DNA of 43,456 nt from Nitrosomonadales bacterium (lineage in GTDB: Bacteria; Pseudomonadota; Gammaproteobacteria; Burkholderiales; Gallionellaceae), in the NCBI GenBank assembly GCA_016213335.1, contig JACRAQ010000081.1, positions 1-43,456 on the forward strand, written 5' to 3'. Position 1 is the first letter of the stretch, and the number at the start of each line of letters is the position of its first letter. The notes beneath the pieces were generated by a model. It was not told the DNA's origin. It saw only the letters and a list, made by a program, of their open reading frames with translations, and made no database searches. Shown piece after piece: positions 1 to 43,456 of this stretch. A program made the position numbers and the translations under genes.

Positions 1-228
1 CAGGCGCGGCGTTTCACCCTTGATCTGTTCGAACGAGAAGAACACCTCCCGCTGCGGGAAAGCGAATCCCTTGGGCGACTGGTTGGTGTTGGGGTGGTCG
101 AGCCGGACTGCGCCCTTGACCGGCTGATACGTCCAGATGTCCTCTTCCAGCGCCGGGCCGTGAACCTCCCAGCCGCTTAACGCGGCAACCCAGCCGTCAA
201 CCTGTTTCTTGTCTAGAATTTTTTCCAT
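1..228 (-). CDS. AsrA/HydB/FlxB-like iron-sulfur protein, N-terminal part only
   Basis: Only the first 76 codons are inside the window; the gene runs off the left edge. The start is the ATG at 226-228, four bases after the stop of the preceding gene, so the two are translationally close. The visible protein starts MEKILDKKQVDGWV and carries a motif reading GAVRLDHPNTNQSPKGF followed by a Pro-Gln-Arg-Glu segment. That pattern is familiar from the N-terminus of the anaerobic sulfite reductase A / sulfhydrogenase beta family, whose members carry two C-terminal [4Fe-4S] clusters. Here it follows mvhD/flxD- and flxC-like genes, so a FlxB-type electron-transfer subunit is the likely role. The Cys motifs lie outside the window, so the family call rests on the N-terminus and on context. 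Confidence 0.6.
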   Translation of the reverse strand, partial: MEKILDKKQVDGWVAALSGWEVHGPALEEDIWTYQPVKGAVRLDHPNTNQSPKGFAFPQREVFFSFEQIKGETPRL

Positions 229-232
229 GCCA

Positions 233-1264
233 TTACCTGATGAAATCGCCGGGGTCGGTATCGAGGAAGGTAGCCACCAGCGAAGGTCCTCCGATGCTCG
301 CCCCAGGCTCGAAACCGAATTTTTCGCGTGCTTCCCGTTCCATTTTGTTGTTGAGCATCCGGATCGGGACATTGACCGGGCAGGCGCGCTCGCATTCGCC
401 GCAATCGGTGCAGCGACCGGCCAGATGCATGGCGCGCGTCATGAGATAGGTGATATTTTCGGAGCGTGTCGCCGACCGCTCTATCCATTTAATGCGATTT
501 GCCTTCTCGTCGGCTGTGGTTTCTGCGGTGACCGGGAAGGTGATGCTGTCCACCACGCACTCGTCGCAATAGCACATCGGGCACACCGAACGGCACGCAA
601 AGCAGCGGATGCAGCGGTCGAAATGGCGGCTCCAGGAGTCCCAGCGTTGGCCGGCGCCCTGCGCTTCGAAACGCGTGAGCGCGGCAAACGGCTCCGCCAG
701 CTTGCGCCCGGTCTTGTCCTCGCCGAACGCAAGATTGTGCTCCTTGGGAAAAGGATTGCGGCACTCCAGGCAGCGGTCAGCCATCACCTCGCACGCCGGA
801 ATGCGCTTCTCGCCTTCTGCGGTGGTAAACACGAAGTCGTCGCCGTCGAAGGCAGCGTTCGTAGCTTGTATGCCGTTAAGGCGCGGAGCCAGTTTGCGTT
901 CGTCCACTACGCCGCTGCCCTCGCACGATACGCCGATGATGTAGACATCCTCGCGCTTGAAATAATGTTCCTGCATCAACACGACAATGGAGCGCGCATC
1001 GCATCCCTTGGCGACGATGGCGATGGGGGCGTTCGCGGTCTTGCGCAGGTGCGCCAGAAACTTGCGGTCTTCGACCAGATACAGTGAAAGATTGTGGAAG
1101 CAGGTCGGATCCCACACCAGTTCGTCGGCCTGCGCTGGGTCGGTGATGAAAGCCGGCTCGGCAAGCATGCCGCGGCTGCCGCGCCGGTAGCCGATGACGG
1201 CGCGAACTTCACCCTTGGCGAGCATGTCGCGCGCCGTGTCGCGAATGTCCTGAAGGTTAATCAT
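233..1264 (-). CDS. FlxC-like protein: FrhB-type N-terminus with C-terminal dicluster ferredoxin domain
   Basis: This 343-residue cytoplasmic protein is a probable electron-transfer subunit of an Hdr/Flx complex. The N-terminal half contains the KGCDARSI segment seen in FrhB/FdhB-type F420 or flavin oxidoreductase subunits, and an ECRNP Cys segment in the middle. The C-terminal half holds two [4Fe-4S] motifs, CIRCFACRSVCP and CTDCGECERACP, plus extra Cys in between (CYCDEC). The start chosen is the ATG at 1262-1264, which overlaps the stop of the mvhD-like gene by four bases; the same frame stays open upstream but lies inside that gene. The next gene starts four bases after the stop. It may pass electrons between the Hdr core and a flavin/NAD subunit expected to the left of the window. 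The exact substrate is unknown. Confidence 0.7.
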   Translation of the reverse strand: MINLQDIRDTARDMLAKGEVRAVIGYRRGSRGMLAEPAFITDPAQADELVWDPTCFHNLSLYLVEDRKFLAHLRKTANAPIAIVAKGCDARSIVVLMQEHYFKREDVYIIGVSCEGSGVVDERKLAPRLNGIQATNAAFDGDDFVFTTAEGEKRIPACEVMADRCLECRNPFPKEHNLAFGEDKTGRKLAEPFAALTRFEAQGAGQRWDSWSRHFDRCIRCFACRSVCPMCYCDECVVDSITFPVTAETTADEKANRIKWIERSATRSENITYLMTRAMHLAGRCTDCGECERACPVNVPIRMLNNKMEREAREKFGFEPGASIGGPSLVATFLDTDPGDFIR

Positions 1265-1695
1265 GTGCGAACCGCCTTCTTCAGTTTGTCCTGTGGTCCG
1301 AGCGGCCTCAGGTCGTTGACAAAGTCGGTGACGACCTGGGCAAACTTGGCGCCCTCGGCGGCCGACACCCAGGACATGCGGAAGCGATTCTGCTCGACGC
1401 CGATAAATTTGAGCAGTTCCATGGTCAGGTGCATCTTGCGCCGCGCCAGATAGTTGCCCTCGATATAGTGGCAGTCGCCGATATGGCAACCCGACACCAG
1501 CACGCCATCCGCCCCCTTGTTGAAGGCGGACAGGATGTACATCGGCGACACGGCGCCCGTGCACGGGATGGTGATCGGTGTCGCGTTGGCCGGATATTGT
1601 ATCCGCGAGACCCCGGCCAGATCGCTGCCTGCCGACGAGCACCACTTGCACAGGAAGGCGACGATCCTGGGTTCGTAAGGTTGTTGTTCCGACAT
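1261..1695 (-). CDS. MvhD/FlxD-like hydrogenase/heterodisulfide reductase iron-sulfur subunit
   Basis: This 144-residue protein matches the MvhD/FlpD/FlxD delta-subunit family, which carries a [2Fe-2S] cluster and feeds electrons into HdrA. The conserved cysteines are visible: C16 and C19 in FLCKWCSSAGSD, C45 in the PCTGAVSP segment, and C70 and C75 in SGCHIGDCHY. The length is typical of the stand-alone subunit. It lies downstream of hdrA after a 112-base gap that contains a stem-loop, and its stop overlaps the ATG of the flxC-like gene. In methanogens the partner is a hydrogenase. No hydrogenase gene is visible here, and the following FlxC/FlxB-like genes point instead to an NAD(H)-type Flx module. 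Family assignment is firm; the electron donor is inferred. Confidence 0.85.
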   Translation of the reverse strand: MSEQQPYEPRIVAFLCKWCSSAGSDLAGVSRIQYPANATPITIPCTGAVSPMYILSAFNKGADGVLVSGCHIGDCHYIEGNYLARRKMHLTMELLKFIGVEQNRFRMSWVSAAEGAKFAQVVTDFVNDLRPLGPQDKLKKAVRT

Positions 1696-1771
1696 CTGTT
1701 TCCCTTCTCTATATCAATTCCGTGAAAACGGGGAACGCGAAACGGGATGCCCGTCCAGCGCTTCGCGCCAC

Positions 1772-1787
1772 CCTCCCTGCCGGGAGG
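1772..1787 (-). other. stem-loop in the hdrA-mvhD intergenic gap
   Basis: CCTCCC (1772-1777) and GGGAGG (1782-1787) form a perfect six-base-pair stem with a four-base loop. It lies in the only sizeable gap (112 bases) in an otherwise tightly packed operon. No T-run follows on the minus strand, so it is more likely an mRNA processing or stabilising hairpin than a terminator. A second small palindrome (ACGGG/CCCGT around 1742-1754) lies next to it. Confidence 0.35.
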
Positions 1788-1807
1788 TTACGTTTCCCTT
1801 TTCCCGT

Positions 1808-3757
1808 CTAGGCCAGGCATGCCTCGATCATTTCATGTATCTGCAACTGCGTGACGTTCTTGACGTCGATCGCGGCGCGCAGGCAGGTGGCCGAGCAACT
1901 GCCGCAACCCTCGCACAGCGCCTCATTTACCACAGCCTTGCCGCCTTCCAGTCGGATCGCGATGAAGGGGCAAGCCTCGACACACATCCCGCAACCGGTG
2001 CAGTGGGAACGGCGCACCTTGGCGATCAGCGGCGGGCGGTTGAGCGTTGTCTGCGACAGCAGCGCAATCACTTTGGCGGCTGCCGCGCCTGCCTGGGCGA
2101 CGGTCTCGGGAATATCCTTGGGCGCCTGGGCGGCGCCCGCCAGAAAGATACCGCCGGTGACACTTTCGACCGGCTTTAATTTGGGGTGAGCCTCGGCCAT
2201 GAAGCCGTCATTGTCGCGGCCGACCTTGAGCGTCTTGGCAATTTCCGCAGTACCCTTCGAGGGCACCATGGCGAGCGCCAGCACTACCATGTCGGCATCG
2301 ATCTCCACGTTCTGCCCGGTCAGGGTGTCGGTGCCCATCACGCGAACCTTGCCGTTATGCCGGTAGAGCTTGGAGACGCGCCCGCGCAGATAGAGGGTGT
2401 CGTCATCCTCCATGGTGCGCTGCACGAATTCCTCGTAGCCCTTGCCGCCGGAGCGGATGTCGATGTAGAACACATAGGCGCGTCCGTCCGGCACATGGTG
2501 CTTGTAAAGCTGCGCATGCTTGGCGGTATACATACAGCATATCTTGGAGCAGTATGCGCAATGTTTCGCCGGATCGCGTGAACCAACGCACTGGATGAAA
2601 ACCACATTTTTTGGCTCGGTATGATCGGACGGGCGGAGCACATGCCCCTTGGTTGCGCCCGATGCCGAACACAAGCGCTCGAATTGGAGACCGTCGAGCA
2701 CATCTTCGATCTGGCCGCCGCCGAGTTCGGGCATATTTGCCTGATCGTAGAGATCGAAACCGGTTGCAACCACGATGGCGCCAACATCCTCGGTCACCGT
2801 CTCGGGTCGCATATCATAGTTGATGGCATCGGGCTCGCAGACATCCTTGCACTTGCCGCAGACGATCGGGTTCAATCCCAGACATGCTTCTTCATCCAGC
2901 GTAAAACTGGCCGGGATGGCCTGCGCATAAGGAATATAAATGGCACGCCGCGCGGTCAAATTAAGTTCATATTCGTTCGGCACCACTACCGGACAGACGA
3001 CGGTGCAGTGGTCGCAAATCTTGCACTTGTCCGGATCCACAAAAGTTGGCCTCTTGTTGATCTTGACCCGGAAGTTGCCCACAGAGCCCGCGAGCTCCTG
3101 TACATCGCTGTATGTATGCAACTTGATATTCGGGTGGCGATTCACCTCGACCATCTTGGGCGACAGGACGCACTGCGAACAATCCAGTGTCGGGAAGGTT
3201 TCGGAGAGCTGCAGCATGCGGCCACCGAGGGTAGCCTGCTTCTCAACCAGCACCACCTCCACGCCAGCATTGGCGATGTCGAGGGCAGCCTGAATTCCTG
3301 CTATACCTCCACCTATCACCATTGCCCGCCGGGTGACGTTAACAGCGATCGAATCCAGAGGTTGGTTGCGGTTAACCCGCCGCACGACGCTACGCGAAAT
3401 CTTGATCGCCTTCTCGGTTCCCTTGGCCTTGTCATTATGAACCCAGCTGCATTGCTCGCGAATATTGGCGATTTCGCAGGTGAAATTGTTAATACCAGCA
3501 CGCTTGGCGTTATCACGGAAGGTCTTTTCATGCAGGTTCGGCGAGCAACAGGTAACAACAACGCTGTCCAGTTTGTTGTCCTTGATCGCCTGAACGACTG
3601 ATTCCTGGCCAGGTTCCGAACACATGTAGACGTATTCCTGAGTAAAGGCGACGGTGTCTTCACCAGCCATCTCCTTGGCCACCTTCGCCACATCAACGGT
3701 GGCTGCGATGTTGGTGCCGCAATGGCAGACAAAAACGCCAGTACGCTTTTTCGTCAT
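1808..3757 (-). CDS. hdrA: heterodisulfide reductase subunit A (HdrA-like), FAD and multiple Fe-S clusters
   Basis: This 649-residue protein is the flavin-containing core of an Hdr complex, the site of flavin-based electron bifurcation in characterised homologues. The N-terminal domain has the family cysteines (C11/C13 in VCHCGTNI, C46, C70/C71 in TCCSPNLHE, C94 and C103). The FAD-binding motif VIGGGIAGIQAA lies near residues 147-158, followed by the signature LDCSQCVLSPKM (C193, C196). An inserted ferredoxin domain has C245, C248, C251 and C255, then C292, C300, C303 and C307. Two further [4Fe-4S] motifs (CTGCGMCVEACP, CEGCGSCSATC) end the protein. All cluster ligands appear present. The start overlaps the korC stop by four bases, so it is co-transcribed with the kor genes. 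hdrC and hdrB lie upstream in the same operon and the mvhD-like gene downstream. Confidence 0.9.
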   Translation of the reverse strand: MTKKRTGVFVCHCGTNIAATVDVAKVAKEMAGEDTVAFTQEYVYMCSEPGQESVVQAIKDNKLDSVVVTCCSPNLHEKTFRDNAKRAGINNFTCEIANIREQCSWVHNDKAKGTEKAIKISRSVVRRVNRNQPLDSIAVNVTRRAMVIGGGIAGIQAALDIANAGVEVVLVEKQATLGGRMLQLSETFPTLDCSQCVLSPKMVEVNRHPNIKLHTYSDVQELAGSVGNFRVKINKRPTFVDPDKCKICDHCTVVCPVVVPNEYELNLTARRAIYIPYAQAIPASFTLDEEACLGLNPIVCGKCKDVCEPDAINYDMRPETVTEDVGAIVVATGFDLYDQANMPELGGGQIEDVLDGLQFERLCSASGATKGHVLRPSDHTEPKNVVFIQCVGSRDPAKHCAYCSKICCMYTAKHAQLYKHHVPDGRAYVFYIDIRSGGKGYEEFVQRTMEDDDTLYLRGRVSKLYRHNGKVRVMGTDTLTGQNVEIDADMVVLALAMVPSKGTAEIAKTLKVGRDNDGFMAEAHPKLKPVESVTGGIFLAGAAQAPKDIPETVAQAGAAAAKVIALLSQTTLNRPPLIAKVRRSHCTGCGMCVEACPFIAIRLEGGKAVVNEALCEGCGSCSATCLRAAIDVKNVTQLQIHEMIEACLA

Positions 3758-4320
3758 AACACTTCTCCGCGAGTATTCTTGTTCATCTGAATGCCGTACT
3801 CATAGCCTTTATCAAAAGCTTTGACGTTGATTTTCAGAAAACGTTCTGGAACCAGGCCTGGCAGTGCCTTCTTCATCGCATCGGCGGTGACCACATTGGT
3901 GACCGCAGTAAAAAAGCCTAGTGCCACAAGATTGGTGAACAGGCGATTGCCCAGTTCTTCGGCAAAGCGGGTTGCCGGCACCCGCATCAATCTGAGATCC
4001 GGATGCTCGCCGCGCAACTTCACCAGATCCTCTTCGACGATCAAAATCCCTCCTTTGGGCAACTCGCCGTAGTATTTGTCGTAAGCCTCCTGCGACAGCG
4101 CCACGAGAACTCCGGGGTGTGTGATGTATGGATATAGAACACGTTCGTCAGAAACCACGAGCTGCGCGGCACAGGCGCTGCCGCGCGCCTCAGGCCCGAA
4201 GGCTTGGGTCATGGTGGCGAACTTGTCGTCATACAGGGACAGCGCCTTGCCAGTGATCAGGGCGCAGCGAATAATGCCTTGTCCGCCAAATCCCGAAAAC
4301 CTGATTTCTTGTGTGCTCAT
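3754..4320 (-). CDS. korC: 2-oxoacid:ferredoxin oxidoreductase gamma subunit
   Basis: This 188-residue protein is the gamma subunit of a CoA-dependent 2-oxoacid:ferredoxin oxidoreductase. The family hallmark GFGGQGIIRCA is at residues 10-20, followed by the FGPEARGSACAA segment. Length and motif order are those of KorC/OorC. It follows korB after 11 bases, and its last bases overlap the start of hdrA, which suggests coupled expression of the oxidoreductase and the Hdr core. With alpha, beta and a ferredoxin-type delta subunit encoded next to it, the enzyme is a four-subunit type. 2-Oxoglutarate is the most likely substrate from the similarity of KorA and KorB, but pyruvate or branched-chain 2-oxoacids cannot be excluded from sequence alone. 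Confidence 0.9.
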   Translation of the reverse strand: MSTQEIRFSGFGGQGIIRCALITGKALSLYDDKFATMTQAFGPEARGSACAAQLVVSDERVLYPYITHPGVLVALSQEAYDKYYGELPKGGILIVEEDLVKLRGEHPDLRLMRVPATRFAEELGNRLFTNLVALGFFTAVTNVVTADAMKKALPGLVPERFLKINVKAFDKGYEYGIQMNKNTRGEVL

Positions 4321-4331
4321 GCGCTCGATTC

Positions 4332-5579
4332 CTACTTACGGGTCTTTTTAGGTGCAGCCTTGGCCACAGCTTTGGTGCTCTTGGACTTGGCTTGGGCGGC
4401 TGCCTTGGGAGCGGCTTTTTTAGTTCCAGCTAACGCCTGCTTCGCAGGCATTATCTTGCTCTGAAACTTCGTTTTCGCAGCCTTGGCCGGAGCTTTTGTC
4501 ACAGCTTTCTTCACAGGCTTAACCGCAGCCTTCTTCGCTGCCTTGGGAGTGGCAGCAGCCTTTGCAGGAGCCTTTTTCACCTTAGCTGCAGAGGCTTTCC
4601 GGGTTGTTGCTGGCACTATTGCCTCTCCCTGCGCCTCTGCTGCTGCCATCGCGGCACGACGAGCGGCGATCCTTTCCTTCTCGGCTTTTTCCTCAGCCTC
4701 CCGTTCGGGAATGGTCTTGCCGTAGAGCTGATAATCGTCGCCTACCAACTTGATGCTGCATTTGTCGGAGGCTTCCAGATACGAAGGCTTATTCTTATCG
4801 ACAAACTTACCGATTACGATCTTGCCCTGATAGTCGATAGCCGTCTCACGTGTATCGGCGCCATGCTTGATAATGGTGTTTTCCTGATAATGCTGAAGCA
4901 TATCGACGCCATCGCCGAGGCGGTTGCGACGAAGGTAAAGGGTCGTGCAGGGCGAGATGACTTCAATGAAGGAAAAGCCCTTGCGCAACAACGCTTCCTC
5001 GATCGATTGGGTGACGTTGCGCGAATGCACCGATGTCCAGCGTGCAATGTACGTCGCGCCAGCGGCATCCATCAGGAAAGGAAGGCTGAACGGATATTCG
5101 TAGTTACCGTAGGGCGTGGTCGAGGCAATTGCAGAGTTTGGCGTAGTCGGCGTCACTTGGCCGCCGGTCATGCCATAAGTAAAGTTGTTGTTGCAGATGA
5201 CCACCAAATCCATGTTGCGCCGTGCAGCATGGATCAGGTGATTTCCACCAATTCCGGCTAGATCACCCTCGCCGCTGAACACCACCACCGTCAGCTCTGG
5301 GTTGGCCAGTTTGACGCCAGTGGCAACGGCAATCGCACGGCCATGCGTGGTGTGGATCGAATCGAAGTTGACATAGCCTGCTACACGACCGGTGCAACCG
5401 ATACCTGATACCACAACCAACTTCTTGGGGTCAATGCCGCTACGCTTGACAGCATCGGCAAAGGAATTCACCTCTGAGCCGATGCCACAACCCGGACACC
5501 AGATATGCGGCATCCGATCCATGCGCAGGACGTCTGCCATGGGGCTGCCTGCCTTGAATTTTCCGAGTTCAGTGCTCAT
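4332..5579 (-). CDS. korB: 2-oxoacid:ferredoxin oxidoreductase beta subunit with Lys/Ala-rich C-terminal tail
   Basis: Residues 1-290 form a normal thiamine-diphosphate and [4Fe-4S]-binding beta subunit. Cluster ligands are C28 and C31 in WCPGCG, C62 in GIGCTG and C211 in SPCTT; the TPP/Mg segment is SGEGDLAGIGGNH followed by CNNNFTYGMTGGQ. The family usually ends near here. This protein continues with a charged helix-like stretch (about 291-320) and then some 90 residues (325-415) made almost only of Lys, Ala, Pro, Thr and Val, with repeated KKA, PAKAA and PKAA units. That tail resembles histone H1-like or PhaF-like DNA- or polyanion-binding domains. It is in frame with no frameshift sign, and a normal stop precedes korC by 11 bases. 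The start overlaps the korA stop by four bases. The enzyme call is firm; the role of the tail is unknown. Confidence 0.9.
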   Translation of the reverse strand: MSTELGKFKAGSPMADVLRMDRMPHIWCPGCGIGSEVNSFADAVKRSGIDPKKLVVVSGIGCTGRVAGYVNFDSIHTTHGRAIAVATGVKLANPELTVVVFSGEGDLAGIGGNHLIHAARRNMDLVVICNNNFTYGMTGGQVTPTTPNSAIASTTPYGNYEYPFSLPFLMDAAGATYIARWTSVHSRNVTQSIEEALLRKGFSFIEVISPCTTLYLRRNRLGDGVDMLQHYQENTIIKHGADTRETAIDYQGKIVIGKFVDKNKPSYLEASDKCSIKLVGDDYQLYGKTIPEREAEEKAEKERIAARRAAMAAAEAQGEAIVPATTRKASAAKVKKAPAKAAATPKAAKKAAVKPVKKAVTKAPAKAAKTKFQSKIMPAKQALAGTKKAAPKAAAQAKSKSTKAVAKAAPKKTRK

Positions 5580-6742
5580 TGGTTTGCCTTTCTGATAGCG
5601 TCCAGGATGACCGCAGGATCATGCACCGCGCCACCGCAGTGATTGACGCTGATTACCTTGCTATGGCTGCCCGCGCAGCGTTCCACTTCCTTGACCATCT
5701 GGCCGTAATTGATTTCCGGTACCACGAATGCCTTTACCTTGCCGGTCAGTTCGCGGATGCGCTTCTCGCAGAATGGCCAGATCGTGATCAGGCGTAGCGA
5801 GCCGACTTTGATGCCTTCCTTGCGCGCATCCTGGATCGCCTTGACGGCAATCCGCGAAGTGATGCCATAGGACACCACCACGACATCGGCGCCGTCGATC
5901 TGATCCTCGTCGAGACGAATGATGTCGTCAGCATTGCTATTGATCTTTTCCATCAGGTGGGTCACGACCTTCACGTTCTGCTCGGCGGTCATCACCGGAT
6001 AGCCTTTTTCGTTATGAGTCAGGCCGGTGATATGGAAATTGTAGCCGTCGCCCGCGCGCACCATCGGATGGCCGCCCTTGCTGTCGAACTTGTAGGGGCG
6101 ACAGTCTTCTTTCGGCCCGCTGTAGTTGTTGCGCGGAACAATCTTGATCTGGTCGGCCGGCGGGATGACCACTTTCTCGTGCATATGGCCGACGGTCTCG
6201 TCAGTCAGGATGATGACCGGCACGCGGTAGAACTCCGACAAATTGAAGGCCTCGACGGTGAGATCAAAGCATTCCTGCGGGCTGTCCGGGCACAGGGCGA
6301 TGATCATGTTGTCGCCATGCGGGCCGTAACGAGCCTGCATCATGTCCTGCTGGGCGGTCAGCGTGGGCAGGCCGGTAGACGGGCCACCGCGCTGCACGTT
6401 GGCGATCACCATCGGCGTCTCGGTCATGCAGGCCAGGCCGAGATTTTCCGTCATCAGGGAGAAGCCGGGACCGCAGGTTACGGTCATCACTTTCTGGCCT
6501 GCCCAGGCCGCACCGATATTGGCGGCAATGGAGGCGAGTTCGTCTTCCATCTGGATGAACATGGCTCCCACTTCCGGAGCGCGCTCCGCAAAACGCTCGG
6601 CGGTTTCCGTCGAGGGCGTGATGGGATAGCCGGCAAAAAACCGGCAACCAGCCGCCAGCGCGCCTTCGGCAAGCGCATGGTCGCCATCCATGAAATGGGG
6701 GCCGGAATCAACCCCTTTGGGATCTGCTGCAACGGTTTTCAC
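5576..6742 (-). CDS. korA: 2-oxoacid:ferredoxin oxidoreductase alpha subunit
   Basis: This 388-residue protein is the alpha subunit that builds the thiamine-diphosphate active site together with KorB. Visible hallmarks are GYPITPSTE near residue 39, the QMEDELASIAANIGAAWAG segment, TCGPGFSLMTENLGLA, and QRGGPSTGLPT. These are typical of KorA/VorB proteins with a separate gamma subunit. The enzyme interconverts a 2-oxoacid plus CoA and an acyl-CoA plus CO2 with ferredoxin. In the reductive direction it is a key reaction of the reverse TCA cycle, in the oxidative direction a ferredoxin source. Four-base overlaps link it to korD upstream and korB downstream. Confidence 0.93.
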   Translation of the reverse strand: MKTVAADPKGVDSGPHFMDGDHALAEGALAAGCRFFAGYPITPSTETAERFAERAPEVGAMFIQMEDELASIAANIGAAWAGQKVMTVTCGPGFSLMTENLGLACMTETPMVIANVQRGGPSTGLPTLTAQQDMMQARYGPHGDNMIIALCPDSPQECFDLTVEAFNLSEFYRVPVIILTDETVGHMHEKVVIPPADQIKIVPRNNYSGPKEDCRPYKFDSKGGHPMVRAGDGYNFHITGLTHNEKGYPVMTAEQNVKVVTHLMEKINSNADDIIRLDEDQIDGADVVVVSYGITSRIAVKAIQDARKEGIKVGSLRLITIWPFCEKRIRELTGKVKAFVVPEINYGQMVKEVERCAGSHSKVISVNHCGGAVHDPAVILDAIRKANQ

Positions 6743-7002
6743 TTTTCCGCTTCTCCTATGTTATTTTCTTCTACCCTTGTCACGAAGATGGAAAACTCCG
6801 GACAGATAAGCTGACAAAACTTGCAGTCGGTGCAGGCTTCCGGGTTCTTTGCATACGGCGGGTGATAGCCCTTGGCATTGAACTCGGCGGACATTTCCAG
6901 CACATTGGTGGGGCAGAATTGCACGCAGAAAGCGCAACCCTTGCACCACTCGTTATTGACAAAGACTTTGCCGTGCGCCGGTTTCAGATCATTGAAAAAC
7001 AT
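6739..7002 (-). CDS. korD: 2-oxoacid:ferredoxin oxidoreductase delta subunit, 2x[4Fe-4S] ferredoxin
   Basis: This 87-residue protein has two complete [4Fe-4S] motifs: C20, C23, C26 and C30 (CKGCAFCVQFCP) and C57, C60, C63 and C67 (CTDCKFCQLICP). It is the small ferredoxin-like subunit that transfers electrons from the KorAB active site. It lies 12 bases after hdrB and overlaps the korA start by four bases, which fixes its place in the kor subcluster. It could be shared with the Hdr proteins as a local electron carrier, but that is inference. Confidence 0.9.
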   Translation of the reverse strand: MFFNDLKPAHGKVFVNNEWCKGCAFCVQFCPTNVLEMSAEFNAKGYHPPYAKNPEACTDCKFCQLICPEFSIFVTRVEENNIGEAEK

Positions 7003-7014
7003 TCTTGCCTCTCC

Positions 7015-7893
7015 TCAGCTCAAACCGCGCGCCTTCAAGACCGGCAGCGGATCAATATGCTGAAGGTCAAAGCGCAGCGCCGATTCATCGCATCCGAACG
7101 CCAGCGCCATCAACTGGGTAAAATAAAGCACCGGCATGTTCTGGAATCCGGAATTGAAGCGCTTCGCGTCATCCTGGCGAAAATCCAGGTTGAATGCGCA
7201 CAACGGACAGCTCACCACTACCAGGTCTGCCTTTTCTTCCCATGCCGAACCCATGATCCTGTCGGTGCGGTCGGCGATGACTTCCGGCTTGTCCACTGTG
7301 TGGTAGGCCCCGCAGCATTCCGTCTTGTGCGAAAAATCCACCGGGGTTGCGCCCAGCGCGCGCACCAGGTTTTCCATGATCATCGGATTTTCCGAATCAT
7401 CGAAGGCAACTTCCTTGGGGCGCACCAGCAGGCAGCCGTAATAACAGGCCACGCGCAATCCCTTGAGCGGCCTGGTCACCTTCTTCGCCAGATTATCGAA
7501 GCCGATGCGGTCGCGCAGGTACTCGAGCAGGTGCAGGACTTCTACATCCCCCTCATATTTGATCTTTTCGAGGGAAAGAAAATCGTTGATGGTATCGAGC
7601 GCATCGGCACGCGCCTTCACGTCGATATTGGCCCGCTTGAGTGTGTTGTAGCACATCGCGCACCCGGTCATGAATTCGCTGGCCTGCGCTTCCTTGACGC
7701 GAACCATGTTGGTTATCGGCGCCACCCGGTTCATTACATTGCCCGAATCCAGCGCATGCACTGTACCGCAGCAGTTCCAGCGATCCAGTTCCTCGACCTC
7801 CACATCCAGCTTCGCCATTGACGAAACCGTGGATACGTCAAAGTTGCTGGCGTGATTTTTCAGTGTGCAACCGGGGTAATAAACTAGTTTCAT
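7015..7893 (-). CDS. hdrB: heterodisulfide reductase subunit B (HdrB-like), two CCG domains
   Basis: This 292-residue protein has two complete CCG domains: C9, C41-C42 and C78/C81, then C150 or C154, C193-C194 and C229/C232. In characterised HdrB these bind two noncubane [4Fe-4S] clusters that cleave a disulfide. All ligands are present, so a catalytically competent subunit is expected. The closing segment CPLCAFNLD is typical of HdrB. In thiol:fumarate reductases the same type of domain is fused to the iron-sulfur subunit; here it is a separate gene downstream of the fumarate-reductase-like pair. A betaproteobacterium has no coenzyme M/B, so the physiological disulfide or other acceptor is unknown. 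hdrC precedes it by 36 bases and korD follows after 12. Confidence 0.9.
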   Translation of the reverse strand: MKLVYYPGCTLKNHASNFDVSTVSSMAKLDVEVEELDRWNCCGTVHALDSGNVMNRVAPITNMVRVKEAQASEFMTGCAMCYNTLKRANIDVKARADALDTINDFLSLEKIKYEGDVEVLHLLEYLRDRIGFDNLAKKVTRPLKGLRVACYYGCLLVRPKEVAFDDSENPMIMENLVRALGATPVDFSHKTECCGAYHTVDKPEVIADRTDRIMGSAWEEKADLVVVSCPLCAFNLDFRQDDAKRFNSGFQNMPVLYFTQLMALAFGCDESALRFDLQHIDPLPVLKARGLS

Positions 7894-7929
7894 CGGTTTG
7901 TTCTCAATTTCCCAATCATGGGCATGACA

Positions 7930-8352
7930 TCAGGAGGCCAGTTTGCGCAGGGCGCTGATCGTGGCAATGGGTGGCAGCTCGCTGCGCGCATCGGGTGGCA
8001 ATTTCATGATGCCGAGATTGTCCTCGCGCCGGTTGTTGCGCAGCATGGTGATGCGCACCGACTCGATGACTTCTGCGATTTTTATGCCCTTCGGGCAGCG
8101 CGCGTTGCATGTCAGGCAGGAAACGCACATCCAGATGGACCCGGCAGCATGCAACTGTTTCTGCATCCCCAATTGCGCCATGCGGATGATCTGGTTGGGC
8201 AGCACGTCCATGTGGGCCGCCATCGGACAACCGGCGGAACATTTTCCGCACTGATAGCAGGCCAGCAGGTTCTGGCCGCTGATCTTTTCGATGCTGGCCA
8301 CAAACGACTTGCCGGCATGGGACTGGTTGATTCGCAGCGTAGATGTATTCAT
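7930..8352 (-). CDS. hdrC: heterodisulfide reductase subunit C (HdrC-like), 2x[4Fe-4S]
   Basis: The 140-residue product has two complete [4Fe-4S] motifs: C32, C35, C38 and C42 (CYQCGKCSAGCP) and C76, C79, C82 and C86 (CVSCLTCNARCP). This is the standard HdrC arrangement that carries electrons from HdrA to HdrB. I chose the ATG at 8350-8352 (protein MNTSTLRINQ). An earlier in-frame ATG would extend the protein by 21 residues into the end of the ferritin-like gene. Ten bases separate the chosen start from that gene, and hdrB follows after 36 bases. Confidence 0.88.
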   Translation of the reverse strand: MNTSTLRINQSHAGKSFVASIEKISGQNLLACYQCGKCSAGCPMAAHMDVLPNQIIRMAQLGMQKQLHAAGSIWMCVSCLTCNARCPKGIKIAEVIESVRITMLRNNRREDNLGIMKLPPDARSELPPIATISALRKLAS

Positions 8353-8362
8353 GGATGATCGC

Positions 8363-8896
8363 CTAATATTTTCCGTCCATGCGGAACTCCGGGGTGTTGA
8401 GCCATAGCCCGACATTCAATACGCTGTCCATTTGCGCCTGGAGGAAGTCGTACTGGGAGCATTCTTCCAGAATCATTTTTCCGAGCAGTTCGATAACCTC
8501 CGGATCCTGCGTGTGGCCAGCCATTTCCTTGAGCAGGTGGATGGCGCGCCGCTCCAGTTCCATGGCCATGCGCAACGCCTGGGTGTCATCGGCGACCACC
8601 GCGTGGCCGCGATGGGCGATGGCGGCTTCCATTTCGGCGATGATTTTTGACGGGTGGGCGTTCGCCGCTTCTTCCGCCACAAGGTTTTGCCACATTTCCT
8701 GGCCGATGACGGCACCAAACACCCGGTGTATGTTTTTCCGGTGCTCCCCCCCTTCCTCCGCCAGCCGCAACAACATAACCTTCCCGCCGGGGTTCTGGGT
8801 CATCTCGGCCGCATGGCGGTAGAAATGCTCTTCGCCATGAACGAAGCTCAGCGCGGTGCGCGCCAGCTCAATCACTTTATCATCAATATGTGTCAT
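8363..8896 (-). CDS. ferritin-like/rubrerythrin-type four-helix protein
   Basis: This 177-residue, all-helical-looking protein has Glu/His motifs in each predicted helix: EEHFYRHAAEM near residue 22, a Glu-rich EEGGEH segment near 47-52, MELERRAIH at 112-120 and EECSQYDFLQ near 144-153. The first and third resemble the diiron ligands of ferritin-like and rubrerythrin proteins. The second is spaced slightly differently from the classical ExxH, so the metal site cannot be assumed. There is no C-terminal rubredoxin domain. It sits between the fumarate-reductase-like flavoprotein (17 bases) and hdrC (10 bases), so it is part of the operon. A role in protecting the oxygen-sensitive Fe-S enzymes (peroxide or oxygen removal, iron supply) is plausible but inferred. 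Confidence 0.65.
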   Translation of the reverse strand: MTHIDDKVIELARTALSFVHGEEHFYRHAAEMTQNPGGKVMLLRLAEEGGEHRKNIHRVFGAVIGQEMWQNLVAEEAANAHPSKIIAEMEAAIAHRGHAVVADDTQALRMAMELERRAIHLLKEMAGHTQDPEVIELLGKMILEECSQYDFLQAQMDSVLNVGLWLNTPEFRMDGKY

Positions 8897-8913
8897 GAAT
8901 CCTACTCCGGAGC

Positions 8914-10626
8914 CTAAGCGCCAGGCCTTTCCTCGTGCATCCGGTTGACCACGGCAGGGCCGGGCAGATTGTTATTGCCACGCAGCAACTGGCGTTTCTT
9001 GACATCTTCAGGAGCATAGGACGGCAACAGGACCGGGGTAACCAGATCGGTTTTAACGCCGGCATCCTTCAGTTCATTTTCATATTTATCGAGGTGAGCC
9101 AGGCTAAGTTTTCCAAGCTTGACTGACTTGGCATATTCACCGGCATAGCGCCCAGCGCGCCGCCCAAACACGTTGTAGTCGAGCACCGAGTTGCCCATCA
9201 GCCGGTTGCGCCCATGCAGGCCGCCGCTGGCCTCGCCCGCCACATACAGGCCGGGGATGTCCGTTTCGCAACGCTCGTTGATTTCGATGCCACCATTCTG
9301 GTAATGCAGGGAGGGGTAAATCAGCATCGGCAGCTTGGTGATGTCTATGCCGTAGCGGATGAACTGGCGGTACATGGCCGGAAAGTGCTTGTCGGTGTAA
9401 CCCTCGCCGTGCAACATGTCTATGAGCGGGGAATCCAGCCACACGCCGACGCGCCCGGAAGGCGTGGGGATGCCGCCGCCGTTCTGCACGCATTCGCGGA
9501 TAATGGCCGCCGCCTCGACGTCGCGCGGCTCGCGCGGAAAGACGAACAGCTCGCCGTCCTTGTTGAGCGGCTGGCCGCCGGCGCCGCGGATCGCCTCGGT
9601 GACCAGAAAGCCAGCAATCTGTTCCGGAAACGAGACGCCCGTCGGGTGGTACTGCACCGAATCCATATACATCAGCCTGGCGCCCGCGCGATAGGCCATC
9701 ACCAGCCCGTCGCCGGTCGCGCCGTAGTGGTTGGTGGTGTCGAAGCCGCGGATATGCAGGCGGCCGTAACCGCCCGTGGCGACCAGCGTGGCCTTTGCCT
9801 TGACGGTGAAAAACTCCTCGCTTTCCATGTCATAGAGAACCGCGCCGGCACACCGCCCCTTGTTATCCATGATCAACTCGACTGCCGGCATGAATTCCTT
9901 CACGGCAATCATGTCAGGATGGTTGCGCACCTCGTCCATCAGCGTGCGCATGATCATGGCGCCGGTGTAGTCGCGGCACGACAGCATGCGCTTGCGCGAC
10001 GTGCCGCCGCCATGCATGACCTTCAGCGAGCCATCTTCCAGCTTATCCCACACTACGCCCAGATCCTCGAGCCACTTGACCACGCCGGGCCCGTCCTCGG
10101 TAAGCGCCCTGACGAGTTCCGGCTTGTTCTCGAAATGGCCGCCGCCGATGGCATCCAGATAATGGCGCGGCGGTGAATCGGTGCGCGACACGGCAGCCTG
10201 CATGCCGCCCTGGGACATCATCGAATTGGCATCACCCATGCGCAGCTTGGTGGAAATGATCGAGCGCATGCCGTGTTCTTTCATCGCGACCAGCGCGGCG
10301 TTGCAGCCTGCGCCGCCGCCCCCGATAATCAGAAGGTCGGTTTCGAAATCCGGTTTGTCGAGGTTCACCTGCTCGCTGCGCAACCAGGAGTGGGACTCCA
10401 GCAGCTCGGCCACCTCGGTGGTCACCGTCTCGCCCCGGTTGGGGCCGACGTGCACTTTCCTGCGCGCGCTGGGTTCGAAATCGGGATGAAAACCCTCCAG
10501 CACCGCCTGGCGCTCCTCCGCGCTCATGGGCGGGTAAACCGGGGCCGGTTTACGTGCCAGTTCCAGTCGCCCGGGGCGTGTTTGAACCACTTTGCGGAGA
10601 GACTCCGCCATATAATCTGGATACAT
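8914..10626 (-). CDS. fumarate reductase/succinate dehydrogenase-type flavoprotein, thiol:fumarate reductase (TfrA)-like
   Basis: This 570-residue FAD protein has the catalytic motifs of the fumarate reductase/succinate dehydrogenase family: FAD-binding IIGGGGAGCNAA (about 100-111), HYGATGDGLVMA, QYHPTG, TEAIRGAGG, the active-site REPRDVEAA stretch and a C-terminal GLYVAGEASGGLHG. Two features differ from the E. coli type. The FAD motif is preceded by about 95 extra residues. The His that covalently holds FAD in membrane-type enzymes (HTxAAxGG) is replaced by Asn134 (NSMMSQGG), so FAD is probably non-covalent, as reported for methanogen TfrA. No membrane-anchor genes (frdC/D type) are present, so the enzyme should be soluble. 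The iron-sulfur partner lies 28 bases upstream. The direction (fumarate reduction or succinate oxidation) is not visible. Confidence 0.85.
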   Translation of the reverse strand: MYPDYMAESLRKVVQTRPGRLELARKPAPVYPPMSAEERQAVLEGFHPDFEPSARRKVHVGPNRGETVTTEVAELLESHSWLRSEQVNLDKPDFETDLLIIGGGGAGCNAALVAMKEHGMRSIISTKLRMGDANSMMSQGGMQAAVSRTDSPPRHYLDAIGGGHFENKPELVRALTEDGPGVVKWLEDLGVVWDKLEDGSLKVMHGGGTSRKRMLSCRDYTGAMIMRTLMDEVRNHPDMIAVKEFMPAVELIMDNKGRCAGAVLYDMESEEFFTVKAKATLVATGGYGRLHIRGFDTTNHYGATGDGLVMAYRAGARLMYMDSVQYHPTGVSFPEQIAGFLVTEAIRGAGGQPLNKDGELFVFPREPRDVEAAAIIRECVQNGGGIPTPSGRVGVWLDSPLIDMLHGEGYTDKHFPAMYRQFIRYGIDITKLPMLIYPSLHYQNGGIEINERCETDIPGLYVAGEASGGLHGRNRLMGNSVLDYNVFGRRAGRYAGEYAKSVKLGKLSLAHLDKYENELKDAGVKTDLVTPVLLPSYAPEDVKKRQLLRGNNNLPGPAVVNRMHEERPGA

Positions 10627-10654
10627 CTTGGATCCTCTCTATTTCGGGTGCGGG

Positions 10655-11350
10655 TTATTCCGAATCGCGGGCGTAATAAAGTTTCGACAGGGAGTCGCGG
10701 TTCATTGATATCAGCTTGGCATATTCGGCATTGAACGCGCCCTCTTCCACAGCCTTGACGCGCTCTGCCAGCTCCGGGCTGTCCTTGCGCAAATAACGGC
10801 CATAGAGGCGCTTCGCCAGGATGCCGACCAGGGGCTGCACAATTTCTGCCGGGCACCGCAACATGCACAGACCGCAGACCACACAGTCAAAGGACAAATC
10901 CATCACCTCGGCAATATCGCCCCGCTTCGCGGCCTGGACGTAATCCATGACCTGCAATCCCTGCGGGCACGACCGGGTGCAGGTGCCGCACGCGACACAG
11001 CGGAACACCGACGGATAATGCTGCTCTATGGCGCTGACGTTAGGCTTGAGTTTCTCAATGTCATAAATGGCTTTTTCGGCCGGCACCGACGGGACCTGGG
11101 CGAGCGTCATCCCATCCTCGACCATAGTCATGCAGGCAAGGCCGCCGTATATCTTGTAATCTCCGGGCAAGCGATAAATAGTGGCGCAGGCCCCGCAATA
11201 ACCCTCCCGGCACCCAGCACCGCGGATTATCTGATGCCCGGCATACTCGATGGCACCCATGATAGTCGCGTCCGCCGGAACATCGTAGGGTTTGCCCATG
11301 ATGCTAACCGTAACCATGCGTTCCTTTGTTTCTGCAGCCGATCTAGCCAT
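10655..11350 (-). CDS. fumarate reductase iron-sulfur subunit, TfrB N-domain-like
   Basis: This 231-residue protein is the first gene of the operon. A [2Fe-2S] ferredoxin domain carries C47, C52, C55 and C73 (GCREGYCGAC). Two ferredoxin motifs follow: C118, C121, C124, C128 (CVACGTCTRSCP) and C156, C159, C162, C166 (CVVCGLCMLRCP). All ligands are regular CxxCxxCxxxC, so two [4Fe-4S] clusters are expected, unlike the [3Fe-4S]-containing membrane fumarate reductases. Methanogen TfrB has a fused CCG (HdrB-type) domain that is missing here, but separate hdrC/hdrB genes follow in the same operon. The ATG at 11348-11350 has an AAGG ribosome-binding site about nine bases upstream and a leader of about 130 bases from the predicted promoter. 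Confidence 0.85.
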   Translation of the reverse strand: MARSAAETKERMVTVSIMGKPYDVPADATIMGAIEYAGHQIIRGAGCREGYCGACATIYRLPGDYKIYGGLACMTMVEDGMTLAQVPSVPAEKAIYDIEKLKPNVSAIEQHYPSVFRCVACGTCTRSCPQGLQVMDYVQAAKRGDIAEVMDLSFDCVVCGLCMLRCPAEIVQPLVGILAKRLYGRYLRKDSPELAERVKAVEEGAFNAEYAKLISMNRDSLSKLYYARDSE

Positions 11351-11488
11351 AATTTAGTACCTTATGATTTTTCCCAGCACCGCATCACATGGCATGCAGC
11401 AACCCGCTTCGCGGATGTGAGGATGCAGGAATCTTGAGTGGTAGCGAGCCTGGCGGCCCAACTTATTATTATTCTTTTCGAGCTTTCG

Positions 11489-11518
11489 ATTATAAGGAGG
11501 TTTGTAAAAAATTGACAA
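11489..11518 (-). promoter_or_regulatory. sigma70-type promoter for the fumarate reductase-hdr-kor-flx operon
   Basis: Read on the minus strand, TTGTCA (11513-11518) and a perfect TATAAT (11489-11494) are separated by 18 bases. Transcription would start near 11482, giving a leader of about 130 bases before the first ATG. It is placed just past the terminator at 11538-11570, as expected for the head of a transcription unit. No start site has been measured. Confidence 0.7.
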
Positions 11519-11537
11519 CCCGGAAATCAAGGGTTGC

Positions 11538-11570
11538 AAAAAATATCGCCCCAGAAGTTTGGGGCAATAT
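11538..11570 (-). terminator. rho-independent terminator between the antiporter gene and the hdr-kor operon
   Basis: On the minus strand an ATAT-x-GCCCCA arm pairs with TGGGGC-x-ATAT around a six-base loop (arms 11543-11553 and 11560-11570 with one mismatch). A run of six T (11538-11543) follows directly. It would stop transcripts coming from the antiporter gene that ends at 11788 and insulate the promoter at 11489-11518. Confidence 0.75.
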
Positions 11571-11787
11571 GTCAGAGCTTATTGCTACATATTTCCGGAC
11601 CGGAATACGCTGGCATCCGCGCCTGAAACTCCAGCTTCAAAGCGCCTCTGTTCCTGATAAATTATAAAGACTTAGCATGCCTTCTTTCCATTAAGGGCTT
11701 ACCTTGATGCCGCCGTGCCGGCCTGCGCCTTCCCCCTTTCTGCTGTAGGGATTATCTGGGCAACATAAAGCCGCCTCTCCGCCCGAG
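11571..11787. other. non-coding part of the 437-base gap 11351-11787
   Basis: The gap between the first operon gene and the antiporter contains the promoter and terminator listed separately. In the remaining 217 bases I see no convincing gene. The only structure noted is a short palindrome, TTCCGG-A-CCGGAA at 11593-11605, which could be a protein-binding site but is too short to assign. Confidence 0.4.
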
Positions 11788-13026
11788 CTATTCTTCCGCC
11801 AGCAAACCGAGTTTCTTCGCCAGCCACTTGGTAGTGGTGGCCTGGATCAGGATGGTCAGCAGGATCGCGATAAAAGTCACCGAGGCAATGATCTGCGCGC
11901 CGGACGCTTTCATGCCCACCAGCATCCCCGCAAGCGCGCCGGGGATCACGCCGGTTTCGCGCGTCCAGCACATGAACAGCATTTCCTTGAGGCTCCACTT
12001 GGCGCGTCGGTCCGGCAGCGCACAGAGGAACACCGTCGCCGGGCGCGCGACCAGCATGAACACCGCCACCACGGCTGCTCCCGCGAGCAGATACTGGTTC
12101 ATCAGGGCGAAATCCACCTGCGCGCCGAGCAGGATGAAAATGAACATGCGCATGACCAGCGATGTGGTCATGATGAAATCCTCGAGGATGGCCTCATCGT
12201 GGTGAATGCGCTTGAAGCCGAGCGACTCCTGGTTGCCGAGCATGATGCCGAACACGAACACCGCCATGAAGCCGCTGGCGTGCATGCCGTCCGCACCCAT
12301 ATAGGCGCCGATCACCGCCATCAGGGTGACCACCGGCGCATATTCGGCGAGGAAACCGAATTTCTCGTGTGCAATGAGGAATGCCGCCATATAGCCCAGT
12401 ATTCCGCCGATCAGGATGCCCAGCAACGATTGCTTGAGCAGGTCGGCAGCAGCATCGCCCGCCGAGAATTCGCCCGCGCCCATCGCCACGCCCAGCACGG
12501 TAAAGGTGAGGATGGCGCCCATCGCGTCATTGAAGGCGGATTCGCTCATCACCGTCTGCGCCACGCGCTCCTTGATTTTTACCTGTTTAAACACCGGCAC
12601 CAGCGTAGCCGGGTCGGTGGACGCGAGCACGGCGCCGAGCAGCAGCGCCACGATGACGGGCACCCCAAGGAAATAATACGCCGCCAATCCGGTGATGGCG
12701 CCGGTAACCAGCACGCCGATGGTGGAAATCACCACGATGGTGATCCACACCTCTTTCAGCACCTTGAGGCGGATGGATGCACCGCCGTCGAACAGGATGT
12801 AGCTCGAGCCGAAAATCAGGATCAACTGATTGATGGCGGAATCTGCCTTGATATTGACCAGCCCCAACACGCTGGGGCCGAACAGCATGCCCACCAGCAG
12901 GAATACCACCACGTCGGGCACCCGTGCCAGCCGGGCGACCAGCCCGGAGAAAGTCCCCACGGCCAAGATGACGCCAAACATCAGCAATACGTGCTTGGCC
13001 AATTCCAGTGAGGCTGAGGGTTCCAT
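11788..13026 (-). CDS. CPA1-type Na+(K+)/H+ antiporter
   Basis: This 412-residue integral membrane protein has about twelve hydrophobic segments. The family motifs are VGMLFGPSVLG near the N-terminus, STDPATLVPVF, and the ion-binding SESAFNDAMGA, whose Asn-Asp pair marks CPA1 exchangers. RETGVIPGALAGML near the C-terminus is also typical. There is no C-terminal cytosolic RCK/TrkA domain, so it is a short NhaP-like exchanger. The preferred start is the ATG at 13024-13026 (MEPSASLELAK) with a GGAAGGG site just upstream; an ATG six codons earlier is possible. It is divergent from the next antiporter gene across a 178-base gap. Ion specificity cannot be read from sequence. Confidence 0.85.
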   Translation of the reverse strand: MEPSASLELAKHVLLMFGVILAVGTFSGLVARLARVPDVVVFLLVGMLFGPSVLGLVNIKADSAINQLILIFGSSYILFDGGASIRLKVLKEVWITIVVISTIGVLVTGAITGLAAYYFLGVPVIVALLLGAVLASTDPATLVPVFKQVKIKERVAQTVMSESAFNDAMGAILTFTVLGVAMGAGEFSAGDAAADLLKQSLLGILIGGILGYMAAFLIAHEKFGFLAEYAPVVTLMAVIGAYMGADGMHASGFMAVFVFGIMLGNQESLGFKRIHHDEAILEDFIMTTSLVMRMFIFILLGAQVDFALMNQYLLAGAAVVAVFMLVARPATVFLCALPDRRAKWSLKEMLFMCWTRETGVIPGALAGMLVGMKASGAQIIASVTFIAILLTILIQATTTKWLAKKLGLLAEE

Positions 13027-13204
13027 TATGCCCTTCCAATGCAAGCGCCAATATCCATTGTGGTATTATCGCCCCGGGTGTCTGCACAGTAAATGATATT
13101 GAAATCAAATAGAGAATCACTCACCCCTGCCCAACAGTCAATTTAAATAATTTCACTCGCTTTCCCGGTATATCGCTTGCCGATAGCCCGAGAATATCCA
13201 AATC

Positions 13205-14533
13205 ATGAACTACGTAAAAATTGCCTCCCTGTTTGTTTTTGCTTTCCTGTTGAATCGTGCTGCCCCGGAGATTCTTGAACGCCTAACCCTGCTTGGAGGT
13301 ACGGAGACGGCTATCGCAATTTCCTTGTGGTGCCTGGGGCTGTTTCTCGTATTTGGCTGGGCGTGCAGCAAATTGTCCGAGGGAACCGTCTTCCCCAACT
13401 TCACCCTGCAGCTTCTGGTGGGCATCGTCCTGCATGACGCGCTGGCGCCCATTGGCGCGGCGGTCATGCTTGCGGTGGTGGCTTGCACCGCGCTGGCCGC
13501 CATCATCCTGAAGGGCGGCGGCGACGAGGTGGACCGGCGCGATTTCGTGAAGATTGCCTACCCCACCGCGATGATCGCCCTGGTGGGTTATCTCATCACC
13601 TTCTTCATCATGTTCCCGGTACTGATGGCGCTGGGGCTGGATGGCAAGACCGCCGCCCTGCTGGCGGCCATCCTCGGTTCTACCGATCCGGCGGCGCTGA
13701 TTCCGACCCTGAAGCAGATTGCCTTCAAGAACGAGTATAAGCGCCTCGCCAGCATCTCGGTTGCGGAAAGCGCCCTCAACGACGCAGTCGGCGCCATCTT
13801 CGTAGCTGCGATTGCATCCATGATCCTGGCCGGCATTTCCGTGGATTCAATGGGTAGCCTGATCTCCGGCCTATTCAGTGCGGAGAACCTGATGCATCTG
13901 GGTAAGCAATTCCTGTTTGGCACCATCGCCGGCATCATTGGCTGGTGCGCGATGTACAGCTATGAGGTTTACAAGTCGCGGGACAACGAGCGCGACCTCG
14001 GGGAGACTGCCTATGATTTCGCGATCGTGCTGTCTATCCCGCTGGTGACCTTCCTGCTGGCGCAAGCTATCCACGGCAATGGGTTCCTGGCGGCCTTCGT
14101 AGCCGGCCTGCTCGCCAACTACAACCATGGCAAGGAATACTTCCACAAGACGCTGCACACCATGGAGATCAAGATCGAGAGCATTGCCAAACCGACGATC
14201 TTCATGATGGTCGGCCCCTTCGTTGCCCTGGGCGAACTGTGGAACACCGCGCTGCTGGGCCTGCTGGTGTCGCTCGTCTTCATCCTCGTCGCCCGGCCCG
14301 TGGCGGTCATGCTGTCCATGCTGCCGACCAATCTCGACATGAAAGACAAACTCTTCCTGAGCATCGTGCGGGAGACAGGCGTGATCCCCGTTGTGCTGGC
14401 AGTCATCACCGCCGCACAGTTTCCGGAACTGACCCTGCTCCTGCCGCTGACGGCCTGGGTAGTCATCTGGACCCTGACCCTGCTGCCCGCAATCACACCC
14501 TGGTGGTCAAGGAAACTCGGCATTGTGCAATAA
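13205..14533 (+). CDS. second CPA1-type Na+(K+)/H+ antiporter
   Basis: This 442-residue polytopic membrane protein has the same core as the divergent neighbour: LGSTDPAALIPTL, VAESALNDAVGAI (Asn-Asp ion-binding pair) and VRETGVIPVVLA near the C-terminus. It differs at the N-terminus (MNYVKIASLFVF) and has an insertion GGGDEVDRRDF. The two are paralogues, not a recent duplication, because the sequences differ throughout. Gene ends face the KefB-like antiporter across a 257-base gap in which I see no clear terminator, only short palindromes such as CTGCCGGCAG. Likely role: cation and pH homeostasis. Confidence 0.85.
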   Translation: MNYVKIASLFVFAFLLNRAAPEILERLTLLGGTETAIAISLWCLGLFLVFGWACSKLSEGTVFPNFTLQLLVGIVLHDALAPIGAAVMLAVVACTALAAIILKGGGDEVDRRDFVKIAYPTAMIALVGYLITFFIMFPVLMALGLDGKTAALLAAILGSTDPAALIPTLKQIAFKNEYKRLASISVAESALNDAVGAIFVAAIASMILAGISVDSMGSLISGLFSAENLMHLGKQFLFGTIAGIIGWCAMYSYEVYKSRDNERDLGETAYDFAIVLSIPLVTFLLAQAIHGNGFLAAFVAGLLANYNHGKEYFHKTLHTMEIKIESIAKPTIFMMVGPFVALGELWNTALLGLLVSLVFILVARPVAVMLSMLPTNLDMKDKLFLSIVRETGVIPVVLAVITAAQFPELTLLLPLTAWVVIWTLTLLPAITPWWSRKLGIVQ

Positions 14534-14790
14534 CCGGTGAGAGTACCAGCTGCCGGCAGAATCAAGCGGCGATAGTGGCGCGAGTATTCTTTGGGAAGCC
14601 ATCAAGGTGGTTGCGAGAATATTGTTCTCAGTTGGAGATGTTGTTAGGATGAAAGCCGTTTACCAGATAATGAAATACTTGCGTTGACTCGCTTTGATGC
14701 CCTGTTTGTATATGCTCAAGCACTTTGCTGCTCGCCACGTTCCTGCCAAATAAGTGACCCCCGGCATATCGGGAAGGTTGCCTCGATTAT

Positions 14791-16014
14791 TTAATCTGCC
14801 TTGTCGGCTACCCTTCCATAAAACCACTTGAGCAAGAACGGCGGCGCCATGGTGGTGAAAGCGATAACGATGAGCAGGGCGGCATATAGCTCGCCATTCA
14901 GAATACCCTGACTAAAGCCAAGCTGGGCAAAGATCAGTCCGACTTCGCCGCGCGGTATCATGGACAGGCCGATGGCCACTTTGTTGCGGCGCGGTTCGCG
15001 TATAAAGAATCCTGCTGTAAATTTGCTTGCAACAGCAACAAGCAACAGCATTGCCGCCAACTCCCAAATGAATACCGAACCCCAATCCACCATCTTGAGA
15101 TTGAGCGATACGCCCACCATAACGAAGAACATCGGAGAAAAGGTATGGATTAGCGGGCGAACCTGCTCTTCCAGCCGGTGCGCCAGTTTCGGGCTAGGTT
15201 TGAATACAAGCGCCGGATATTTCCCCAGCCACAGCCTGAAGCCGAAATGCTGGCTGAATGCCAATCCTGCAGCGAACCCACCCATGATTTCTGGTGCACC
15301 AACAGCATGTGCCAGCCAGGAAAACAACAATATCAGCGACAAGGCCATCGTAAGCAACAAACCCGGTTTGGAGGCATGGCGATCCAGGCGATCAATCACT
15401 ACTGATGCCAGTTTGGCAACCAAAGGAGTGAGTACCATGAATAACAGGATATACAGACCCACCTCGCTCAAAGCGTCAAATGAGGCATGCCGCTCGACGA
15501 CAAATTGATACAGGAACGCGAGCGCCAGCACGCCAAGAATGTCATCCAGCACGGCTGCACCTATCACGATCTGCGCCTCGTCCGAATGGCGCTTGCCCAG
15601 GTCATCCAGCACGCGAACCGTGATGCCGATGCTGGTGGCAGTCAGTGTGCCTCCAATAAATAGCGATACCAGCTCCGGCAAACCGAACAGCCACATGCTG
15701 ACCCCGTAACCAAGCACGAGCGGGAATACAAAGCCAATCAACGCCACAACAACGGGCTTGCTGCCAGAGCGTGCCAGGCGGCTCAGATCGGTATCCATTC
15801 CAACTTCGAACAGCAGCAGGATAATGCCAATCTCAGCCAGCAATTTCATGGTGGTATCAGGCGATACCCAGCCCAGCAGCGAAGGGCCGATGATCAACCC
15901 CGCCAGCAATTCTCCGATGACAGAAGGAATACCAAAACGGGCGACCGCCTCTGACAGCAATCGCGCCGAAATCAGGGTAATGGCGAGAAAAAGAAAGAAC
16001 TGGTGCAATTCCAC
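14791..16014 (-). CDS. CPA2 (KefB/NapA-type) cation:proton antiporter
   Basis: This 407-residue membrane protein has the CPA2 pattern. It has VIGELLAGLIIGPSLLG near the N-terminus, LLLFEVGMDTDL, and the ion-binding Asp-Asp pair in AAVLDDILGV, which separates it from the CPA1 proteins nearby. IPRGEVGLIFAQLG near the C-terminus is also typical. It lacks the RCK/TrkA-N domain of KefB/KefC. The start is a GTG at 16012-16014, only three bases after the stop of the preceding antiporter gene, so the two form an operon together with marR further upstream. Likely K+/H+ or Na+/H+ exchange. Confidence 0.85.
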   Translation of the reverse strand: MELHQFFLFLAITLISARLLSEAVARFGIPSVIGELLAGLIIGPSLLGWVSPDTTMKLLAEIGIILLLFEVGMDTDLSRLARSGSKPVVVALIGFVFPLVLGYGVSMWLFGLPELVSLFIGGTLTATSIGITVRVLDDLGKRHSDEAQIVIGAAVLDDILGVLALAFLYQFVVERHASFDALSEVGLYILLFMVLTPLVAKLASVVIDRLDRHASKPGLLLTMALSLILLFSWLAHAVGAPEIMGGFAAGLAFSQHFGFRLWLGKYPALVFKPSPKLAHRLEEQVRPLIHTFSPMFFVMVGVSLNLKMVDWGSVFIWELAAMLLLVAVASKFTAGFFIREPRRNKVAIGLSMIPRGEVGLIFAQLGFSQGILNGELYAALLIVIAFTTMAPPFLLKWFYGRVADKAD

Positions 16015-16017
16015 GGC

Positions 16018-17262
16018 TTACATATCCCGTGTTTTGGGAATTACCGGCTTGCCCAGCGCACGTGCATAGAATTTTTGCGCTGCAGAAACCGGGTAAACCA
16101 TGACCAGCAATGCTGTCAGCGTGATGCTTGCCAATACTCCCATGTAGGTCACATCGCGAATCACTTCGCCGCCAGCGACGCCGTACTGCAGCGGCAGCGT
16201 AGCCAGCACGGCGGCGGCCAGCCCCTTGGGCGCCATCATCGAGGTGATGGCGGCATCGCGCAGGCTGTAGCCTGGATCGCGAAAAATGAACCGGGTAAGG
16301 CCAAGGCGCATGGCGTATATCATCAACACCATGGCGGCTGCCACGAGTGCCAGAAGCACATCGCCGAAATGGATAGAGATACCGAGATAGACGAAGAAGT
16401 AGGTCTTCAGCAAAAAGACGGCCTCGCGGTAGAACGTCAGGTCCATCTCGTTCAGTGGCACGATGTTCCGGTCGATGCTTGGCAGGCGGTGCAGGCCGAA
16501 CTTTTCAAAATTGGTCAGGGTAATGCCCAGGGCCAGCGCGGCAATCGCACCGGAAAAACCCAGCATCTCGGTTACGCCATAGACAATGAACACGTAAGCA
16601 AGCGTGGATGAAATGGTGTTGGGGAAGTCGCGCACCTTGCCCAGCACCAGCAGCCAGCCGATACCTCCCATTGTGCCGATCACCGCCGCGAAGACCAGCG
16701 AGGCCAGCACGCTGCCCACCAGCCTGCCAGGTTCGACGCCGCCTTGCGTATGAATCTGCAACAACGAGAACACGCCGACGATGCACAACACGTCGGTCAG
16801 CGCAGACTCCAGCACCAGCACAGTTGAGGGTTTCTCAGACAGCCGCAGCGCTCCTATCATCGGAATGACTACGGCAGAAGTTGAGCCGCCCAGAGTGACG
16901 CCTAGCATAGTCGCGGGCAGCAGCGCCAGACCCAGGGCAAAAAAGCCGGTCAGCGCAACGATTGCAGCAGTCAGCACAAAGCAGCCAATGGCCAATAAAC
17001 CGGTGGTACCGAGTGATTTGCCCAACACATCCAGATTCAGCGAAGTGCCGCCCTCAAACAGGATTACCACCAGGGCGATCGTGGCGAGCAGCGAGCCGAC
17101 CTTGCCGAAATCCTGCGGCGTGGTAATGCCCAGCATGGGGCCGATGACGATGCCAACCAGCATCAGCACCAATACGTCCGGGATGTTAGTCCTGCGAAAT
17201 TGCAAAGACAGGAAGTGCGCAAAGAATACCATCAGGCCGATGATCAGAATCGTTGTGGACAT
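16018..17262 (-). CDS. cation:proton antiporter, NhaP2-like
   Basis: This 414-residue membrane protein opens with MSTTILIIGLMVFFAHF and has VLMLVGIVIGPMLGI, ILFEGGTSLNLD, LGGSTSAVVIPMIG and a catalytic LESALTDVLCIVG motif, where the usual Asn of CPA1 is replaced by Thr (Thr-Asp pair). MMAPKGLAAAVLATLP near the C-terminus corresponds to the RG(A/L)xA region of K+/H+ antiporters such as NhaP2/CvrA. The C-terminal cytosolic domain of NhaP2 is absent. It is followed after three bases by the CPA2 gene and preceded, 86 bases upstream, by the marR gene on the same strand. Confidence 0.8.
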   Translation of the reverse strand: MSTTILIIGLMVFFAHFLSLQFRRTNIPDVLVLMLVGIVIGPMLGITTPQDFGKVGSLLATIALVVILFEGGTSLNLDVLGKSLGTTGLLAIGCFVLTAAIVALTGFFALGLALLPATMLGVTLGGSTSAVVIPMIGALRLSEKPSTVLVLESALTDVLCIVGVFSLLQIHTQGGVEPGRLVGSVLASLVFAAVIGTMGGIGWLLVLGKVRDFPNTISSTLAYVFIVYGVTEMLGFSGAIAALALGITLTNFEKFGLHRLPSIDRNIVPLNEMDLTFYREAVFLLKTYFFVYLGISIHFGDVLLALVAAAMVLMIYAMRLGLTRFIFRDPGYSLRDAAITSMMAPKGLAAAVLATLPLQYGVAGGEVIRDVTYMGVLASITLTALLVMVYPVSAAQKFYARALGKPVIPKTRDM

Positions 17263-17348
17263 TCAGTGTCTCCCAATTTCCGAATATTGATTATGCGCTA
17301 GCCAAGCCCTCAATTGCCAGCGAGAAGGTTGTAGAATCCACGGGACAA

Positions 17349-17849
17349 TTACAAATCCGATAGGGGTCTATCGGCAAACTTGTCGTCATGAATGCGCAAT
17401 TGCCCAATCACAGCGATCAGGGATTCATCCAAAGCAAGCAATGCTGATTCCGGCAATGCCTGCAAGGCTTCAGGCAGTATGCCTTCCGCTGGGCCAGGTG
17501 CATTTTTTAAAAGTTTTGAAGCAACATCGGTCACCTGCAACCCAACCCGGCGCTGATCTTCCCTGCTGCGCTCTTTCGTTATAAAGCCCCGGGCAACAAG
17601 TTTCTCGACAAGCTGGCTGCCAGTGGACTGGTGTATGGATAAGCGGCTGGACAGTTCGGAAACTCCTATTCCAGGAGCCTTGTTCACTTCTTGCAATATC
17701 CACAACTGCGATCCAGTGACGCCGCAGGCATGCTCAATTTCGCGGAACTGCTGGCGAATGGAGCCATAGATGATGCGGAACTTCTTGAGCACCTGCAGTG
17801 AAAGTTGATTTTTTGTACGCTTGCTCAATTTATATTGCCCTTTCTGCAT
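17349..17849 (-). CDS. MarR-family transcriptional regulator
   Basis: This 166-residue protein has a winged-helix domain: ACGVTGSQLWILQEV, PGIGVSELSSRLSIHQSTGSQLV (recognition helix) and the wing GFITKERSREDQRRVGLQVT with the conserved Asp-x-Arg pattern of MarR proteins. It is encoded upstream of, and on the same strand as, two antiporter genes, which makes it a candidate regulator of cation or solute stress genes. A near-perfect 27-bp palindrome lies 38 bases upstream of its start, as expected for autoregulation. The effector is unknown. The start is the ATG at 17847-17849. Confidence 0.85.
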   Translation of the reverse strand: MQKGQYKLSKRTKNQLSLQVLKKFRIIYGSIRQQFREIEHACGVTGSQLWILQEVNKAPGIGVSELSSRLSIHQSTGSQLVEKLVARGFITKERSREDQRRVGLQVTDVASKLLKNAPGPAEGILPEALQALPESALLALDESLIAVIGQLRIHDDKFADRPLSDL

Positions 17850-17886
17850 GTGGATATTCCGTTTTTAAGTATACCCTGCCGACAAC

Positions 17887-17913
17887 ATTGGTATAAAGTA
17901 TATTTACACCAAT
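17887..17913. promoter_or_regulatory. palindromic operator candidate between marR and the Pal-like gene
   Basis: Arms ATTGGTATAAA (17887-17897) and TTTACACCAAT (17903-17913) are inverted repeats with one mismatch in eleven and a five-base centre. A plus-strand TATAAT (17913-17918) touches the right arm. On the minus strand a possible promoter (TTATAC, 17 bases, TATACT at 17868-17873) has its -35 inside the left arm. A bound regulator would therefore block both directions. Binding by the adjacent MarR protein is inference. Confidence 0.55.
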
Positions 17914-17964
17914 ATAATTTATGCTAACATGTGCCTTTCCAACTATTCATAAAGGAGATGGATT

Positions 17965-18516
17965 ATGAAAAAAATAACGGCAGCTTCGATTGTATTGCTG
18001 CTCGCTGCATGCTCTACCACACCCAAGACAGATTCATCACCTGTATCTCAACCAAACGAAACAAAAAGCCCTCCTGTTGTAACTCATGCAGCGGAAAAAA
18101 TTACGCCGGTATCTTCAGCAGGCATTGATGCAAAAAAACTGGCAGATGCAGCAAACTTGCGGGAATCTGAATTGCGTGAGCTGCAAAGACTGAGCATTTA
18201 CTTCGATTTCGACAAGTATGCCGTCAAACCGGAGTATCAAAACGTTATCCAGAAGCAGGCAGAATTCATCAAGGCGCATAAGAATGACCAGGTCACGGTA
18301 GAAGGAAATGCGGATGAGCGTGGAAGTGCAGAATACAACCTTGGATTAGGCGACAGGCGAGCCAACGCAGTTCGAAGGAATCTTGAGTTACTGGGAGTCT
18401 CTGCAACACAAATCAAGGCAATCAGCTTGGGGGAAGAAAAACCTCGCCTCGCATGCCATGAGGAAAAGTGCTGGCAAGAGAATCGCAGAGACGATTTTGT
18501 CCATAAGTTGAATTAG
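17965..18516 (+). CDS. Pal-like OmpA-domain lipoprotein
   Basis: This 183-residue outer-membrane lipoprotein has a short signal peptide with lipobox LAAC (lipidated C16), a Ser/Thr/Pro-rich linker to about residue 55, and a C-terminal OmpA/Pal peptidoglycan-binding domain: IYFDFDKYAVKPEYQ, VEGNADERGSAEYNLGLGDRRA and the closing ENRRDDFV. The ribosome-binding site AAAGGAG precedes the ATG. No tolB or tolA neighbours are seen, so this is an orphan Pal-like protein, not the tol-pal copy. Two cysteines near the C-terminus (ACHEEKC) are an unusual detail. It is transcribed away from marR and its promoter may overlap the palindrome. Confidence 0.85.
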   Translation: MKKITAASIVLLLAACSTTPKTDSSPVSQPNETKSPPVVTHAAEKITPVSSAGIDAKKLADAANLRESELRELQRLSIYFDFDKYAVKPEYQNVIQKQAEFIKAHKNDQVTVEGNADERGSAEYNLGLGDRRANAVRRNLELLGVSATQIKAISLGEEKPRLACHEEKCWQENRRDDFVHKLN

Positions 18517-18529
18517 GGCGATTGTAAGT

Positions 18530-19042
18530 ATGCACCGCCATCCAGTTGCTCGCATGCTTTGGTGCATCTTTGGTGCAGCGATCGGCATTGCAGTAGCCCT
18601 ATCTCTGGCCGGGCCACTTGAAACGCCTTTTCTTCTGGCATCCCTCGGTGGCTCCACAGTATTTCTCTTCGGCCTCACGCGCTCACCGGCCACGCAGCCG
18701 CGCGCGCTCTTTGGCGGGCACCTTGGCGGCGCGCTTATCGGCATCGCCAGCTACCAGGCATTTGGCGATGCCTTATGGGTTTATGTGCTTGCCCAAGTGC
18801 TGGCCTTATCCTACATGCTGCTTACCAAGACTGCTCATCCTCCGGCTGGCGCAAACCCAATCATCATGGTCCACGCCCATGCTGGCTGGTCCGCAATCTG
18901 GCATCCGGTGCTTCTCGGAATAACCTCTCTCGCCGTTATCGCCGCCATCTGGAGCCGGTTATACCCGGGCCATGCCCACTACCCGGTAGCATGGCGTGAG
19001 GGCTCGCCACCCAGTGCATTCTGGGGCGGCTGGGATGAATAA
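18530..19042 (+). CDS. HPP-family integral membrane protein
   Basis: This 170-residue protein has about four hydrophobic segments and the family signature His-Pro-Pro in KTAHPPAGANP near residue 102. It also has LGGSTVFLFGL and FGGHLGGALIGI, which are conserved in HPP proteins. Some plant and cyanobacterial members have been linked to nitrite transport; the substrate here is unknown. It starts 13 bases after the pal-like gene and probably shares its transcript. Confidence 0.75.
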   Translation: MHRHPVARMLWCIFGAAIGIAVALSLAGPLETPFLLASLGGSTVFLFGLTRSPATQPRALFGGHLGGALIGIASYQAFGDALWVYVLAQVLALSYMLLTKTAHPPAGANPIIMVHAHAGWSAIWHPVLLGITSLAVIAAIWSRLYPGHAHYPVAWREGSPPSAFWGGWDE

Positions 19043-19101
19043 CCTAATGCCCATATTTGGAAGCGTTATTTCAGGTCAACTTCATAAAACGGAGGGGAGT
19101 T

Positions 19102-19401
19102 ATGGCCACTACTAATGAGCTGAATTCACTGCGCACCGCTCTTTCGCAGGATCGCACCCTGTTCACTGTCTGGCGGAATTCCTCGCGGTCAAACGAAGTT
19201 ATTCGGGTGGACTGCTTCGCATCAAAAGGAGCAGGCAGCCCGGGGCTGGTTAGGATAACCAGCCTCGTGGCAGGAGTACTCAATTACCGCTGCAGCAACC
19301 GCGGACTGGCCATAAACAATGGAGAGGACGTCAGCCTCAATCTTGTTGCTGCTCTTTCAGAAAAACTCGAGCTTGATCTCAAACATGAAAGGGTTTGCTG
19401 A
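19102..19401 (+). CDS. small protein of unknown function
   Basis: The 99-residue product begins MATTNELNSLRTALSQD. It is preceded by a very strong ribosome-binding site (GGAGGGGAG, six bases before the ATG) and followed 20 bases after its stop by a textbook terminator, which supports a real gene. There is no signal peptide or membrane segment; three cysteines are scattered, and the C-terminus is charged and helix-like. I do not recognise a family. It probably ends the pal-HPP transcription unit. Confidence 0.6.
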   Translation: MATTNELNSLRTALSQDRTLFTVWRNSSRSNEVIRVDCFASKGAGSPGLVRITSLVAGVLNYRCSNRGLAINNGEDVSLNLVAALSEKLELDLKHERVC

Positions 19402-19421
19402 GACGTATTCCAGCATTCCCC

Positions 19422-19460
19422 ACTTATGGCGACACGGGTTGGGCCGCCATAAGTTATTTT
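19422..19460 (+). terminator. rho-independent terminator after the small unknown gene
   Basis: ACTTATGGCG (19422-19431) and CGCCATAAGT (19445-19454) form a perfect ten-base-pair stem with a 13-base loop, followed by TATTTT. It closes the plus-strand unit that starts at the Pal-like gene. Confidence 0.75.
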
Positions 19461-19558
19461 GACTGCCCCCATCCAGCCCATCAGACACAGCACCCGCGCC
19501 CGCATGCAGAATAGCGAGGTGGTTTGACTCTATTGATTGACCTTGAGTGGAGAACACA

Positions 19559-19921
19559 GTGAAAAAGCGAGCTGGGATAATCATATTATTACTGATCGGC
19601 TTTGCGTTTCTGCCTCTTGGTGCCAGGCATGCAGCAGACGTGGGTATGCAGAATAAAACTGGCCAGAACATCCATCAAGGCACAGGAAAGGTGGTATCCA
19701 TTGATCGTGCAAAATTGCGCATCAAACTGGCCCACAACCCGATAGATTCACTATCCTGGACGAGTATGGAGATGGAATTCAGCATAGCAAATGCAGCACT
19801 GCTGTCTAACCTCAAGTCAGGCGATGCAGTGCGGTTTGAACTGAGACATCTCAAGCCGGATGAACTGGTCTGGGGAATCGCAAGGATTGAGCACCTGAAA
19901 TTACCGCTCACGCAACAATAA
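19559..19921 (+). CDS. CusF-like periplasmic copper/silver-binding protein
   Basis: The 120-residue protein has an N-terminal signal or anchor (KKRAGIIILLLIGFAFLPLG) and a single CusF-type beta-barrel: GTGKVVSIDRAKLRIKLAH, then SWTSMEMEF and LKSGDAVRFEL. The metal ligands of E. coli CusF (one His, one Trp, two Met) correspond to H59, W67, M70 and M72 with exactly the same spacing (8, 3, 2). I chose the GTG at 19559-19561, which has a GGAG site six bases upstream; an upstream GTG at 19547 would add four residues. No cusCBA efflux genes are in the window, so this is an orphan metallochaperone-like protein. Confidence 0.75.
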   Translation: MKKRAGIIILLLIGFAFLPLGARHAADVGMQNKTGQNIHQGTGKVVSIDRAKLRIKLAHNPIDSLSWTSMEMEFSIANAALLSNLKSGDAVRFELRHLKPDELVWGIARIEHLKLPLTQQ

Positions 19922-19945
19922 ATCGCATTGTGCGGAGATTGTTTT

Positions 19946-20743
19946 ATGAAAAAAACCACCCTGTTTGCCGCCATAGCTGCCATTTTCTGTAGCGGCATTG
20001 CCGCATATTTCTACTGTCAATATAGTCAACCGAAGCCGGAGCCAGCGGCTGTGCAGCCTTTGCCACCAACCATGCCGCTGATCAAACGGGAAGAGCGCCG
20101 CGTAGTCGAGCCAGTGCAGCCTCCCCCGTTACCTTCGTTGGCAGAGAGCGACAACTTCATGCTCGATATCCTGTCCGGACTGGTTGGCAACAAGTCGCTG
20201 ATGAAACTCTTCCGTCCCGAGCGGGTAATTCACAACATTGTTGCCACTATTGATAACCTGCCGCGCCGGCTTGCGCCGATGACTGTAATGCCACTCAAGC
20301 GAGCGCCCGGACAATTTATCGTGGCAGGCGCAGAAAACAGCCTGACCATCAGTCCGAAAAATGCAGCGCGCTATACGCCTTATATAAAAATAGCCGAAGC
20401 ACTTGATTCAAAAAAAATAGTGGAAATATATATCAACCTTTACCCGCTGTTTCAGCAGGCATACGAAGATCTTGGTTACCCGAAAAAATATTTCAATGAC
20501 CGGCTGATTGAGGTGATAGACAATCTGCTGGATGCTCCTGCCATTAACGAGCCCATCCAGCTTGTCCAGCCCCATGTGCTATATCTGTTTGCCGACTCCG
20601 GCCTTGAAGAGCGCTCCGTCGGCCAGCGCATTCTCATGCGGTCAGGCAGCAGGAACGAAGCCAGCATCAAGGCCAAGCTGCACGAGATCAAGCAGGAGTT
20701 GATGCTACACATGCATGAGAAAAAAGCCGGAAGCACCAGATGA
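19946..20743 (+). CDS. DUF3014 domain protein, membrane-anchored
   Basis: This 265-residue protein has an N-terminal membrane anchor (residues 5-27), a Pro-rich linker to about residue 65, and a conserved domain with the segments LPSLAESDNFM, VATIDNLPRRLAPM, LYPLFQQAYEDLGYP, YFNDRLIEVIDNLL and PIQLVQPHVLYLFAD. I recognise these as DUF3014, a family of unknown function common in proteobacteria. The anchor suggests a periplasmic domain. It follows the CusF-like gene by 24 bases and may be cotranscribed. Confidence 0.75.
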   Translation: MKKTTLFAAIAAIFCSGIAAYFYCQYSQPKPEPAAVQPLPPTMPLIKREERRVVEPVQPPPLPSLAESDNFMLDILSGLVGNKSLMKLFRPERVIHNIVATIDNLPRRLAPMTVMPLKRAPGQFIVAGAENSLTISPKNAARYTPYIKIAEALDSKKIVEIYINLYPLFQQAYEDLGYPKKYFNDRLIEVIDNLLDAPAINEPIQLVQPHVLYLFADSGLEERSVGQRILMRSGSRNEASIKAKLHEIKQELMLHMHEKKAGSTR

Positions 20744-20848
20744 GCAGGATTAGTCAGATGGCGAACACCAGAAACCGGAAAGAAGTGTGAGCATCCTGAA
20801 TTTAAGAACACCGGGGGGAATCAAGCTACTAAACAGGAGGCAAGCACT

Positions 20849-21843
20849 GTGACCGCAATGCTAGCACTTGATGAAATGAAAAACATCACCTCATCTGAAG
20901 AAGCCTCTTCTGGCTCCATTCTGCTGCGCCGGCACATCAGCCGGAAAGGCAATGTTGTGCTGTTCGGTGAAGTTCTGGCTGACATATTCCCCGACAAGTC
21001 CGTTCTGGGGGGCGCGCCATTTAATGTTGCACGGCATCTTGAAGCCTTTGGCCAAAGCCCGATTCTTATCACTCGTTTGGGCAATGATGCGTTACGCGAT
21101 GAAAACTGAGCGCTATGTCACAAACCGGAATGGAAACCCTTGGAGTCCAGAGCGGCAATAGCCACCCGACAGGCCAGGTGCAGGTGCACACCACGAAAGG
21201 CGGCCACCGTTTCGAAATTCTCCCCATGCAAGCCTACGATTTTATCCACCCGGCAATTGTGCGCATGGCTGCGCTTTCGGCACGCCCCGCGCTGGTTTAC
21301 TTCGGCACTCTGGCGCAACGGCACGAAGTCTCCAGGCGGGCATTGCGAGTCCTGTTGCGCAGCACCCGCGCAGAGAAGTTTCTGGACATCAACTTGCGCG
21401 CTCCCTGGTATAACAAAAGAACACTCCGGCTATCCTTGCAGTTCGCTGACATCGTGAAACTGAATATCGAAGAATTAGCTGTGCTGGCGGAGCTGTTTGA
21501 ATTAACCGGAAACGACCCGCAATGCCAGCTCAAGGAATTGATGAATCAATTCGAGCTTGCCCGGGCCATTGTGACTTGTGGAGAGCAAGGCGCATGGCAG
21601 ATCAATCGGGACGGCAGGAAAATCGAGTCACTAGCCACGAGCAGGAGCAGGAAACTGGTGGATACAGTGGGCGCAGGAGACGGGTTTGCCGCTGTCTGCA
21701 TTCTTGGGTCACTGCTACGCTGGCCTATGGCCATTACGCTTGAACGTGCCAATTCCTTTGCCTCCGCAATATGCGAAATCCGTGGGGCCATTCCGGATCA
21801 TGCAGATTTCTATGAACCATTCTGCAAGGAGTGGGAAGTATGA
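20849..21843 (+). pseudogene. PfkB-family fructokinase-like gene, split by a single-base frameshift
   Basis: Two adjacent frames together encode one carbohydrate kinase. The first (20849-21109, GTG start after AGGAGG) gives the N-terminus with VLFGEVLADIFPD and GGAPFNVARHLEAFG and ends at a TGA after LGNDALRDEN. The second (open from 21103, first ATG 21115, to 21843) continues with LSAMSQTGMETLGVQ, HPTGQVQVH, RFEILPMQAYDF and the catalytic VDTVGAGDGFAA. The join falls in a run of four A (21102-21105); one extra A would restore an uninterrupted kinase of about 330 residues. Position at the head of a sucrose operon suggests fructokinase, which would phosphorylate fructose released by amylosucrase. 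Both halves look otherwise intact, so the lesion is recent, a sequencing error or a frameshift that is bypassed. The stop overlaps the next gene's ATG by four bases. Confidence 0.8.
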
Positions 21844-24002
21844 AAAACGAGGCGGTGGAATCAGGCAAGCCTTTGCACATAGTGTTGATCAGTGTGCACG
21901 GATTGATGCGCGGTGTCGATCTCGAATTGGGGCGCGACGCGGACACTGGAGGCCAAACAAAATATGTTGTGGAGCTAGCACGTGCCCTTGGCGAGCGTCC
22001 GGATGTCGGCAAAGTGACCCTGCTGACGCGCTGTGTCCAGGACAGCCAGGTCAGCTCCGATTATGCAAAGCCATTCGAGCCGGTATCTGAAAAAGTAAGT
22101 ATTGTGCGCGTCGAATGCGGCGAACAGAAATATCTGCGCAAGGAGATGCTATGGGACTCGCTGGAAAATTTTTCCGACAATGCCCTGGCTTATCTGAAAA
22201 GCCAGGAGCACCACCCCGACATCATTCACAGTCATTACGCCGATGCCGGCCATGTGGGGGCGCGTCTTTCACACCAGCTTGGCATACCACTGGTGCATAC
22301 CGGCCATTCACTGGGTCGCAGCAAGCGCAAAAGACTGCTGGCAGGCGGTACCAAGCGCAGCGAAATCGAGGCGGTTTACAATATCTCGCGCCGGATCGAA
22401 GCGGAAGAAACGACCCTGGGTGTAGCGGAACGTGTCATCACCAGCACGCAGCAAGAGATAGACCAGCAATACAGCCTTTATGACTACTACCAGCCGGAGC
22501 AAATGCGGGTAATTCCGCCCGGAACGGACCTGAAAAAATTCTTCCCTCCGCGAGGAGATGAGAAACGCAGCGATATCGCGCTCGAACTTAAACGCTTCCT
22601 GAAGCAGCCAAACAAACCGATCATTCTTGCACTATCCCGCCCCGACCCCAAAAAGAATATTGTTTCATTGATTGAAGCCTACGGCGAATCGCCCCGCCTG
22701 CAAGAGGCAGCCAACCTGGTGATCGTGGCAGGAAATCGCGGCGATATCCATGACATGGAAGATGCTTCCAGAATCGTGTTGAATGAAATCCTGCTGGCGA
22801 TAGACAAATACGACCTGTATGGCAAGGTGGCCTATCCGAAGCATCACAAGGCGGAAGAAGTATCTGTTTTATACCGTCTTGCGACGGCATCCCGTGGCGT
22901 ATTCATTAATCCAGCGCTGACTGAACCTTTCGGCCTGACGCTGATTGAGGCAACTGCCTGTGGCCTGCCGGTTGTAGCGACGGAAGACGGCGGCCCGACA
23001 GAGATCATCAGGAATTGCCAGAACGGTTACCTGATCAACCCGCTCGACAAGGCTGCCATGGCAGAAACTCTGCTCGACACCGTTACGAACAAGGCCAAAT
23101 GGATGCGTTTGGCGAGTAACGGGATTCAGGGCATATGCCGCCACTATTCCTGGTCGGCGCATGTGGATAAATATCTTTCGGTTATCCGGCCGCTTGTCGA
23201 AAAGACAGAACCATTATCCAGAATGAACCTGGGCAGACGGCAGGCAATGTTCCGCGAGCGGGCGATTTTCGCCAGCCTCGACCTGAACCTTATTGGCGAC
23301 TACAAATCGATGCATAAATTACTGCAGGCCCTGCATGGCCATCGCAAGTCAATCATCTTCGGCATTGCTACAGGGCGCCGCCTGGATGACGCGTTGAACA
23401 CACTGCGCCAGTACAACATCCCTCAGCCAGACGTGCTGATCTCCGGGCAGGGAACAGAGATTCACTATGCTCCGAACCTGACCAGGGACGCAGTCTGGGA
23501 GCGCCACATCAATCACCTGTGGAACCCGCAGGAAGTGCGTGAAATCCTCAAAGAGATGCCGGGACTGGTCATGCAACCAAAAAGCCACCAGAGCGCCTTC
23601 AAGATCAGCTACTTCATAGACCCCGAAGTTGCGGACATCCAGGAAATCCGGCAGACGCTGTTACGCAACGAGCAAGCCGTAAATACCATTTTTTCATTCG
23701 GGCAATTCCTGGATGTGCTGCCGGTCAGGGCTTCCAAGGGGCTGGCCCTGCGCTGGTGCGCGGAACAATTGGGCTTCCCGCTGGAAAATACGCTGGTATC
23801 AGGAGTAACCGGTGCCGATGCGGACATGTTGCGCGGCAACACTCTGGGAGTAGTTGTAGACAACCGCCACCTCACGGAGCTATCCGGCTTGTCCAACATC
23901 GAGAAAATCTATTTTGCAAATAAACAATATGCCGGCGGCATCCTTGAGGCCATGGGTCACTATAATTTCTTTGCGGGCACGCAGAAAATGGAGGAAGCGT
24001 GA
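21840..24002 (+). CDS. sucrose-phosphate synthase with degenerate C-terminal phosphatase-like domain
   Basis: This 720-residue protein makes sucrose-6-phosphate from a nucleotide-glucose and fructose-6-phosphate. The GT-B glycosyltransferase part (about 1-455) shows ISVHGLMRG, ELGRDADTGGQTKYVVELARAL, HSHYADAGHVGA, HTGHSLGRSK, LALSRPDPKKN and the donor-site PALTEPFGLTLIEATACGLP. The C-terminal 250 residues form a HAD-type SPP-like domain in which the nucleophile motif DxDxT reads S479-L-D481-L-N483. The nucleophilic Asp is lost, so this domain should be catalytically dead; a separate intact SPP gene follows. The ATG at 21840 has GGAG eight bases upstream and overlaps the kinase stop. Plausible role: compatible solute or carbon storage. 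Confidence 0.9.
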   Translation: MKNEAVESGKPLHIVLISVHGLMRGVDLELGRDADTGGQTKYVVELARALGERPDVGKVTLLTRCVQDSQVSSDYAKPFEPVSEKVSIVRVECGEQKYLRKEMLWDSLENFSDNALAYLKSQEHHPDIIHSHYADAGHVGARLSHQLGIPLVHTGHSLGRSKRKRLLAGGTKRSEIEAVYNISRRIEAEETTLGVAERVITSTQQEIDQQYSLYDYYQPEQMRVIPPGTDLKKFFPPRGDEKRSDIALELKRFLKQPNKPIILALSRPDPKKNIVSLIEAYGESPRLQEAANLVIVAGNRGDIHDMEDASRIVLNEILLAIDKYDLYGKVAYPKHHKAEEVSVLYRLATASRGVFINPALTEPFGLTLIEATACGLPVVATEDGGPTEIIRNCQNGYLINPLDKAAMAETLLDTVTNKAKWMRLASNGIQGICRHYSWSAHVDKYLSVIRPLVEKTEPLSRMNLGRRQAMFRERAIFASLDLNLIGDYKSMHKLLQALHGHRKSIIFGIATGRRLDDALNTLRQYNIPQPDVLISGQGTEIHYAPNLTRDAVWERHINHLWNPQEVREILKEMPGLVMQPKSHQSAFKISYFIDPEVADIQEIRQTLLRNEQAVNTIFSFGQFLDVLPVRASKGLALRWCAEQLGFPLENTLVSGVTGADADMLRGNTLGVVVDNRHLTELSGLSNIEKIYFANKQYAGGILEAMGHYNFFAGTQKMEEA

Positions 24003-24853
24003 ATCGATTCCTGCTTTGCACTGACCTCGACCGGACACTGATCCCGAACGGTGTACAGCCGGAATCGGCGGGAGCCATAGAACGATTAAAGCGTTTGGTA
24101 AGCCGGGAGGAGGTTGCGCTTGCCTATGTAAGCGGAAGAAACCTCTCCCTCATCGAACAGGCAATCGCGGAATTCAGCCTGCCACGACCCGATTTTGCCA
24201 TCGCCGATGTCGGCGCCACGATCTATCGGGCCATATCATCCGGATGGCAGCAATCGGACGCATGGGATGCACAGCTCGCACCGGACTGGAAGGGCTTGAC
24301 GCATGGCGGCATTTGTTTCCTGCTTGGCGACTTGCCGATGTTGCAATTGCAGGAAAATGAAAAACAGGGCCGCCACAAACTCAGTTTTTATGTACCGCTC
24401 GAAACAGATACACAGAAACTGGCCAGCGAGATGGGCAAGCTGTTGAAACAGGTGAAAATCAGCGCGAACCTGATCTGGAGCATAGATGAAAAGGCTGGAA
24501 TCGGCCTGCTGGATATCCTCCCGGCCAGCGCAGGCAAGCTTCACGCCATCCGCTTCCTGATGCAACTGGAAGGATTCAGCCGCGAAAACACGATTTTTGC
24601 CGGTGACAGCGGCAATGATCTGGATGTGCTGCTGAGCGACATTCCCGCCGTTCTGGTGGCCAATGCCGGACCTGAAGTCAGAAGCCTGGTGTCCAATGCA
24701 GACACGGATACCCTCTATGTTGCATCGGGCGGCTATCTCGGCATGAACGGAAATTACAGCGCTGGCATTCTTGAGGGTGTAGCGCATTATTGGCCTGAAG
24801 CGAATGCATGGCTTTGCGGCATGAATGAAATGAATGAATTAAAAGGCTGCTGA
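23999..24853 (+). CDS. sucrose-phosphate phosphatase
   Basis: This 284-residue HAD-superfamily hydrolase has the nucleophile motif D9-L-D11-R-T13 intact in CTDLDRTLIP, SGR in YVSGRNLSL, and the motif-IV region GDSGNDLDVLL. The cap and C-terminal segment VANAGPEVRSLV fit the SPP family. It hydrolyses sucrose-6-phosphate to sucrose. The start is the GTG at 23999-24001 directly after GGAGGAAGC, overlapping the stop of the synthase gene, so synthesis and dephosphorylation are translationally coupled. Its stop overlaps the ATG of the amylosucrase gene. Confidence 0.88.
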   Translation: MNRFLLCTDLDRTLIPNGVQPESAGAIERLKRLVSREEVALAYVSGRNLSLIEQAIAEFSLPRPDFAIADVGATIYRAISSGWQQSDAWDAQLAPDWKGLTHGGICFLLGDLPMLQLQENEKQGRHKLSFYVPLETDTQKLASEMGKLLKQVKISANLIWSIDEKAGIGLLDILPASAGKLHAIRFLMQLEGFSRENTIFAGDSGNDLDVLLSDIPAVLVANAGPEVRSLVSNADTDTLYVASGGYLGMNGNYSAGILEGVAHYWPEANAWLCGMNEMNELKGC

Positions 24854-26805
24854 TGTACGAACAAGTTTCCCACTCAATGCTGAATGAAATCCTGGCCGAG
24901 CTGAAAGCAGAAGTAGAGAGCCACCAGCTTCGGCATTTCTACACCCGCCTTGGCGCGAATTTTTACGCCATCCACTCCCTGTTCCGCCTGCTGTACGGCG
25001 ACCGGCCCGACTTCAAGGAACAGATGGTCAGCCTGGTCGAGACGCTGGCAGCCCGCTACATCGAGCGCGAACCGTCTCTCAGGAAGTCTGATTTGGCGCG
25101 CGAAAAAGACTACAACTGGTTCCTGAGCCAGAAGTGGGTCGGCATGGCGCTGTATTGCGACCGCTTTGCCGATGGCCTGAAAGGTTTGCGCTCCAGGCTG
25201 CCCTATCTGCAGGATCTGGGCATCAACATGCTGCACATCATGCCCATACTAGATTGCCCGCCGGGCAACAGCGACGGCGGCTACGCCGTGCGCGACTTCC
25301 GCAGGGTGAACTCGCGTTACGGAGCAACGGAGGATATCGTAGAGCTGGCAGCCACGCTCAGGAAACGCGACATCCTACTGGTTCTCGATGTGGTGGTCAA
25401 CCACACATCAAACGAGCACGAATGGGCGCAGAAGGCGCGCAAGGGAGAAAAGAAATACCAGGATTACTACTATGTCTTCGATAACCGTGATATTCCGGAC
25501 ATCTACGAAGAAACCATGCCGGAAATCTTTCCGGTCAACTCCCCCGGCAATTTCACGTGGGATGAAGAGATGGGCAAATGGGTGATGACGGTGTTCAACA
25601 GCTATCAGTGGGACTTGAACTACCACAACCCGGCTGTGCTGATCGAAATGATCGACATCATCCTGTTCTGGGCAAACAAGGGAGCGGACATATTGCGCCT
25701 GGATGCGGTGGCATTCCTGTGGAAAAAAATTGGCAGCACCTGCCAGAACGAGCGCGAGGCGCACCTGCTGCTCCAGCTGCTGAAGGACTGCTGCCAGGTG
25801 ACCGCACCGGGCGTGCTGTTCATCGCAGAGGCCATTGTCGCACCGGGCGAAATCGCCAAGTATTTCGGCGAGGATGCGATCAATGCCAAGGAATGCGAGA
25901 TCGCCTATAACGCCACATTCATGTCTCTGCTCTGGGATGCGGTCGCGACGAAAAATGCGCTCCTGCTCAACCGCGGGGTCAGGAGTTTGCCGGACAAGCT
26001 GGAGCGGGCGACCTGGCTCAACTATGTGCGCTGCCACGATGATATCGGCCTGGGCTTTTCCGACGACGATGCCCGTTTGTCGGGCTATGATCCGTTCCGG
26101 CATCGCCGTTTTCTGGTCGATTATTTCACCGGGAAGTTTCCTGGCTCGCCTGCCCGGGGCCTGCCGTTTGGTGATAACCCCAAGACCGGCGACACTCGCA
26201 TCTCCGGCTCGCTCGCTTCACTGGTCGGCCTCGAGACCGCGCTTGAACGCAACGATAAGGAAGCCATAGACGCTGCGATCAAGACCATATTGCTGATGCA
26301 CGGGATGATCCTGTCGTTTGGCGGAATCCCGCTGCTCTATTATGGTGATGCGATCGGCACCCTCAACAGCGCCGCCTATCTCGAAGACCAAACCAAGCGC
26401 CACGACAACCGCTGGGTGCATCGCTCGCACTTTGACTGGGTCAAGGCGGAAAAGCGCCATCAGCCCGGCACGGTGGAACACCGGATATTCAGCGCGCTGA
26501 AAAGGATGATTGCGCTACGCAAGGAAACGACAGCCTTCGCGGACTTTGACAACCGCCAGTTGCTGGCCGTGGATAACCCCAACCTGCTGGTATTTTTCCG
26601 CTCCGATCAGCAGAATTGCCGCAACAAAATACTGGTAGCCGCCAACTTCAACATCGAACCCCAGTCACTGCATGTCGGCGCACTGAGGTCATACGGCTTC
26701 TTCCTGCAGGATGGCATGAAAGACTTGTGTTCCTGCACGCACATTCCGGTTGGAAACGATGCAATCGTAATTCCGCCGCTGTCTTTTTATTGGCTTGCAG
26801 ACTGA
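24853..26805 (+). CDS. amylosucrase (GH13-type)
   Basis: This 650-residue cytoplasmic enzyme has an N-terminal helical domain, a (beta/alpha)8 barrel and a C-terminal beta domain. Catalytic residues by motif are nucleophile D284 in ILRLDAVAFLWK, acid/base E326 in FIAEAIV, and D396 in VRCHDDIGLG. Spacing and length agree with Neisseria amylosucrase (D286/E328/D393). Other markers are HIMPILDCPPGNSDGGYAV and VLDVVVNHTSNEHEW. Amylosucrase uses sucrose to extend alpha-1,4-glucan and frees fructose. In this operon it could turn sucrose into storage glucan, with fructose returned by the (broken) kinase. Sucrose hydrolase is the nearest alternative. The start overlaps the SPP stop, and galU follows after 16 bases. 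Confidence 0.9.
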   Translation: MYEQVSHSMLNEILAELKAEVESHQLRHFYTRLGANFYAIHSLFRLLYGDRPDFKEQMVSLVETLAARYIEREPSLRKSDLAREKDYNWFLSQKWVGMALYCDRFADGLKGLRSRLPYLQDLGINMLHIMPILDCPPGNSDGGYAVRDFRRVNSRYGATEDIVELAATLRKRDILLVLDVVVNHTSNEHEWAQKARKGEKKYQDYYYVFDNRDIPDIYEETMPEIFPVNSPGNFTWDEEMGKWVMTVFNSYQWDLNYHNPAVLIEMIDIILFWANKGADILRLDAVAFLWKKIGSTCQNEREAHLLLQLLKDCCQVTAPGVLFIAEAIVAPGEIAKYFGEDAINAKECEIAYNATFMSLLWDAVATKNALLLNRGVRSLPDKLERATWLNYVRCHDDIGLGFSDDDARLSGYDPFRHRRFLVDYFTGKFPGSPARGLPFGDNPKTGDTRISGSLASLVGLETALERNDKEAIDAAIKTILLMHGMILSFGGIPLLYYGDAIGTLNSAAYLEDQTKRHDNRWVHRSHFDWVKAEKRHQPGTVEHRIFSALKRMIALRKETTAFADFDNRQLLAVDNPNLLVFFRSDQQNCRNKILVAANFNIEPQSLHVGALRSYGFFLQDGMKDLCSCTHIPVGNDAIVIPPLSFYWLAD

Positions 26806-26821
26806 CCAACAAGGAGAAATG

Positions 26822-27649
26822 ATGATCACGAAATGCCTGTTTCCGGTAGCGGGATATGGAACCCGCTTCCTTCCCGCCACCAAGGCGCAGCCCAAGGAAA
26901 TGCTGCCCATCCTCACCAAGCCGCTCATCCAGTACGGGGTGGAAGAGGCGCTCGAGGCGGGCATGAGGAATATCGCCTTTGTAACCGGGCGCAGCAAGCG
27001 CGCCATCGAGGATCACTTCGACATCACCTATGAACTGGAGGACAAGATCAGCGGCACCAGCAAGGAAAGCCATCTGGACGGCATCCGCGAATTGATTGAC
27101 CAGTGCACCTTCTCCTACACGCGGCAGATCCACATGCGCGGCCTGGGCGACGCCATCCTGACCGGTGAAACACTGATTGGCGACCAGCCCTTCGGCGTGA
27201 TCCTTGCAGACGACCTGTGTGTTGGCGAGCCGGACAACGTCATGTTGCAAATGACACGCATCCATGCAAAATATCGTTGCAGCATCGTTGCGGTGGAAGA
27301 TGTGCCCATCGAGGAAGTGGACAAATACGGGATCGTCAAGGGCCAACTGCTGGACGATGGCTGTACTCGTGTCGAGCGCATGGTGGAAAAGCCGGCGCCG
27401 AAGGATGCCCCATCCAATCTCGCCGTCATAGGGCGATACATCCTGACACCTGATATCTTCGAAATAATAAGGCGCACGCCACCCGGCAAGAATGGCGAGA
27501 TTCAACTTACCGATGCGCTGCAAAGCCAGGCGGCAAACGGCAACGTGATCGCCTATCCCTTCCAGGGACGGCGCTTCGACTGCGGCAGTATCGATGGCTT
27601 TGTCGAGGCCACCAACTTCTTTTTCAAGCGCCAGAAGGAAACGCGGTAA
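26822..27649 (+). CDS. galU: UTP-glucose-1-phosphate uridylyltransferase
   Basis: This 275-residue enzyme makes UDP-glucose from UTP and glucose-1-phosphate. The nucleotide-binding N-terminus CLFPVAGYGTRFLPATKAQPKEMLP is canonical, as are TGRSKRAIEDHFD, GLGDAILTGETLIGD, LADDLCVG and GRYILTPDIFEI. Two adjacent ATGs exist; the second (26822) has better spacing from AAGGAG (26811-26816). It directly follows the amylosucrase gene and would supply the glucosyl donor for sucrose-phosphate synthase and, if they use UDP-glucose, for the glucosylglycerate enzymes downstream. Confidence 0.92.
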   Translation: MITKCLFPVAGYGTRFLPATKAQPKEMLPILTKPLIQYGVEEALEAGMRNIAFVTGRSKRAIEDHFDITYELEDKISGTSKESHLDGIRELIDQCTFSYTRQIHMRGLGDAILTGETLIGDQPFGVILADDLCVGEPDNVMLQMTRIHAKYRCSIVAVEDVPIEEVDKYGIVKGQLLDDGCTRVERMVEKPAPKDAPSNLAVIGRYILTPDIFEIIRRTPPGKNGEIQLTDALQSQAANGNVIAYPFQGRRFDCGSIDGFVEATNFFFKRQKETR

Positions 27650-27729
27650 CCCAAGCCGTGCTGCCCTAGAGCAAAAGAAGTTTTCCAGACAGCTAATCGG
27701 ATATTGACTCACATACCAGAAGGCACGCA

Positions 27730-28623
27730 ATGGAATATTTCACCATTTTTGAGCATTCTCGCCTTCCCAAGGAACTACTGCACGTCATCGTCATACTGAT
27801 CCTGGCTTGGCTGCTCATGGGCGTGAGCCGAAAGCTGCTTCGCATGTTTCGCAATTACATGAATACGCGATCAGATTCTGCCGAGGAAACCAAACGCATA
27901 GAAACATTGGCACGCGTGTTCCGCTACATCTCCACCGTGGTAATTTCACTGGTGGCGGGTATGTTGGCATTGAGTGAATTGGGCATTTCGATTGCACCCA
28001 TTCTCGGTGCGGCTGGCGTGGTGGGCATTGCTATCGGCTTTGGCGCGCAAAGCCTGGTCAAGGATTATTTCAACGGTTTCTTCCTGCTGCTGGAAAACCA
28101 GATCCGCCAGGGCGATGTGGTGGAAGTGTGCGACAAGGGAGGGCTGGTGGAAGATATTACCTTGCGCTATGTCTGCCTGCGCGACTATGAAGGAAACGTT
28201 CATTACATCCCGAACGGCCTGATCACCACCGTCACCAACAAATCGCGCGGTTATGCCTATGCGGTTATCGACGTGAGCATCGCTTATAGCGAAAATATTG
28301 ACGAGGTCTGTAAAATCATGCGCGAAGTCGCTACACAATTGCGTTCATCGGAAGCGTTCACCTCAAAAATACTCGATGACATAGATATCGCCGGCGTGCA
28401 GGACTGGGCGGACTCGGCGATCGTAATTCGCTGCCGTTTCAAAACCGTTACGCTGGAACAATGGGGCGTGCGGCGCGAGTTTTTGCGGCGGCTGAAGGAA
28501 TCTTTCGATGCGCACGGCATCGAGATTCCCTACAATCACATGGACCTGACCATCTATGCCGGGCAGGACAAGCAAGGCAGCGCCCCGGCATTTCGCTTGG
28601 AAATACAAGACAAATCCGTGTGA
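27730..28623 (+). CDS. small-conductance mechanosensitive channel (MscS family)
   Basis: This 297-residue membrane protein has three N-terminal transmembrane segments, the pore helix rich in Gly/Ala (ILGAAGVVGIAIGFGAQSLVKDYFNGFFLLLENQI) split over about residues 93-128, the beta domain start RQGDVVEV, and the IPNGLITTVTNKS segment of the vestibule. MscS channels open under membrane tension and release small solutes in hypo-osmotic shock. Its position inside a sucrose/glucosylglycerate gene group suggests a release valve for these solutes. It lies 80 bases after galU, so it may have its own promoter. Confidence 0.88.
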   Translation: MEYFTIFEHSRLPKELLHVIVILILAWLLMGVSRKLLRMFRNYMNTRSDSAEETKRIETLARVFRYISTVVISLVAGMLALSELGISIAPILGAAGVVGIAIGFGAQSLVKDYFNGFFLLLENQIRQGDVVEVCDKGGLVEDITLRYVCLRDYEGNVHYIPNGLITTVTNKSRGYAYAVIDVSIAYSENIDEVCKIMREVATQLRSSEAFTSKILDDIDIAGVQDWADSAIVIRCRFKTVTLEQWGVRREFLRRLKESFDAHGIEIPYNHMDLTIYAGQDKQGSAPAFRLEIQDKSV

Positions 28624-28706
28624 GAAGTGCCAGGCATAGACAATCAACGGCTGCATGATATGCCGCAAGGCAAACAAGGGCGATCGCGGACAAAAGGAAG
28701 CTTCAA

Positions 28707-30866
28707 ATGCCAAAGGCTGTTGTCATTAGCGACCTGGATGGAACCCTGCTCGATGCGACGGGTTACTCCTTTGCAGCGGCGTTGCCGGCCTTGGGGTTGA
28801 TCCGGGCGCGAGATGTGCCGCTCGTTCTTTGCTCCAGCAAGACGCGCGCCGAAATCGAGATCTATCGCAGCCGCATGGATAACTGCCACCCGTTCATTAC
28901 AGAGAATGGCGGCGGGATCTTCATTCCGAAAGGCTATTTCTCCGTACCAATCGAAGGCGTGGAATCAGGAGATTACCAGCTCATCCTGCTTGGCACGCCC
29001 TATGCGGAGATCAGGAGCAGGTTCATCCAGCTCCAGGAACAGGTTGGAGCAAAGGTACGCGGTTTCGCTGACATGACAACCGAGGAAGTCTCCGCCTTGA
29101 CTGGACTTTCACTCGACGAAGCCGTTCTGGCAAGGCAGCGTGATTTCGATGAGCCATTCATTTTCGAAGGCGCGCCAGACGATAACTTCCTGCGTGCAAT
29201 CGAAGCCTCCGGGATGCGCTGGACACAAGGACGCATCTTCCACATCATGGGTAACCACGACAAGGGACACGCCGTGAATATCCTGCTTTCGCTTTACAGG
29301 CAGCAATTTGGCGGCGTAGCAAGCATTGCCCTGGGCGATAGCCTGAACGACCTGGCCATGCTGGCGACGGCAGATTATCCGGTGCTTGTCCGGCATGAGG
29401 ATGATAGCTTCGATTCGCGCCTTGCCATTCCCCGCCTTTTGAAGACGCGGCTTCCCGGGCCTGCAGGCTGGAATGAAACCATGCTGCAACTTCTGGCGCG
29501 TGAGCCTGCCGAATGTTTTCTGTCGCTACTGGATCAGCAACATCTTGCTGATATTTTCTACTCCGCCCTCGCGGCAGTTGACCCATACAATGCCGTACTC
29601 AACTCACTCAGAGTCGAGCATGGGCAATTGAAGATTACCGGCGTAAAGTACGACCTCGATGCGTTTGACCGCATTATCGTGGTTGGCGCAGGCAAGGCCA
29701 CGGCACGCATGGCATTAGCTGTCGAATCCATACTTGGCGCAAAAATTGACGCGGGCCTGATCGTCGTCAAGGATGGGCACATGGAGCCCTTATCCATCAT
29801 TGAACAGGTGGAAGCCGCTCACCCCGTTCCGAGCCAGGCCGGGATTGCGGGAACACAGCGCATTCTGAAAATGATGCGCGGCGCCAATGAAAAAACGCTT
29901 GCCATCTGCCTGCTCTCCGGTGGCGCATCCGCGCTGCTGGTTGCGCCCGTCGATGGGATAAGACTGCAAGACAAGCAGGAAGCGACCCGGCTGCTTCTGA
30001 ATACGGGCGCATCCATAGCTGAATTGAATGCGGTGCGCAAACATCTTTCCATGGTAAAAGGCGGCAGGCTGGCGCAGGCAGCTTACCCGGCGCAGGTGGT
30101 AACGCTGCTGGTTTCTGATGTCATCGGCGACCCGCTTGACGTGATTGCCTCTGGCCCTACGGCGCCGGACAACTCAACTTTCGCCGATGCATGGGCTGTT
30201 ATTCTGAAATATGGATTGCAGGAAAAGCTTCCGCCGCTCGTCGCAGATTACCTGCAAGACGGCCTTGCCGGTCTGGCGCCTGAAACTGTCAAGGAATATG
30301 ATCACAGCCTGTATAACATACATAACGTGATTGTCGCCAGTATCCGTCAGGCGCTGACTGCGGCAGAAGAAAAAGCCGGGCAGATCGGATTTGCCGTACG
30401 GCTGATTTCGGATGCAGTTCAAGGAGAGGCGCGTGACACGGCCCGCTCTCTGGCACAGGCTGCGCGCGCCGAACTGAGCGAGATGAAGCCTGGCGAACGG
30501 CACTGCCTGCTCTGTGGCGGCGAGACTACCGTCACGGTGCACGGTACCGGAATTGGCGGCAGGAACCAGGAGTTAGCCTTGGCCTTTGCCCTTGAAATCG
30601 AAGGCTGGCATGGCGTATCGCTGCTGTCTGCAGGCACCGATGGCACCGATGGGCCGACCGATGCCGCCGGCGCGATGGTTGATGGGAAAACGGCATCGCA
30701 TGCGCGGGAGATGGGAATAGACCCGCTCAGCCATCTCGACGGCAACAATTCCTACGCTTTCTTTCAGAAATTCGACGCCGTATCAGGCGCACTCAGCCAT
30801 TTCAAGACTGGGCCGACGGGAACAAACGTCATGGACATACAGATTGTGCTATTGAACAGACCGTAG
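28707..30866 (+). CDS. fusion of (glucosyl/mannosyl)-3-phosphoglycerate phosphatase and glycerate 2-kinase
   Basis: A single 719-residue frame joins two enzymes. Residues 1 to about 262 are a HAD phosphatase of the MpgP/GpgP type: nucleophile D9-L-D11-G-T13, CSSKTRAEIE, ITENGGGIFIP and GDSLNDLAML. From about 268 the protein is a MOFRL-type glycerate kinase: VVGAGKATARMA, AAHPVPSQAG, LLSGGASALL, LNAVRKHLSMVKGGRLA, GGETTVTVHGTGIGGRNQELALA and AGTDGTDGPTDAAGAM. The first half would remove phosphate from glucosyl-3-phosphoglycerate; the second phosphorylates D-glycerate, probably to 2-phosphoglycerate. No stop or frameshift lies between them. Genes for glucosylglycerate synthesis follow on the same strand. 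A mannosyl substrate for the phosphatase cannot be excluded. Confidence 0.85.
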   Translation: MPKAVVISDLDGTLLDATGYSFAAALPALGLIRARDVPLVLCSSKTRAEIEIYRSRMDNCHPFITENGGGIFIPKGYFSVPIEGVESGDYQLILLGTPYAEIRSRFIQLQEQVGAKVRGFADMTTEEVSALTGLSLDEAVLARQRDFDEPFIFEGAPDDNFLRAIEASGMRWTQGRIFHIMGNHDKGHAVNILLSLYRQQFGGVASIALGDSLNDLAMLATADYPVLVRHEDDSFDSRLAIPRLLKTRLPGPAGWNETMLQLLAREPAECFLSLLDQQHLADIFYSALAAVDPYNAVLNSLRVEHGQLKITGVKYDLDAFDRIIVVGAGKATARMALAVESILGAKIDAGLIVVKDGHMEPLSIIEQVEAAHPVPSQAGIAGTQRILKMMRGANEKTLAICLLSGGASALLVAPVDGIRLQDKQEATRLLLNTGASIAELNAVRKHLSMVKGGRLAQAAYPAQVVTLLVSDVIGDPLDVIASGPTAPDNSTFADAWAVILKYGLQEKLPPLVADYLQDGLAGLAPETVKEYDHSLYNIHNVIVASIRQALTAAEEKAGQIGFAVRLISDAVQGEARDTARSLAQAARAELSEMKPGERHCLLCGGETTVTVHGTGIGGRNQELALAFALEIEGWHGVSLLSAGTDGTDGPTDAAGAMVDGKTASHAREMGIDPLSHLDGNNSYAFFQKFDAVSGALSHFKTGPTGTNVMDIQIVLLNRP

Positions 30867-30914
30867 CTACCGATCGATCAAACGGCCTGAAACCTTCCAG
30901 AGTGTTACAAGGTG

Positions 30915-32174
30915 ATGCAAACAACTACATTCCGAGCAGAAGTGCGTGAACATCTAGAGCGCATAGGGAATGCCGACATCGTCATTGGCATTCCCAGTTT
31001 CAACAACGCGCGCACCATCGGCCACGTAGTGCGCGCGATACATGCCGGCCTGGCCAAATATTTCCCGGAGCACAAGGCGGTTATCGTAAATTCGGATGGC
31101 GGCTCCACCGATGGCACCATGGATGTGGTGCATAACTCCTCCATTGAAGATTTCAATTCCATCCTCCTGCACCACCGCGTGGAACCCGTTTCCAAGATCG
31201 CGTTTCCCTACTCCGGCATCCCCGGCAAAGGCAGCGCCTTCCGCACCATTTTCGAGATCGCCGAGGTGCTGGGGGCAAAAGCCTGCGCCGTATTTGATTC
31301 CGACCTCAGGAGCATCACCCCGGAATGGGTCGAGCTGCTGGTGACGCCCATACTGAAGGGCGGCTATGATTATGTATCGCCGCTGTATCACCGGCACAAA
31401 TTCGACGGTACCATCACCAACAGCATCGTCTACCCACTCACCCGCACGCTTTATGGAAAGCGTGTGCGCCAGCCCATCGGTGGTGATTTTGGCTTTTCCG
31501 GCAGCCTTGCGCAGTTTTACCTGACCAAGGATGTATGGCAGACCGATGTCGCTCGCTTCGGCATCGACATCTGGATGACCACGACGGCGATCGCGAACGG
31601 CTTCAAGGTCACGCAATCATTCCTTGGCGCAAAGATTCACGATGCCAAGGACCCTGGCGCTGACCTGAGCAGCATGCTGTATCAGGTAGTCAGCGCGACA
31701 TTCGAGCTTATGGAAACCTACGCCGAGGTTTGGTTGCAGGTTCACGGCACCGAGCCGGTTCCGACCTTCGGCTTCGAATATACCGTCGGCCTCGAACCCG
31801 TCAACGTAAACACGGCGAGGATGCTGAACACGTTTCGGGAAGGAATCAGGAACCTGGGCGACATCTGGCTCGACATTCTAGGTGCGGGAGATTTCGGAGA
31901 AATCGAAAGGCTGGGTGCTTTGCCAGACAGCGAATTCCATTTTCCCGCTGGCTTGTGGGTGCAGGTGGTTTATGACTACGCCCTCGCCTATCACAAGAGA
32001 AAAATGCCGGTCGAGCACCTGATCAAATCAATGACTCCGCTCTACATAGGCAAGACGGCCTCGTTCATCCTTCAGGCAAAAGACATGGGGCAAATGGAAG
32101 CGGATGCAGAAATAGAAAAACTTTGCCAGGAATTTGAAAACCGCAAGCATTACTTGGTCACCAACTGGAAATAA
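30915..32174 (+). CDS. family-2-like glycosyltransferase, probable glucosylglycerate synthase
   Basis: The protein (419 residues from the ATG at 30915; a GTG one codon earlier is possible) has a GT-A fold: GIPSFNNARTIGHVV, NSDGGSTDGT, the metal-binding DxD in VFDSDLRSITPEW, and QPIGGDFGFSG. It resembles the one-step glucosylglycerate/mannosylglycerate synthase type that joins a sugar from a nucleotide-sugar to D-glycerate. That assignment rests on motif likeness and on its neighbours (the phosphatase-glycerate kinase fusion upstream, a gpgS-like gene downstream). A general cell-envelope glycosyltransferase is the alternative. No membrane segments are evident. Confidence 0.65.
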   Translation: MQTTTFRAEVREHLERIGNADIVIGIPSFNNARTIGHVVRAIHAGLAKYFPEHKAVIVNSDGGSTDGTMDVVHNSSIEDFNSILLHHRVEPVSKIAFPYSGIPGKGSAFRTIFEIAEVLGAKACAVFDSDLRSITPEWVELLVTPILKGGYDYVSPLYHRHKFDGTITNSIVYPLTRTLYGKRVRQPIGGDFGFSGSLAQFYLTKDVWQTDVARFGIDIWMTTTAIANGFKVTQSFLGAKIHDAKDPGADLSSMLYQVVSATFELMETYAEVWLQVHGTEPVPTFGFEYTVGLEPVNVNTARMLNTFREGIRNLGDIWLDILGAGDFGEIERLGALPDSEFHFPAGLWVQVVYDYALAYHKRKMPVEHLIKSMTPLYIGKTASFILQAKDMGQMEADAEIEKLCQEFENRKHYLVTNWK

Positions 32175-32191
32175 CCACAAGGAGGTATGCG

Positions 32192-32896
32192 ATGGAAGAC
32201 TTCATCAACCTGATTCTCGACCCATTGAAAGAGCTGTTCCTGAAATTCAAGGTATTTGTACCCAACTTTCTGGCCATGCTGGTTATCCTGTTTGCCGGGA
32301 TTGTTATTGCGCTCATCATCAAGCGGTTTCTCGCAAAATTTCTGGCTGCGATCAATTTCGACAGCTGGTCAGACCGCATGGGTTTTACCAAGCTCATGCG
32401 CAGAGGGAGCATGTGGAGCAAACCCTCCGCAGTACTCTGCGAAATCGTCTTCTGGCTGATGGTCATCGTCACGCTGATGAGCGGCCTGAGCGCGCTGCAG
32501 ATACCGGCAATTGACCAGTTGGTAAACCAGTTTTTCAGCTATATCCCCCGCCTCTTCTCCGCCGCCATGATCCTGATCATCGGCTACCTGCTTTCCGGGT
32601 TCATCAGCCGCACGGTGCTGATTGCTGCGGCAAACAGCGGCTTTCACTACGCCAAGCTGCTTGCCCAAGCGGTGCATACCATGCTGATCGTACTGATCCT
32701 GGCAATGATCATGGAACAGTTGCATATCGCCCCCAGCATTGTGCTTGCCGCTTTCTCTATTGTATTCGGTGGCATCGTGATCGCCATTGCCATCGCCTTC
32801 GGCGTGGGCGGCATTGATGCAGCAAGGCGAATCATTGAAAAAGAAGCCTCGCAAAAGCGCGATGAACGTCAGAGAGACGAGATTGATCATATCTGA
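32192..32896 (+). CDS. membrane protein with TM-helix repeats, CmpX/MscS-related
   Basis: This 234-residue protein has five to six hydrophobic segments, including LAMLVILFAGIVIALIIKRF and a C-terminal IVIAIAIAFGVGGIDAARRI, the repeat type known as conserved TM helix in CmpX-like proteins. It lacks the MscS beta domain. The charged C-terminal tail is short. A strong ribosome-binding site (AAGGAGG) precedes the ATG. It lies 17 bases after one glycosyltransferase gene and 14 bases before another, so it is firmly within the glucosylglycerate unit. A channel or membrane-stress role is plausible but not shown. Confidence 0.7.
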   Translation: MEDFINLILDPLKELFLKFKVFVPNFLAMLVILFAGIVIALIIKRFLAKFLAAINFDSWSDRMGFTKLMRRGSMWSKPSAVLCEIVFWLMVIVTLMSGLSALQIPAIDQLVNQFFSYIPRLFSAAMILIIGYLLSGFISRTVLIAAANSGFHYAKLLAQAVHTMLIVLILAMIMEQLHIAPSIVLAAFSIVFGGIVIAIAIAFGVGGIDAARRIIEKEASQKRDERQRDEIDHI

Positions 32897-32910
32897 GGCA
32901 GGAGAACAGC

Positions 32911-34122
32911 ATGAGTGATTTTTATCAGACTGGAATCATCACGACATTGCATCAGCTCGGCAAACCCTCACTGGAGCGCCTTGAGACGGAGTTGCATGAG
33001 TTTTCAAAGATCAGGCCCATCGCGCTGGTATTGCCATCGCTGTATTCGGAATTCGAAGGCCCCGCAATGCCGGGAATAGTCAGCGAACTCTCCAAGGTAA
33101 AGTATCTGAAAGAAATCGTGCTCGTCCTGGACAAGGCATCGGAGAAGGATTTCCACAGGGTACGCGAGTTCATGTCCCCGATATCGACAGAAGTAAAAAT
33201 CATCCACAATGATGGGAAAAGGATAAGTGAAATATATGAAACCTTCGCCCGCAATGGATTCAACGTCGGCGAACGCGGGAAGGGGCGCTCCGCGTGGCTT
33301 GCCTACGGCTATGTGCTTGCGCGAGGCCGCTCGGATGTGATCGCCCTGCATGATTGCGACATAATCACATACAGCCGCGAACTGCTGGCAAGATTATGTT
33401 ATCCCGTCGTCAATCCCAATCTGGACTATGTGTTTTGCAAAGGGTATTACAGCCGGATATCCAGCAAAATGAACGGGCGCGTTACCCGCCTGCTGGTGAC
33501 GCCGCTGGTCAGGTCTCTCCAGCAGCTCGTTGGGCCTCATGCCTTTCTCGCTTTTCTCGACAGCTTCCGCTATCCGTTGTCCGGGGAATTCTGCATGACC
33601 ACCGACTTGGCTCGGGTGAACAGAATTCCGTGGGACTGGGGGCTGGAAGTCGGCTCCCTTGCCGAAGTGCACCGCAACTATTCACCGCGCCGGGTTTGCC
33701 AAGTGGATATTGCCGCTAACTATGACCACAAACACCAGGCGCTTTCTGCAGATGACGCTAGCAAAGGCTTGATGAAAATGACGGTGGATATATGCAAATC
33801 CATCTTCAGGACTCTGGCGTCTGAGGGAGTGGTATTTTCGGACGGGCTGTTCAAATCCTTGCTGGTATCCTACCTTCGGCACGCCGAGGATACGATCATG
33901 AAATACGAGGCGGATGCGGCAATCAACGGCCTCCGATTTGACCGTCACGAAGAAGCCATGGCGGTGGAAGCATTTACAAAAGCCATAGGTATGGCAACCA
34001 GGATATATATGGAAAATCCGATGACTACACCGCTCATTCCCAACTGGAACCGGGTGACCACAGCCATTCCGGGAATTTTTGAGATGCTGGAAATGGCCGT
34101 GGATGCGGATAATGGGCAATGA
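32911..34122 (+). CDS. glucosyl-3-phosphoglycerate synthase-like glycosyltransferase (GT81)
   Basis: This 403-residue protein resembles GpgS/MpgS enzymes, which transfer a sugar from a nucleotide-sugar to 3-phosphoglycerate. Visible features are ALVLPSLYSEFEGPAM, EIVLVLDKASEKDF, KIIHNDGKRISEIY, GKGRSAWLAYGYVLARG, the metal-binding ALHDCDIITYSRELL and FCKGYYSRISSKMNGRVTR. The product, glucosyl-3-phosphoglycerate, would be dephosphorylated by the phosphatase domain encoded at 28707-30866. It ends the osmolyte unit; I see no terminator after it. Glucose rather than mannose as substrate is inferred from galU and the sucrose genes nearby. Confidence 0.78.
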   Translation: MSDFYQTGIITTLHQLGKPSLERLETELHEFSKIRPIALVLPSLYSEFEGPAMPGIVSELSKVKYLKEIVLVLDKASEKDFHRVREFMSPISTEVKIIHNDGKRISEIYETFARNGFNVGERGKGRSAWLAYGYVLARGRSDVIALHDCDIITYSRELLARLCYPVVNPNLDYVFCKGYYSRISSKMNGRVTRLLVTPLVRSLQQLVGPHAFLAFLDSFRYPLSGEFCMTTDLARVNRIPWDWGLEVGSLAEVHRNYSPRRVCQVDIAANYDHKHQALSADDASKGLMKMTVDICKSIFRTLASEGVVFSDGLFKSLLVSYLRHAEDTIMKYEADAAINGLRFDRHEEAMAVEAFTKAIGMATRIYMENPMTTPLIPNWNRVTTAIPGIFEMLEMAVDADNGQ

Positions 34123-34207
34123 AGCCCACTCGACGCTATTGTTTATCGGGCATATTCATACAAAATAATTGCAGTTATGATTTGATAGAAGACAGCCAGG
34201 AGTTACC

Positions 34208-34546
34208 ATGAAGTTTTTAAATGAAATACTAGCTATCGCTGCCATAACGCCAATGATTATTGGGATGGGTGGTTGTGCAAGCAGCTTGATAGAGGTGCGC
34301 CAAGGGTCTGACCAAGTTGCACTGGCTGATGCAAGTCAGGTTGGCAACTGTCAGTCCAAGGGGGAAATTAACGTTAGCGTTCTTGCCGAAGCAGGATTTA
34401 TCAGCCGTAGTGTCGAAACCGTGGAGGCCAACTTGTTACAGCTGGCACGCAATGGCGCAGTAGATGCTGGAGGCGATACGGTTGTGAGGGGCAATTCACC
34501 TGGCTTCGGAAAACGAACCTACGCAATTTACAGATGTCATCCTTGA
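34208..34546 (+). CDS. small lipoprotein, DUF4156-like
   Basis: This 112-residue protein has a signal peptide ending in a lipobox (GMGGC, lipidated Cys near residue 23), then a compact domain with two further cysteines: VGNCQSKGEINVSV and the C-terminal AIYRCHP. The alternation and the NLLQLARNGAVDAGGDTVV helix fit the DUF4156 lipoproteins of proteobacteria, function unknown. A CAGGAG ribosome-binding site precedes the ATG. The gene is more AT-rich than its neighbours and probably has its own promoter. Confidence 0.65.
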   Translation: MKFLNEILAIAAITPMIIGMGGCASSLIEVRQGSDQVALADASQVGNCQSKGEINVSVLAEAGFISRSVETVEANLLQLARNGAVDAGGDTVVRGNSPGFGKRTYAIYRCHP

Positions 34547-34609
34547 AGCCTGTATCTCTTCAGAATGAGTGATCCGCAATGCGGATGCAAAATGTAAAAA
34601 CTGCAACTA

Positions 34610-34648
34610 GAATTCGACATGCAGGGTGTAGTTGTACATGTCGGATTC
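34610..34648. terminator. stem-loop between convergent lipoprotein and rnfH genes
   Basis: GAATTCGACATG (34610-34621) pairs with CATGTCGGATTC (34637-34648) over twelve positions with one G-T pair and a 15-base loop. Read on the minus strand a TTTTT run follows within about a dozen bases, so it may end the rnf transcript. A smaller hairpin (ATCCGC/GCGGAT, 34572-34586) lies beside it. Confidence 0.5.
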
Positions 34649-34687
34649 AGGAATGAAACTAGTGCGTTATTTTCATGCTTAACCCGC

Positions 34688-34972
34688 TTACGCTTCTTCC
34701 GCGTCCCCGCCAGCCTTGGCCTTGCGCGGCACGGTCTTGGGGTCGCAGATGATGGGGCGGTAGATTTCGACACGGTCGCCATCGGTGAGCACGGCATCCA
34801 GCTTGCAGGCCTTGCTGAATATGCCAACCTTGTTTTTCTCAAGGTCAATTTCCGGGAATTGCTTGAGGATGCCAGAACGTTCGATGGCTTCCTTGACGGT
34901 GGCGCCGTCTGGGATATTGACATCGAACCAGACTTGTCGCTGCGGCAGGGCGTAGGCGATTCCGATTTTCAT
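34688..34972 (-). CDS. rnfH: RnfH family ubiquitin-like protein
   Basis: This 94-residue protein has a beta-grasp fold: IGIAYALPQRQVWFDVNIP, VKEAIERSGILKQFPEIDL, VGIFSKACKLD and the conserved DGDRVEIYRPI that ends the domain. This is the RnfH/YfjF family. Its function is not well defined, but it is commonly the last gene of rnf operons, as here. I start at the ATG at 34970-34972, seven bases after the rnfE stop; a TTG six codons earlier overlaps rnfE. Confidence 0.85.
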   Translation of the reverse strand: MKIGIAYALPQRQVWFDVNIPDGATVKEAIERSGILKQFPEIDLEKNKVGIFSKACKLDAVLTDGDRVEIYRPIICDPKTVPRKAKAGGDAEEA

Positions 34973-34979
34973 ATCTATC

Positions 34980-35654
34980 TCACGCAACACTCGGGGCGGC
35001 GCTGGCTTGCGCAGCTTTTGCGGAGCGCTCGTCTATCATGCGTTTCGCCACCAGCAACAGCCCGGTAGCCAGGAATGCTCCGGGCGGCAGGATCATCATC
35101 AGGATACCCGAATCTTCCGGCAGGATGCGCATCTCCATGAACTTGAAGGTTGAACCAAGTAGCAGCGATGCATCTGAAAACAAAGTGCCAGAGCCGCTAA
35201 TTTCGCGCACTGCGCCTATTAGGGTAAGCGCGAAGGTGAAGCCGACGCCCATGAAGAAACCATCCGCCAGCGAGGGCAGCACCGGATTCTTAGAGGCTAC
35301 CATTTCGATACGCGCGAACGGCAAGCAGTTGACCACGATCAGCGGGATGAACAAGCCCAGCACCTTGTACAGCTCATGCAGCCAGGCATTCATGCACATA
35401 TCCACCACCGTCACCATGGTTCCCATAATCAGAACAAAGACCGGGATGCGCACTTCCTGAGAGAAGCTGTTGCGAAACAGGGAGGCTATCACCGAAGAGC
35501 TGGTCATCACGAACGCCGTCGCCAATCCCATGCCCAGGCCGTTGGTGGCGCTGTTGGTCATGGCCATGGCCGGGCACAGGCCCAGCATCATGCTGAGCAC
35601 GCCGTTGTTCGACCACAATCCCTCGCGGGCTATTGTGCGGTAATCGGTCGTCAT
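34980..35654 (-). CDS. rnfE: electron transport complex subunit RnfE
   Basis: This 224-residue integral membrane protein has about six hydrophobic segments and the motifs WSNNGVLSMMLGLCPAMAMT and PLIVVNCLPFARIE, shared by RnfE and RnfA. The Cys in each half-repeat (GLCP and NCL) are the ligands reported for a membrane-embedded iron site formed together with RnfA. It overlaps rnfG by four bases. Confidence 0.92.
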   Translation of the reverse strand: MTTDYRTIAREGLWSNNGVLSMMLGLCPAMAMTNSATNGLGMGLATAFVMTSSSVIASLFRNSFSQEVRIPVFVLIMGTMVTVVDMCMNAWLHELYKVLGLFIPLIVVNCLPFARIEMVASKNPVLPSLADGFFMGVGFTFALTLIGAVREISGSGTLFSDASLLLGSTFKFMEMRILPEDSGILMMILPPGAFLATGLLLVAKRMIDERSAKAAQASAAPSVA

Positions 35655-36310
35655 TTTGTTTCTCCCGTAGCCGCAGCCTTTCCAGCGCCAGACACTGCCG
35701 TATTGCTGCTCTTGAATTCCATCATTCTTGCCTTGTTGGCATCAAAGAACTGAAGCCCTTCGCGGATAGCCTTTACCACGGCGCGCGGCGTGATGGTGGC
35801 GCCGGCGAACTGATCGAACTGGCCGCCATCCTTCTTCACTTTCCATTTGTCGAGCGGCGGGTTGCCAATGCTCAGGCCGGTGAAGCGCAAGATCCAGTCA
35901 CCCTTCTTCACTTCGATCTTGTCGCCCAGGCCGGGCGTTTCCTTGTGCGACAGAACGCGCGCGCCAAGTATCTTGCCCTCAGGGTCTACCCCCAGCATGA
36001 CCTTGATTGCGCCGGAATAGCCCGGGCTGGAAGTCTCGAATGCCACCCCGGTCACCTTGCCTTCCCGGGTGGCGACATAGGCGACGACTTCATTGCCCTG
36101 GTCGCTTTTCAGGGTAAGGGTGTCCGTGGCCAGGTTGTTGTCGTGGATGCTGTCCGGGATCACCTGCTTGAGCGAGTTCTGGCGGTCTTCCAGGGCGCGC
36201 TGCGCAATATCGTCCACGGTAAACGCGTTGGTCATGACGAGCAGCATCCCGAAGCCCAGGCAGAAGGCTCCGAGGATCAAGCCATGTATCAGCGTGCGCT
36301 GCGAGCTCAT
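35651..36310 (-). CDS. rnfG: electron transport complex subunit RnfG, flavin-bearing
   Basis: This 219-residue protein has one N-terminal membrane anchor (residues 8-27) and a periplasmic FMN-binding domain. The flavinylation motif is D166-x-x-A-G-A-T172 (QFAGATITPRAV), where T172 would carry covalent FMN attached by ApbE. The GYSGAIKVMLGVDPEGKILG segment is typical. The operon also encodes ApbE, which matches the need for flavin attachment. Four-base overlaps join it to rnfD and rnfE. Confidence 0.92.
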   Translation of the reverse strand: MSSQRTLIHGLILGAFCLGFGMLLVMTNAFTVDDIAQRALEDRQNSLKQVIPDSIHDNNLATDTLTLKSDQGNEVVAYVATREGKVTGVAFETSSPGYSGAIKVMLGVDPEGKILGARVLSHKETPGLGDKIEVKKGDWILRFTGLSIGNPPLDKWKVKKDGGQFDQFAGATITPRAVVKAIREGLQFFDANKARMMEFKSSNTAVSGAGKAAATGETK

Positions 36311-37386
36311 GGTTTTTTCTCCAGAGACAGCGGCTCGCCTTTGCGGTTGCGCCCGAAAGCGCGCGGGCGGGTGTATTGGTCAATGATGGGAGTCAGCGAA
36401 TTCATCAGCAGCACGGCAAAGGCCACGCCTTCGGGGTAGCCGGCGAAGTTACGGATGCTCCAGGTGAGCAGGCCGACGCCGACGCCAAAGATGATCTGCC
36501 CCGACTTGGAAACCGGCGAGGTCACGTAATCGGTGGCGATGAAGAATGCGCCCAAGAAAGTGGCGCCAGAGACCAGGTGGAATGTGCCGGATGCAAAGCG
36601 GGCGGGGTCAATGGCGTGGAACAGCGCCGCTATCAGGAACAACGAGCCTATCATGCTTGCCGGGATATGCCAGGAGATCACGCGCTTCACCATCAGGAAC
36701 AGGCCGCCCGCCAGAACCAGCAGCAGCGACGTTTCGCCCAGGCTGCCGGCGCGGTAGCCCAGCGTCATGTCCATCAGATCGGGCACCTGGATGATGGACT
36801 GCGTCACCGGAATGCCGCGCGACAGCTCGGTCTTGATGTGGCCCAGCGCAGAAGCCGCGCTCATCGTATCGGGTATCTGCCCGCCAAAGGTGATGGCGAG
36901 CGCATCGGCAAACCCGGGCGCACCGGGAGAAAACAGGGGGTGCGGCGCAACCCAGAGGGTCATCGCCACCGGGAACGATATCAGCATGACGGTACGTCCA
37001 ACCATGGCCGGATTAAATACGTTCTGGCCGAGCCCGCCGAATGCGTGTTTGGCTATGGCGATGGCGAAAACCGACGCCAGTACGCCAACCCACCACGGCG
37101 CCCAGGGAGGCAGGCTCATCGCCAGCAACCAGCCGGTCAGCACCGCCGAGCAATCGGCCAGTGTCGCCGCTACCGGCTTGCCGGCCAATTGCAGGCAAAC
37201 CGCTTCGATCACCACGCACGCGCCGACCGTGACGGCAAACAGCAGGATGGCCGGCCAGCCGAACAGGTACAGGTTGAAAGCGGTGGCCGGCGCCAGCGCC
37301 AGCAGCACCGTAAACATGGTTTTCTGGACGCTGTTGAAACCGTGGGCAAACGGCCCGCTCTTTTTTGCGCTCACTACGACACTCAT
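36307..37386 (-). CDS. rnfD: electron transport complex subunit RnfD
   Basis: This 359-residue protein has about nine to ten transmembrane segments. NVFNPAMVGRTVMLISFP and FIATDYVTSPVS are family hallmarks. The expected flavinylation motif (DxxTxATPL in many homologues) reads D173-T-M-S-A-A-S179-A-L, so the acceptor position is Ser instead of Thr. A second SGAT stretch further on lacks the preceding Asp. Start and stop overlap rnfC and rnfG by four bases each. Confidence 0.92.
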   Translation of the reverse strand: MSVVVSAKKSGPFAHGFNSVQKTMFTVLLALAPATAFNLYLFGWPAILLFAVTVGACVVIEAVCLQLAGKPVAATLADCSAVLTGWLLAMSLPPWAPWWVGVLASVFAIAIAKHAFGGLGQNVFNPAMVGRTVMLISFPVAMTLWVAPHPLFSPGAPGFADALAITFGGQIPDTMSAASALGHIKTELSRGIPVTQSIIQVPDLMDMTLGYRAGSLGETSLLLVLAGGLFLMVKRVISWHIPASMIGSLFLIAALFHAIDPARFASGTFHLVSGATFLGAFFIATDYVTSPVSKSGQIIFGVGVGLLTWSIRNFAGYPEGVAFAVLLMNSLTPIIDQYTRPRAFGRNRKGEPLSLEKKP

Positions 37387-38879
37387 GGGTTGACCTTTTC
37401 TTCGGTGGTCGCCTTGGCTTCACTGGCACCGGCAGCGGGAGCGGTGCCTGCAGCCGGCTTGCGGGCAGCCAGGGCCGCGCGCTTGGCTTCGGCAGCTTTC
37501 TCGATGCGGATGGTGCGCACTTCGGCCAGCGTCTTGATGCGCTCATTCTTGCGGCGATCATTCTCCTGGTCTCTCAACGCCCCTTTGGCATAGTTGAAGT
37601 AATGCACCAGCGGGATGTGCGATGGACATACCCAGGAGCAACTGCCGCACGAGAAACAATCCGTCACGCCCAGCTTGGCGGCCATCTCCAGATTGTCCTT
37701 GCGGATGAAAGCGGACATTTCCACCGGCGACAGCCCGCACGGGCAAATGGTGATGCAATTGCCGCAACGGATGCAGGCGCTGTCCGGGCGGTCGTTGATT
37801 TCCTCGGCGGTGAGCGCCAGGATGCCCGACGTGCCTTTTACCACCGGCGCATCCAGGCTGGGCAGCGGCTGGCCCATCATCGGCCCGCCGTTGACCACGT
37901 TCTCGGGGCGTGCCGCAAAACCGCCGCAAAACTCGACCAGGTCGGCAATTCTTGCGCCGATCGGCGCCAGGATGTTTTTGGGATCGCGTATCGCGCCGCC
38001 GCTCACCGTCACCACCCGCGCGACCAGCGGGCGACCAAAACGGACGGCGTGATGCACGGCACGGGCAGTAGAGACGTTATGCACCACGATACCGAGATCG
38101 GCGGTGAGCTTGCGCGCCGGAGTCTCGATGCCGGTGATCGCCTGCACCAGGTGGCGCTCGGAACCCATCGGGTATTGCACCGGCACGGCGACCACCTCGA
38201 CGTTGGAGAAGACAGAAGCCGCCCGGGTCATCAGCTCAATCGCCTGCGGTTTGTTCTGCTCGATGCCGATGACTATCCTGGGCGTCCCCAGCGCGTGGGC
38301 CATGATGCGCGCGCCATCCACCACCTCGTCGGCATGCTCGCGCATCACCCGGTCATCGCAGGTGAGGTAAGGCTCGCACTCTGCGCCGTTGAGCAGCAGG
38401 ATTTCAAGTTTTTTCTGCCCTCCAAGGTTCAGCTTGATCGCCGAAGGGAAAGCAGCGCCGCCCATGCCGACGATGCCCGATTGGGCAACGCGGTCGTTTA
38501 TCGCGCGCGGGTCGGCAGCAAACGGGTCGGCAATCGGTTCGGGCAGCTCACCCCACTCATCCTTGCCGTCCGGTTCGAGAATGATGGTGGTCTGCGGCAA
38601 TCCGGAGGGGTGCGGCGCGGCGACCTCGGTTATCTCCCTGATGCGGCCCGAAGTGGGCGCATGGTGCGACGCCGAAACTGTGCCCTGATTGCGTGCGATC
38701 ATCTGGCCCTTCTTGACCTGGTCGCCTGCGGTTACCAGCACTTCTGCCGGCGCACCGATATGCTGCTGCAACGGGATGTAGAGCGCGGCCGACATCGGTA
38801 GAACGACGATGGCCTTCTCGCTGGTCAGATCCTTGCGATATTCCGGGTGGATGCCGCCGCGAACCGGGAAAAGCTTCAT
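37383..38879 (-). CDS. rnfC: electron transport complex subunit RnfC
   Basis: This 498-residue protein is the NADH-dehydrogenase-like subunit at the cytoplasmic face. It has the N-terminal barrel-sandwich region (FPVRGGIHPEYRKD), an NADH/FMN-type fold with GMGGAAFPSAIKL and LLLNGAECEPYLTCDD, and two ferredoxin motifs, CIRCGNCITICPCGL and CFSCGSCSWVCPSHIP. The C-terminal 50 residues are Lys/Ala/Glu-rich and shorter than in enteric RsxC. It lies 36 bases after rnfB and overlaps rnfD. Confidence 0.93.
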   Translation of the reverse strand: MKLFPVRGGIHPEYRKDLTSEKAIVVLPMSAALYIPLQQHIGAPAEVLVTAGDQVKKGQMIARNQGTVSASHHAPTSGRIREITEVAAPHPSGLPQTTIILEPDGKDEWGELPEPIADPFAADPRAINDRVAQSGIVGMGGAAFPSAIKLNLGGQKKLEILLLNGAECEPYLTCDDRVMREHADEVVDGARIMAHALGTPRIVIGIEQNKPQAIELMTRAASVFSNVEVVAVPVQYPMGSERHLVQAITGIETPARKLTADLGIVVHNVSTARAVHHAVRFGRPLVARVVTVSGGAIRDPKNILAPIGARIADLVEFCGGFAARPENVVNGGPMMGQPLPSLDAPVVKGTSGILALTAEEINDRPDSACIRCGNCITICPCGLSPVEMSAFIRKDNLEMAAKLGVTDCFSCGSCSWVCPSHIPLVHYFNYAKGALRDQENDRRKNERIKTLAEVRTIRIEKAAEAKRAALAARKPAAGTAPAAGASEAKATTEEKVNP

Positions 38880-38915
38880 CTTTGCATGCTCCTTGAACCT
38901 GTCATCGTTATTCCC

Positions 38916-39488
38916 CTAGTGCGCAGGCGCGGGCTCTGGCCGGGCCTGGGCATTGCCGGCTTCCGGCTTGGGCCAATGCCAGTTGACCACCGTCACCGGG
39001 TACGGAACCATGATGATGGCATCGGTCGGGCAGACCTTGACGCACTTGGTGCAACCGTGACAGGCATCCACAATGATGGTGTGCATCAGCTTGTTGGCGC
39101 CCAGAATGGCGTCTGTCGAGCACTCCCTGATGCAGCGCGTGCAGCCGATGCAAAGCTCCTCTTTGATGTAGGCATGCTCCGGCCCCTTATCGTCAAGCCC
39201 GGAGAGGTCAGCTGCGACACCCAGCTTCTGGGATAGCGCTTCTACCAGCGCCTTGCCGCCGGGGGCGCACAGGGTGATCGGCGCCTCGCCCTTCGCCAGT
39301 GCAGCCGAGTACTGGGCGCAACCGGCAAAGCCGCACTGGCCGCACTGCGAGCCGGGCATCATGGCTTTCAGCTCTTCTTCCAGCGGGTCTTCCTTCACCG
39401 CGAACTTACGCGCGGCAGCGCCGAGCACGGTGCCCAAGGTTAGGCCGATCAACGTGAGACTGCCGATGGCGATCAGTATGCCGGTCAT
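38916..39488 (-). CDS. rnfB: electron transport complex subunit RnfB
   Basis: This 190-residue protein accepts electrons from ferredoxin. It has an N-terminal membrane anchor (about 4-25), a [4Fe-4S] domain with C49, C52, C57 and C74 (CGQCGFAGCAQY), and two ferredoxin motifs, CIGCTRCIRECS and CHGCTKCVKVCP. This is the short RnfB form with one 2x[4Fe-4S] domain. It starts two bases after the rnfA stop. Confidence 0.93.
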   Translation of the reverse strand: MTGILIAIGSLTLIGLTLGTVLGAAARKFAVKEDPLEEELKAMMPGSQCGQCGFAGCAQYSAALAKGEAPITLCAPGGKALVEALSQKLGVAADLSGLDDKGPEHAYIKEELCIGCTRCIRECSTDAILGANKLMHTIIVDACHGCTKCVKVCPTDAIIMVPYPVTVVNWHWPKPEAGNAQARPEPAPAH

Positions 39489-39490
39489 GT

Positions 39491-40072
39491 TCAGCTCGCC
39501 CCCATGCCAGAGAAACCCATGAACGCCAGCGCCAGCAGGCTGACCACGATAAAGCCGATCGGCGGCCCGGCAAACAGGCGTGGAACATCCATCAGCGCCA
39601 GCCGCTCGCGCAGGCCGGCGAACATCACCAGCACCAGGCTGAAGCCCAGGGCGGACCCGAGAGCGAACAACACGCTGGAAATAAAGCTCATCTTATCCGC
39701 GACCAGCAACAGCGCGACACCCAGAACCGCGCAGTTGGTGGTAATCAGAGGCAGATAGATACCCAGTAACTGGAACAGTGATGGCGATACTTTCCTGACG
39801 ACCATTTCTGTGAACTGGACGGTGGAGGCGATGATCAGGATGAAGGTGATGGTGCGCAGATAGCCCAGCCCGAACGGTTCCAGCAAAAGCGTGTTGATCG
39901 TCCAACCCGCCAGGGCGGCAACGGTCATCACGAACGTGGTCGCCATGCCCATACCGACTGCCGCATCCAGGCGCGTGGTCACGCCCATGGTCGGGCACAG
40001 ACCGAGAAAGCGGCCCAGGATGACATTGTTGACCAGCGCCGAAGTGAACATCAGGAGTAGGTATTCTTTCAT
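39491..40072 (-). CDS. rnfA: electron transport complex subunit RnfA
   Basis: This 193-residue membrane protein has six segments. LVNNVILGRFLGLCPTMGV and PLITTNCAVLGVALL carry the two conserved Cys positions shared with RnfE. Together RnfA and RnfE form the membrane core of the ferredoxin:NAD oxidoreductase. It is the first of the rnfABCDGE genes, 19 bases after rseC. Confidence 0.93.
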   Translation of the reverse strand: MKEYLLLMFTSALVNNVILGRFLGLCPTMGVTTRLDAAVGMGMATTFVMTVAALAGWTINTLLLEPFGLGYLRTITFILIIASTVQFTEMVVRKVSPSLFQLLGIYLPLITTNCAVLGVALLLVADKMSFISSVLFALGSALGFSLVLVMFAGLRERLALMDVPRLFAGPPIGFIVVSLLALAFMGFSGMGAS

Positions 40073-40091
40073 GGTGTTTTTTCCCGCTCAA

Positions 40092-40592
40092 TCACGAATT
40101 GCACGTCTCGCCCGGCCTGGCACGACGCAGAAACAGAGGGGCGAGATCGCCCCTGGTTTGCAAGCGCCCCGCCAGCACCCGCGAAATTCCCAGCCCGATG
40201 GCCAGACCGGCAACCGTTGCCGCCATGGTGACGGGGTCGCTGCCATACTTCCATTGCGCCAGCGCTCCGGCAAGCAGCATGGTGGTGAGCGGAATGGCGT
40301 AAGCGGTGATCGAGGCCTTGAGCAGCACGTTTTCGCGTATGCCGAACACGACCCGCTCGCCGACGGCCAGATTGGCGCCGTTGTCTATCCGGAAGCGGCG
40401 TTTGTCCAGACGGCTGGCCGTGGTACCGATGCCCCTGGAGCCGCACGCGGAAGCGGAGGCGCAACTGCCGCAACTGGAACCCTGCTCGGGCACCAGCCAT
40501 ACCATGTCGCCCTCCACGGCCACTACCTGCGCGATCCCCTCCATCATGGCGGGTGCGCTGTAATCGGTTGCGCTGTAGGCGGACTCACCCAC
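40092..40592 (-). CDS. rseC: SoxR-reducing system/RseC family protein
   Basis: This 166-residue protein has an N-terminal cytosolic Cys motif (CGSCASASACGS) and two membrane segments near residues 85-125, the RseC/MucC layout. I start at the GTG at 40590-40592, which has GGAGG seven bases upstream; the frame stays open further up but overlaps apbE. In E. coli RseC works with the Rsx (Rnf) complex to keep SoxR reduced. No soxR gene is in the window. Confidence 0.85.
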   Translation of the reverse strand: MGESAYSATDYSAPAMMEGIAQVVAVEGDMVWLVPEQGSSCGSCASASACGSRGIGTTASRLDKRRFRIDNGANLAVGERVVFGIRENVLLKASITAYAIPLTTMLLAGALAQWKYGSDPVTMAATVAGLAIGLGISRVLAGRLQTRGDLAPLFLRRARPGETCNS

Positions 40593-40594
40593 GG

Positions 40595-41593
40595 TCAGGC
40601 CTCCACCGTGGACACCACGCCTGCGGGAGTAACATAAATCGCCTTCTGTCCACCGGCAGCCTTGAGAATGGCATGACGGCACTCGACCGGAGCCATCAGC
40701 ATGGCGGTGGAAAGCCCGTCGGCAACGATGCCGCTATCCGCCACCACCGAGACTCCAGTCAGGGCGGGTGCGGTGCGGCCGGTGCGGGTGTCGATCAGGT
40801 GCGTAAAGGCACCCGCAGAGTCAAACAGGGTGCCATAACCGCCCGAGGTGGAAACGCATTGATCCACCACCTCCAGCGTGGCGACCGCACGGCCCGGATT
40901 GGCGGGATCGGCAATGCCGACGCGCCAGGCGGAGCCATCCGGTTTGGCTGAAATGGCGCGCGGCTCGCCCATATCCACCAGCATGCGGTCGAAGCCGTGT
41001 GAGCGCAGCACATTGGCGACGCGATCAGTGATATAGCCCTGTGCGCCGCTGTTCAAAGTCAAACCCATGCCGTCGCGCGCGAAAGATACCCGCCTGTTTC
41101 CTGCATCCATCCTGACCGCGCGCCAGTCAACCAATTCCAGCGCGGCGGCAAGATCACGCGCTGCCGGCCCGGCGGGATCTGGGCTGCTTGAGGTGAAGTG
41201 GCGAAAATAAAGCTGCCATACCGGCTGCACAGTGGGGTCGTATACGCCATCGCTGATCCTGGCCAGAGTCAGGGCGCGCGTCAACATCGTGATGAAATCC
41301 TCGGGCGCGTTCTCCAGCACGCCTTCCCGGTTTAGCGTGGAAATAGCGCTATCCGCGCGGTAAACGCTGAAAATCGCTTCAAGGCGCCTCAGTTCGTCCA
41401 GTCCGGCGGTGATGGCTGTGCGGGCCAGAGCCTCGTCGGCATGGTAAAGCTGGATCGAGGCTGGTGCACCAAGCGCGGTGCCCTCCCAACGTACCGGTTT
41501 GGCCTGCGCGCCCCCCGCCTTCAACAGCAGCGGCAATCCGGCAGCGGCGGCGACAAAAGCGATAAAGCGGCGGCGCGAGATAACGGTAGGCAT
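40595..41593 (-). CDS. apbE: FAD:protein FMN transferase
   Basis: The 332-residue periplasmic enzyme attaches FMN from FAD to Ser/Thr of target proteins. The N-terminus MPTVISRRRFIAFVAAAAG is a twin-arginine (Tat) signal ending near AQA-KP, which sets the start at 41593; an upstream extension of ten residues is less likely. Catalytic motifs are NSGAQGYITDRV, STSGGYGT and the Mg-site THLIDTRTG. It is the first gene of the rnf operon; RnfG and RnfD are its expected substrates. Confidence 0.9.
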   Translation of the reverse strand: MPTVISRRRFIAFVAAAAGLPLLLKAGGAQAKPVRWEGTALGAPASIQLYHADEALARTAITAGLDELRRLEAIFSVYRADSAISTLNREGVLENAPEDFITMLTRALTLARISDGVYDPTVQPVWQLYFRHFTSSSPDPAGPAARDLAAALELVDWRAVRMDAGNRRVSFARDGMGLTLNSGAQGYITDRVANVLRSHGFDRMLVDMGEPRAISAKPDGSAWRVGIADPANPGRAVATLEVVDQCVSTSGGYGTLFDSAGAFTHLIDTRTGRTAPALTGVSVVADSGIVADGLSTAMLMAPVECRHAILKAAGGQKAIYVTPAGVVSTVEA

Positions 41594-41753
41594 AACTGCG
41601 ACCTCAATTAAAAAGCTCTGCAAACATTAAAGCGGTGGACGGGCGTCCTTCCACCGCTTGAAACCGGGCTCATCCAGATTGGTGCTCCGCATCAAACCTG
41701 CTTGCAGAAAGAGACCGCGCAAGACAGGAAGCGTTCAACGAAATAATGGTTGA

Positions 41754-41782
41754 ATTATAGTGAAGCGCGGAGTCTTAGCAAA
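41754..41782 (-). promoter_or_regulatory. probable promoter of the apbE-rnf operon
   Basis: On the minus strand a perfect TATAAT (41754-41759) has TTTGCT (41777-41782) 17 bases upstream, a weak -35. The start would be near 41747, about 155 bases before the apbE ATG. An inverted repeat TTCAAC/GTTGAA (41734-41739 and 41749-41754) spans the predicted start site and could be an operator. Confidence 0.5.
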
Positions 41783-41793
41783 GTTCCTGATGC

Positions 41794-41819
41794 GGCGAGC
41801 GGGTTATTACCCGCTCGCC
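41794..41819 (-). terminator. strong GC-rich stem-loop after ppdK
   Basis: Eleven bases (41794-41804) pair perfectly with 41809-41819 around a TATT loop; the arms are rich in G and C. It lies 44 bases past the ppdK stop and upstream of the apbE promoter. No T-run follows on either strand, so it may be an imperfect terminator or an mRNA-stabilising hairpin. Confidence 0.5.
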
Positions 41820-41862
41820 CGCCGAAGGGTGAGCTCTATTCAGACGCTCCTCATGCAACCGT

Positions 41863-43456
41863 TCAGGCTGGCTCCTGATACTGGTTTTCCAGCAGCTTGG
41901 CCTGCGCCGCCGCAAGGCGCGCAATGGGCACGCGCGGGCCGGAGCAGGAAACATAGTTGAGTCCGATGTGGTGGCAAAAACGGATGGAGCCGGGATGGCC
42001 GCCATGCTCGCCGCAAATGCCGATCTTCAATTCGGGGTTGGTGTTGCGCCCCCTCTCCACCGCCAGTTTCATCAGTTGCCCCACACCCTTTATGTCCAGC
42101 ACCTCGAAAGGGTTATCTTCCAGAATCCCGGTTTCGTTGTATGCGGGAAGGAATTTGTTTTCCGCATCCTCACGGCTGAACGAGAAGGTAGCCTGAGTCA
42201 GGTCGTTGGTGCCAAAAGAGAAGAACTCGGCAGTTTCCGCCATACGTCCGGCGCGCACGCAGGCGCGCACCACTTCCAGCATGGAACCGAACTTGAATTG
42301 CACATCAATTCCGTGGGTTGCCTTCACCTCCTGGTGAATGCGCCGAACGTAGCTGTGGATGCGCTTGAGTTCTTCCACGGTCGCTACTTGCGGCACCATG
42401 ATCTCTGGGTAAATCTCCACTCCCTGCTTGGCGCAGAGCGCGGCTGCTTCGAGGATCGCCTGGATCTGCATGGAGTAAATTTCGGGGTAGGTAATGCCGA
42501 GCCGCACACCGCGATGTCCCAGCATCGGGTTGACTTCGGCCAAGGCCCTGACTTTTTTCAGGATCACTTCCTTCCGGCTGATTACATCCTCTTCCATATG
42601 CGATTCTTTGAAATCTTCCAGGCCGCCCATCAGCTTGGTCAGGCCGTCGGAATATTGCTGGTAAAGCTTGGGGTTGAGCAGCTTGAGCGTTTCCGGCAAA
42701 TCTTCCAGCCCGTGGATGGTGTCACGCAACTGGTGCAGGTGGGCGATTTCCAGTTCAAGTTGCGCAGCAGTTGGTAAAAATTCATGCATCGGCGGATCAA
42801 GCAGGCGCACGGTTACGGGCAGCCCCTTCATCGCCTTGAAAATGCCCTTGAAATCGGAACGCTGGATCGGTAACAAGCGGTCCAGTGCAGCCTGGCGGTC
42901 TTCCGGTGTTTCGGCCAGGATCATTTCCTGCACGATGGGCAGGCGGTCGGTGCTGTTGAACATGCGCTCGGTGCGGCACAGGCCGATGCCCATCGCGCCA
43001 AACTCCCTCGCGCGCAAGGCATCGCCCGGCGTATCGGCGTTTGCCATCACCTTCAGCCTTGCCACTTCGTCCGACCAGGCCAGCAAGGTGGACATTTCTT
43101 CGGAAAATTCCGCTTCCACCGTCGGTACTTCGCCGGCATAGACATGCCCGGTGCCGCCGTCTATGGTGACGACATCCCCCTCCTGCAACAGGGTTTCCCC
43201 GATTTGCGCGTTGCGCAAATGGTCATTGATGACGATCTGGTCGCAACCCGAAACACAGGGCTTGCCCATGCCGCGCGCCACCACGGCAGCATGCGAAGTT
43301 TTGCCGCCGCGGCTGGTCAGGATGCCCTGCGCCTGGAAGAAGCCGTGGATGTCTTCGGGTTTGGTTTCCTCGCGCACCAGGATTATTTTTTCAACGGCAC
43401 GACCGCGCGCCTAGGCAGTATCGGCATCTAATACAATCTTGCCGGATGCCGCGCCA
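41863..43456 (-). pseudogene. ppdK: pyruvate, phosphate dikinase, C-terminal part, with in-frame TAG
   Basis: The gene enters from the right edge. The visible frame encodes the phosphohistidine swivelling domain (TSRGGKTSHAAVVARGMGKP, catalytic His codon at 43291-43293) and the PEP/pyruvate-binding barrel: GIGLCRTERMF, VRLLDPPMHEFLP, NPMLGHRGVRLG, FSFGTNDLTQ and GICGEHGGHPGS. This is pyruvate phosphate dikinase rather than PEP synthase. Upstream, the same frame reads GKIVLDADTA, a TAG at 43411-43413, then ARGRAVEKIILVREE. Homologues run through here without a stop, typically with Glu, so GAG to TAG is the simplest change. A GTG at 43375-43377 could restart translation, but the product would lack the ATP-grasp half. 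The gene is broken, misread or read through; the rest is outside the window. Confidence 0.85.

Follow-up and report, generated by a model that had tools for sequence, protein, structure and literature searches.

A probable reductive TCA operon of frd, hdr, kor and flx genes, cut by a contig end, in a genome of the Gallionellaceae

What might be the role, in a betaproteobacterium, of a single gene series that joins fumarate reductase-like subunits, an Hdr core, a complete predicted 2-oxoglutarate:ferredoxin oxidoreductase (Kor) and Flx-like proteins? The series lies in a Nitrosomonadales bacterium of the Gallionellaceae, a family known for iron oxidation. The window, i.e. the whole stretch of DNA that was analysed, comprises positions 1-43,456 of contig JACRAQ010000081.1 (C56) in assembly GCA_016213335.1 (genome G000). 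Reading of the open reading frames gives 12 complete genes and one cut gene on the minus strand, from 11350 down to 1, in the order FrdB, FrdA, ferritin-like protein, HdrC, HdrB, KorDABC, HdrA, FlxD (MvhD), FlxC and FlxB. All 13 genes of the tfr/hdr/kor/flx series claimed in the first-pass annotation are present on this strand, with overlaps or short gaps as it had described. The overlaps are of 4 bases at korD/korA, korA/korB, korC/hdrA and mvhD/flxC, and of 53 bases between the ferritin-like gene and hdrC. The remaining intergenic gaps measure 4-36 bases, with the exception of 112 bases between hdrA and mvhD.

A promoter-like TTGTCA-18-TATAAT (11489..11518, minus strand), with 11 of 12 consensus matches, is positioned 5' of frdB. 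The earlier proposal of a single clear promoter stands in part: this site is well matched and none is found inside the operon on the minus strand, but the whole region contains 4 promoter-like sites, which is not above the shuffles (mean 5.8). Of 23 relatives hand-picked from the 30 full-type loci with frdB, 18 have a TTGNNA/TATRAT pair in the 300 bases that precede the frdB match; the pair is absent in L064, L065, L073, L084 and L085.

The Hdr and Flx proteins resemble a known electron-bifurcating system, MvhADG-HdrABC of methanogens (5odc). HdrA (1808..3757; this and all following coordinates are on the minus strand) is a bifurcating-type flavoprotein by sequence comparison. Its 649 residues, with FAD and ferredoxin domains, align to 5odc over their full length (E 5.7e-194). 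HdrB (7015..7893), an SdhE-like subunit that matches 7bkb and 5odc, has two complete CCG motifs, the ten cysteines of which are invariant among 10 family sequences. HdrC (7930..8415) is a ferredoxin-like subunit. FlxD/MvhD (1261..1695) belongs to the FlpD family and matches FlpD; it is followed by the iron-sulfur protein FlxC (233..1264, with an ATG at 1264) and by an FlxB-like gene (1..228) cut by the contig end. Unlike the methanogen system, the operon has no hydrogenase gene, and Flx together with Kor and Frd takes its place. The alpha, beta, gamma and delta genes of Kor adjoin each other: KorD (6739..7002, ferredoxin-like) and KorC (3754..4320) were assigned with NCBIfam, KorA (5576..6742) exceeds the NF006412 cut-off, the sole NCBIfam cut-off passed by the four, and the TPP-binding KorB (4332..5579) matches the OGOR chain 8ys5.

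The identity of the Frd pair requires more caution. FrdA (8914..10626; 570 residues, with an N-terminal extension of about 90) matches SdhA, NadB and FrdA chains. Its best NCBIfam match is TfrA, at 340 bits against a cut-off of 718. L-aspartate oxidase (NadB; 280 bits, with 1chu the second PDB match) was considered and set aside because the TfrA score is higher and frdA is conserved between frdB and the hdr genes. FrdB (10655..11350; 231 residues) consists of Fer2 and Fer4 dicluster domains. It scores 39 bits to TfrB against a cut-off of 385 and lacks the CCG domain that TfrB carries in one chain. Strict TfrAB membership is therefore rejected. Nevertheless, FrdB covers positions 19-187 and HdrB positions 263-484 of the 488-position TfrB profile, so that the two proteins match both ends of a chain that is split here; this argues that FrdB and HdrB touch.

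The ferritin-like protein (8363..8896, 177 residues) corresponds to the gene labelled rbr in the published cluster described below. Pfam Rubrerythrin is matched at 24.0 bits (cut-off 22.8), fold matches are weak (best E 0.0098, to bacterioferritins), and a PDB sequence search gave one chance-level match. In the alignment V19 and G49 stand where 33 and 29 of the 36 rows have Glu, and Q148 where His occupies 11 of them and Gln 19. By our reading these are putative metal-ligand positions, which weakens the case for a working rubrerythrin.

The first-pass annotation had predicted a FlxA-like NAD-binding gene just left of the window, and such a gene is indeed present both in relatives and on another contig of the assembly, C115. 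NAD-binding and DHODB Fe-S domains were recognised in FlxA from one relative, and the complete FlxB homolog of C115 resembles sulfhydrogenase beta/AsrA. C115 holds a second copy of the operon, 83% identical, with FlxB, FlxA and aclB. It is not the missing left part of C56, because the two contigs overlap from korB to flxB at 79-83% identity. The second copy may come from the window's own genome or from a related strain, by way of paralogy, transfer or mis-binning. The operon of G014, a genome of the same genus, is 85-89% identical to C115 and 82-84% to C56; the genes tested from the C56 flank are 88-91% like those of G014, where they lie on another contig.

On C115 and in relatives the operon runs on into ATP-citrate lyase, which marks it as an operon for carbon fixation by the reductive TCA cycle. 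Probably, then, the window holds the greater part of an operon frdBA-(ferritin-like)-hdrCB-korDABC-hdrA-flxDCBA-aclBA(-acn) that is truncated at the edge of C56, and in which electrons from NADH would be bifurcated to fumarate and to Kor. Of 16 genomes that carry the operon-type frdA, 14 also have aclA, which in 11 of these lies on the operon's own contig; of 22 genomes without this frdA, hand-picked from 104, 3 have aclA. A NifJ-type pyruvate synthase that exceeds its cut-off is encoded by 10 of 15 genomes with the operon and by 1 of 12 without acl. In G061 a flxA scar adjoins acl, and in G111 acl is accompanied by FrdBA, a Kor of two subunits and a NuoF-like gene, with no Hdr-Flx. A search of the window's genome found aclB, on C115, and no aclA; with C115 perhaps from another strain, this counts against the reductive reading for that genome. 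RuBisCO, on C95 in G000, was found in 37 of the 38 genomes tested, with or without the operon, as was 2-oxoglutarate dehydrogenase E1 (37 of 38), which implies that the operon is needed for neither job.

The claim that the arrangement is unusual for a betaproteobacterium is borne out: operon-type frdA occurs in 16 of 120 genomes of the family and operon-type hdrB in 5 of 399 of the order. The combined gene order, the conservation of which had been expected in related genomes, is retained in 33 of 35 full-type loci. In gene trees built by a quick method the branch of full-type loci has support of 100 (HdrA), 94 (KorA), 77 (HdrB) and 96 (FrdA); the outsiders inside it are L083, on a contig that starts within hdrC, and, in the HdrA tree only, L093. 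The trees indicate that the parts of the operon have descended jointly. Sulfur oxidation is present in some Gallionellaceae, according to passages of PMC10734462, and the Hdr part could accordingly be read as sHdr-like, adjoining the TCA genes by chance. This reading is scarcely credible and was rejected on gene content and order, since in 33 of 35 loci the hdr genes keep their place among kor, frd and flx, and HdrA scores as HdrA2/HdrA, although below the curated cut-offs.

How might the encoded proteins work together? FlxABCD would take electrons from NADH and the HdrA flavin would split them into two branches. The high-potential branch would lead through HdrC, HdrB and FrdB to FrdA, where fumarate is reduced. 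The low-potential branch would pass from the HdrA ferredoxin domain to ferredoxin, or directly to KorD, and on to KorAB for carboxylation of succinyl-CoA to 2-oxoglutarate. One step of the reductive cycle, fumarate reduction, would thus pay for another, 2-oxoglutarate synthesis. With standard potentials of -320 mV for NADH, +33 mV for fumarate and about -490 mV for 2-oxoglutarate, bifurcation of 2 NADH would be downhill by ~35 kJ. FrdA carries Asn at the position aligned with the SdhA His to which FAD is covalently attached. Loss of this His in FrdA mutants reportedly spares fumarate reduction and impairs succinate oxidation, so the Asn fits fumarate reduction better than succinate oxidation.

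The same machinery could conceivably run oxidatively, by confurcation, with 2-oxoglutarate and succinate oxidised and NAD reduced in a variant TCA segment. Kor and Hdr enzymes are reversible in principle. Loci of other phyla, many of them likely heterotrophs, contain the hdr-kor-flx-frd core with no acl in the fetched stretch, so that the core may serve other ends. Such a run would, however, be uphill by the same ~35 kJ; it is also at odds with the lack of the covalent-FAD His and with the tie to ATP-citrate lyase, and the E1 found in nearly all genomes is already available for the oxidative job. We regard it as very unlikely.

Bifurcation in the reductive direction is the preferred reading, and within it physical contact between the modules is suggested by the genes. 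The co-expression of the cluster in the symbiont Endoriftia and the same bifurcation model are described in PMC6315080 and PMC11636981; the latter places tfrAB of Endoriftia off the expression pattern of the remaining cluster, which counts against the model, and names separate enzymes as an alternative. Under that alternative Flx-Hdr would yield free reduced ferredoxin and a reduced DsrC-like thiol carrier, and a co-regulated Kor and a thiol-driven fumarate reductase would use them without contact. The intact CCG cysteines of HdrB agree with this, operons commonly group pathways whose enzymes form no complex, and the core occurs without flx in 6 of the 45 other loci. On the other hand, korD follows hdrB in 35 of 35 full-type loci, frdBA is kept beside hdrCB on the short contig L132 and in L126 and L131, the latter two with no kor match in the locus, and in the TfrB profile a single chain spans what are FrdB and HdrB here. 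Separate enzymes are hence unlikely, though less so than the oxidative run. L127 holds kor. We know of no structure of an Hdr-Kor-Frd complex. The proposal of a joint module for NADH, ferredoxin, fumarate and 2-oxoglutarate is thus upheld as an idea and in its gene assignments, by gene content and order, cofactor residues, joint descent and the acl tie in relatives, but strict TfrAB membership is not; the direction of flow, the bifurcation and a complex or metabolon are predicted from sequence.

KorB ends in a Lys/Ala-rich C-terminal tail, of 124 residues and closing with KKTRK in the window. Of 65 loci, 23 encode a tail of this type, 92-184 residues long; almost all of these belong to betaproteobacteria. 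In the predicted model of KorB low confidence extends to the core. A tentative idea, which we hold to be possible rather than probable, is that in Gallionellaceae soluble Flx, Hdr, Frd and Kor form one supercomplex beside the Calvin cycle, in which fumarate reduction driven by NADH would directly fund the fixation of CO2 into 2-oxoglutarate. The histone-H1-like tail, a gain of the betaproteobacterial KorB, would tether this complex to a polyanion or bind acidic ferredoxin, and the Hdr module could be swapped for NuoF-FrdBA-KorAB with acl kept; that cassette is found in a row in G111 only.

This kind of gene cluster and its bifurcation model are known, having been published in 2019 for gammaproteobacteria. 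Rubin-Blum et al. 2019 (PMC6315080) describe, for tubeworm symbionts, Thioflavicoccus mobilis and the MAG RIFOXYD12_FULL_61_37, korABCD and tfrAB interspersed with flxABCD-hdrABC, together with aclAB, acn and rbr, and RuBisCO in the genomes of the tubeworm symbionts and Thioflavicoccus. The window contains the korABCD, the frd genes among hdrABC, flxD, flxC and the ferritin-like gene of that cluster; flxA lies beyond it, and RuBisCO is shared by G000. From frdB to flxC its order is identical to that of the RIFOXYD12 locus (L073), which continues with flxB, flxA, aclB and the start of aclA. The window differs in its betaproteobacterial family, in the polycationic KorB tail, which L073 lacks, and in residues at probable metal-binding positions of its ferritin-like protein. 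FlxABCD-HdrABC, an NADH dehydrogenase/heterodisulfide reductase named in PMC6315080, is reportedly known from Desulfovibrio work. Compared to that system, FlxD, FlxC and a cut FlxB, and on C115 FlxB and FlxA, occur together with HdrA; HdrB and HdrC are in the same operon, and kor and frd are built in. A literature search did not find in print the cluster in Gallionellaceae with RuBisCO and 2-oxoglutarate dehydrogenase; the Gallionellaceae pangenome study, in the sections consulted, treats carbon fixation through RuBisCO (PMC10734462).

What makes the reductive TCA cycle difficult for organisms living off Fe(II) or sulfur in the presence of oxygen is the supply of low-potential ferredoxin. The apparent coupling of 2-oxoglutarate synthesis to fumarate reduction in this operon would be a solution in which no reverse flow of electrons to ferredoxin is needed. 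For testing this coupling, the KorB tail and the two arrangements of acl offer naturally occurring variants. With the cluster present in Gallionellaceae, possible dual carbon fixation is no longer confined to the sulfur bacteria of PMC6315080.

Thirteen genes, the last of them cut, occupy the minus strand from position 11350 to the contig end in the order frdB, frdA, ferritin-like gene, hdrC, hdrB, korD, korA, korB, korC, hdrA, mvhD (flxD), flxC and flxB. Their identities are based on Pfam, NCBIfam and solved structures. Neighbouring genes overlap at five junctions, by 4 bases at four of them and by 53 at the fifth, and the gaps at the others are 4-36 bases, except for the 112 bases between hdrA and mvhD. 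The first-pass annotation's one-direction operon of twelve complete genes and one cut gene is thus confirmed. A promoter-like site with 11 of 12 consensus matches is located at 11518-11489 (minus strand), and 18 of 23 relatives, the 23 hand-picked from the 30 loci with frdB that are full-type, i.e. have a match to the operon's ferritin-like gene, have a TTGNNA/TATRAT pair no more than 300 bases ahead of their frdB match. However, the region contains no more promoter-like sites than shuffled sequence does. Three consecutive frames resembling cation/proton antiporters, as judged by eye, adjoin the operon at 11788-16014.

The window begins at base 1 of its contig, C56, and the FlxA-like gene predicted to its left is present on C115, a 7.7 kb contig of the same assembly. 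The korB-flxB part of C115 is 79-83% identical to the window's copy (positions 1-5200); the contig then continues through a complete flxB into flxA and an ATP-grasp gene. C115 is nearer than C56 to G014, a genome of the same genus. In one relative, FlxA contains NAD-binding and DHODB iron-sulfur domains. We read the ATP-grasp gene as a putative aclB; its full-length relative carries ATP-grasp and citrate-binding domains. The gene after aclB in relatives encodes a protein of 900 residues whose front resembles succinyl-CoA ligase and whose back part gives a weak citryl-CoA-lyase-like match, far below the cut-off; it is taken as a probable AclA, consistent with the published cluster. In one locus, L044, an aconitase-like gene follows the aclA-like gene. 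A search for aclA in the window's own genome did not find it. Because C115 and the relatives continue into flxA and acl, and L044 into the aconitase-like gene, the window operon probably represents most of a reverse TCA (rTCA) operon. The earlier interpretation was right in outline and incomplete in substance.

In a collection of 84,980 species genomes, a scan found 291 matching stretches, of which 269 encode relatives; the best 80 loci were kept and compared for gene order. Thirty-five are full-type. In 33 of the 35, the genes found correspond to a section of frdB-frdA-ferritin-like-hdrC-hdrB-korDABC-hdrA-mvhD-flxCBA-aclB; the test sees reference genes only, and sections can be short, as many loci end at contig ends. 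The comparison of gene order that the first-pass annotation had proposed thus finds the combined order conserved in related genomes. In the remaining two loci, L084 and L085, aclBA is placed before frdB. Setting aside a second, stray match to frdB in L061 and aclA in L084 and L085, the largest gaps between matched genes are below 0.6 kb and mostly at the KorB tail. Thirty of the 45 other loci fit hdrCB-korDABC-hdrA-mvhD-flxCBA-frdBA or any piece of it, however short, six have the same order without flx, and nine have neither. By title, these 45 are mostly Aminicenantes, with Spirochaetota, Bacteroidota, Coatesbacteria, Acidobacteriota and others. In the family, taken as Gallionellaceae, operon-type frdA is found in 16 of 120 genomes at 84-100% identity (in G044 as fragments only), and HdrB at E ≤ 1e-80 in 5 of 399 genomes of the order, the window's own included. 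The family-genome loci overlap with the named collection loci and are not independent samples.

Trees (quick method, LG+G4) were calculated for HdrA (62 rows), KorA (64), HdrB (81) and FrdA (42). The full-type loci group together in all four, with branch supports of 100, 94, 77 and 96, respectively; therefore, the parts of the operon have mostly travelled together. The only outsiders inside this branch are L083, the contig of which starts in hdrC, and, in the HdrA tree, L093. Elsewhere, an unclassified bacterium (L124, 4666-7187) has hdrCB next to matches that are aclB/aclA-like but distant (24-29% identity), and in L130 (14053-20555) hdrCB is followed further down by several consecutive HdrA-like matches.

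HdrA aligns over its full length with the bifurcating HdrA of structure 5odc. HdrB has both CCG cysteine motifs, and all ten cysteines are invariant in 10 family sequences. Pfam finds no CCG domain in FrdB. The one-chain TfrB profile is matched in its front by FrdB and in its back by HdrB, which suggests that the two proteins make contact. FrdA keeps the HPTG, PRD, HYxxGG and HGxNRL stretches of the alignments, and Asn occupies the position of the SdhA His that binds FAD. With standard potentials, electron transfer from 2 NADH to fumarate and to 2-oxoglutarate synthesis is downhill by ~35 kJ and its reverse uphill. From these sequence features and energetics we infer bifurcation, direction and contact alike, and favour a mechanism in which NADH electrons would be bifurcated, one branch going to fumarate and the other to Kor.

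The ferritin-like protein (8363-8896) has a helical model with a pLDDT of 82. In a Foldseek search it came closest to bacterioferritins, at E 0.0098, and no match reached 0.001. Position 19 is Glu in 33 of 36 rows and Val in the window; at position 49, 29 rows have Glu and the window Gly; at position 148, Gln occurs in 19 rows, the window included, and His in 11. Likely metal-ligand positions thus differ between the window's protein and its relatives, and its present role may be structural. By definition, the 45 other loci lack a ferritin-like match, and some are cut upstream.

KorB ends in a Lys/Ala-rich, polycationic tail (4332-4706, minus strand) of 124 residues with a net charge of +27, terminating in KKTRK. 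Among 65 named loci with a readable korB end, 23 encode 92-184 residues beyond reference residue 291, with 20-29% Lys, 22-40% Ala and a net charge of +21 to +39, whereas the other 42 have 0-47. KTRK is at the tail end, or one residue short of it, in 21 of the 23. Most betaproteobacterial copies have the tail; L067, L083 and L086, from named betaproteobacterial groups, lack it. Tailed L060 is named Sulfuricaulis, yet the HdrA tree groups it with Gallionellaceae, and tailed L075 and L079, named Gammaproteobacteria, are taken as family genomes G036 and G077. A filter for such polycationic sequences passed 14 of 1755 stop-to-stop frames of at least 100 residues from 25 family sources, all 14 being KorB, although the G077 KorB misses it. 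In the AlphaFold model, residues 290-318 form a helix, and confidence is very low from 319 onwards. The tail is likely, rather than shown, to be disordered, because core parts 133-164 and 216-253 likewise score under 50 and the model as a whole is of poor quality (mean 60.6). Our guess is that it docks to an acidic ferredoxin or a polyanion.

AclA (at least 84% identity) is encoded in 14 of the 16 genomes with operon frdA, the exceptions being the window's genome and G044. Among 22 genomes without operon frdA, hand-picked from 104, 3 encode AclA; three extra 31% matches are left out of these counts. RuBisCO is present in 37 of 38 genomes tested (exception G107), and 2-oxoglutarate dehydrogenase E1 also in 37, 36 over the cut-off (exception G026). 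A full NifJ-type pyruvate:ferredoxin oxidoreductase (POR) passes the cut-off in 10 of the 15 genomes with the operon, in all 3 that have acl alone and in 1 of 12 lacking acl. Genes for POR, a LysR protein and malate dehydrogenase closely precede frdB in G055.

A second acl arrangement occurs in G111 (contig C5, 4610-19655), where aclB-aclA-acn-isocitrate dehydrogenase (monomeric)-korA-korB-frdB-frdA-NuoF-like lie in a row with no Hdr or Flx matches. Its Kor is two-subunit, and its FrdA is 43% identical; six of the 16 genomes that carry the Hdr operon also have a 43-45% FrdA. This cassette would be a different NADH-to-fumarate route. G010 and G061 have acl without the operon, and korAB-frdBA away from acl. 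Next to acl in G061 (contig C4, 10930-11058), a sequence with a stop in it matches the C-terminal end of FlxA and is likely what remains of a lost Hdr-Flx operon.

The same gene set is described in PMC6315080 for tubeworm symbionts, Thioflavicoccus and RIFOXYD12_FULL_61_37, with the proposal that Flx-Hdr passes electrons directly to 2-oxoglutarate:ferredoxin oxidoreductase and thiol:fumarate reductase; the order in RIFOXYD12_FULL_61_37 (L073) is identical to the window's. Operon-like expression, tfrAB excepted, is reported for Endoriftia in PMC11636981. In Gallionellaceae, targeted searches of a partly sampled literature found no description of this cluster; the pangenome paper on the family treats RuBisCO, and its main text has no matches to 'TCA' or 'citrate lyase' (PMC10734462). 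PMC6094481 describes a betaproteobacterial, Ferrovales-like MAG with complete sets of CBB and rTCA genes, so rTCA has a precedent in betaproteobacteria. The operon type is already known from published rTCA clusters, to which the window adds another member; the KorB tail and the alternative acl arrangement are further new facts.
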